Under the pieces are notes generated by a model, which did not search any database, had not been told where the DNA came from, and saw nothing but the letters and a program-made list of their open reading frames with translations. DNA of 38,333 nucleotides from an archaeon (GTDB lineage Archaea > Thermoproteota > Nitrososphaeria > Nitrososphaerales > Gagatemarchaeaceae), in the NCBI GenBank assembly GCA_021851265.1, contig JAJZIG010000005.1, positions 1 through 38,333 on the forward strand, given 5' to 3'. The translations under genes were made by a program, and so were the position numbers. Shown here one piece after another: positions 1 through 38,333 of the stretch. Every line of letters begins with the position of its first letter. Within the stretch, counting starts at the first letter, position 1.

Positions 1-950
1 TAGACCTCCTTCACCTTCCTGAACGACGTCTCGATCCCCCAACGCCTCCTGTACTCCTTCGGTATCTCCGCGACAAGGCTCATGGCGTTCCTCGCCTCGA
101 CGTTGGTGGCGAAGGGGATGAGCTTCCCCTTCTTCTCGCTCCAGCAGACCACCATGGTGAAGGACGCCTCCTCGACCTGGTGGCTGTCCCGGATGGAGAA
201 GGGCAACCGGCCCTCCCTCCCGAAGGTGTCCACCTCGCGCTGGACCCTCTCGTTGCAGACGCAGGGCATGACGAACTCCAGCCCGAGCCCCTTCAGCAGG
301 TTGATGCACTCCACGGTGAAGAAGGCCCTGTCGAGCAGGAGGAGCCTGACCTTCACCCCCCCGCCTCCCGGCCTCCTCTACCGGCTCCCTGACGACGTCG
401 ACCTTGACGTCCAGGAGGGTCACGGGCCTCGAGTAGACACAGAGCCTCACGCCGTCCTGGACGACGGATATGGTGGCGTGCTCGTAGAAGCGGTCCGTCC
501 CCCTCTCGTGCTTGCTCCTCGTCACGTACCTGTTGAACTCCCCGTAGTAGGGGACCTTGGTGTAGTCGACGGCGCAGGCGACGGGCCTGTGGAGCAGACC
601 GAGCCTGGACGCGACGGAGAGGACGGCGTCGTTGACCTCCCTCAGCCTCGAATCCCAGTCGGCACGGTCCAGCTTCTTCAGCCTGTAGAGGAACGCGCCT
701 CCGCAGGGGGAGTCGAGGCCGTACCTCAGCGCCAGGCCGTCCATGGTCGACTCGGCGTACCCTCCGCTCATGGAGAGCTGCATCAGCCCCGTGTAGACGA
801 CGTCCGGCCGGTAGTGGGCGTTGGGAGCTGAAGTGAGAGTCACGTATTTGTCAAACAGCTCCAACGCGAGGGAATATGCATGGAGGCACGCCCTCACGTC
901 TCGCATCCTCTTGCCGGGCATCCTGCCGAACAGTTGACTGGAGATCATGG
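1..950 (-). pseudogene. DDE transposase (IS4-superfamily type), frameshifted and cut by window edge
   Basis: Reading the minus strand from an ATG at 950 gives MISSQLFGRMPGKRMRD and continues to about position 360. It then resumes in another frame to position 1, where the window ends. The first part holds the likely first catalytic Asp (AVDYTKVPYYGEF). The second part holds the second Asp (LLLLDRAFFTVECI) and, near the window edge, a Y-R-E-K type signature with the catalytic Glu (YRRRWGIETSFRKVKE). The break is at a run of seven C on the plus strand (356-362, seven G in the coding strand); six would restore the frame. The fold and DDE order fit IS4-superfamily elements, but I cannot assign the exact family, and the terminal repeats were not identified. 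It is either a decayed copy, a sequencing slip, or a +1 frameshifting gene. Confidence 0.8.
356..362 (-). other. Seven-base homopolymer at the transposase frameshift
   Basis: A run of seven C on the plus strand lies exactly where the transposase reading frame breaks. Upstream of it the frame reads the first DDE Asp; one base fewer would join this to the frame holding the second Asp and the Glu. Confidence 0.7.
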
Positions 951-1040
951 GTGCCCGGGGGAGGGTACGCCTAACCGCACCCAGCTCAAGGAGGCTCTAC
1001 AACCGACTCAGTTTTCGATTGACTGTGCTGCTCAAAACGG

Positions 1041-1050
1041 TTAATACATA
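1041..1050 (+). promoter_or_regulatory. Likely TATA box for the surface protein
   Basis: The sequence TTAATACATA lies 34 nt before the ATG at 1079. That fits the spacing seen before other genes here and supports 1079 rather than GTG 1132 as the original start. Confidence 0.45.
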
Positions 1051-1131
1051 GGCTCGTCCGTTGCGGGTACGCAGGGATATGGCCTGATAAAGACCGGGTC
1101 AGCCCGCACCAGCGGTGCCTCAGTCGTCATA

Positions 1132-4065
1132 GTGGTCTTTCTCATCGCCACAGGTGTCGTCGGCATTGCCGGTCACGGAACCGGTCCCAAATCTCAGGCC
1201 GGTTCTGCGCCGACCCTGATTACCGCCGACAAGAACCGGAGCTCCGGGGGAGGGGATTCATCCGAGGCTCCCGCTCTTCTCGGTCCGCTCCCCGCTATCT
1301 TGAACGCCGCGCCCGCAGGCGCCTCGCCTGCCTCATGCTACGGACCGTGCACCCAAAACGGAATCTGGGCAGGCTGGCTGTTCTGCGGTCAGACGCTGAA
1401 TGCGTGGGCTGATTCATACGGCGCCGTGCACTACTTTTGCAATTACAATTCTGACCAACCCAATCCGAGCGCCACCTTCTCCGGCGTCAAAGCAAGTTGG
1501 AACCTTCCGGACGTACTGCCCACCCCCGCGCCCAGCGGCAGCGACCAGTGCACCTCGGCCGCGCCCTCCGGAGGCTACGAGTACCTTTACCAGTGGCTGG
1601 GCCTTGGGGGGGATGGGGACGCGTCCAGCATGACCACCAGTCCCCTCGTCCAGGCGGGGATCAGCGAAACTGTGGCCTGCACCGGGTCCAGCCTCAATGT
1701 GAGCTTCGAGCCCTGGTTCGAAGCTGTCTCCGAGGACCCCACCCCGAAAGCCTGCCCGTCAAACTCCGACGGCTCCTCAGGCAGCTCCTCTGGCAGCGTT
1801 GACGCCATCAAAGCAGGGATGAAGGTCAAGGTCTCGGTCGAAATCCCGCAGAACGACACGGCGAAACAGACGTTTGAGGTCAAATATGAAATTGAAGTGG
1901 ACGCCAGCAACGGAAGCCCGGTCTTCATATGCAATGAGGACGAGCAGGTTCATCTGGTGTTCCTTGGCAACTCGATCGAGATGGAATTGGAGGTCCCCTC
2001 GGCAGGTCTAATCGCCGGGGACAGCAGTCTCCCCCTGGGCAGCACAGACCCTGCCTGGGGGTGCCCATCCAACTCGAACGGGTTCTCCCTGACGCCGGCG
2101 TTCTCGGAGATAAACGTGACCAACTTCCAGTACGAAGGCGGTCCCCCGAGCCCAAACAACGTGTTCATCCCCGGGTTCCCCGGCGTGAGCAATAATCAAA
2201 AGCTGGACATGAACGGGTGCGACCCGGTGACGGGTTCCGTGACCCAGATCCCCTCCCCGCTGCTCGGGACCTATTTCACCGAGGACTACGGGGCGTCGCG
2301 GTACGTGAACTCGTACGGATACAGCTGCTACGCGACCCAGTGTTACTCTTACACTGGTTACTTCCCGGGATCCACGGTGACCGTCAGCCCCGGGGGGAGC
2401 ACGCCTGCATACTACCTCCTCGGGACAGGCTACAGCCCAGGCCTCGACGGGGCGTCTCCCATCGCTGCGACGACGGCCAATACGTCCTTGGTAATCGAGT
2501 TCGTCGGCACGTCGGAGACCTACACAACGACCACGACGGGCACTGGGACGAACAATTGCAACGATACCTTCGCACCCGTTTCTCTTCAATACCTGAGTCA
2601 GGGCGGCGGGTTCGGCCCCCCCGAGCTGTCGGTCACAGCCAAGGTGTGCACTCCGGTCACCCCCGGGTACGTCGTCTACGGGGTCGACTTCCAGCTCTGG
2701 TACGCGCCCTCGGCTACTCCCCAGGGCGGCCTCGGGTGCAGCCATTCTTCCTGCCTCAAGCTCTGGGACACGGGCGTGCTGTATAACCCGACCCTTCGGG
2801 TCTACAGCAGTGGTTCCGCCACCCTCGTCATCTGCAGCCCGGTCTATGTGGTGACCGGAACCTCTGCAACGTGCAAAGCGGCGGTCGCCGGCTCCTCCCC
2901 CACCGGGACCGTGACCTGGTCCGCGAGCGCGAAGGGCACGTTCTCACCGTTTCCTTCATGCGCGCTTTCGTCTGGTTCTTGCACAATCGGCTTTACTCCG
3001 ACCCTCACCCCCGCCGCCCCCTATTCGACCGTAACCGTCTTCGCGACATATGGAGGAGACTCGCAGAACGGGGGCAGTTCTGGTTCCTCCTCCCTGTTTG
3101 TGACTACCAAACAGGATTCCTCAACGAAGGTGGTCTGTGCGGCGTCATCATATGTCGGCTCTGCCGTGTCCGGGAGCTGTACCGTGACAGTGACCGGCAA
3201 TTGCCCATTCTTCCTCGGCTACTGCTTCCCCTCCCCCGCTGGGATAGTCAACTGGTCTTCCAACGGGACTGGGTCATTGGTGCCCGCCGACTGCTCACTC
3301 GTCTTCCCCCCCATCTGGCCTGGCATGGGAGAACCGCCCGGAAGTTGCACGGTACGCTTCACCCTGTCCCCCGCCTCGGGGACATCGTTCACAATCACTG
3401 GACTCTACGCGGGCGATTACCTCTACAAAGGATCCTCCGACACCGTTTCTCTGACTGCGCCCGCCAAGCCGGCGTCATCCACTTCAGCAAGCTGTACGCC
3501 TTCGTCCTTGACCGTCAGGGCCTCAACCACGTGCACCGCGAGGGTGACCGGCTCATCCCCCACAGGAAATGTCACTTGGTCCACAACCGGGATTTGGGAC
3601 TTCTCCTCGAGCTGGTGCACCCTGTCCGCGGGTTCGTGTTCTGTAACCTACACTCCGACAGTCCCTGCTTCTCCGGTAAACATTACAGCGACCTATTCGG
3701 GAGACTTGAATAACGGTGGCAGCTCGGGGACCTTCTCCCTGGCCGTCAGTTCCGTCACGACGACCTCCACGACTTCCGCAACTTCAACGACTTCCATGAC
3801 TCTCTCATCCGTCTCTACGACTTCCGTTACTCAGTCCACGGTCTCCAAGACCACAGGTAGCGGTTCGACATCCTCCGCGACCTCTTCGGGCACCGTCGCC
3901 ACGTCCACCGGCGTCTCGACAACCGGTTCAGCCACCTCGACCTCACCCCAATCCGGGGGGTCCTCCGCCGTGTCTGCAGCGCTATCTTTCGTTGCAGGGG
4001 TTTTAATCGCCAGCGTCGTATTCATGCTGCTCATTAGGCGGGGAATAGGGGTCAAGAAAGGATAG
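1132..4065 (+). CDS. Membrane-anchored surface protein with G1 (eqolisin-like) peptidase domain and Ig-like repeats
   Basis: The 977-residue reading frame from GTG 1132 lacks the front of a signal peptide. The open frame continues upstream, and an ATG at 1079 would give a perfect signal sequence if one base were added in its second or third codon. Residues about 75-330 follow the order of G1 glutamic peptidases: WAGW, a WLGLGGDG strand, SPLVQAG with Gln174 as the likely catalytic Gln, EPWFEA, and SIEMELEVPS with Glu283 as the likely catalytic Glu. Three Ig-like repeats follow (about 566-660, 665-773, 782-877), each with paired Cys and the pattern SPTG-VTWS...GDxxNGGSSG. Next come a Ser/Thr-rich stalk (878-945), probably glycosylated, and one C-terminal membrane helix with a basic end (RRGIGVKKG). 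Family members are acid-active endopeptidases; activity here is inferred. Confidence 0.75.
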   Translation: MVFLIATGVVGIAGHGTGPKSQAGSAPTLITADKNRSSGGGDSSEAPALLGPLPAILNAAPAGASPASCYGPCTQNGIWAGWLFCGQTLNAWADSYGAVHYFCNYNSDQPNPSATFSGVKASWNLPDVLPTPAPSGSDQCTSAAPSGGYEYLYQWLGLGGDGDASSMTTSPLVQAGISETVACTGSSLNVSFEPWFEAVSEDPTPKACPSNSDGSSGSSSGSVDAIKAGMKVKVSVEIPQNDTAKQTFEVKYEIEVDASNGSPVFICNEDEQVHLVFLGNSIEMELEVPSAGLIAGDSSLPLGSTDPAWGCPSNSNGFSLTPAFSEINVTNFQYEGGPPSPNNVFIPGFPGVSNNQKLDMNGCDPVTGSVTQIPSPLLGTYFTEDYGASRYVNSYGYSCYATQCYSYTGYFPGSTVTVSPGGSTPAYYLLGTGYSPGLDGASPIAATTANTSLVIEFVGTSETYTTTTTGTGTNNCNDTFAPVSLQYLSQGGGFGPPELSVTAKVCTPVTPGYVVYGVDFQLWYAPSATPQGGLGCSHSSCLKLWDTGVLYNPTLRVYSSGSATLVICSPVYVVTGTSATCKAAVAGSSPTGTVTWSASAKGTFSPFPSCALSSGSCTIGFTPTLTPAAPYSTVTVFATYGGDSQNGGSSGSSSLFVTTKQDSSTKVVCAASSYVGSAVSGSCTVTVTGNCPFFLGYCFPSPAGIVNWSSNGTGSLVPADCSLVFPPIWPGMGEPPGSCTVRFTLSPASGTSFTITGLYAGDYLYKGSSDTVSLTAPAKPASSTSASCTPSSLTVRASTTCTARVTGSSPTGNVTWSTTGIWDFSSSWCTLSAGSCSVTYTPTVPASPVNITATYSGDLNNGGSSGTFSLAVSSVTTTSTTSATSTTSMTLSSVSTTSVTQSTVSKTTGSGSTSSATSSGTVATSTGVSTTGSATSTSPQSGGSSAVSAALSFVAGVLIASVVFMLLIRRGIGVKKG

Positions 4066-4326
4066 GGGCGTCAACTGCGGGCCGGTGCCTTCGGCTGGAT
4101 GAAGTCAATCGCCTTGCTCTCCTGGTGGTCGCCGATATGAGTCTCCGGCCCTGGAACGACATCGAGGCACAACCGATGATGAAAGAGAACGCCTCTTGCC
4201 CACCGAAGACTTGTAGTCGCGAGTCAGAGGACATGCGAAAGTCTTCATACCGATAGCGGACGCCACCAAGAAGCAGATCGCCCAGAAGAGGATGGACCAC
4301 GTCGGGCCAGACGGTGGCCGGGGGGA
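4066..4326 (-). other. Gap with possible gene remnant
   Basis: No intact gene is visible. On the minus strand, fragments in two frames look protein-like: VFGGQEAFSFIIGCASMSF, then ETHIGDHQESKAIDFIQPK with a stop soon after. A similar AFSF-containing fragment occurs at about 15110-15220. I do not recognise the family; it may be chance. Confidence 0.25.
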
Positions 4327-4674
4327 CTAATGTGCTCCGCAGCCGCAGGAATCCGAACGAACGTTTGGATTGTCTATCTTGAAACCGGTCCTCTGCAGGC
4401 TTTCAACGAAGTCAATCTTCGACCCCCTGAGCACCTCAGCATCAGCCTTTGCGGCCATGACCCTGAGTCCGCCCACCTCTTCGACGACGTCTGCTTCACC
4501 CGGGAGCTTTTCGAGGCTCAACGCGTATCTGTACCCACCACTGCATGCACATCCGCCCCCCTGATAGACCTCGATTTTCAGATAGGAATCGGTAGCCTTC
4601 TCCTGTTCCAGCACCTGGCCTATCTTCTCGCGGGCTTCGGGCGTGAACACTACGAGCGGCTGTAACTCTTGCAT
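4327..4674 (-). CDS. A-type iron-sulfur cluster carrier (IscA/ErpA/HesB family)
   Basis: This 115-residue protein has the usual length of A-type carriers, which bind and hand Fe-S clusters to client apoproteins in the cytoplasm. The ligand cysteines are visible: a GGGCACSGGY motif (Cys42, Cys44) in place of the common GGCSG, and a C-terminal CGCG (Cys110, Cys112). I chose ATG 4674 over the upstream GTG 4683 because a TATA-like box centred near 4703 lies 29 nt before it, as at other leaderless genes in this window. The gene stands alone; an insertion sequence ends about 50 bp upstream and has left the promoter intact. The client is unknown. In this genome, heme, aconitase-X and other Fe-S enzymes would be candidates for need. 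Confidence 0.88.
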   Translation of the reverse strand: MQELQPLVVFTPEAREKIGQVLEQEKATDSYLKIEVYQGGGCACSGGYRYALSLEKLPGEADVVEEVGGLRVMAAKADAEVLRGSKIDFVESLQRTGFKIDNPNVRSDSCGCGAH

Positions 4675-4697
4675 ATCAAGCACAGTTGCGGCTTTTC

Positions 4698-4707
4698 CTA
4701 TTTAATT
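4698..4707 (-). promoter_or_regulatory. TATA box of the A-type Fe-S carrier
   Basis: On the minus strand this reads AATTAAATAG, centred 29 nt before ATG 4674. The insertion sequence begins only 16 bp beyond it. Confidence 0.55.
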
Positions 4708-4722
4708 CTTTAGCTGACGGGG

Positions 4723-4739
4723 GCCTTGCGACAAAATTA
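4723..4739 (+). repeat. Left terminal inverted repeat of the insertion sequence
   Basis: The 17 bases match 5961-5977 exactly in reverse complement. The transposase stop codon (TAA on the minus strand, 4737-4739) lies inside it. Confidence 0.9.
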
Positions 4740-5858
4740 CTTCCGTAGCGGGCTGAGGAACTCTGGTTGCACGTACGCCATGTAGACACACCTCCTGATG
4801 TTGTAGGTGTACACCCGGAGGGACCCCGCGGCGTCCCTCCTCCAAGTGAGCCTCCTCCTGATCTTCCAGGGGAACCTCGTCTTGTCCACCGAGTTGACTG
4901 TCTCGGATATGGAGCGCATGTGGTACTCCCTCAGCCACCCCTGGGGGTGGTCGACGAATCCGTGGTGCATGTTGTTCCACGAGGGGACGCCGTGACTGTC
5001 GAATGTCGCGTTGACTCTCGGGAAAAAGCATGGCCTGGCCCCGTACTGCGACACCAGGGCGCAGTTGTCCCTGGTCGCGTGCAGGGCGTCCCCGAGCACT
5101 GCATCCATCCTTGGACAATTGATTCGGGTCTGGGAGAGGACCCCAGGGAACATGGAGAGCTCCCCGACCGAATGGTCGGAGGTCGTCTCGAACCCTGCTA
5201 CGAGCTTTGTATGCACTCCGACCGATTCCACTGTGTACTGGAAGTCGCTCCTGGATGATGGCCAGCTGCTGGACGAGGCTGACGACGACGAGGAGTTGGC
5301 TGCCTCCTTCTTCCTCTGCTCCGAGCGGACGGACTCGTAGTTTGTCTTGCTCGACGTCGGGTTGCCTGTCCCGTCCACCGAGAGCGTTGTCTCGCCTGCG
5401 TTCCCGTACTCGTTGGTGATCCTGAAGACCTCCCGGAGAACCTCCGACACGGGACCGGGGTCATACCCCCTCTCGATGGTCTTGTAGCTGAACTCGTTCG
5501 CTATCCCCAGCTTCTCCTTGAAGAGGTACACCAGGCCAGCCGCCACCCGGTCGGAGACCCCGAAGTACGACTGGAGGAGGAGCGCCTTGGCCACATCCCC
5601 CGCAGGGAAGGGGGGTCTTCCTCTCCTCCCCATCCTCGACCTCTCGGGCATGCGGGATGAGGCCAGGTTCACGAACCTCCTGATCAGGCCGAGCGTGTCA
5701 GACATCTCGTGGAGCTGAGCCTCGTTGTAGGAGGCCCAGTCGAGGGACCTCTTCGGCCGCCCGTCGTAGTGGAATGTCCCTGACCTGACCGACTTGACCA
5801 GCTCCCGCAGCTCGTCGGTGGTGTGCCTCTCGGTCAACAGAGAGGAGCGGTGCGTCAC
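4737..5858 (-). CDS. Intact DDE transposase of the insertion sequence
   Basis: This 373-residue protein catalyses DNA cutting and joining at the element ends. The likely catalytic triad is Asp162 (LSVDGTGNPTSS), Asp257 (LGDALHATRDN) and Glu319 (RSISETVNSVDKTRFP), in the order and spacing of RNase H-like DDE transposases. The C-terminal basic stretch (WKIRRRLTWRRD) fits the helix after the Glu. An odd Ser-rich, low-complexity stretch lies at residues 189-201 between the first and second Asp, perhaps a flexible linker. The family resembles archaeal IS4/IS5-like elements; I cannot fix the ISfinder group. The frame is open from ATG 5858 to a stop in the left terminal repeat. Confidence 0.87.
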   Translation of the reverse strand: MTHRSSLLTERHTTDELRELVKSVRSGTFHYDGRPKRSLDWASYNEAQLHEMSDTLGLIRRFVNLASSRMPERSRMGRRGRPPFPAGDVAKALLLQSYFGVSDRVAAGLVYLFKEKLGIANEFSYKTIERGYDPGPVSEVLREVFRITNEYGNAGETTLSVDGTGNPTSSKTNYESVRSEQRKKEAANSSSSSASSSSWPSSRSDFQYTVESVGVHTKLVAGFETTSDHSVGELSMFPGVLSQTRINCPRMDAVLGDALHATRDNCALVSQYGARPCFFPRVNATFDSHGVPSWNNMHHGFVDHPQGWLREYHMRSISETVNSVDKTRFPWKIRRRLTWRRDAAGSLRVYTYNIRRCVYMAYVQPEFLSPLRK

Positions 5859-5949
5859 GCTTCATTTAACCCCGAGCGTGTCGGCGCCTGAACAGGCTTG
5901 TAACAGGGACCGCATCAACGGGCAGATATCGTCGGCCGGTCAAGAAGAA

Positions 5950-6129
5950 TCAGGGGAGCTTAATTTTGTCGCAAGGCTGAAGATCGGGCGTCATCGGCCG
6001 CCCCTCGTCGAGAGGCGCGGACAACTCCTCCAGCCCCTCCGTCAGCTCCTCCCGCCGGGAGGCGGATAAGAGCCCGAACGGCCTTGGCGAAGTAGCCTGG
6101 CCCTTGCGTCGGTTCTTACCCGCGGCCAT
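5950..6129 (-). CDS. Small hypothetical protein, 3' end replaced by the insertion sequence
   Basis: A 59-residue frame starts at ATG 6129 (MAAGKNRRKGQATSPRPFG) and runs through an acidic stretch (SRREELTEGLEELSAPLDEG). Its last eight or so codons and stop lie in the terminal repeat and inside the element. I do not recognise it. Codon use looks protein-like, but it has no clear promoter at the usual spacing. If real, the insertion has changed its C-terminus. Confidence 0.3.
   Translation of the reverse strand: MAAGKNRRKGQATSPRPFGLLSASRREELTEGLEELSAPLDEGRPMTPDLQPCDKIKLP
5961..5977 (-). repeat. Right terminal inverted repeat of the insertion sequence
   Basis: Exact reverse complement of 4723-4739. 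Confidence 0.9.
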
Positions 6130-6247
6130 CGAAGCCTTAAATCGCTCCGCGGCTCGAGCTCAGAGCGGGCTCAAAATTCTCTCATCATTCGTCAACATGG
6201 AAGCCGGAGGAACAATCAATAACCGTCCCCCGGAAGGGTGAAGACAG

Positions 6248-7186
6248 ATGGGCCTTAGCGCGGATTTCCTTGGCAGGGATGTCGTCAGCGCCCGCGACTT
6301 CAAGCGGGACCAGTACGATGAGATACTCCGGGCCGTCGAAGACCTAGAGAAGAACAACACGAGCCTTGACGGCGCCCTGAAGGGGAAGCTCGCCGCGCTG
6401 CTGTTCTTCGAGCCGTCCACGCGCACCTACTCCAGCTTCCAGATCGCGGCGGAGAAGCTGGGGATGGCCGTCTCCGGGTTCGCGGGGCCTACTGGTTCGT
6501 CCATAACGAAGGGGGAGACCCTCCACGACACCGTCCGCATGTTCGAAGGGTATGGCGCCGACGTGTTCGTCATCAGGCACTCGAAGATGGGCGCGGCCAG
6601 GTTCGCCGCCGAGATCTCCGACGTCCCGGTGGTGAGCGCAGGGGACGGGAGCAGGGAGCATCCGACCCAAGCGATGGTCGACCTCTACGCGATCAGGAAG
6701 GCGTTCGGGAAGATAGACGGCCTCAAGGTGGGGATGCTCGGCGACCTGAGGTACGGTCGGACCTCGTCCTCTCTCGCGTACGCGCTCTCCAACTTCGACG
6801 TGGAGATAACTTTCATCGCCCCCGAGGCGCTCCAGATGAGGCCAGAGGTGTCCCACCTCCTCATGCAGAGGGGGGTGACGCCCAAGACGGCGGTGGCCCT
6901 CAAGGACGTGGCGGGGAGCCTGGACGTGCTTTACGTGACCAGGATACAGAAGGAGCGGATTCCCGACCCCACGGAGTACGAGAAGGTCAAGGGGATGTAC
7001 GAGGTGAACCTCGAAGCGCTGAGGGACGCGAAGCCGTCGCTGAAGGTCATGCATCCCCTCCCCAGGATGGACGAGCTCTCGACGGACATCGACGAGACCA
7101 ACTACGCCCAGTACTTCGTGCAGGCCGCCGGCGGGCTCCCCCTGAGGATGGTCCTGCTGAACCTCATACTCGGAGGCGTGAGGTAG
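6248..7186 (+). CDS. pyrB: Aspartate carbamoyltransferase, catalytic chain
   Basis: PyrB joins carbamoyl phosphate and aspartate to give N-carbamoyl-aspartate, the first committed step of pyrimidine synthesis, in the cytoplasm. The 312 residues match the usual length of about 305-310. Key motifs are the carbamoyl-phosphate loop FFEPSTRT (53-60), the HPTQ motif (138-141), GDLRYGRT (165-172) and HPLPR (269-273) followed by the aspartate-side segment. The stop codon directly abuts the start of pyrI, and pyrC follows 6 bp after that, so the three form an operon. PyrI next door implies the allosteric B6R6-type enzyme inhibited by nucleotides. The frame has no defect. Confidence 0.97.
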   Translation: MGLSADFLGRDVVSARDFKRDQYDEILRAVEDLEKNNTSLDGALKGKLAALLFFEPSTRTYSSFQIAAEKLGMAVSGFAGPTGSSITKGETLHDTVRMFEGYGADVFVIRHSKMGAARFAAEISDVPVVSAGDGSREHPTQAMVDLYAIRKAFGKIDGLKVGMLGDLRYGRTSSSLAYALSNFDVEITFIAPEALQMRPEVSHLLMQRGVTPKTAVALKDVAGSLDVLYVTRIQKERIPDPTEYEKVKGMYEVNLEALRDAKPSLKVMHPLPRMDELSTDIDETNYAQYFVQAAGGLPLRMVLLNLILGGVR

Positions 7187-7675
7187 ATGTCCAAGGCCGA
7201 CGGGGAGCGGATGCTGGTCAGCAGGATAGAGGAAGGGACGGTCATAGACCACATCCCGGACTGGCGGGCAGACACCGTCTCCAGGGTCCTCCGGCTAGAC
7301 AAGCTGGCGAAGATGCAGGCGGACATATCGGTCGTGATCCTCCAGAACGTGTCGAGCAAGGGGCTCGGGAGGAAGGACATCATCAAGATAGACAGGTGGC
7401 ACGTGGACGAGAGGGACGCCGACATACTCTGCCTGGTCTTCCCCGGGATCACAGTCAACTTCATCGACGACGGGGAGGTCTCGAAGTACACGCCTCGGGT
7501 CCCGGACACCATAGAGGGGCGCCTGCGCTGCCCCGAGCTCAACTGCATCTCCAACACGGAGCGGGAACCCGTCATCACTAGGTTCGCCACCCTCAAGAAG
7601 GAGAGCATGCTCCAGTGCCAGTACTGCGATGCCCTCCTCGGCTTCGACAAGGTCCCTGACCACGTGAGGACATAG
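7187..7675 (+). CDS. pyrI: Aspartate carbamoyltransferase, regulatory chain
   Basis: PyrI is the 162-residue regulatory subunit that binds nucleotide effectors in its N-terminal domain and docks to PyrB through a C-terminal zinc domain. The four zinc cysteines are visible: Cys115 and Cys120 (CPELNC), Cys144 and Cys147 (CQYC). The N-terminal domain holds VISRIEEGTVIDHI-like and VKLM-like strands typical of the family (here VSRIEEGTVIDHI, DIIKIDRWHVDE). The ATG follows the pyrB stop with no gap, so translation is probably coupled. Confidence 0.96.
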   Translation: MSKADGERMLVSRIEEGTVIDHIPDWRADTVSRVLRLDKLAKMQADISVVILQNVSSKGLGRKDIIKIDRWHVDERDADILCLVFPGITVNFIDDGEVSKYTPRVPDTIEGRLRCPELNCISNTEREPVITRFATLKKESMLQCQYCDALLGFDKVPDHVRT

Positions 7676-7681
7676 GTCCCG

Positions 7682-8953
7682 ATGGAACACGACCTGGTCC
7701 TCGAGGGGAGGGTCGTGGTCCCCGATGGCCCCCAGGACGCCGAGGTGGGAGTGACGGACGGGGTCATCGGCGAGATAGGGCACGGGCTCAAGGGGTCAAG
7801 ACGGATAAGGGCGCAGGGGTGCCTCATATTCCCCGGGTTCATCGACATCCATGTCCACCTCCGCGAGCCCGGATGGGAGCGCAAAGAAGACTTCAGGACG
7901 GGGACCATGGCGGCGATACATGGCGGCGTGACCACGCTGGCCGACATGCCCAACAACCCCACTCCGACAACGACGGCAGAGGCGCTCGCGCAGAAGGCGA
8001 GGCTGGCCGATGCTAAAGCCCTGGTGGGGGTGGTCTTCTACGGAGGGATCGCCGCGGCTGACCCCGGGAGCCTCGTGAAGCTGTCCAGGGGGGTCGCTGG
8101 CTACAAGCTGTACATGTCTGAGACCACGGGGGCGAAGGCGTTCCCGGCCGACGAGCTTCCCCGGGTGTTCAGCCTGGTCGCAGGGACGGGGAAGCCACTG
8201 AGCATCCATTGCGAGGACCAGGCGGTCATAGACGAGGCGTCGCATGCGACGGACATGTCGGAGCCGGACGCCTACTGCGACGCGAGGCCTTCTCGGTCGG
8301 AGGCTGAGGCAGTGGCCAACGCGATCCGGGCCCTCGGCGGGGAGAGGGACCTCCGCGCCAACGTCTGCCATGCGTCCCTGGGTGAGACGGTGTCCTTGGT
8401 GGAGGAGGCGAGGAAGGACGGCCTGCATCTGAGCTGCGAAGCGGCCCTGCACCACGCCTACTTCTCGCGGAGGGCCATGCTGGACAACCCGCTGCTCAGG
8501 ACGAATCCGCCCCTCAGGGGAGAGGAAGACCGGGAGGCGCTGGTTCAGGGGCTGCGGTCGGGGAAAGTGACGTTCTTGGTCACAGACCACGCGCCGCACC
8601 TGCTGGAGGAGAAGGAGGAGCGCGGGCTCGCCGGGGTCCCGGGGCTGGACGACTACTCTCATGTGGCCGCATGGCTGATGAAGAGCCAGGGGGTGCATCC
8701 AACTACAGTCGCGAACGTCGCTTCGTCCAACCCGGCGAAGTACCTCCGCCTGGACGACAGGGGAGAGATCGCGCCGGGGAAGAGGGCCGACTTCACCGTG
8801 ATTGACCTCCATGCAGCGGAGATCGTCAAGGGCGACGACGTCAGGAGCAGGGCCGGCTGGTCTCCCTACGAAGGCAGGGAGTTCCCAGGGAGGGCGAGGT
8901 GGGTCGTCTACGGCGGCGAAATTCTGATGGACGACTTCGAGTCGGTCAGGTGA
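7682..8953 (+). CDS. pyrC: Dihydroorotase (type I)
   Basis: This enzyme closes N-carbamoyl-aspartate to dihydroorotate, the third step of pyrimidine synthesis. The 423-residue amidohydrolase has the metal motif DIHVHLREPG (His57, His59), a lysine likely to be carboxylated at 142 (GYKLYMSETTG), the His segment SIHCEDQ, NVCHAS, and the catalytic Asp in VTDHAPH (near 302). The length and HVHLREPG motif point to the class I, allantoinase-like form, not the short type II form. It is the last gene of pyrB-pyrI-pyrC. Its 3' end overlaps by 8 bp the convergent membrane-protein gene on the other strand. Confidence 0.96.
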   Translation: MEHDLVLEGRVVVPDGPQDAEVGVTDGVIGEIGHGLKGSRRIRAQGCLIFPGFIDIHVHLREPGWERKEDFRTGTMAAIHGGVTTLADMPNNPTPTTTAEALAQKARLADAKALVGVVFYGGIAAADPGSLVKLSRGVAGYKLYMSETTGAKAFPADELPRVFSLVAGTGKPLSIHCEDQAVIDEASHATDMSEPDAYCDARPSRSEAEAVANAIRALGGERDLRANVCHASLGETVSLVEEARKDGLHLSCEAALHHAYFSRRAMLDNPLLRTNPPLRGEEDREALVQGLRSGKVTFLVTDHAPHLLEEKEERGLAGVPGLDDYSHVAAWLMKSQGVHPTTVANVASSNPAKYLRLDDRGEIAPGKRADFTVIDLHAAEIVKGDDVRSRAGWSPYEGREFPGRARWVVYGGEILMDDFESVR

Positions 8954-9311
8954 GGTTGGCGGCTGGAGGGTGTCCAGGCTGCTCGGGGGCCTGTGCCTGG
9001 GCCTTCCCCCTGGACCTCCCGAAGTAGACCGTCGCTATGATGAGGATGACGATGGCGACCAGTATCAGGCCAAGCGCGTCCCTGAGCGGGACCAGGTACG
9101 TCAGGGAGAGCCCAGCCAAGACCACACCCCACCCTGCGTAGAACGTCCTGTCGTCTCTCCCCGCGAAGGTGAAGGCCGCGACGAGCGTCCAGAGCCCCAC
9201 CAGGAGCAGCATGAGAGCGAATGTGCCTTTGACGTCGACGACCTCGAGGAGGCCAGCGGCGACGGAGAGCAGGACGGCGACCAGCGCGCCGATACCCCAG
9301 GTCGACTTCAA
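8946..9311 (-). CDS. Small four-helix membrane protein of unknown function
   Basis: The 121 residues hold about four hydrophobic helices: GALVAVLLSVAAGLLEV, TFALMLLLVGLWTLVAAF, AGWGVVLAGLSLTYLV and LGLILVAIVILIIATVYF. A short basic and proline-rich tail follows. I do not recognise a family. The start is TTG 9311, with a TATA-like GTTAATAAC about 34 nt upstream that abuts the amidase stop. It converges on pyrC with an 8-bp overlap. The hydrophobic pattern makes it a real gene despite its size. Confidence 0.7.
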   Translation of the reverse strand: MKSTWGIGALVAVLLSVAAGLLEVVDVKGTFALMLLLVGLWTLVAAFTFAGRDDRTFYAGWGVVLAGLSLTYLVPLRDALGLILVAIVILIIATVYFGRSRGKAQAQAPEQPGHPPAANLT

Positions 9312-9343
9312 AGAAACCTCAGGTTCTTCCGCTGGCTTCGTTA

Positions 9344-10786
9344 TTAACCAGTCGGTGCCGCTGGAGCAACTTCAGGCGGGCCGGGGAAGAGGCCGAACTT
9401 TTCCTCATAGGCGGCCGCCAGGCGGAGCGGCGTGGCCTCGTCGAAGAGCTTGCCGACCAGCTGGACCCCCAACGGAGTCCCTCCTGCGAAGCCAGAGGGG
9501 ACGGAGACGGCCGGGAACCCTACGTAGTTAAAGGGGAGCGTCAGCCTGTTCAGCGTCGAGTAGACCGGCACCTTGTTCCCCTTCAGTGGCACGGCAAGCT
9601 GGTCGATCTCGGGGGCGGGGATGGCAGTACATGGAAGGGCGAGGACATCGAACTCCTTCATCGAAGCGGCGAACCTCTCCATGTAGGACGGGCGGGCGTT
9701 GATGGCGCCCACGTAGTCGACCGCTAGGACGTCCTTCCCCTGTTCGAGGAGGCGCCTGACGTCGTCGCCATAGAGCTCCGGGGTCTGCTCCAGCCATCGG
9801 AGGTGGAATGCGGTGGCTTCGGCCCGCCTTATCGGCACCCACTTTTCGTACACCTCGCCTATCCCGTCGAGGCGAGCCTCGGACACCTGGCACCCCATCT
9901 GGCGCAGCCTGGAGAGGAAGGCTTCGGCATCCTCCTCGACGGCCGGGTCGAGGGCGTCATAGAAATAGTCCTTCACCACCCCGACCCTGAGCCGCGGGGA
10001 CGGAGCGGCAAGGGCCGCGAGGAAGTCTGGGACCTCTTCGTTGGCCGTGGTCATGTCGCCAGGGTCTCCGCCGGCTATCACGTTCATGACGGCCGACGCG
10101 TCCCACGCAGACCGCGCGAGGACCCCCACTGTGTCCAGGGAGCTCGCGAGCGGGACGACCCCCAGCCGGCTCACCCTGCCGTAGGTGGGCTTGACCCCCA
10201 GGACGCCGCAGAGCGCCGCGGGTATGCGCACCGACCCGGCGGTGTCGGTCCCCAGGGCCGCAGCGGCCAGCCCGGCAGCGACGGCTGCCGCGGACCCTCC
10301 GCTCGAGCCGCCGGCTATCTTCCTGCGGTCCCAGGGGTTCCTGACCGGCCCGTAGTGCGGGTTGACGCTCGTGGTCCCAGCCGCGAACTCGTGGAGGTTG
10401 GTGGTCCCCACGATCACAGCCCCCGCGGCCCTCAGCTTCCTGACCGTCGGGGCGTCGTACTGGGCGACGTTTCCTGCCAGGATCTTGGAACCGGCGGTAC
10501 ACCTCACCCCCTCGACGTAGATGATGTCCTTGACGGCGACGGGGACGCCGTCCAGCGGGCCGAGGGGGTTCCCTTCCCTGAAGCGGCGGTCGGACTCCGC
10601 GGCGGCTTTGAGGGCCGACTCGCCCAGGACCGTTATGAAGCAGTTCAGCGCGCCGTTGAGAGCCGCGATGGACTTCAGTGACTCGCGGACGACCGCCGTG
10701 GGCGAAGAGGCGCCTGACCGGTAGGCGGCGCCGACATCCCTGATGGTCCAAGGAGCCTTCGCTAGCGCAGACATGCCAGACAGCAC
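9344..10786 (-). CDS. Amidase (amidase-signature family, GatA-like)
   Basis: Amidase-signature enzymes hydrolyse or transfer amides with a Ser-cisSer-Lys triad. Visible here are the Lys in VAVKDIIYVEG, the cis-Ser in GGSSGGSA and the nucleophile Ser in GTDTAGSVRIPAA. The 480 residues fit the family. It is not next to gatB or gatC, and the C-terminal half (MKEFDVLALPCTAIPAPE) looks like stand-alone amidases, so a tRNA amidotransferase role is unlikely; the substrate is unknown. The start is GTG 10786 directly after the stop of the upstream hotdog gene, or ATG 10774. The two genes probably form one transcript. Confidence 0.88.
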   Translation of the reverse strand: MLSGMSALAKAPWTIRDVGAAYRSGASSPTAVVRESLKSIAALNGALNCFITVLGESALKAAAESDRRFREGNPLGPLDGVPVAVKDIIYVEGVRCTAGSKILAGNVAQYDAPTVRKLRAAGAVIVGTTNLHEFAAGTTSVNPHYGPVRNPWDRRKIAGGSSGGSAAAVAAGLAAAALGTDTAGSVRIPAALCGVLGVKPTYGRVSRLGVVPLASSLDTVGVLARSAWDASAVMNVIAGGDPGDMTTANEEVPDFLAALAAPSPRLRVGVVKDYFYDALDPAVEEDAEAFLSRLRQMGCQVSEARLDGIGEVYEKWVPIRRAEATAFHLRWLEQTPELYGDDVRRLLEQGKDVLAVDYVGAINARPSYMERFAASMKEFDVLALPCTAIPAPEIDQLAVPLKGNKVPVYSTLNRLTLPFNYVGFPAVSVPSGFAGGTPLGVQLVGKLFDEATPLRLAAAYEEKFGLFPGPPEVAPAAPTG

Positions 10787-11251
10787 CTAGCGCCAGCGAT
10801 CGAAGGCAGGGTGCCCTTCTCTGACGGCTACGAAGAGCCCGTCCATGGTGGCCGTGACCGCGCCGTCGACCCTGAGGTCCCCAGACACGCGGACCTTGTC
10901 CCCCTCGATGTTGGTCGCCCGGGCGGTCAGATGCCATGGCTTGTCTATGGCGCTCGGCCTGAGGAACCTCACGGTGTACTCGGCGGTCACGGTCCCCGGG
11001 GGCGAGCCGAGCCCCCTGTCCTTCATCAAGGCGTAGGCGGCAGCCCAGTTGCCGTGGCAGTCCATGAGCACTGAGATGATCCCTCCGCTCCCGAAGCCCT
11101 CGAACGCCGTGTGCTCCTTCCTGGGGGTCCAGTCTGCGACCACCTCCTCCCCGGAGGGGAGGCTCTTCAGCCTGAGGCCGAGCTCATTCTTTGGGCCGCA
11201 ACCGAAGCAGACCCCGTTGGGGGCATATGCGTCCTGAAGGCTGCCGACCAT
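10787..11251 (-). CDS. Hotdog-fold thioesterase (4HBT/PaaI-like)
   Basis: The 154-residue protein has the hotdog pattern with an N-terminal CFGCGPKNELGL segment and the long helix GGIISVLMDCHGNWAAAYA, whose Asp is a likely catalytic residue. The TVTAEYTVRFLRP strand follows. Family members hydrolyse acyl-CoA thioesters. It lies directly upstream of the amidase on the same strand with no gap, so the two may act on the same compound class. The exact acyl group cannot be told from the sequence. Confidence 0.85.
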   Translation of the reverse strand: MVGSLQDAYAPNGVCFGCGPKNELGLRLKSLPSGEEVVADWTPRKEHTAFEGFGSGGIISVLMDCHGNWAAAYALMKDRGLGSPPGTVTAEYTVRFLRPSAIDKPWHLTARATNIEGDKVRVSGDLRVDGAVTATMDGLFVAVREGHPAFDRWR

Positions 11252-11555
11252 CGCCTCAGCACCTAGAGGACGGCGGGCAGAGGTACATGGAAATCATGGG
11301 GCCCTTTGAAATAAAAGCGTTTGCAGCCCGGAAGGACCTCCAAGAGGCGGAGCATCATGGGAGGAAGATGGCGAGGGTCACGACATGCGCTGTTGTGCCT
11401 GGACCCGTATCCCCCCGAGGCTATTCACTGCGCCCGGTTTCCTTGAAGAAGCCATGGCCTGACCATCTTCCCCGGCCGCTGCAGGCGCCTCGTAGCGGAA
11501 AGGCTTCGCCGCCCCTCCAGGGGCCTGCCGAAGGCCCCGAACCCCGAAGGCCCTC
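11252..11555. other. Intergenic region, promoter only
   Basis: No gene is visible. On the minus strand, CTTTTATTTC near 11308-11318 could be a TATA box for the hotdog-amidase pair, with a leader of roughly 30-40 nt. The GC-rich part at 11460-11540 shows no clear repeat or hairpin that I can support. Confidence 0.4.
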
Positions 11556-12707
11556 TTAGGCGGGCAGCTGTCCTTCCCACATCGTCCGGTACAAGCCCTC
11601 CATGCTCCTTTGGTCGAAGGCGAGCGGGCTGTTGGGTCGCGGATACATGTCGAGGCACTCGCGTGCCAGGACCGGGAGGTCCTCTTCCTTCACCCCCAGC
11701 TCTTTCATGCTGGTCGGGACCCCCAGATGTTTCAGCAATTCGATCACTCTCTTCCCTATGGCGCCCCCTAGCTCGGCAGCTTCTTGTCCCTCTACGCCGA
11801 CCCCGAAAGCGTCGGCCAGCCTTGACATCTTGGGGGCGCAGGTCGCGGCACAGCCGGAGATGATGTATGGCAGCGGGATCCCGCAGGAGACGCCGTGCGG
11901 CAGCCTGAACCTTGTCGCAATGGTGTAACCTATGGAGTGACCGTAGACCATCTTGGCCTGGAGCGAAATCCCGCCCAACAGCGCCCCCAGGCTCATGGAC
12001 TCGCGCGCCTTCCGGTCCGTGCCGTCGTCGAAAGCACGCTCAAGGTTACTGGAGACCAGCCTGACCCCCTCGAGGGCGATCGAGTCGGTTATCGGACTCG
12101 CCAAGGTCGAAATGTACGCCTCGGCGTTGTGGCAGAGGGCGTCCAGGCCCGTGGCCGCAGTTACCCCCCGAGGCATCGTCATCGTCAACTCCGGGTCTAC
12201 TATTGCGGCTTTCGGGAGAAGGAGGGGGCTATTGATCCATCGCTTGTGACCGTCCAGGGTGACCATCGATGTCACTGTCAGCTCCGCGCCCGTGCCCGCG
12301 GTCGTGGGGACCATGATGGACGAGAGAGGCGGCTTTGAGAGGAGGTTGTTGCCTACGAAGGCTCGGGCGGGTCCAGGGTTTGTCGCCAGCCCCGCCGCAA
12401 CCTTCGCCATGTCCATCGAGCTGCCTCCTCCGACGCCGACGACCAGCCCATAGCTTCCTCGACGGACCTGCTCCCCGACGGACTGCGCTACCTCGATCCT
12501 CGGCTCGGCCTCGACCTCGTCGAAGACGTCTACAGCCGCATCCCCCATGGCCTTTGTGACCTTTTCGACCACGCCGGTCTTGACCATGACTTTGTCTGTC
12601 ACCAGAAGCGCCTTCGTAGCGTTGAGCTGGCCTGCCTCGTCCCGTAGGGACTGCAGCGCGCCGAATCCGAAGACGATTTTTGTCGGCAGATAATATGAGA
12701 AGCTCAT
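11556..12707 (-). CDS. Iron-containing alcohol dehydrogenase
   Basis: The 383-residue protein matches group III Fe-dependent dehydrogenases, which interconvert alcohols and aldehydes or ketones with NAD(P). The nucleotide loop is GVGGGSSMDMAKVAAG, the cofactor strand PTTAGTGAE, and the metal ligands are the Asp and His of GLDALCHNAEAY, the His of VYGHSIGY and the His of RLPHGVSCG. ATG 12707 lies 26 nt from a symmetrical TATA box shared with the divergent phosphatase gene. Substrate specificity is not readable; the nearby aldehyde dehydrogenases suggest an aldehyde/alcohol step in the same catabolism. Confidence 0.93.
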   Translation of the reverse strand: MSFSYYLPTKIVFGFGALQSLRDEAGQLNATKALLVTDKVMVKTGVVEKVTKAMGDAAVDVFDEVEAEPRIEVAQSVGEQVRRGSYGLVVGVGGGSSMDMAKVAAGLATNPGPARAFVGNNLLSKPPLSSIMVPTTAGTGAELTVTSMVTLDGHKRWINSPLLLPKAAIVDPELTMTMPRGVTAATGLDALCHNAEAYISTLASPITDSIALEGVRLVSSNLERAFDDGTDRKARESMSLGALLGGISLQAKMVYGHSIGYTIATRFRLPHGVSCGIPLPYIISGCAATCAPKMSRLADAFGVGVEGQEAAELGGAIGKRVIELLKHLGVPTSMKELGVKEEDLPVLARECLDMYPRPNSPLAFDQRSMEGLYRTMWEGQLPA

Positions 12708-12728
12708 CGGCGGGAAACGCCCGGACTA

Positions 12729-12738
12729 CTTTTAAAAT
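12729..12738. promoter_or_regulatory. Shared bidirectional TATA box
   Basis: CTTTTAAAAT holds the palindrome TTTTAAAA. Its centre is 26 nt from the minus-strand ATG 12707 (alcohol dehydrogenase) and 34 nt from the plus-strand ATG 12768 (phosphatase), so one box may serve both divergent genes. Confidence 0.6.
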
Positions 12739-12767
12739 GATTGCCCCGGCAGGTGCACCAGAGACCA

Positions 12768-13580
12768 ATGACTCTCGGAACCCAGATGCGATCTTCGATG
12801 GAAAAAATCGACCTGTCACGGAAAAAGCTGTTCCTCTTCGACCTAGACGGCGTCTTCTACAGGGGCAAGGAGAACCGTGTCAAGATCGGCGGCACGCGGA
12901 TAGTCAGCCAGCTGAGGAAGAGGGGGAAGAAGCTGACGATCCTCACCAATAACTCGACCGACACGGTGGAGACTGTTCGAGACAGGCTTGCGGAGTTCGA
13001 CGTAAGGCTCGACTTGAACGAGGTCATGACCAGCGGCCGCGCCACCGCCGAGTACCTCAGGAGCAGGTTCGGTCCGGTCGAGTATTTCTTACTGGGCGAA
13101 GCCGGCCTCGAAGCGGAACTCCGCAGCCAAGGTCACAGGAGGACCAACGGGCTGGGCGCGGGCTTCGTGGTAGTGGGCCTGGACCGGCGCCTCACCTATA
13201 GAAAACTCGACAGGGCAGCGGCGGTCGTCAGAGGGGGCGCTTCCATCGTCGCCACCCACGCATCACCGCTTTACATGTACAAGGACGGCCCGGCCCTGGC
13301 GTCTGGTCCGATCCTGAAGGCCCTCGAGTATGCGACAGGAACGAGTGGCACAGTGATAGGCAAACCTTCGCCAATCATGTTCAAGACCGCCCTCGAGCGG
13401 GCGGGCGTGCGGGCCTCCGACGCGGTCATGGTCGGTGACCAACTGGACACGGATATCGAGGGCGCCGGAGGTGCGGGCATCGAGTCTGTCCTGGTTCTCA
13501 CTGGCCTCGACCACCCTGCGAAGAGAAAGGGCCTCCTGGGCTCGGTTGGAAACGTGGACGATTTGGCCGATTGCCTCTGA
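12768..13580 (+). CDS. HAD-superfamily phosphatase (NagD/class IIA type)
   Basis: The 270-residue protein carries HAD motif I with the nucleophile Asp25 and Asp27 (FLFDLDGVFYRG), motif II in LTNNST, the class IIA cap, the Lys of GKPSP and the acidic motif IV (VMVGDQLDTDIEGA). Such enzymes dephosphorylate small sugar phosphates such as phosphoglycolate; the substrate here is unknown. I chose ATG 12768, 34 nt after the TATA centre; a TTG at 12741 would precede the expected transcript start. An ATG at 12798 is also possible. It is divergent from the Fe alcohol dehydrogenase and convergent with the enolase-superfamily gene, whose 3' end abuts it. Confidence 0.9.
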   Translation: MTLGTQMRSSMEKIDLSRKKLFLFDLDGVFYRGKENRVKIGGTRIVSQLRKRGKKLTILTNNSTDTVETVRDRLAEFDVRLDLNEVMTSGRATAEYLRSRFGPVEYFLLGEAGLEAELRSQGHRRTNGLGAGFVVVGLDRRLTYRKLDRAAAVVRGGASIVATHASPLYMYKDGPALASGPILKALEYATGTSGTVIGKPSPIMFKTALERAGVRASDAVMVGDQLDTDIEGAGGAGIESVLVLTGLDHPAKRKGLLGSVGNVDDLADCL

Positions 13581-14672
13581 CTAGCCTGCGAGGTTCGCCT
13601 TGACGAACCTCCAATCGACATCGACCCCGAGACCGGGACCCCGGGGCACTGCGATCTCGCCGGCGGAGAGCTCCGGGAAGCCTGGCGTCAACTGGCTGAC
13701 GAGAGGGTTGTCGAAGACGTCGTACTCGACGCCGATCGTTCCCAAGGCTGCTGCGACGTGCATGGATGCGGCGAGCGACAGTGCAGAGTTGGCCCCCACC
13801 ATCGGTGAGAAAGCGATTCCCTTCTTCGAAGCTTCACGGGCGACTCTTGCTTCGCAGGCTATGCCGCCGCACCTGCTGACGCTCGGCTCCACGACGTCGA
13901 CCAGCCCTCCGGAAAGAGGCCTGTGGAAGTCCCCCGCGAACCAGGTCTCGCCTGCCCCCACCTTCACCCTTCTGCCCTTCGCAAGGGCGAAGTAACCGTC
14001 GAAATCGTCAGAAGGCACGGGTTCCTCGAACCATGCGAGCCTGAATCTCTCGAAGGCCTTCATGGCCTTGGACGCGCTCTTGGAGTCGTAGGCCCCGTTG
14101 GCATCGGCGACCATCATGCCGTCATCCCACCGCTTCCTTGCCTGGGCGAGTATCCTCGTGTCTTTCGTGACGCCGAATCCGATCTTCAACTTGACGCCTT
14201 TGAGGCCGAAGGACCTTATCCGTTCGATCTGTTCTGAGATGGGTCCCCTCGATTCGTAGATAGAGCCTGCGTAGGCAGGGACGCGGGCAGCGCTTCGCGC
14301 CGAAAGGAGTCCGGACACCGACTTTCCCTTGGCCCTCCCCCAGGCATCCCACAACGACATCTCGACCCCGCTCAGCGCTTCCATGGCGATTCCTCTGGTC
14401 TGGCCGCGAACCCTGAACTGCCGGTAGACATCTTCCCACGCGGCTGCAGGCCCGGGAAAGTCCCTGCCTTCTAGACGGCGTCCCACCCACCTCACCATGC
14501 CGACGGTAGCCTCAGGCGAGAACCTGGTCATTGCCTCTCCCCAACCGGGCACTCCGTCCCAGACCGTCTTCACAAGGACCGACTGGTAGTCCTCGTAGCG
14601 GAAGGTGCCGGCGAGGAGCCTGTCTTTCATCTTGACCCTCAGGGGAAACGCTTCGACGGACTCCACAGGCAC
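13581..14672 (-). CDS. Enolase-superfamily sugar-acid dehydratase or epimerase-like enzyme
   Basis: The 363-residue protein has the N-terminal capping domain and barrel of the mandelate racemase/muconate lactonising group. Metal ligands are in VADANGAY, WFEEPVP and GAGETW. The base motif KxK is Lys161 and Lys163 (GVKLKIG). Unusually, the Asp-His dyad of mandelate racemase and many acid-sugar dehydratases is not evident: the expected positions read EPSVSRCGGI and FSPMVGANS. The GTG start at 14672 lies 27 nt from a TATA box. Nearby are two aldehyde dehydrogenases and an ACS-type anion transporter, so breakdown of an aldonic or uronic acid is a fair guess, with the exact reaction open. Confidence 0.88.
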   Translation of the reverse strand: MPVESVEAFPLRVKMKDRLLAGTFRYEDYQSVLVKTVWDGVPGWGEAMTRFSPEATVGMVRWVGRRLEGRDFPGPAAAWEDVYRQFRVRGQTRGIAMEALSGVEMSLWDAWGRAKGKSVSGLLSARSAARVPAYAGSIYESRGPISEQIERIRSFGLKGVKLKIGFGVTKDTRILAQARKRWDDGMMVADANGAYDSKSASKAMKAFERFRLAWFEEPVPSDDFDGYFALAKGRRVKVGAGETWFAGDFHRPLSGGLVDVVEPSVSRCGGIACEARVAREASKKGIAFSPMVGANSALSLAASMHVAAALGTIGVEYDVFDNPLVSQLTPGFPELSAGEIAVPRGPGLGVDVDWRFVKANLAG

Positions 14673-15306
14673 AACCCTGGGTCCAGTGCCTCAAACTTAA
14701 ATTGATTCGGCGGCTGTGCGGCTGTCGACGTAGCGCCGAAAAGGAGGAGCCTGCATCTGCGCCCTGCGCCGGACAGCCTGACCTTTCCCAGGCGCGTCCC
14801 CCGGCCCTGTGGACCTTGGCGGGGCCTGCATGTCAGCCCCCCGCCTTGCCGATGCCCCTCGCTTCCGTCAGCTTCAAGGCAAGAAGGAGGTTGTGAACCC
14901 TCGAGAGGGCGACGCAGACGGCCGACCCTGAACCGAGGCCCTGGATGGCGGGAACGGCCCTGCGCCGAGAAACGTGGTGCCTGGGCGACTAAGCGCGCTA
15001 GGTCGTCGATGTCGACGAACTGCTTGGGCATCCCCTTGGGGCCGCGTCGAGATGACCGCCCCCGGGCAGGCTGCCGCCACATCGGAGGGTGCACCGAGCT
15101 TCTTGGGCGCCTTCGCCAGTGATCTCCGCGCCCTCCATCGAGGACGAAGGTAGTCCCAGCACGCCAAGGAAAGAGAATGCCTTGCCGAAGACCAAGCCAT
15201 GGGATGAAGGAACACCCCGTGCGACAGCTGCGTCCTCCAATGACCGCATTTACGGTCACACGTTATCTCGAGTCGTGTGTGAAAGCCCGTCTTGTCAGAC
15301 TTGCTC
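14673..15306 (-). other. 630-bp gap with probable decayed coding sequence
   Basis: Apart from the promoter near 14700, I find no intact gene. On the minus strand, protein-like pieces lie in different frames: LVFGKAFSFLGVLG with MEGAEITGEGAQEA (about 15110-15220), APKKLGAPSDVAAACPGAV, KQFVDIDDLARLVAQAP, and AIQGLGSGSAVCVALSRVHN (about 14880-14960) ending in a stop. Together they suggest an old gene broken by frameshifts. I cannot name the family. Confidence 0.35.
14696..14703 (-). promoter_or_regulatory. TATA box of the enolase-superfamily gene
   Basis: AATTTAAG on the minus strand is centred about 27 nt before GTG 14672, so the transcript is probably leaderless with a GTG start. Confidence 0.6.
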
Positions 15307-16629
15307 TCAGTCGACCCAGACAGATTTCATGTTAGTGAGCTCCAGCATGCCATACCTAGAGAGCTCCCTCCCCACCCCGCTCTTCTTGATCCCGCCAAAT
15401 GGGAGGCGAGGGTCGGACGTTACTCTCTTGTTTATGAAGACCATCCCGGCTTCGATGCGGGGCGCCAGACGCTCGGCTGCGTCTGAGTCTCCCCAAATCG
15501 ACGCCCCGAGCCCATAGGGGGTCTCGTTGGCGAGAGACACCGCCTGGTCATCTGTCTCGTACTTGTTCAGTATCGCGACAGGACCAAAGACCTCTTCGTC
15601 GAAAAGACCATCTGCCCTTACCACCGTCGGCGGCACGAAGTTCCCACTCAGGCCAGTCAGCGCTTCCTCCACCTTTCCGATCTTGCCCAGCTGTTGAATC
15701 TGCTCCCTGACGATCTTCGCTTGATTCATGCTGGAGAGCGGGCCCATGAACGTGCCCGAGTCGAAGGGGTCCCCAGCTTTGACCTTAGTGAACCCCTCCT
15801 TCAGTCTGCTGTAAAACTCGTCGTACACGTGGGCGTGCACGATGAACCTCTTCGCGGAAATGCAAATCTGGCCTGCGTTCGTAAGGCGGGAGTTCACCGC
15901 GCTCTCCACCGTCTTGTCCAAGCCCGTCCCATCGATCACTATGAACGGGTCTGAACCGCCCAGTTCTAGGACGGCCTTCTTCAGATTCCTCCCCGCCTCC
16001 GCGGCTATGCGGGAACCCGTCTTGTCCGACCCCGTGAAGGCAACGCCGTCCACATGGCCTATGATTGAGAGCGCAGTGTCGCCTCCACAGATCGTCGACC
16101 TGAAGACGTCCAGGCCGAACAGCTCCTCCAGCTTCCTGCTCGTCCCAGAGACGATTGAAGAGTGCTTGAGCAGGACCGCATTGCCCGCGGCGAGCGCCCA
16201 GACGGCAGCGCGCATTGCTTGCTGGACCGGGTAGTTCCACGGTTCGATCGCCAAAATCGTCCCGAGAGGCTCGAAGCGTATGTAACTCCGTTTCGCTTCA
16301 GTCTTCACCTGTTCGGGCGCAAGAAACGACTCGGCGTGTTCGATGGCGTAATCCAACAGCTGAATCGACTTTCTCACTTCTGAGAGACTTTGGGTTATCG
16401 GCTTGCCCATCTCCGAAGTTACGAGCCGGGCCAGGCCGTCCACGTTGGCCGAGAACCTCTTCCTCGACTCCTCGAGCGCCTCGACTCTGTCGTGCACATC
16501 CCGCCCCCACCTCCTCTGGCTCTCCTTCAGCTGGGAGAGCTTCGCCGCAATGTCGTCCCAGCTGTCTTCCTCGTACTCGGCGATTGTTTCGTTCGTGTAA
16601 GGGTTTGTCGTCTTCACTGTCATCTTCAA
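15307..16629 (-). CDS. Aldehyde dehydrogenase (succinate-semialdehyde dehydrogenase-like)
   Basis: The 440-residue NAD(P)-dependent enzyme oxidises an aldehyde to an acid. The catalytic Cys256 is in NAGQICISAKRF and the general base Glu222 in VLELGGSDPF, with the 34-residue spacing usual for the superfamily. IEPWNYP and GFTGSDKTG are the cofactor segments. Overall length and the N-terminus (TTNPYTNETIAEY) resemble the short YneI/Sad group acting on succinate semialdehyde or related aldehydes. The start is TTG 16629 or ATG 16623, 34-40 nt from a TATA box shared with the divergent transporter. This places it in the same catabolic unit. Confidence 0.92.
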   Translation of the reverse strand: MKMTVKTTNPYTNETIAEYEEDSWDDIAAKLSQLKESQRRWGRDVHDRVEALEESRKRFSANVDGLARLVTSEMGKPITQSLSEVRKSIQLLDYAIEHAESFLAPEQVKTEAKRSYIRFEPLGTILAIEPWNYPVQQAMRAAVWALAAGNAVLLKHSSIVSGTSRKLEELFGLDVFRSTICGGDTALSIIGHVDGVAFTGSDKTGSRIAAEAGRNLKKAVLELGGSDPFIVIDGTGLDKTVESAVNSRLTNAGQICISAKRFIVHAHVYDEFYSRLKEGFTKVKAGDPFDSGTFMGPLSSMNQAKIVREQIQQLGKIGKVEEALTGLSGNFVPPTVVRADGLFDEEVFGPVAILNKYETDDQAVSLANETPYGLGASIWGDSDAAERLAPRIEAGMVFINKRVTSDPRLPFGGIKKSGVGRELSRYGMLELTNMKSVWVD

Positions 16630-16658
16630 TAACCGACGAATGATGAGTCTGGTGCTAA

Positions 16659-16667
16659 CTTAAATAG
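16659..16667. promoter_or_regulatory. Shared TATA box between aldehyde dehydrogenase and transporter
   Basis: CTTAAATAG is centred 26 nt before ATG 16689 of the transporter and 34 nt from the minus-strand TTG 16629. Read on the other strand it is CTATTTAAG, also a fair TATA box. Confidence 0.6.
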
Positions 16668-16688
16668 ATTCAAAGTGCACGTGCGCCG

Positions 16689-18083
16689 ATGGCCGTTGCG
16701 CAACAGGTGCCGGCTCAGAAGCAGAAGTCCCATGTACGATGGGTGATAACCACCGTCCTGATGACCGCTATCGCGGTCAATTACATCGACAGGATAATCT
16801 GGGTGATCGCGGAGCCGAAATTCGCCCAAACGTTCGGTTGGTATTCGGGCACCGGTCCGTTGCCCGCGAAGGCCTTGACCGACATAGCCCTGGTACTCTT
16901 CATTTGGTCGATGGCCTATGCATTCTTCAATTTCCCAGGCGGGTGGATAGTGGACAAACTGGGCATACGGAAAGGGATGACGACGTTCTTTGCGATTTGG
17001 TCCGCGTTCACCATCGCCACAGCCGCCACGTTCAACTTCATCTCGATGGCGATAGTGAGGGCGTTCATGGGCGCAGGCGAGGGACCGGTCTGGCCCATAA
17101 ACGGCAGGAACGCGAGGACGTGGTCCAATTCCGGCGAGGAGTCAACCATGTTCACGCTGGCGGGCTCCGGCCAGGCGGTGGGCCCAATCATTGCGGCAGT
17201 GGTCGGCGGGTTGCAGGTGTCCCTCTGGGGGTGGCAGTTGACTTTCGTCTTCTGGGGCGTCGTCGGATTCCTCATTGTAGGCGTGTGGTACTTCTACGTA
17301 AGAGACTCCCCGCGGCTACACCCCCACGTGAACAAGGAAGAGCTCGACTACATCGAGAGCAGCAGGGGCGAGGACATGAAGGGGACCAACATATCCAACA
17401 AGGACACGTGGAAGATAACACTGAAACTCGCCTTCACGACGAGGGCCGGGTTTGGCGAGCTCCTGATCTTCGTCTCGTTCGCATACATCCTCGGCGCGAT
17501 TCTGTCATGGGTCCCAACTTACTTCTACAGTTCCTTCCTCCACAACGTCACGAGCACCGGCATCTACTCGGGCGCTGTCTATACGTCGCTACTTGGAGGC
17601 TACTTGGCGTCGGGTCCCATAAACGACGGGCTATCAAAGAGGATGGGGCGCGCCAATGGGAGGAGGATAGCGGCCCTTGTTCCGATGGTTCTTATGATTC
17701 TTTTCGTGACGACGTCTTACTTCACAGGAAAAGCCGGGGCTTTCATCCCCACCGCGATTCTCCTCGCCTTGGCAGGCGGAGTGATGAACATCACTGTGGG
17801 GTCTTGGGCTGCCAACGCGCTCACAATCTCTCCTGGCGAAACGAGCGCCACGGTCTACGGGTTCTATAACGGTGTGCTGAACATAATGGGCGCGTTCACT
17901 TCGCTCATAATCGCAGGCCTGGCAATCATGTACGGCTTCCCCGCAGCCATAACGAGCACTGTGTTCTTCATGATCCTGTTCCTCGCGGCATACCTGGTCT
18001 TCATCACAGAGAAGTCCATGAACAAGGCGATCGAAAAGGGCAATACGATGCTCGCCGCCGCCAAGTCACACTCCGCGTACTGA
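16689..18083 (+). CDS. MFS transporter, anion:cation symporter (ACS) type
   Basis: The 464-residue protein has about twelve membrane helices. The loop after helix 2 (GGWIVDKLGIRKG) is the MFS motif, and the RAFMGAGEGPVWPINGRNARTW stretch is typical of the ACS family that brings in hexuronates, glucarate, galactonate and other organic anions with protons. It sits in the cytoplasmic membrane. It is divergent from one aldehyde dehydrogenase and upstream of another, close to the enolase-superfamily enzyme, which fits uptake of a sugar acid or similar carboxylate for the neighbouring enzymes. It is probably leaderless at ATG 16689. Confidence 0.93.
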   Translation: MAVAQQVPAQKQKSHVRWVITTVLMTAIAVNYIDRIIWVIAEPKFAQTFGWYSGTGPLPAKALTDIALVLFIWSMAYAFFNFPGGWIVDKLGIRKGMTTFFAIWSAFTIATAATFNFISMAIVRAFMGAGEGPVWPINGRNARTWSNSGEESTMFTLAGSGQAVGPIIAAVVGGLQVSLWGWQLTFVFWGVVGFLIVGVWYFYVRDSPRLHPHVNKEELDYIESSRGEDMKGTNISNKDTWKITLKLAFTTRAGFGELLIFVSFAYILGAILSWVPTYFYSSFLHNVTSTGIYSGAVYTSLLGGYLASGPINDGLSKRMGRANGRRIAALVPMVLMILFVTTSYFTGKAGAFIPTAILLALAGGVMNITVGSWAANALTISPGETSATVYGFYNGVLNIMGAFTSLIIAGLAIMYGFPAAITSTVFFMILFLAAYLVFITEKSMNKAIEKGNTMLAAAKSHSAY

Positions 18084-18154
18084 ACACCCAAAGTCCGGCT
18101 GCCGGGATATCGACTTGGAAAGCGCTGACGCGAATCCGATGCGCATGAGGGGAT

Positions 18155-18167
18155 TTGTTTATTTGCG
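18155..18167 (+). promoter_or_regulatory. TATA-like box of the second aldehyde dehydrogenase
   Basis: TTTGTTTATTTGC lies 23 nt (centre) before GTG 18184, consistent with a leaderless GTG start. Confidence 0.45.
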
Positions 18168-18183
18168 GCCTGCCGTGCCTTAG

Positions 18184-19677
18184 GTGGAGAGCAAGATACC
18201 CATGAAGATGTACATAGACGGACAGTGGGTCGGTTCATCCTCGGGCCGGGAGTTCGCAGCGATCGACCCCGCCACCGGCGAGGAGTTTGAAAGGGTCCCG
18301 AAGGGGAACGAAGAGGATGTCAAGGCCGCCGTGGACGCCGCCATCGCTGCGCAGAGGTCTTGGAGGAACATCCCCGCCAGCCAACGTGGCGACTACGTAC
18401 TGCGGGCGGGCCTCCTGGTCAGGGAACAGCTAGAAGCGATTGCCAGAATCGACGTGAAAAACGTCGGGAAGCCGATCAGAGAGGCGAGGAGGGAGGTGGG
18501 TGCAGCCGCGACCGCCGCCATATACTTCTCCGGGATGGCCAGGAGAATGTACTCCAACGTGGTAGACAGCGAGCAGCCCGAGAAGTTCACGATGGTCGTC
18601 AGGAGGCCGGTAGGCGTGGTGGGTGTGATAACGCCCTGGAACGACCCCGCGTCGCTGGGCATGTGGGGGCTGGCCCCGGCACTGATGACGGGGAACACAG
18701 TGGTCTTCAAACCCTCGTCCAACAGTGCGGTCATCTCTGCCGAGCTGGTGAGGGTGTTTGAGAAGGCCGGCCTCCCGAAGGGGGTCTTGAACATGGTCAC
18801 CGGCGGAGGGGGGGAGGTGGGCGAAGCCCTGATAAAGAACGGCGGGATCAACATGACTGTCTTCACCGGCGAGAGTGCAACAGGGCGGCACATAGCAGAA
18901 GTCAACGCCCCGCTGTTCCGGAGGCAGGTGATGGAGCTGGGCGGAAAGAACGCCCTGATCGTGGCCAAGGACGCGGAGTTGGAAGTAGCCGCGCGCGCCG
19001 CGCTCTACGCCGCCTTCAGCAGCGCAGGTCAGAAGTGCACGGCCGCGTCAAGAATCATAGTGGAAGAGCAGGTGGCCGACAAGTTCTCGCGGCTCTTCGC
19101 CGAGCAGGCTTCGAAGCTGGTGGTAGGCAGCGGCTTAAGGGAGGACGTCGACGTCGGGCCGGTAATCAGCCGGTCCCAGCAGGAGAACGCCCTGGACTAC
19201 ATCAAAGCGGGAGAGAGTGAGGGAGCAGTCGTCCTCGCGGGAGGCGGTACCTACGAGGACGAGGAGCGGCGGAAAGGCTTCTTCGTCAAGCCCACCGTCT
19301 TCGGCTCGGCCCGCAACGACATGAAGATAGCGCGGGACGAAATATTCGCGCCGGTGACCGCCATAATGACTGTGAGCGACATCGACGAGGCCATAGAGGT
19401 CGCGAACGACACGCGCTACGGCCTCTCCTCAGCCATATACACCAAGGACATCAAGAACGTCTTCAAGGCGATAGACGGGATCGACGCAGGGATGACCTTC
19501 GTCAACCAGGGCACGGTGGGGCCGGAGGTGGGCGCGCCTTTCGGCGGGGCCAAGGATTCTGGCTTCGGGAGGGAGCTGGGCGAGGAGGCTCTCGAGCACT
19601 TCACGGAGAAGAAGACGGTCTTCATAGACTACTCCTATGGGGACAGGCCGTGGTACTTCGGCCTCCCCAGGGGTTAG
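18184..19677 (+). CDS. Aldehyde dehydrogenase (2-oxoglutarate-semialdehyde dehydrogenase-like)
   Basis: The 497-residue enzyme has catalytic Cys285 in SSAGQKCTAASR and Glu251 in VMELGGKNA, 34 residues apart. VITPWNDP and TGESATGR are the NAD(P) segments, and the C-terminal AFGGAK-like stretch is PFGGAKDSGFGRE. GQKCTA around the Cys recalls 2,5-dioxopentanoate (2-oxoglutarate semialdehyde) dehydrogenases that finish oxidative pentose or sugar-acid breakdown in archaea. That role fits the transporter and enolase-superfamily gene nearby, but is inferred. The start is GTG 18184, or ATG 18202. It is convergent with the aconitase-X small subunit. Confidence 0.93.
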   Translation: MESKIPMKMYIDGQWVGSSSGREFAAIDPATGEEFERVPKGNEEDVKAAVDAAIAAQRSWRNIPASQRGDYVLRAGLLVREQLEAIARIDVKNVGKPIREARREVGAAATAAIYFSGMARRMYSNVVDSEQPEKFTMVVRRPVGVVGVITPWNDPASLGMWGLAPALMTGNTVVFKPSSNSAVISAELVRVFEKAGLPKGVLNMVTGGGGEVGEALIKNGGINMTVFTGESATGRHIAEVNAPLFRRQVMELGGKNALIVAKDAELEVAARAALYAAFSSAGQKCTAASRIIVEEQVADKFSRLFAEQASKLVVGSGLREDVDVGPVISRSQQENALDYIKAGESEGAVVLAGGGTYEDEERRKGFFVKPTVFGSARNDMKIARDEIFAPVTAIMTVSDIDEAIEVANDTRYGLSSAIYTKDIKNVFKAIDGIDAGMTFVNQGTVGPEVGAPFGGAKDSGFGRELGEEALEHFTEKKTVFIDYSYGDRPWYFGLPRG

Positions 19678-19684
19678 GCCTCAG

Positions 19685-20101
19685 CTACCGAAGCCTGATC
19701 GTTCCCGTCCCTGCATCCACTTCCACCGCGTCTCCCGACCTCATGCGGCTGGGGGCGTCGGACCATAGCATGACGGGGATCTCAACGCCGTAGAGGACCT
19801 TGGCCACCACGCTTCCTATCACCGCTGCCGGGTCGACGGAGGATGTGACCACGGCCGCAGGTGCGTTGCCGAGCCTGACGGTCTCCAGGAACCAGGCGGA
19901 AGCCGTCGTGGATCCTTTGCCGTACGGGTAGACGAGGACCGACCCTTTCACGTTCTTCCCGAGCAGGTCGCTATGCAGGTCGGTCACGTTGCCATTCCGC
20001 GGGTCGACTCCATGGGCGAACGTGAACGCTTTCTTGGAGACGAGGGCGAGACCTCTCGCCTTCCGGCCGGTCATCACCCTGACGGAGTACGACTCGGTCA
20101 T
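19685..20101 (-). CDS. Aconitase X swivel domain / phosphomevalonate dehydratase small subunit
   Basis: The 138-residue protein matches the DUF126 (aconitase-X swivel) family, with VYPYGKGSTTASAWFLE and the ending of a small beta-barrel. In archaea this subunit pairs with the large AcnX subunit to form phosphomevalonate dehydratase, which makes trans-anhydromevalonate 5-phosphate for isoprenoid lipids. Its start codon overlaps the stop of the large-subunit gene by 4 bp, so the two are translated together. The assignment to isoprenoid synthesis follows from archaeal homologs; bacterial relatives act on hydroxyproline. Confidence 0.9.
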   Translation of the reverse strand: MTESYSVRVMTGRKARGLALVSKKAFTFAHGVDPRNGNVTDLHSDLLGKNVKGSVLVYPYGKGSTTASAWFLETVRLGNAPAAVVTSSVDPAAVIGSVVAKVLYGVEIPVMLWSDAPSRMRSGDAVEVDAGTGTIRLR

Positions 20102-21306
20102 GACGTGGCCTCAGCTATCATGTCCTTGAGCGGGGCGTAGCGCATTCTTATCTCCCCCTCCGACATGATGGTCTCCGCCAGTTTCGCCGAGTTGGTCATG
20201 ACGGTCCTGAAGCCCATCTCCTTCAGCGGCGAGATTTCCCCATCGGTGGAATGGGTCAGCCTGGCGCCCGAGGCTTCTATGGCGCTCCTGATCCCAGACC
20301 CTGTCGCTTCGTCGTAGGCCTGCTTCGAGGTGTACACATACATGCTCGACCCGCGTCGGAGCTTCCTGCCGGCCAGCGCGCCGGCCAGCACCTTCAGCTC
20401 GTCGAGCGACAGTTGCGGTACGCCGAGAGCCACAAGGTCCGCCTTCTCGTCAGTCTGGTTCAGCTCGCCTTCGACTTCCTCCATCTCCTTCCTTCCTATT
20501 TCGATGACCTCGACCTTCTCTCCGCCCGTCGCCTTCGCCACCGAGTCGCAGCCCGGGGTGAAGCCGACGAAGTGGATCATGTTCACCGGTCCGCCCGTGG
20601 CCGCAGCCGAACCCAGGTGCTTCAGGCTGTCGAACGTCGAAGACTTCGGAAGGTCGGAGAGGACGGGCACTCTCGAGCCGCAGTGCCTTCCGATGTAGAA
20701 CCCGGCGCTCCTGTAGTCCAGGTCGGACGGGTCGCGCACGGAGAGCCTGAAGGCCACCCGGGCGACACGGTTCTCGTCAAGCAGCATGCCATATCTGGGC
20801 GTGAGTCCCGTCAGGGCGCAGGCCAGATCTAGGCCGGAGGTGATCTTGTTCGTCCTGCACCCGAGCAACGAATTGGCATAGACGACGGCGTTCGACTCCG
20901 CCCATGCGAGAATCTCGCCTCCGTTCGGGATGTTGCACGTCTGGTACTGGACGCAGGTCCAGCACCCCGTCCCACCCAGCGCTTCATACGCCCTGAAGAG
21001 CCTGAACTGCTTTCCGGCGAACTCCTCTGGGACGCCGAAGCTCTTCCAGTTCTGTGGGTCGATGCTGGCCGGGTCGACGCTCGTCTTCACGGCGAACCTC
21101 CCTCCGCCGTCCCGGAACTTCTCGAGCATTTCGATGCCAGCCTCGTGGAGGCTGCTGTAGTGGGCCAGCACGTGCGCAGACGAGATGGGTACAAGCGAAT
21201 CGGCTTCCATGGCATCGCCGACCTTCGCGAGTATCTCCATTGCGAGCTGCCGCGCCTCTCCTTCCTCGCCCCTTAGAGCCCCCTCCTGCTGTCGGTTCAG
21301 CTGCAT
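20098..21306 (-). CDS. Aconitase X catalytic subunit / phosphomevalonate dehydratase large subunit
   Basis: The 402-residue protein is a DUF521 aconitase-X catalytic chain. Candidate Fe-S ligands are the cysteines of GTGCWTC, of NSLLGCRTNK and of FTPGCDS. The AWAESNAVVYANS segment is a family signature. With the overlapping small subunit it would dehydrate mevalonate 5-phosphate to trans-anhydromevalonate phosphate in the cytoplasm. The start is ATG 21306, with CTTTACA about 29 nt upstream as a weak TATA box. Other mevalonate genes are not in view, so a hydroxy-acid dehydratase role in the neighbouring catabolic island is the main alternative. Confidence 0.9.
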   Translation of the reverse strand: MQLNRQQEGALRGEEGEARQLAMEILAKVGDAMEADSLVPISSAHVLAHYSSLHEAGIEMLEKFRDGGGRFAVKTSVDPASIDPQNWKSFGVPEEFAGKQFRLFRAYEALGGTGCWTCVQYQTCNIPNGGEILAWAESNAVVYANSLLGCRTNKITSGLDLACALTGLTPRYGMLLDENRVARVAFRLSVRDPSDLDYRSAGFYIGRHCGSRVPVLSDLPKSSTFDSLKHLGSAAATGGPVNMIHFVGFTPGCDSVAKATGGEKVEVIEIGRKEMEEVEGELNQTDEKADLVALGVPQLSLDELKVLAGALAGRKLRRGSSMYVYTSKQAYDEATGSGIRSAIEASGARLTHSTDGEISPLKEMGFRTVMTNSAKLAETIMSEGEIRMRYAPLKDMIAEATS

Positions 21307-21474
21307 GATGGCCTACCGCTGCCGCAGCGCTGTAAAGGTGGTAATGAGTCTTCCTACGTTTCTCGGTCCAGAGCAGGGAATCGTCGCGGACGCGAGAGCT
21401 TGGGGCAGCGTGGCGCTGTTCAGCCCCGGCACCTCCGTGGCACAACCCCACTCACAACGACGCCACAGCCTGTT

Positions 21475-21490
21475 CCCCGAGGCTTCGGGG
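21475..21490. repeat. Perfect 6-bp hairpin
   Basis: CCCCGA and TCGGGG flank a four-base loop (GGCT). It lies in the gap between two divergent genes; its role is unknown. Confidence 0.4.
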
Positions 21491-21586
21491 GCCATCGCGT
21501 TGCTTGCACCCTCCGCCGATCAGCCGAGCGCCGACTGGTCGGGCCAGCTGATCAGAGGGACTTGTGAAGTAAGCAGGAGGCCACAT

Positions 21587-21593
21587 CTTAAAT
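21587..21593 (+). promoter_or_regulatory. TATA box deciding the start of the PhoU-like gene
   Basis: CTTAAAT overlaps the first in-frame ATG (21592), so that ATG should not be transcribed. The expected transcript start is near 21618, at an in-frame TTG (21619). Confidence 0.55.
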
Positions 21594-21618
21594 GCGCCTT
21601 CATGCTTACGGGAAGCTC

Positions 21619-22293
21619 TTGAAGTTCAAAATCAAGAATTTCCTCGCCATAGGAGAGAAGGAGACGTTCGCTGAAATCCTAGAGATCATCAGGCTCGCGG
21701 AGAAGGCTAACGCGTCCCTGTCGAAGATGCTGGAAAAGCCCGACAGAGAAACTCTGGAGATTGAAAACGAGGACGTCAGGCTGCTGGAAAAGAAGGCCGA
21801 CGAGATCACATTCAGGATAAAAGGGGATATCGAAAACGGGGCAATCAGCTCGAACATCCTGGATAATCTCCTTGCCTGCGTCGATGCGGCTGACAGCATT
21901 GTCGACAACTGCTATTATGTCAGCAGAGAGCTGAACAGGATGGCTGGCCTCAGGTTAGACGGAGGTCGCTCCGAGCATACGGTCGGCCTCGACGCCTCTC
22001 TTACGAAGATGTTGAAGCTGGCAGCCGACGCGTTGGCCATGCTTGAAACATCGCTCACCAGCGATGGCTTGGAGAAGATCCTGGAGCTCCGTACGGACGT
22101 GCAGCGCATCGAGGAAGAGGGGGACAACATCAAGGATGCGGGGTTCGACAAGCTGTACGCGATAGCCCCGTTGGTACACTATCTGCAGTTCATGCATTTT
22201 TCGGAGCTCCTTCACAAGTTCGACGATATCCTTGACGCCTGCGAAGACATCTCGGACCTGATAGTCACGATAACCACGTCTATCTCCAGATGA
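21619..22293 (+). CDS. PhoU-like/DUF47 phosphate transport accessory protein
   Basis: The protein is nearly all alpha-helical and charged, with the pattern of the DUF47/PhoU family that accompanies Pit transporters (for example LEKKADEITFRIKGDIENG and the repeated ...LRTDVQRIEEEGDNIKD). The Pit gene follows 47 bp downstream on the same strand, so a joint role in low-affinity phosphate uptake or its control is likely. I place the start at TTG 21619 (224 residues) because the TATA box overlaps the ATG at 21592. If the ATG is used after all, nine residues are added. Confidence 0.9.
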   Translation: MKFKIKNFLAIGEKETFAEILEIIRLAEKANASLSKMLEKPDRETLEIENEDVRLLEKKADEITFRIKGDIENGAISSNILDNLLACVDAADSIVDNCYYVSRELNRMAGLRLDGGRSEHTVGLDASLTKMLKLAADALAMLETSLTSDGLEKILELRTDVQRIEEEGDNIKDAGFDKLYAIAPLVHYLQFMHFSELLHKFDDILDACEDISDLIVTITTSISR

Positions 22294-22340
22294 CCAGCCG
22301 CACCGAAATGGAGATTGCGGCGGGCTGGGGAGCCTGATAC

Positions 22341-23246
22341 ATGGTGCAGCTCTGGGAGCTGGTCTCCGCTGGCGTCTTCCTCGCAGTGGCGCTGGTATCA
22401 GGGAACAATCTATCGGCCTGCGTGGGGACAGCCATAGGCTCCGGGGTAGTCAGCCGGAGGTTCGGGACCGCGCTCGGCGTGGCTGGTTACGTGGTTGGCC
22501 TCCTGGCGCAGGGCTCCAGCATGGCAGCGGCTGCGCAGGCCCTCCTCCCTCACCAGAGCGATTTCACGGCTTCGGCCGCGCTGTTCATCACTGTGGCCAT
22601 ATTCATCTTCGGGATAGCCGCGAGGGTGCCTCTCTCACTGACTATGTCGCTTGTGGGGGCCCTGGCCGGGATATCAGTCGCCGGGCGACTACCCCTGAAT
22701 CACGCCTTCGCGCTGACTGTGGTCACGACCTGGTTCTTGGCCCCGGTGCTCGCGATTGTCGCGACGTTCATGCTCTTCCGCGTTCTCAGCACTTTCAAGC
22801 CGAAAGATGTCTGGCTGACCGTGCGCATCTACAAGGCCTTGCTGATCGGGCTCTCTTTCTTCACCGCCTACACGCTTGGCGCGAATACCCTCGGCCTGGT
22901 GGTCGCCATAGGCGCCTTCAGCCCCCTGAACATATCGCTAGCGGTGTCAGCTGCGGTCATCGGGCCGATCTACTTCAGCCGCGCCCAGCTGAGGCGGGTC
23001 GGACGAGACTTCTTCAGCCTCCGCTACTCGAATGCCCTGGTAACCCTCCTCGCCTCGACCGTCCTCGTGGAGGTGGCGACCCTCTTCGCAATACCGCTTT
23101 CGAACACGCAGACTCTCTCAGCCGGCATCTTCGGTGCGGGGGTCTCGTACAGGCACAAGTACTTCTCGTCCAGGTCGTTCTTTGTGGTTGTCGCGAGTTG
23201 GGTGGCGGCACCGCTTCTCGGCTTCGCCATCGGCCTCATCTTATGA
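22341..23246 (+). CDS. Inorganic phosphate transporter, Pit family
   Basis: The 301-residue membrane protein has the duplicated Pit signature: SGNNLSACVGTAIGSG in the first half and SNTQTLSAGIFGAGVSY in the second, each within a membrane helix pair. About nine helices are seen. Pit proteins carry phosphate with a cation, often as a metal-phosphate complex. It is a little shorter than many members, lacking a long central loop. A GGGGAG stretch lies about 11 nt before ATG 22341, so internal initiation in the PhoU-Pit operon is plausible. The downstream glycerophosphodiesterase has its own promoter but fits the same phosphorus theme. Confidence 0.92.
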   Translation: MVQLWELVSAGVFLAVALVSGNNLSACVGTAIGSGVVSRRFGTALGVAGYVVGLLAQGSSMAAAAQALLPHQSDFTASAALFITVAIFIFGIAARVPLSLTMSLVGALAGISVAGRLPLNHAFALTVVTTWFLAPVLAIVATFMLFRVLSTFKPKDVWLTVRIYKALLIGLSFFTAYTLGANTLGLVVAIGAFSPLNISLAVSAAVIGPIYFSRAQLRRVGRDFFSLRYSNALVTLLASTVLVEVATLFAIPLSNTQTLSAGIFGAGVSYRHKYFSSRSFFVVVASWVAAPLLGFAIGLIL

Positions 23247-23311
23247 TCCGCGCCTGGGAGACAGGCCGTCGCGCCGGCAGGTGACGAGGGCAGCCGGAAG
23301 ACACGACGCAT

Positions 23312-23319
23312 GCTTTATA
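23312..23319 (+). promoter_or_regulatory. TATA box of the glycerophosphodiesterase
   Basis: GCTTTATA is centred 28 nt before GTG 23344, so the transcript would begin at or next to the start codon. Confidence 0.6.
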
Positions 23320-23343
23320 CCATCTAACGACGCCCTCCGGAAT

Positions 23344-24075
23344 GTGCGGCGGCTTCGGGTGTTCGGACACAGGGGCGCGAGAGGATACGCCCCCGAGAAC
23401 ACTACCGAATCTTTCAGTATGGCTGTCGAGATGGGAGTAGACGGCGTGGAACTGGACGTTCATCTCTCCAAAGACGGCGAGCTGGTCGTCATACACGATG
23501 ACATGGTCGACAGGACGACTGACGGACATGGGGCGGTGAGAGATTTCACAGTCGAGCAGCTGAAGAAGCTTGATGCGGGGGTGAAGTTCGGTCACAAGTG
23601 GAAGGGGGCAAGGATACCGACCCTCGGGGAGGTCTTCGACGAACTCGGCCGCGCGAACTACAGGATAGAACTGAAACACAGCAGCAAGGCCTATCCTGGA
23701 GTTGAGGAGAAGCTGGTCTCGTGCGTCAGAGACTTGAAGCTGGTCCGCCACGTCGAGATAACCTCCTTCGATTACGACGCGCTCGAGACTGTGAGACGCC
23801 TCGACGGCAGCTTCCGCACGGGAATGATCATGCATGGGAAGGTGAGGTGGTTCACGCCAATCGCCAAGAAGCTAGGCTGCGCCTGGATGCACGCGAGTCA
23901 TGATCTCATAGGCGAGGACGACGTGTCGGCTGCCCATGCCAAGGGGTTCAAGCTCGGGATGTGGACCGTCAACGACGAGGAGTCGGCCGAGAGAGCCATC
24001 CGCCTGGGGGTCGACGGGGTGACGTCTGACTTCCCAGACGTCGCGATGAGGGCGGCAAGGCTGTCAGGCAGATAG
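23344..24075 (+). CDS. Glycerophosphodiester phosphodiesterase
   Basis: The enzyme splits glycerophosphodiesters into glycerol phosphate and an alcohol. The 243-residue barrel starts with the HRG motif (FGHRGARGYAPENTTESF), then the metal residues ELDVHLSKDG and the catalytic His of VIHDD. The final strand MWTVNDEES is typical. I chose GTG 23344 because a TATA box lies 28 nt upstream; the longer frame upstream overlaps the Pit gene. No signal peptide is seen, so it acts in the cytoplasm, perhaps on glycerol-phosphate ether lipid head groups. It follows phosphate uptake genes. Confidence 0.93.
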   Translation: MRRLRVFGHRGARGYAPENTTESFSMAVEMGVDGVELDVHLSKDGELVVIHDDMVDRTTDGHGAVRDFTVEQLKKLDAGVKFGHKWKGARIPTLGEVFDELGRANYRIELKHSSKAYPGVEEKLVSCVRDLKLVRHVEITSFDYDALETVRRLDGSFRTGMIMHGKVRWFTPIAKKLGCAWMHASHDLIGEDDVSAAHAKGFKLGMWTVNDEESAERAIRLGVDGVTSDFPDVAMRAARLSGR

Positions 24076-24093
24076 CCCCTTCTGGCGTCGAAC

Positions 24094-24890
24094 CTATTGC
24101 AATACCCTCGGGTAGACCATGATGCGCGCCAGACGAACGGATCCCATGCAGACCCTGTGGCAGCCTGTCGAAGCTGGTTGCCACCCCCCTGGAGGCTTTC
24201 CGTCCGTTGAAGCGTTCCATCGTCGGCCTGACGCGGTTGCGCGCCAGCTTGTCGAAGGCCCGTGCCTGCCCAGCTTCTTCCCCGGCGAGCCTGGCATCTG
24301 CGACGCCGCATGCTTCCCGTCCAGGTAGAGCTTGTTCAGCGGCATGCTGTACTTGGTGTCTTAGGGGATTTTCTGGCTCTTCCTCGGCCGCCCGACGCCA
24401 TGCCTGATGCCGACGGACTCATGACCCAAAGGAGTTTCCCTCGTGCGCATCCCCCGGACCCGTCTCCGCAGCTACAGGCAGCGGCTTCGTCGTCATGGCG
24501 GGCCTTCTAGCCCCTGATGTGCTTGTGGCCGTCAAAGCCAGCCTGCATTCCTTTTTGGCCGGGACAGTGGTGCCATCGATCGAAGGCTCATCCACTTTCG
24601 CGATTCTCAGGGAGCATCCTCGCGAGACCAGGGCGACGGATGCCCGCTTCCAGGTCTCGTCCTCATCCCACCTCTTCAGTCTCCTCCAGGCCGTGGTGTA
24701 TCAGCGGCTGCAGCCGGTCTTCTTCGAGCCGCCCCGTCTGTACCCGGTGCTCGCTACCCAGAGCATGGCGTCGAGCGGGCTCCCCGTCGTCGACCCTCGG
24801 TTCCCAGGTCCGTTCTGCTTCGGCGTCAGCGTCTGCATCATAGCCCACTGTTTGCCTGTCAGCCCTTCGTCCGCCGTCCGATCGCCTCCA
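24094..24890 (-). pseudogene. Decayed IS5-family transposase
   Basis: Minus-strand pieces in several frames add up to one IS5-type transposase. The N-terminus reads LTGKQWAMMQTLTPKQ and PLDAMLWVASTG; then, after a stop, YTTAWRRLKRWDEDETWKR and KVDEPSIDGTTVPAKK (first Asp). In a shifted frame come FDGHKHIRG, then MTTKPLPVAAETGPGDAHE (second Asp region). The C-terminus is RVRPTMERFNGRKASRGVAT with the catalytic Glu, ending in YPRVLQ and a stop at 24094. At least two stops and several frameshifts make it inactive. It fills most of the otherwise gene-free 24076-25037 stretch. Confidence 0.8.
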
Positions 24891-25037
24891 AGGATCGGAT
24901 GGATGAGTGAAACCCCGCCATGACGTGCGGATGAAGGAAGGTTGTCAGTCAGGAGAAGGAGTATCGCGATGAGCCCCCGAGGTCGGTCCCATCCGGCAAC
25001 GATTTTACGCGCCGAGGCGGAGGCCTGAGGGGTAGAC

Positions 25038-26627
25038 TTGTCCGGGTTGGAAAGTGGGCGGACGCTGCTGGACATCGGGACGAAGGACGACGGCGCTTTC
25101 GCCGTGGATGCGAACGTCGTGGCCACAGGCAGGACCTGCGTCCTCGGGAGCAGCGGGAGCGGCAAGAGCTATGCCGTCGGGGTGATCTGCGAGGAGCTCT
25201 GCAGGCACGGCGTCCCTTTCGCCGTAGTTGACACCGAAGGAGAGCACACGGGCCTGAAGGAGAAGTTCGACGCCATCTGGGTCGGCGAAGAGAGAGGGAG
25301 CGACCTCTCTTGGGAGGGGCTCGACCTGGCGGACCTGGCGAGGCAAGCCCCAGACATCTCTCCGTTGATCCTCGACGTGTCTGACATCCAGGACGCGAAG
25401 GCGAAGGTGGCCGGCTTCATGGAGGGGCTGTACGAGACCCTCAACGAGAGGAGGACGCCTTACCTCGTGGTAGTGGAGGAGGCGGACAAGTTCGTCCCGC
25501 AGCTCGGGGAGCGCGTCCCGATATTCGCCGAGGCCGCCAGGAGGGGCAGGAAGAGGGGGTTGGGCCTGATGGTCTGCTCCCAGCGGCCGTCCCTCGTGGA
25601 CAAGAACGTGCTCAGCCAGTGCGGCAACCAGCTCATCGGGAAGCTCATAATCCAGAACGACCTCCAGTCGGTAGCTCAGTTCTTCCCCGGCAAGGGGGTG
25701 CCGCGCAGGCTCACGTCTCTGAAGACAGGCCAGTTCTTCGCCATGGGCGGGTTTTCGGCAGACCCGACTCTCGTCTCGGTCAAGAGCCGAGTCACCAGGC
25801 CGGGCGGGGTCACGCCGTCGCTGGCTTCTAGGGTGGTGAAGCAGTTCTCCAGGCCGAGCGGGAGTCCAGCCGCTCCCCCTGCTGAGGACGAGGCCGGCGA
25901 CGCCCCCGCCGCCGGCGGACTGCTCGGCCTCGAGCCCTCGATAAAGACCGACGACCTCCCCGTCCTGGTGAAGAGGGAGAGGAGCTTCGGAATCTTCGGG
26001 CCGAGGGAGACGGTCACAGAGGTCAACCTGTACTTCAGGACACTGGTCCAGCTCGGGGTCAGGCTCAGGCGCGGGCTGATCAAGCGCAGGTTCAGGACGG
26101 CCTACGTGCACCTGGACGGCGCGTCGGGGAAGCTCGTCTCGGTGGGCAAAGGGCTCGAGGTCACCGCCGGCTTCGAGAAGCTCCTAGGCCTTTCGACCCT
26201 GCAGGTCGAGATACTCAGGGAGCTGAGGCCTGACAGCGACACCAGCGTCATCGACGTGGCCAGCGTCCTCGGCGAATCCAAGGGGACCGTGTCGAGGGCC
26301 CTCGGCGCCCTGAACGCGAAGAGGCTGGTGAGGAGCTCGGAGGTGAGGAAGAAGAAGCTCTACAGGCGCCTCGTCGACCTCCCCCCTGTACCGTCAGGGG
26401 CCATCCCCCTCGATCTCGTCCCGGTCGACCAGACGAGGGTGAAGGTGGTTGGGCCGAGGGTCAAGGAGTCGGACGTCAGGGACGCGGTCAAGGGGCTCTG
26501 GGACGGCGCCGACGTCGACAGCTTTGACACCTTCCTCTATCCTGTGTTCAAGGTCGAACTGGTCGCCCGGAGGAAGCACAGGGAGGTCACCATCGACGGA
26601 CGGACCGGCAGAGAGCTGGTCTTCTAG
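25038..26627 (+). CDS. HerA/DUF87-family ATPase with C-terminal winged-helix domain
   Basis: The 529-residue protein starts at TTG 25038. It has a Walker A loop GSSGSGKS (Lys43), Walker B YLVVVEEAD (142-150) and the sensor segment LGLMVCSQRPS, as in HerA-type hexameric DNA translocases. A linker rich in Ala and Pro (about 280-300) leads to a domain with a winged helix (about 380-450: LSTLQVEILRELRP, SKGTVSRALGALNAKRLV), which may bind DNA. Classic HerA partners NurA, Mre11 and Rad50 are not next to it. It is a stand-alone relative whose DNA target is unknown. It follows a decayed transposon and precedes a CBS protein. Confidence 0.88.
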   Translation: MSGLESGRTLLDIGTKDDGAFAVDANVVATGRTCVLGSSGSGKSYAVGVICEELCRHGVPFAVVDTEGEHTGLKEKFDAIWVGEERGSDLSWEGLDLADLARQAPDISPLILDVSDIQDAKAKVAGFMEGLYETLNERRTPYLVVVEEADKFVPQLGERVPIFAEAARRGRKRGLGLMVCSQRPSLVDKNVLSQCGNQLIGKLIIQNDLQSVAQFFPGKGVPRRLTSLKTGQFFAMGGFSADPTLVSVKSRVTRPGGVTPSLASRVVKQFSRPSGSPAAPPAEDEAGDAPAAGGLLGLEPSIKTDDLPVLVKRERSFGIFGPRETVTEVNLYFRTLVQLGVRLRRGLIKRRFRTAYVHLDGASGKLVSVGKGLEVTAGFEKLLGLSTLQVEILRELRPDSDTSVIDVASVLGESKGTVSRALGALNAKRLVRSSEVRKKKLYRRLVDLPPVPSGAIPLDLVPVDQTRVKVVGPRVKESDVRDAVKGLWDGADVDSFDTFLYPVFKVELVARRKHREVTIDGRTGRELVF

Positions 26628-26732
26628 CCCGAGCGAGGAACTCCAAGGGATGCCTGCGGCCGGCGGATCAATGCGGCGCCCTTCCGTCAAGTCGCCAGCC
26701 CCGGCTTCTCAACGTTGGGAATTGTGCTCCCG

Positions 26733-26741
26733 GTTTAATAT
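26733..26741 (+). promoter_or_regulatory. TATA box of the CBS protein
   Basis: GTTTAATAT is centred about 28 nt before TTG 26765, which makes that TTG a probable leaderless start. Confidence 0.6.
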
Positions 26742-26764
26742 GGCGACGGAGACTTCAGAGGACG

Positions 26765-27580
26765 TTGCTGTCACAGAAGCACGACGGGCCCCTCGCGAAG
26801 GACTTCATGGGGAGAGGGGTCGTCACGGTCTATCAGGAGTCGAGGGTGGAGAAGGCCGTGCGCGCCATGGCCGAGCACGACATAGGCAGCGTCGTGGTCC
26901 TGGACAACCTCGGCCCCTGCGGCGTGTTTACCGAGAGGGACCTCCTGAGCAGGGTCCTGGCCAGGGGGAGGGAGCCGGAGACGACGGTGATATCCGAGGT
27001 TGCTTCGCCAAAGTTCCCGTCAATAGAGGCACCCCGGAGCCTCGCCGAGGCAGCCCGCGCGATGATAGCCAAGAAGAGCAGGCTCATGGTCTTCGATGGT
27101 GCCGACCTGGTGGGCATGGTGACCCCCACGGACCTGGTCAGGGTCATCAAGCGGATCGATTGGGACTTCTCGATACTGAAGGTCATATCCACCGATGTCG
27201 TCACCGCGACGCCGGAGACCCCGGTCGACGCGGTGGTCAAGACCATGGACGAGAGGAAGGTAGGGAGCGTCCTGCTCTCTGAAGACGGCCGATGGGACGG
27301 GATATTCACCGAGAGGGACCTGGTCAGGAGGGTGCTCGCTCAGAGGAAGAGGCTCGACACTCCCGTAGCGGAGGTCGCTACGCGCCCCCTCGTGACCGCG
27401 GAGCCAGGCATACTAGGAAGGGAAGCCGCCGGGGTGATGGCAGACCACAGATTCAAGCGCCTGCCGCTGTCTCTCGACGGAGAAGGCGTCGCGGTCGTGA
27501 CGGCCAGGGACATCGTGGAAGCCTTCGCCAACGCCAACAGGCCGAGGGCGCCGCGGGTCGACTGGGTCCAGTGGAACTGA
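26765..27580 (+). CDS. Protein with four CBS domains
   Basis: The 271-residue protein consists of four CBS motifs (about residues 10-65, 75-125, 135-190, 200-260), forming two Bateman modules. Each shows the GVFTERDLL / GMVTPTDLVRV / GIFTERDLVRR / AVVTARDIVEA pattern. Such modules bind adenosine nucleotides or similar ligands and sense energy state. There is no attached enzyme or membrane domain, so the output is unknown. TTG 26765 is chosen from the TATA spacing; an ATG at 26740 is out of frame. It has its own promoter, separate from the ATPase gene upstream. Confidence 0.92.
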   Translation: MLSQKHDGPLAKDFMGRGVVTVYQESRVEKAVRAMAEHDIGSVVVLDNLGPCGVFTERDLLSRVLARGREPETTVISEVASPKFPSIEAPRSLAEAARAMIAKKSRLMVFDGADLVGMVTPTDLVRVIKRIDWDFSILKVISTDVVTATPETPVDAVVKTMDERKVGSVLLSEDGRWDGIFTERDLVRRVLAQRKRLDTPVAEVATRPLVTAEPGILGREAAGVMADHRFKRLPLSLDGEGVAVVTARDIVEAFANANRPRAPRVDWVQWN

Positions 27581-27719
27581 GCAGCGCCCCCGGGCGGAGA
27601 TCGCGAGGGGCCTGCCCCAGGGCGGCGGGATTAGGGCGCGCAGATGGCGAGGACAGGCATCCCCTGTGGTCCTTCGGCGGACATCATAGGCCGGGATGGG
27701 TTTATAGGCGGTCGCGGGA

Positions 27720-27740
27720 TTAACAAACGTTAAATAAAAA
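27720..27740 (+). promoter_or_regulatory. hemA promoter with overlapping inverted repeat
   Basis: TTAAATAAAAA (27730-27740) lies 32 nt before TTG 27767. The inverted repeat TTAAC-AAAC-GTTAA (27720-27733) overlaps its upstream edge, where a bound repressor would block TBP. A second TATA-like GGTTTATAGG lies at 27699-27708. Control by heme or iron is a guess. Confidence 0.55.
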
Positions 27741-27766
27741 TTAGGGAGCCCGCCGCCCAGATTCCC

Positions 27767-29050
27767 TTGCCGAACGCTGGTCAACAGGGTATTTTGGGAC
27801 CCACCGCGCCGCCATCAGACGGCGGATCAACTCAGCCCCAGCTCCTTCTCGTAGGCACGTCCTACCAGACCTCCGGGGTGAGCTTCCGCGAAGCCCTGGC
27901 GAAGAGGGTCGAAGCTGGACGGCTCGACAGGACGCTGGCCGCGGCGGACGAGTCCGCGCTGCTCTCCACCTGCAACAGGTATGAGCTCTATCTGGTCTCG
28001 AAGGAGCCAGACGCAGCTTCGGCAGGACTTGTGTCGTACCTGCGGGGCCTTACCGGCCACGACCGCGTCGGGTCAGAGTTCTACCAGCTGAAGGGGCAAG
28101 AGGCAGTCAGGCACCTCTTCCGGGTCGCATCGGGGCTCGAGTCGGTGGTAGTCGGGGAGCCCCAGATATTGGCTCAGGTGAGGGCGGCAGGGGTAGAGTC
28201 GAGGGTCAAGGGGGAAGCCAAGGGCATCCTTTCCCCGCTGTTCGACCGTGCATACAGGGTCGGTAACCGCGTGAGGTCATCCTATGGGCTCGGGTCTGAC
28301 GAGGCTTCGCTCAGCGACCTGGCCATGGAGGCCATCGACAGGGTCCACCCAGAGAGGAAGGTCGTGATGCTTGTCGGGACGGGAAAGATGATCCGCCTAG
28401 CCGCCCGCAGGCTGAAGGGGAATGTGTCACGGCTGTACGTCGCTTCGAGGAGGAAGAGGTCCCCGGCGGGCCTGGAGTGGTGCAGGCTGGTCAGGTATGC
28501 TGACGTGAAGAGGCTCGCGAAGAGCTGCGACGTCCTCATCTCCGCCACTTCGGTGAAGAAGCCGATCATCACCTCCGCAGACCTGAAAGGACGCAAGCCG
28601 AAGACCGTGGTGGATCTGGGGATGCCGAGGAACGTCTCCGACGCCGTGAGGGGCCTGCCGAACGTGCGGCTGTTGGACCTGGACGACCTGGCCGCGATGG
28701 CCACCGCCCGGCGCCCGCCCGCAGGCCTCGCTGAGGCTGAAGTCGCGGTATCGAAAGAAGCGTCTGAGTTCTACTCTTGGCTGGTTCAGACGCGGCTGTC
28801 AACGACCGTGGCAGACATCTACTCCTGGGCCGAGGGTGTGAGGGAGGAGGAGCTCAGGAGGGCGGTCAGCAGGCTGGGACCGGCCTCCGCCAGGGACAAG
28901 AGGATCGTGGAGGCCATGGGCCGCAGGATCGTGAGCAAGCTCATTGCGAGGCCGGTCGGGTTCGCTCGGAAGAAGCACCCAGGCCTGTCCGAAGAGGAGA
29001 AGCTCGGCCTTCTGAGGGCGGTGTTCGGGGGTGACTCAGGTGAGGGATAG
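27767..29050 (+). CDS. hemA: Glutamyl-tRNA reductase
   Basis: HemA reduces glutamyl-tRNA to glutamate-1-semialdehyde, the first step of the C5 route to heme. The 427 residues include the catalytic Cys69 in LLSTCNRYELY, the GEPQILAQVR motif, the NADPH domain (MLVGTGKMIRLAARRL) and the C-terminal dimerisation helices. The N-terminus has about 25 extra, low-complexity residues before LLLVGTSYQT because the leaderless TTG 27767 is the only start at the right spacing; a later start would also make a functional enzyme. It opens an eight-gene heme operon and overlaps hemC by 11 bp. Confidence 0.95.
   Translation: MPNAGQQGILGPTAPPSDGGSTQPQLLLVGTSYQTSGVSFREALAKRVEAGRLDRTLAAADESALLSTCNRYELYLVSKEPDAASAGLVSYLRGLTGHDRVGSEFYQLKGQEAVRHLFRVASGLESVVVGEPQILAQVRAAGVESRVKGEAKGILSPLFDRAYRVGNRVRSSYGLGSDEASLSDLAMEAIDRVHPERKVVMLVGTGKMIRLAARRLKGNVSRLYVASRRKRSPAGLEWCRLVRYADVKRLAKSCDVLISATSVKKPIITSADLKGRKPKTVVDLGMPRNVSDAVRGLPNVRLLDLDDLAAMATARRPPAGLAEAEVAVSKEASEFYSWLVQTRLSTTVADIYSWAEGVREEELRRAVSRLGPASARDKRIVEAMGRRIVSKLIARPVGFARKKHPGLSEEEKLGLLRAVFGGDSGEG
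29027..29034 (+). promoter_or_regulatory. Ribosome binding site deciding the hemC start
   Basis: GGGGGTGA, close to the archaeal consensus GGAGGTGA, lies 5 nt before GTG 29040. This favours 29040 over the GTG at 29031. Confidence 0.5.
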
Positions 29051-29957
29051 GGTGCTCGTGGGGACGCGCGGGAGCGCGCTCGCCCTCGCCCAGACAAGGC
29101 TTGTGGTGGACCTCCTCCACGGGAAGACAGAGGCCGAGCTGGTGATGGTGCCGCTGAAGACCTCTGGGGACGCCCTCCCCCACGAGAGGCTCGTGACCGA
29201 CGGGAAGACGGCGTTCACAGGGGATATAGACAGAGAGCTGGCAGAAGGCCGCATAGACATCGCGGTGCACAGCATGAAGGACCTCCCTCTGCTCACTGAC
29301 GAACGGCTGGTCATCGGCGCCACCCCGAAGAGGGGCGACCCCAGGGACGCGCTGGTGTCACCCTCAGGCGCTACCCTGGGCCGGCTGAGGAAAGGCGCGC
29401 GCATAGGGACCTCGAGCGTCAGGAGGATGTCTCAGCTTCTTGCGCTCAGGGGGGACATCGAAGTCGTCGAACTGCGGGGGAACGTCGACACCAGGCTGAG
29501 GAAAATCGAGGAGCGGGGGCTCGACGGCGCGGTGCTGGCTGCGGCCGGGCTCCATCGGCTGGGCCTCGGCTCGAGGATAACCCAGGCCTTCGGCGTCGAG
29601 GAGGTCGTCCCCGCGGTCTGCCAGGGGACACTGGCTGTCGAGGCAAGGGCGGGGGACAGCGATGTCCTGGCGATGCTGGAGGCGATCGACGACCCTGACA
29701 CCAGGGCGTCCAGCGAGTGCGAAAGGGCGTTCTCGGAAGAGCTAGGAGGGGACTGCGACGTCCCTTTGGGAGCGTACGCTACGGTCGCCCCGGGCAGGAT
29801 GGTCGCCATCGGCCTCGTGGCCGATCCGCTAGGGAAGAGGTCGGCCAGGGCCGAGGTCGAAGGGGACGGAAGGAACCCGAAGGCCCTGGGGAGGGAGCTG
29901 GCAAGGAAGGTCAAGGAGAGAGGCGGGGCGAAGATCATGGAGGGGATTGCAGGTTGA
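29040..29957 (+). CDS. hemC: Porphobilinogen deaminase (hydroxymethylbilane synthase)
   Basis: HemC joins four porphobilinogens into hydroxymethylbilane. The 305 residues begin with VLVGTRGSALALAQ; HSMKDLP and the Arg-rich IGTSSVRR segment bind the growing chain, and the Cys in GGDCDVPLG (near 239) carries the dipyrromethane cofactor. It overlaps the end of hemA and is followed by hemD, whose start overlaps its stop. GTG 29040 is preferred for its ribosome binding site; 29031 would add three residues. Confidence 0.96.
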   Translation: MRDRVLVGTRGSALALAQTRLVVDLLHGKTEAELVMVPLKTSGDALPHERLVTDGKTAFTGDIDRELAEGRIDIAVHSMKDLPLLTDERLVIGATPKRGDPRDALVSPSGATLGRLRKGARIGTSSVRRMSQLLALRGDIEVVELRGNVDTRLRKIEERGLDGAVLAAAGLHRLGLGSRITQAFGVEEVVPAVCQGTLAVEARAGDSDVLAMLEAIDDPDTRASSECERAFSEELGGDCDVPLGAYATVAPGRMVAIGLVADPLGKRSARAEVEGDGRNPKALGRELARKVKERGGAKIMEGIAG

Positions 29958-30709
29958 CCTCCCAGCACGCGGTGCACAGAGTGGTCGTGGCGCGGTCCAG
30001 GGAGGGGAACGAAGAGCTGCAGGCCATGCTCGCCGCGTCAGGGGTCGAAGCGGCCGGGGTGGAGACGGTCAGGTTCGAGGCGCCCGAAGACTGGTCAGCC
30101 GTGGACAAGGCGCTAGCCGGGGTCGGGGACTTCGACTGGGTGGTCCTGACGTCACCGAGGGCCGTGGCTGTCCTGGGGGAGCGGCTCAGGAAGTCTGGCG
30201 GGAGAGGGGCCCTCCCGAAGTTCGCCGCTGTGGGGCCGAGGACCGCAGCTGGGCTCAGGGACTTCGGGCTCGAGGCGAGCTTTGTCCCCGACAGGTTCCT
30301 CACCGCTCAGCTGGGCGAGACGCTCCCCTTAGGCCGGGGGAACAGGGTCCTCCTGTTCAGGGCGGACATCGGGGACAAGGCGCTGACGAAAACCCTGGAA
30401 GACAGGGGGTTCGAGGTCTCCGAGGTGGCGGCATACCGGACTCTGCCCGAAGGAGGGGAGCTGGACCCCGCCGCCGTCGAGGGGGCAGACCTTGTTGCGT
30501 TCGCGAGCCCTTCTGAAGTCAGGGGGTTCGAGTCGCGGCTCGGTCCCGACAGGATGGGCAGTGTCACAGGGAGGGCGACGGCTGTGTGCATCGGGCCCGT
30601 GACGGCGTCGGCCGCCAGGAGTGCAGGGTTCGGGTCGGTGGTGTTCCCGGGGCGACACACGATTGACGCCCTGGCAGCGAAGATAGTGGAGCTGGCGACC
30701 CATGTCTGA
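29954..30709 (+). CDS. hemD: Uroporphyrinogen-III synthase
   Basis: HemD closes hydroxymethylbilane to uroporphyrinogen III, inverting ring D. The sequence of 251 residues shows the weakly conserved two-domain pattern: VVVARSREGNEELQAML at the start, VLTSPRAVAVLGERL, then AVGPRTAAGLRDFG, and LVAFASPSEVRGFE with CIGPVTASAARSAGF at the end. The start TTG overlaps the hemC stop (TTGA), and the stop overlaps the hemB start by 8 bp. The context between hemC and hemB makes the call firm although the family is divergent. Confidence 0.94.
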   Translation: MTSQHAVHRVVVARSREGNEELQAMLAASGVEAAGVETVRFEAPEDWSAVDKALAGVGDFDWVVLTSPRAVAVLGERLRKSGGRGALPKFAAVGPRTAAGLRDFGLEASFVPDRFLTAQLGETLPLGRGNRVLLFRADIGDKALTKTLEDRGFEVSEVAAYRTLPEGGELDPAAVEGADLVAFASPSEVRGFESRLGPDRMGSVTGRATAVCIGPVTASAARSAGFGSVVFPGRHTIDALAAKIVELATHV

Positions 30710-31697
30710 CGAACCGAGGGTCAGGCCGGAGCGAAGGGGGAGGAGGCTCAGGAGGACCGAGCCCATGCGGAGGATGCTCGACGAGACGAGGCTCCACAAG
30801 GACATGTTCGTTGCCCCCGTGTTCGTGGTCGAAGGCGAGGGTAGGGCCGAAGAGATTGACGGCATGCCTGGGGTCTTGAGGTACTCGGTGGACCGGCTGC
30901 CGACCTACTTCGAGAGGCTCGTCAGGGCAGGGATCCGGAGCGTGCTGCTCTTCGGGGTGCCAGGCCACAAAGACGACCAGGGGACGGGGGCCTACGCCAG
31001 GGACGGCATCGTTCCCAGGGCGATGTCATCCATCAGACAGTCGTTCCCCGAGCTGGTTGTGATGGCGGACGTCTGCCTCTGCGAGTACACCTCGCATGGC
31101 CACTGCGGGGTGCTGCGCGGCCGGGAGGTCGACAACGACGGGACCCTCCCCCTCCTCTCCAGGGCAGCCGTGGAGTACGCCCGGTCTGGGGCGGACGTCG
31201 TCGCCCCCAGCGCCATGATGGACGGACAGGTGCTAGCCATCCGGAGGGCCCTCGATGAGGCCGGCTTTGACGACGCCGTGGTGATGGGCTATTCGGCCAA
31301 GCACGCCTCGGCTTTCTACGGGCCATTCAGGAACGCGGCCGGTTCTGCCCCGTCGTTCGGGGACAGGCGCGGGTACCAGATGCAGCCCGGGAACAGGCGA
31401 GAGGCGCTCAGAGAGGTGGAGGAGGACATCAGGGAAGGTGCAGACATCGTGATGGTGAAGCCAGCGCTGGCATATCTGGACGTGATCTCTGAGGCGAGAC
31501 GAAGGTTCGAAGTCCCTCTGGCAGCCTACAACGTGAGCGGCGAGTATTCGATGCTGAAGGCCGCCGCTCTGAACGGGTGGCTGGACGAGAAATCCGCGGC
31601 CCGCGAAGTGCTCACCGGCATCAGGAGAGCGGGCGCAGACCTGATCATCACATACTTCGCCGAGCAGGCAGCAGGGTGGATCAAGGAGGGATGGTGA
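30702..31697 (+). CDS. hemB: Porphobilinogen synthase (delta-aminolevulinate dehydratase), zinc type
   Basis: HemB joins two 5-aminolevulinate molecules into porphobilinogen. The 331 residues carry the two active-site lysines, in YSAKHASAFYGPFR and in VMVKPALAYLD. The cysteine-rich metal loop DVCLCEYTSHGHCG marks the zinc-dependent type. The end of the gene overlaps the hemQ start region, where AAGGAGGG (31683-31690) serves as ribosome binding site. Confidence 0.97.
   Translation: MSDEPRVRPERRGRRLRRTEPMRRMLDETRLHKDMFVAPVFVVEGEGRAEEIDGMPGVLRYSVDRLPTYFERLVRAGIRSVLLFGVPGHKDDQGTGAYARDGIVPRAMSSIRQSFPELVVMADVCLCEYTSHGHCGVLRGREVDNDGTLPLLSRAAVEYARSGADVVAPSAMMDGQVLAIRRALDEAGFDDAVVMGYSAKHASAFYGPFRNAAGSAPSFGDRRGYQMQPGNRREALREVEEDIREGADIVMVKPALAYLDVISEARRRFEVPLAAYNVSGEYSMLKAAALNGWLDEKSAAREVLTGIRRAGADLIITYFAEQAAGWIKEGW
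31683..31690 (+). promoter_or_regulatory. Ribosome binding site deciding the hemQ start
   Basis: AAGGAGGG abuts ATG 31691 but sits 6 nt before ATG 31697, so 31697 is the better start. Confidence 0.6.
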
Positions 31698-32413
31698 TGC
31701 AGGAAGCATCGGCACATCAAGAACTTGAGGCCGGTTCGCGGAAGGTGATGAGGTACGTCTTCTTCAAGGCGGTCAGGGAGTGGAGGTCTCTCGCGGAGGA
31801 CGAGAAGAAAGCCGGCGCCGACGAGTTCCTCGCTGTCCTGGACAAGTACTCGAAGACGCTGGACCTCAGATGCTACAGCCTGGTCGGGACCAGGGCGGAC
31901 GCCGACTTCATGATCTGGGTCGTGGCCCAGGACCTGGGCTCGGTGCAGGACCTTGCCTCGGAGCTCCTTGCCACCGGGCTCGGCAGGCGGCTAGACGTCG
32001 CCTACTCCTTCCTCGCAATGACAAGGAAGTCGAAGTACCTCGGCTCGCACAGGCACCCCGGGCAGGAAGGAGCTGAAGACGAGCCCCGGCGGAACGCGAA
32101 GTACGCCTTCGTCTATCCTCTGGTGAAGAAGAGGGAGTGGTACAAGGTCCCCTTCGCCGAGAGGCAGAGGATAATGGCAGAGCACTTCAGGATCGGACAC
32201 AAGTACCCTGCGATCAAGATCAACACGGGCTACTCCTTCGGCCTCGACGACCAGGAGTTCGTCCTCGCGTTCGAGGGGGACGACCCGGGGGAGTTCCTGG
32301 ACCTTGTCGAAGAGCTGAGGTCGTCGGACGCGAGCAAGTACACCGAACGGGAGACGCCCATCTTCACCTGCGCCTCGGTCGACCCGGCGACAATGATCAG
32401 GCTCCTGGGGTAG
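31697..32413 (+). CDS. hemQ: Coproheme decarboxylase / chlorite dismutase-family protein
   Basis: The 238-residue protein matches the HemQ (ChdC) branch of the chlorite dismutase family. In the coproporphyrin-dependent route it turns coproheme into protoheme using peroxide. Residues known to matter in bacterial ChdC have counterparts: Tyr140 in FVYPLVKK (the radical tyrosine of the YPMSK motif), Lys144, and His163 in MAEHFRIGHKY as the heme ligand. The family signature FGLDDQEFVLAFEGDDP follows. The Arg of true chlorite dismutases is not apparent. It lies between hemB and hemL with overlapping codons, so it belongs to the heme operon. Confidence 0.93.
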   Translation: MQEASAHQELEAGSRKVMRYVFFKAVREWRSLAEDEKKAGADEFLAVLDKYSKTLDLRCYSLVGTRADADFMIWVVAQDLGSVQDLASELLATGLGRRLDVAYSFLAMTRKSKYLGSHRHPGQEGAEDEPRRNAKYAFVYPLVKKREWYKVPFAERQRIMAEHFRIGHKYPAIKINTGYSFGLDDQEFVLAFEGDDPGEFLDLVEELRSSDASKYTERETPIFTCASVDPATMIRLLG

Positions 32414-32415
32414 TG

Positions 32416-33708
32416 GTGCCAGTGAAGGACAGGAAATCGGCGGCCCTCTACGAGAGGGCTTCGAAGGTCATGGTCGGAGGCGTGTCGAGCCCTGTCAGGG
32501 CGTTCAAGTCGGTGGGCGGGACGCCGAAGTTCATCCGCAGAGGGAAGGGCTCCAGCATGTGGGACGCGGACGGCAACAGGTACGTCGACTACGTCTGCTC
32601 CTGGGGGGCGCTGATCCACGGCCACGCGAACCCCGCCGTGTCGGCGTCCGCCCGCGCCGCCATGTCTTCGGGGACCAGCTTCGGGGCGCCCACGGAGACA
32701 GAGGTGCGCCTCGCGGAAAGGGTCCGAAGGTCCATGCCGTCGATCGAGAAGGTCCGCTTCGTGAACTCCGGGACCGAAGCCACCATGTCGGCCCTCCGCG
32801 TAGCCAGGGGACACACCGGGAGGAGCATCCTGGTGAAGTTCGAAGGATGCTACCACGGGCACGCAGACCCGTTCCTCACCAAGGCAGGCTCCGGGATGGC
32901 CACCCTGGACATCCCCGTCTCTGCGGGGGTGACCGCGGGCTCCGTGGGCGACACCGTGACCCTCCCCTTCAACGACATCGAAGCCGTCGAATCGGAGTTC
33001 AGGAAAGAGGGAGACAAGATAGCCGCGGCCATAGTCGAACCCGTCGGCGGCAACATGGGCGTCGTCCTCCCGGCGGACGGCTTCCTCCCCGCGCTGCGGA
33101 AGGCATGCACGGACAGCGGCGCCCTCCTCCTCTTCGACGAGGTAATCACAGGGTTCAGGGTCGGGCCCGGAGGGGCCCAGGGACTGCTGGGGGTCGAGCC
33201 GGACCTCACCACCCTTGGGAAGGTCATCGGCGGAGGCTTCCCGGTGGGGGCCTACGGCGGCAGGGGCGAAGTCATGGCCGAGGTCGCGCCCGAGGGCCCG
33301 GTGTACCAGGCAGGGACCCTTTCAGGCAGCCCCGTCGCCATGGCCGCGGGGCTGCGCGCCCTGGAGCTCCTCACGAAGGGAGGCTATCGGAGGCTGGAGG
33401 AGGCGTCGGCGGCCCTCCAGGAAGGGATCGAGTCCGGCGCAGAGAAAGCAGGGGTAGCGCTGACGACGAACAGGATGGGGTCGATGCTCGGCGAGTTCTT
33501 TTGCGAGGGGCCGGTCGTGGACTTCACCACCGCCAGCAAGACTGACACCGGCGCCTACGGCAGGTACTTCTGGGAGATGCTCGGCTCCGGGGTCTATCTC
33601 CCTCCGTCGGCCTTCGAGACGGCGTTCGTCTCGCTGGCTCACTCGGACGCGGACGTAGAAAGGACGGTCAGCGCCGCAGGGAAGGCGTTCAGAGCGGTGA
33701 AGAAGTGA
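32416..33708 (+). CDS. hemL: Glutamate-1-semialdehyde 2,1-aminomutase
   Basis: HemL makes 5-aminolevulinate from glutamate-1-semialdehyde with pyridoxal phosphate. The 430 residues include the N-terminal GGVSSPVRAF motif, the cofactor-binding FDEVITGFR segment and the active lysine in TLGKVIGGGFPVGAYGG. GTG 32416 is two bases after the hemQ stop; GTG 32413 and 32422 are alternatives. The stop codon abuts the hemE start. In many genomes hemL lies next to hemB, and here hemQ is set between them. Confidence 0.96.
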   Translation: MPVKDRKSAALYERASKVMVGGVSSPVRAFKSVGGTPKFIRRGKGSSMWDADGNRYVDYVCSWGALIHGHANPAVSASARAAMSSGTSFGAPTETEVRLAERVRRSMPSIEKVRFVNSGTEATMSALRVARGHTGRSILVKFEGCYHGHADPFLTKAGSGMATLDIPVSAGVTAGSVGDTVTLPFNDIEAVESEFRKEGDKIAAAIVEPVGGNMGVVLPADGFLPALRKACTDSGALLLFDEVITGFRVGPGGAQGLLGVEPDLTTLGKVIGGGFPVGAYGGRGEVMAEVAPEGPVYQAGTLSGSPVAMAAGLRALELLTKGGYRRLEEASAALQEGIESGAEKAGVALTTNRMGSMLGEFFCEGPVVDFTTASKTDTGAYGRYFWEMLGSGVYLPPSAFETAFVSLAHSDADVERTVSAAGKAFRAVKK

Positions 33709-34734
33709 ATGCGGAGCACTTTCGTGGACGCATGCAGGAGGAAGCAGGTGGACCACACGCCGGTCTGGTTCATGAGGCAGGCAGGGAGGTACCTCCCCAG
33801 CTACCGGAAGCTCAGGTCCCAGAAGGGGATGCTGGAGATAGCCAAGGACCCCCGCCTCGCTTCGGACGTGACAGTCGACCCTGTGAGGGAGCTCGGGGTG
33901 GACGCGGCCGTGGTCTTCGCCGACATAATGCTCCCCTTGGAAGGGGTCGGCGTCAAGTTCAGGATCGAGGAGAACGTGGGGCCGATCATAGAGCGGCCGA
34001 TCGCCGGGAGGGAGGACGTGGAGGCGCTGGCAGACTTCGACCCCGACGCGCATGCCGGGTACGTCCTCGAGACGATAGCCCTGGCCGTGGAGAAGCTGGC
34101 CGGGACCCCCCTCGTGGGGTTCTCCGGGGCCCCCTTCACCCTGGCGAGCTACCTGGTCGAGGGAGGTCCGAGCAGGGAGTTTCAGAAGACCAAGAAGATG
34201 ATGTACTCCGACCCGGAGGCATGGGACCTCCTGATGTCGAAGCTCACCAGGCTCGTGGCGGCGTACCTCGGGGCCCAGGTCAGGAGCGGGGTGGACGCGG
34301 TCCAGGTGTTCGACAGCTGGGTGGGCTGCCTCTCCCCCGAAGACTACCGCAGGTACGTCAGGCCCTACACCTCGGCGGTCTTCGGCGGGGTGGCCGGGTC
34401 GGTCCCGACGATCCACTTCTGCGCTAACTCTTCGGCCCTCGTGGAGGAGTTCGCGGCGACCGGGGCCGAGGTCATCAGTGTGGACTGGAGGGTCCCCGTA
34501 GACAGCGTGTGGGACCGCGCTGGCAAGGACAAGGGGGTGCAGGGGAACTTGGACCCTGTCCTGGCGGCGACCGGCGGAGGGGCGATGGAGGACGCGGTCG
34601 CAGGGATCATGAGGAAGGCATCCGGGAGGCGGGGGCACATATTCAACCTCGGGCACGGCGTCCTGCGTGACACGCCCCCCGAAAACCTCAGAAGGGTGGT
34701 GCAGATGGTCCAGGGATGGAAAGGAGGGGCCTGA
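33709..34734 (+). CDS. hemE: Uroporphyrinogen decarboxylase
   Basis: HemE removes the four acetate carboxyls of uroporphyrinogen III to give coproporphyrinogen III. The 341 residues show PVWFMRQAGRYLPSYR, the catalytic Asp in VVFADIMLPLEGVGVKF, GFSGAPFTLASYLVEGG and VFDSWVGCLSP. ATG follows the hemL stop directly. The gene marks the operon as using the copro- or protoporphyrin branch. The siroheme branch, common in archaea, would instead start with uroporphyrinogen methylation. Confidence 0.97.
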   Translation: MRSTFVDACRRKQVDHTPVWFMRQAGRYLPSYRKLRSQKGMLEIAKDPRLASDVTVDPVRELGVDAAVVFADIMLPLEGVGVKFRIEENVGPIIERPIAGREDVEALADFDPDAHAGYVLETIALAVEKLAGTPLVGFSGAPFTLASYLVEGGPSREFQKTKKMMYSDPEAWDLLMSKLTRLVAAYLGAQVRSGVDAVQVFDSWVGCLSPEDYRRYVRPYTSAVFGGVAGSVPTIHFCANSSALVEEFAATGAEVISVDWRVPVDSVWDRAGKDKGVQGNLDPVLAATGGGAMEDAVAGIMRKASGRRGHIFNLGHGVLRDTPPENLRRVVQMVQGWKGGA

Positions 34735-34735
34735 G

Positions 34736-35632
34736 ATGAAGGGGATACTGGTCATGGCCTACGGAGGGCCCAGATCCTTGGACGAGGTCGAGGCATACTA
34801 CACGCACATCAGAAGAGGGAGGAGTCCGTCCAAGGAGCAGATGGACGACCTCCTGGCCAGGTACAAGGCGATAGGGGGGAAGTCCCCTCTCCTGGAGACG
34901 ACCGAGAAGCAGGCTGCGGGACTGGAGCGGGCGCTCGGGCCAGAGGGGCCCAGGGTGTACGCGGGGATGAAGCATTCGCCACCGTTCGTCGCGGACGTGG
35001 TCCGCAGGGCGAGCTCAGAAGGGGTCACCGAGCTGCTCTGCATCGTGCTCGCGCCCCATTATTCGAAGATGAGCACGGTCGGGTACGCTAAGGCGGTGGA
35101 CGAGGCCAAAGCCTCCCTGGCGAGGAAGCTCGACGTGACGTTCGTGGAGTCGTGGTACGACAACCCCGGCCTGATCTCCATGTGGGCGGGGAGGGTGAAG
35201 GAGGCGGCCAGGACCGCCGGAGACGACGCGTCGCTGGTCTTCTCTGCGCACAGCCTCCCCGAGCGGACAATCAGGGAGGGCGACCCCTACAGAGACCAGC
35301 TGCTGGCGACGTCCAGGCTGGTCGCCGAGAAGCTGGCCTGGAGCGACTGGAGCTTCGCGTTCCAGAGCCAGAGCAAGACAGGCGAGCCGTGGCTCGGCCC
35401 CGACATACTGGACCACCTCCAGGCTCTCTATGAAAAGGGGAAGAGGCGGTTCATCTCGGCCCCCATCGGGTTCGTCTCGGACCACCTCGAGATCCTCTAC
35501 GACCTCGACATCGAGTGCCGGGAGTGGGCGGAGAAGAGGGGCGCCGAGCTCGTCAGGTGCAGGTCCCCCAACGGCAGCAGCGAGATGATCGCTGCGCTGG
35601 CGGGGATAGTCAGGCAGAACGGGTTCGCCTAG
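34736..35632 (+). CDS. hemH: Ferrochelatase
   Basis: HemH inserts ferrous iron into a porphyrin. With HemQ in the same operon, coproporphyrin III is the more likely substrate than protoporphyrin. The 298-residue protein has the family start LVMAYGGP, RYKAIGGKSPL, the active-site His in FSAHSLPE, FQSQSKTGEPWLGPD and the C-terminal Glu region GFVSDHLEILYDLDIE. ATG 34736 comes one base after the hemE stop. It is soluble with no membrane anchor and no Fe-S cysteines near its end. It closes the operon; CgoX is not next to it. Confidence 0.95.
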   Translation: MKGILVMAYGGPRSLDEVEAYYTHIRRGRSPSKEQMDDLLARYKAIGGKSPLLETTEKQAAGLERALGPEGPRVYAGMKHSPPFVADVVRRASSEGVTELLCIVLAPHYSKMSTVGYAKAVDEAKASLARKLDVTFVESWYDNPGLISMWAGRVKEAARTAGDDASLVFSAHSLPERTIREGDPYRDQLLATSRLVAEKLAWSDWSFAFQSQSKTGEPWLGPDILDHLQALYEKGKRRFISAPIGFVSDHLEILYDLDIECREWAEKRGAELVRCRSPNGSSEMIAALAGIVRQNGFA

Positions 35633-35820
35633 GCGGCCGGCCCAAGTCGCCCGCGACGTCGGCCAGAGAGATCACAAGAAGAAAGTCAGACAGAACCAGG
35701 ACCCTGTCAAGCAGGCGCAGCTGGTGTCTTCTCCCATGACGTAGTCGCTCAGAAGGCCGCCCTGGAAGGAGAAGAGAAGAGGCTCCTCGACGCCGTGCGC
35801 GGGAAGGCCAAAGAGATAGG
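35633..35820 (+). other. Short gap with protein-like remnant next to the tRNA 3' end
   Basis: Two frames look like pieces of one old gene: HKKKVRQNQDPVKQAQLV (about 35660-35735) and AQKAALEGEEKRLLDAVRGK (about 35748-35805), the second reading into the tRNA 3' end. I do not recognise it. Confidence 0.25.
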
Positions 35821-35918
35821 CGCCGGGTGTAGGATTCGGACCTACGCGACCGTTGATGGTCACGGGCTTGCTTGCCGCTGTCTCAAGGCCCGCGCAATAA
35901 CCACTCTGCCAACCCGGC
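35821..35918 (-). tRNA. tRNA-Ser(TGA) with a 13-nt intron
   Basis: The minus strand folds as a class II tRNA: acceptor GCCGGGT with ACCCGGC, discriminator G, D stem GCA with TGC, anticodon stem CGGGC with GCCCG, a long variable arm (GACC with GGTC), and T arm GTAGG-TCCGAAT-CCTAC. The anticodon TGA with the G discriminator and class II arm indicates serine. The intron (35869-35881) lies at the canonical 37/38 position. CCA is not encoded. The mature tRNA is 85 nt. Confidence 0.92.
35869..35881 (-). other. tRNA intron with bulge-helix-bulge splice sites
   Basis: CTTG of the exon pairs with CAAG of the intron, forming the 4-bp central helix. The flanking three-base bulges AGA and CAA would be cut after their second base, which gives exactly this 13-nt intron. 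The intron-side hairpin is minimal, so this is a relaxed motif. Confidence 0.8.
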
Positions 35919-35943
35919 CCGGTTCTTGGCGCTCGGCGACTCT

Positions 35944-35957
35944 CTTCTTATCCTTTA
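35944..35957 (-). promoter_or_regulatory. Possible promoter of the tRNA
   Basis: The minus strand reads TAAAGGATAAGAAG, about 26-39 nt before the tRNA 5' end at 35918. Confidence 0.35.
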
Positions 35958-35969
35958 GCAGGGAGCGAG

Positions 35970-35977
35970 TTCATAAG
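35970..35977 (+). promoter_or_regulatory. TATA box of the GNAT gene
   Basis: TTCATAAG is centred 25 nt before ATG 35999. Confidence 0.45.
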
Positions 35978-35998
35978 CGGAGCACATACCGGCTCCCC

Positions 35999-36841
35999 AT
36001 GGGTATCCGGGTCCGCCCAGCCAGGCTCTCCGACAAGGAGCCGTTGATGAGCTTCATCAGAGGCGTCTGGGGCGGGCACGACTACATCCCCAGGGTCTGG
36101 GGCGAATGGTTCAGGGACAAGGCCAACCCCATGTACGTCGTAGAGGTCGACGGGGTCCCCGTGGGGATGAACAGGATGACGATGCTGGAAGACGGGTCGG
36201 CGTGGCTGGAGGGGGTGAGGGTGCACCCCGACCATCGCGGAAAGGGGCTGGCGACCATGCTGGGGGAGAACTCCTTGAGGGTGGCCAGGAAACGAGGCGC
36301 TATGGCGTTCAAGCTGGCCAGCGGCTCGCGCAACAAAAGGGCGCACAGGCAGATCGCCAGGCTGGGGTTCACCGAGGTGACCCGGTTCAGCGTCTACGAG
36401 CCCGTGAAGGGGGCTCTGGCCAGGGACGGAGCGAGGCGGGTCGGCCCAGAGGACCTCGACGAGGCGGAGCGCCTGATGCGTAGGACGAAGGAGTTTGAGA
36501 TCGGGCACGGCGTCTACTGGAACAACTGGAGAGCGGCCCTGATGACCCCCGGGGTGACCAGGCGCCTCGTGGAGGAGGGGGCTGTGTGGAGGCTGGGCGG
36601 CGCGGTAGCCGTCACCAAGCCTGGAGGGGAAGGGAGGGACTGGGAGCAGATAGGCTTCCTCGGCGGGGAGCCGACGGATGCGGTCCGCCTGGCGAGGTGC
36701 CTCTTTGGGAGGAGGAAAGGCGCTTCCGAGCGCTGGGCGTACGTCTCACAGGGCTCTCCCCTGATCCATGCCCTGAGGACCTCCGGGTTCGCGCGGCGCG
36801 TCTCCGTCGTCCTTTTCGAGTGGAAGGCAGCCAAAGGTTAA
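35999..36841 (+). CDS. GNAT-family N-acetyltransferase
   Basis: The 280-residue protein has a GNAT domain in its first half: VRPARLSDKEPL at the start, the strand WLEGVRVHPDHRGKGLATML with the acetyl-CoA loop HRGKGLA, and the last-strand pattern RLGFTEVTRF. The C-terminal 130 residues are a less conserved extension that may add a second GNAT-like half or a substrate domain. The acceptor is unknown. ATG 35999 is chosen from the TATA box 25 nt upstream; the frame is open further upstream across the tRNA. Its TAA stop lies inside the TATA box of the next gene. Confidence 0.88.
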   Translation: MGIRVRPARLSDKEPLMSFIRGVWGGHDYIPRVWGEWFRDKANPMYVVEVDGVPVGMNRMTMLEDGSAWLEGVRVHPDHRGKGLATMLGENSLRVARKRGAMAFKLASGSRNKRAHRQIARLGFTEVTRFSVYEPVKGALARDGARRVGPEDLDEAERLMRRTKEFEIGHGVYWNNWRAALMTPGVTRRLVEEGAVWRLGGAVAVTKPGGEGRDWEQIGFLGGEPTDAVRLARCLFGRRKGASERWAYVSQGSPLIHALRTSGFARRVSVVLFEWKAAKG

Positions 36842-36844
36842 TTC
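36836..36844 (+). promoter_or_regulatory. TATA box of the 3-hydroxyacyl-CoA dehydrogenase
   Basis: GGTTAATTC is centred 28 nt before ATG 36868 and includes the stop codon of the GNAT gene. Confidence 0.55.
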
Positions 36845-36867
36845 GCTCTTTCTGGGCACGCGCGAGC

Positions 36868-37755
36868 ATGGAAAGCGGGAGCAAGGTGACAGTGCTGGGA
36901 GCGGGCCTCATGGGCCATGGGATCGCCCAGGTCGCGTCGCAGGTCGGCAGCTTCGAGGTCTCGATCTTGGACGTGGAGAAGGCATACCTGGACAGAGGGA
37001 TGAAGATGATCGGGGACTCCATAGGGAAATTCGTGGAGAAGGGGAAGCTCAGCAAGGATGAAGGCGCGGCGGCCCTGGGGAGGATACACCCCACCCTCGA
37101 CCTCGCTGAGGCCGTGAAAGGGAGTAGCCTAGTGATGGAAGCGGCCACCGAGGACCCCAAGCTCAAGCTCGAACTGTACGGGAAGCTGGCCCAGCTCGCC
37201 GGCGAGGACGCCATACTCGCGTCCAACACCTCGTCCATCAGCATCACCCTCCTGGGTTCGGCGACCAAGAGGCCTGAGAACGTCTGCGGGATGCACTTCT
37301 TCAACCCGCCTCAGCTCATGCCCCTGGTCGAGATAATCAGGGGGAACAGGACGTCGGACGAGACGGTGGGCCGGGTCAGGGAAGCCTCCGCGAAGCTGGG
37401 CAAGGAGACGGTGCTGTGCAAGAAGGACTCGCCCGGGTTCATCGTGAACAGGCTGCTCGTCCCCGCGCTGAACGAGGCGATCTTCCTCGTCCAGGAGGGG
37501 GTCGCCGACCCCGAGGACATCGACAAGGCGGTCAAGCTCGGCCTCAACTGGCCCATGGGGCCGCTGCAGCTGCTGGACTACGTCGGCCTGGACACGACGC
37601 TGAACATCACGCAGGTGTTCATGAACGAGTTCGAAGACTCGAAGTACCGCCCGAGCCCCCTCCTCAAGGAGATGGTGAGGGCGGGCCTCATGGGGAGGAA
37701 GAGCGGCAAGGGGTTCTACGAGTGGAGCTCCCCCGGCGCCACTAAGGCGAAGTGA
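36868..37755 (+). CDS. 3-hydroxyacyl-CoA (3-hydroxybutyryl-CoA) dehydrogenase
   Basis: The 295-residue enzyme oxidises 3-hydroxyacyl-CoA to 3-oxoacyl-CoA with NAD, or the reverse. The Rossmann start is VLGAGLMGHGIAQVAS; the active site holds the Ser of SNTSSIS, the His of GMHFFNPP with its partner Glu nearby, and the Asn of SPGFIVNRLL. The single-domain length fits HbdA/PaaH types, used in fatty-acid or short-chain acyl-CoA pathways including carbon-fixation cycles of some archaea. It is leaderless with its own TATA box. The convergent thioesterase gene overlaps its end by 14 bp. Confidence 0.95.
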   Translation: MESGSKVTVLGAGLMGHGIAQVASQVGSFEVSILDVEKAYLDRGMKMIGDSIGKFVEKGKLSKDEGAAALGRIHPTLDLAEAVKGSSLVMEAATEDPKLKLELYGKLAQLAGEDAILASNTSSISITLLGSATKRPENVCGMHFFNPPQLMPLVEIIRGNRTSDETVGRVREASAKLGKETVLCKKDSPGFIVNRLLVPALNEAIFLVQEGVADPEDIDKAVKLGLNWPMGPLQLLDYVGLDTTLNITQVFMNEFEDSKYRPSPLLKEMVRAGLMGRKSGKGFYEWSSPGATKAK

Positions 37756-38146
37756 GCTTCTCCTTCAGGTCCGGCGGGAAGGGGATCTTCCTGCCGTCTC
37801 CGCCGGTGAGGACGTGGACGGTGTGCCCGGTGGCGAGCAGAGTCATCTCGGGGACCTTGTAGACCTCGTTTTCGAACCTCAGGCTGCTGTTGCCGACGGA
37901 GGCGACCTTGGTCTTCACGAGTATCTCGTCGTCGAAGCGCGCGGGCGCCCTGTAGTCGGCGTGGGCCTGCACGACGGGGAACTGCACCCCGCGCCTGGTC
38001 CACTCGGCATACCCGAACCCGTGGTCCCTCATGAGCCCCACCCTGCCGACCTCGAACCAGGTGAGGAACTTCCCATAGTACACCACCCCCATGGTGTCAG
38101 TCTCTTCGAACCTGACGCGCAGCCTCTGCTCGTGCCACACGCCCAT
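37742..38146 (-). CDS. Acyl-CoA thioesterase, YbgC/FadM type
   Basis: The 134-residue hotdog protein has the YbgC pattern RFEETDTMGVVYYGKFLTWFE, where the Asp is the likely catalytic residue, followed by GR and the strand ADYRAPARFDDEI. It hydrolyses short acyl-CoA thioesters, or acyl-ACP in bacteria. The gene is convergent with the 3-hydroxyacyl-CoA dehydrogenase and shares its last 14 bp. The start is ATG 38146, 27 nt from TTTAA on the minus strand (38171-38175). Confidence 0.92.
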   Translation of the reverse strand: MGVWHEQRLRVRFEETDTMGVVYYGKFLTWFEVGRVGLMRDHGFGYAEWTRRGVQFPVVQAHADYRAPARFDDEILVKTKVASVGNSSLRFENEVYKVPEMTLLATGHTVHVLTGGDGRKIPFPPDLKEKLTSP

Positions 38147-38168
38147 GGCCGCGGGGAGGCCGCTCGTT

Positions 38169-38177
38169 CCTTTAACC
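38169..38177 (-). promoter_or_regulatory. TATA box of the YbgC-like gene
   Basis: GGTTAAAGG on the minus strand is centred 27 nt before ATG 38146. Confidence 0.55.
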
Positions 38178-38199
38178 TGAGCGGGCGTCCCGATTAAAA

Positions 38200-38211
38200 C
38201 CGTAAATACGG
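38200..38211 (+). promoter_or_regulatory. Inverted repeat in the promoter of the last gene
   Basis: CCGTA-AA-TACGG contains the TATA-like GTAAATAC, about 32 nt before ATG 38239. It could be an operator over the TATA box. Confidence 0.4.
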
Positions 38212-38238
38212 TAAGAAACGCGCCAGGATTCGTTCAAA

Positions 38239-38333
38239 ATGAACAAGAATCTCATCATAGTAGGCGGCGTCTTGGCCCTCATCGGGCTGATCGTGAACGT
38301 GGCGGTCGACCGCGACAACGTGTACGACATGAC
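38239..38333 (+). CDS. Start of a small membrane protein, cut by the window end
   Basis: Only 31 codons are present. The start MNKNLIIVGGVLALIGLIVN is one membrane helix, followed by VAVDRDNVYDM outside it. The family is not recognisable. A TATA-like box with an inverted repeat lies about 32 nt upstream, which supports this ATG. Confidence 0.6.
   Translation, partial: MNKNLIIVGGVLALIGLIVNVAVDRDNVYDM

Follow-up and report, generated by a model that had tools for sequence, protein, structure and literature searches.

The G1 family is known for small, secreted enzymes of the acid type. The scytalidoglutamic and aspergilloglutamic peptidases (MEROPS G1; PDB 1s2b, 1y43 and 3trs) are fungal, secreted proteins of ~200 aa with no Ig arm and no anchor. 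In scytalidoglutamic peptidase (SGP), Q53 and E136 form the catalytic pair (PMC6154417). Bacterial and archaeal G1 peptidases were reported in 2010 (PMC3009609). The accessible part of that report covers prokaryotic members with the Gln/Glu dyad, namely pepG1 of Alicyclobacillus and the archaeal G1 peptidases of Acidilobus and Caldivirga, and describes no tethered form of them (PMC3009609). In acid-soil Lutacidiplasmatales, A4 peptidases rank among the most prevalent peptidases outside the cell (PMC9287336).

The window analyzed here is the whole stretch of 38,333 nt of archaeal DNA. A preliminary description of it had proposed a G1 peptidase-like domain on an Ig-repeat, membrane-anchored archaeal protein, and the archaeal origin of this G1-bearing protein was supported. 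As in the fungal enzymes, the catalytic Gln/Glu order and most invariant positions are present, and the dyad is also that of the prokaryotic members. Unlike the fungal enzymes, which keep D43 and P72, the window protein has both replaced, and it carries an Ig arm and a C-terminal membrane segment. The view of G1 peptidases as an essentially fungal family is out of date: besides the two reports on prokaryotes (PMC3009609, PMC9287336), Peptidase_A4 (PF01828) matches were found in 21 of 61 genomes (the window's own and 60 relatives), often several per genome. Archaeal G1 peptidases are thus already known and are common in this thaumarchaeal genus. What looks new here is the predicted membrane-tethered architecture within a known enzyme family.

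Reading frame and layout of the protein

The ORF listing and translation gave an unbroken frame that opens after an in-frame TAA (1042) and closes with a TAG (4063-4065). The gene had been placed at 1079-4065; its intact frame to 4065 held, but the ATG at position 1079 belongs to another frame (ATG GCC TGA). The residue numbers used then match a start at GTG1132. No ATG, GTG or TTG was present in frame between the TAA at 1042 and 1132, and a hydrophobic, signal-like core already begins upstream of GTG1132. Because none of these codons precedes the core, the start codon is uncertain. For practical use it would be CTG1084 or GTG1132, of which CTG1084 would give the better signal peptide. The features were as follows.

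1084..4065, + strand: whole gene, 993 codons from CTG1084 plus stop; 977 aa from GTG1132
1084..1185, + strand: signal-peptide-like segment LIKTGSARTSGASVVIVVFLIATGVVGIAGHGTG, Kyte-Doolittle maximum 2.53 at residues 11-30
1186..1353, + strand: pro-region or linker of ~55 aa, between signal and catalytic domain
1354..2319, + strand: G1 / Peptidase_A4 domain, divergent and with insertions (PF01828, hhalign, conserved residues, fold match 3trs)
1651..1653, + strand: predicted catalytic Gln, Q190 (from CTG1084) = Q174 (from GTG1132) = SGP Q53
1978..1980, + strand: conserved non-catalytic Glu, E299 (from CTG1084) = E283 (from GTG1132) = SGP E132
1990..1992, + strand: predicted catalytic Glu, E303 (from CTG1084) = E287 (from GTG1132) = SGP E136
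2320..2808, + strand: Cys-containing middle region, no Pfam match
2809..3111, + strand: Ig-like repeat 1 (Big_3_5), 26.1 bits alone
3112..3444, + strand: Ig-like repeat 2 (Big_3_5, partial match), 17.6 bits
3445..3747, + strand: Ig-like repeat 3 (Big_3_5), 37.4 bits alone, above cut-off
3748..3978, + strand: Ser/Thr stalk, 77 residues, 66% S+T
3979..4062, + strand: C-terminal transmembrane segment and RRGIGVKKG tail, hydropathy 2.73 at residue 966, the protein's maximum

Hydropathy supported an N-terminal signal-like segment and a C-terminal membrane segment with a positive tail, which would suit a type I membrane-anchored surface protein. The segment at 1186..1353 may be pro-region-like, as in the preproenzymes of the family. 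The middle region had no homologue among the 61 genomes and may hold the last G1 strand. Each part of the proposed arm was recovered. Pfam matched the three Ig-like repeats to Big_3_5 (PF16640; 35.6 bits for the protein, cut-off 35.5), with repeats 1 and 2 individually below the cut-off; the Ser/Thr stalk was present, and the terminal hydrophobic helix was followed by RRGIGVKKG. Ig-repeat proteins of the Big_3_5 type are numerous in the genus in general (G023, G016, G003 and others), and their open frames reach 3212 aa.

The architecture had been called unusual, and the comparison agreed. A C-terminal membrane segment was found in 0 of 135 distinct other G1 frames, a sample weighted towards the best-scoring, secreted members. 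The literature search turned up no account of an archaeal G1 peptidase in tethered form, though absence there is no proof. The closest layouts are in G1 proteins of the same genus or family (L006/L086, L011/L085 and L038), in which, as in the window, the G1 domain is followed by a Ser/Thr-rich linker and/or Ig-like domains; in L006, L011 and L038 the partners are stretches of Ser/Thr and domains of the Ig-like or MG2 type, and L038 also has Big_3_5. Unlike the window protein, these relatives have near-canonical NWSGY, WVGIDG and SAEWI motifs and no C-terminal membrane segment. The best pairwise match to the window domain (27% over 103 aa) is L014, a G1 protein of the same order but a different family, and both have the IGG, QAG and WFEA variants. 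L014 differs in being 277 aa long, without Ig arm or anchor.

The divergent G1 domain and its active site

The isolated domain scored 26.6-27.4 bits against PF01828 (cut-off 22.3 bits) and 24.6 bits in the genome search, so the N-terminal G1 assignment of the preliminary description was borne out. The Pfam scan of the whole protein gave no G1/Peptidase_A4 match; the domain was detectable only when scanned alone. Sub-scans indicated that nearly all of the score came from 1465-1737, the Gln-bearing half. The Glu half had no significant score from the Pfam profile, and E303 was placed by MAFFT and hhalign alignment. A broad G1 HMM, built from 140 G1 domains with the window left out, gave 16.6 bits for the domain versus a maximum of 9.0 in 2000 shuffles. 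In hhalign against 14 G1 proteins, the domain scored 33.2 over 200 colinear columns (hhalign's own probability, 27%), and the best of 300 shuffles scored 28.7 over 43 columns. A narrow HMM of close, insertion-free G1 proteins did not separate the domain (4.4 bits) from 1000 shuffles (best 6.2), indicating that the domain is divergent. The S.E...E.PS pattern in its second half was present in 0.1% of shuffles. Identity to other G1 domains was about 15-27%, and phmmer against the PDB found no sequence match for the domain. Judged by the Pfam score, the shuffle tests and the conserved residues, the G1 homology is taken as distant but established. A KEOPS Pcc1 candidate was rejected, its weak match being to a Gly/Ser linker.

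SGP numbering was fixed by a PDB alignment of a typical relative (Q53 in ILQTG; A131-E132-F-I-I-E136). Three alignments agreed in placing Q190 at Q53, E299 at E132 and E303 at E136. The catalytic pair had been proposed as Gln174 and Glu283. Gln174 stood, as it corresponds to SGP Q53, but Glu283 corresponds to E132, and by alignment the catalytic Glu is Glu287. Among 141 alignment rows (140 homologues and the window), Gln was present at the Q53 position in 139 and Glu at the E136 position in 138. The window retains W6, G8, W39, G41, G44, Q53, G55, W67, E69, E132 and E136, including six of the eight supporting residues G8, G41, D43, G44, G55, W67, E69 and P72. D43 is replaced by Gly, which is also found in 16 other rows. 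P72 is replaced by Ser, found in no other row, and 138 rows have Pro. G43 is considered acceptable, and P72 replacements are considered probably harmful (PMC6154417). Some divergent G1 homologues vary at other positions: Tyr stands in place of the catalytic Gln in L017, and E132 is replaced by Gln and Arg in L036 and L037, which retain the E136 Glu. These three proteins are possible inactive or altered paralogues, judging from their residues.

The structure of the domain alone was modeled using AlphaFold2 with an alignment of 80 related rows (G1 proteins). The model was all-beta and of low confidence (mean pLDDT 57.9, pTM 0.60). Its best PDB match was 3trs, aspergilloglutamic peptidase (E 0.0087, prob 0.99, TM 0.55 by target); ranks 2 and 3 were B. 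subtilis YncM and 1y43, again aspergilloglutamic peptidase (prob 0.97). A first, longer model (493 aa, mean pLDDT 53) matched legume lectins best, with 3trs at rank 27. The predicted fold is consistent with the proposed G1 fold; since both low-confidence models were built on G1 rows, the match is not independent evidence for the assignment.

Predicted function and competing explanations

The gene product is likely a cell-surface, membrane-anchored glutamic peptidase. Its frame, domains, conserved residues and hydrophobic ends were all observed in the DNA; its activity, acid optimum and substrate are predictions. The chain would be exported by the Sec route, and the G1 beta-sandwich would fold outside the cell. 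By homology and conserved residues, Gln190 (Q174) and Glu303 (E287) would work as they do in scytalidoglutamic peptidase, activating water against peptide bonds. Spacing of the catalytic domain off the membrane would fall to the three Ig domains and the Ser/Thr stalk, which are probably glycosylated, and the positively tailed C-terminal helix would be the anchor. The likely job would be digestion or processing of proteins at the surface, so that peptides stay near the cell. As the G1 domain is mounted on an Ig arm, a stalk and an anchor, the host probably digests protein while the enzyme stays attached to the cell.

The same layout would also suit a surface protein with a G1 fold but no remaining peptidase activity, an adhesin or structural protein with G1 as a binding module on the Ig arm. 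P72S, D43G, the large insertions and the strong divergence point that way; Ig repeats with a stalk are typical of surface proteins, of which the genus has many with Big_3_5, and the Tyr of L017 suggests that dead homologues probably exist. However, Q53, E136, W67 and E69 are all kept at about 20-25% identity, and their retention despite such low identity argues for selection on the active site. D43G, moreover, occurs in 16 other homologues and is acceptable (PMC6154417). We therefore regard an inactive surface protein as unlikely. It is highly improbable that the G1 similarity arose by chance in a Ser/Thr-rich surface protein with some other function. The whole-protein Pfam scan misses G1, the narrow HMM does no better than shuffles and no PDB sequence matches, but the isolated domain lies above the Pfam cut-off, beats 2000 and 300 shuffles in the two broader tests, has colinear conserved residues over its entire length and has a G1 peptidase as its top fold match.

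The enzyme might instead be secreted, the stalk and anchor being removed by processing. Stalk cleavage is known generally in surface proteins, and the other G1 proteins collected all end without an anchor. The tail, however, fits a transmembrane segment well and ends in a positive stop-transfer stretch, and no sorting or cleavage motif was identified, so that release is quite unlikely. The tethered glutamic peptidase can also be read more narrowly, as a distinct, divergent archaeal G1 branch mounted on Ig arms. With a substrate loop altered by P72S and insertions, such a branch would be adapted to processing particular proteins, of the surface or of neighbours, instead of bulk digestion, possibly not only under strongly acid conditions; we hold this narrower reading tentatively and think it somewhat unlikely. 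A tethered G1 peptidase of whichever kind would show how an uncultured soil and groundwater thaumarchaeal lineage keeps protein digestion at the cell, and the window protein would test the G1 mechanism with D43 and P72 replaced.

The domain had also been taken as a hint of life at low pH, which the gene does not imply. No thermopsin or S53 (pro-domain) match was found in the window's genome by profile search; both families are found in acid-soil archaea (PMC10640624, PMC9287336). The same-genus relatives with G1 genes came from groundwater, and the relatives overall from groundwater and soil. The G1 domain is strongly acidic (34 Asp/Glu, 9 Lys/Arg), a composition that would fit an acid enzyme and proves nothing. 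Life at low pH is possible.

Distribution and genomic surroundings

Of the 300 genomes of the order searched, three contained the full window protein: the window's own, G018 and G008. The copies in G018 and G008 are identical to the window's. Transfer between species was considered as an explanation and rejected. Over 14 kb elsewhere, G018 and the window's genome match at 100% identity. G008 is a sister genome, 81-83% identical, in which two small contigs at 99.98-100% stand out: window 103-4739 and 29125-38333 are near-identical to G008:C20 and G008:C12. Beside these contigs, G008 has an 81-83% version of the neighbouring DNA that is its own, and its copy of the gene is therefore probably mis-binned. 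At the syntenic place in G008, after the fumarase gene, there is neither G1 nor transposase. No relatives were found in viral contigs. A tree placement of the window next to L039 was discarded for its very long branches.

Mobile elements lie on both sides of the gene.

1-950, - strand: frame-broken IS4/ISH3-like transposase, named by look, upstream of the G1 gene
4724..5977, - strand: IS5-family element, transposase at 4737-5858, 16-bp inverted repeats CCTTGCGACAAAATTA; outside the G1 gene

A whole copy of the left-hand transposase is at L029:5083-6217, and the listed ORF at 82-831 (+ strand) is antisense of the broken one. The IS5 element is absent at the same base in G018 (empty site) and inverted in G008. 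The window and G018 do not have the same flank to its right, so a rearrangement or misjoin of the window contig at 4724 is possible. The G1 gene is unaffected by this possible misjoin, being identical in the window and G018.

The genes around the G1 gene have metabolic functions (carbamoyltransferase, amidohydrolase, amidase, dehydrogenases) and point to no functional link with it. Farther along, an Aconitase X match (399 bits) at window 20101-21306 is surrounded by aldehyde dehydrogenases, an enolase-superfamily protein, an alcohol dehydrogenase and a transporter, which is suggestive of a sugar-acid or hydroxyproline-type pathway.
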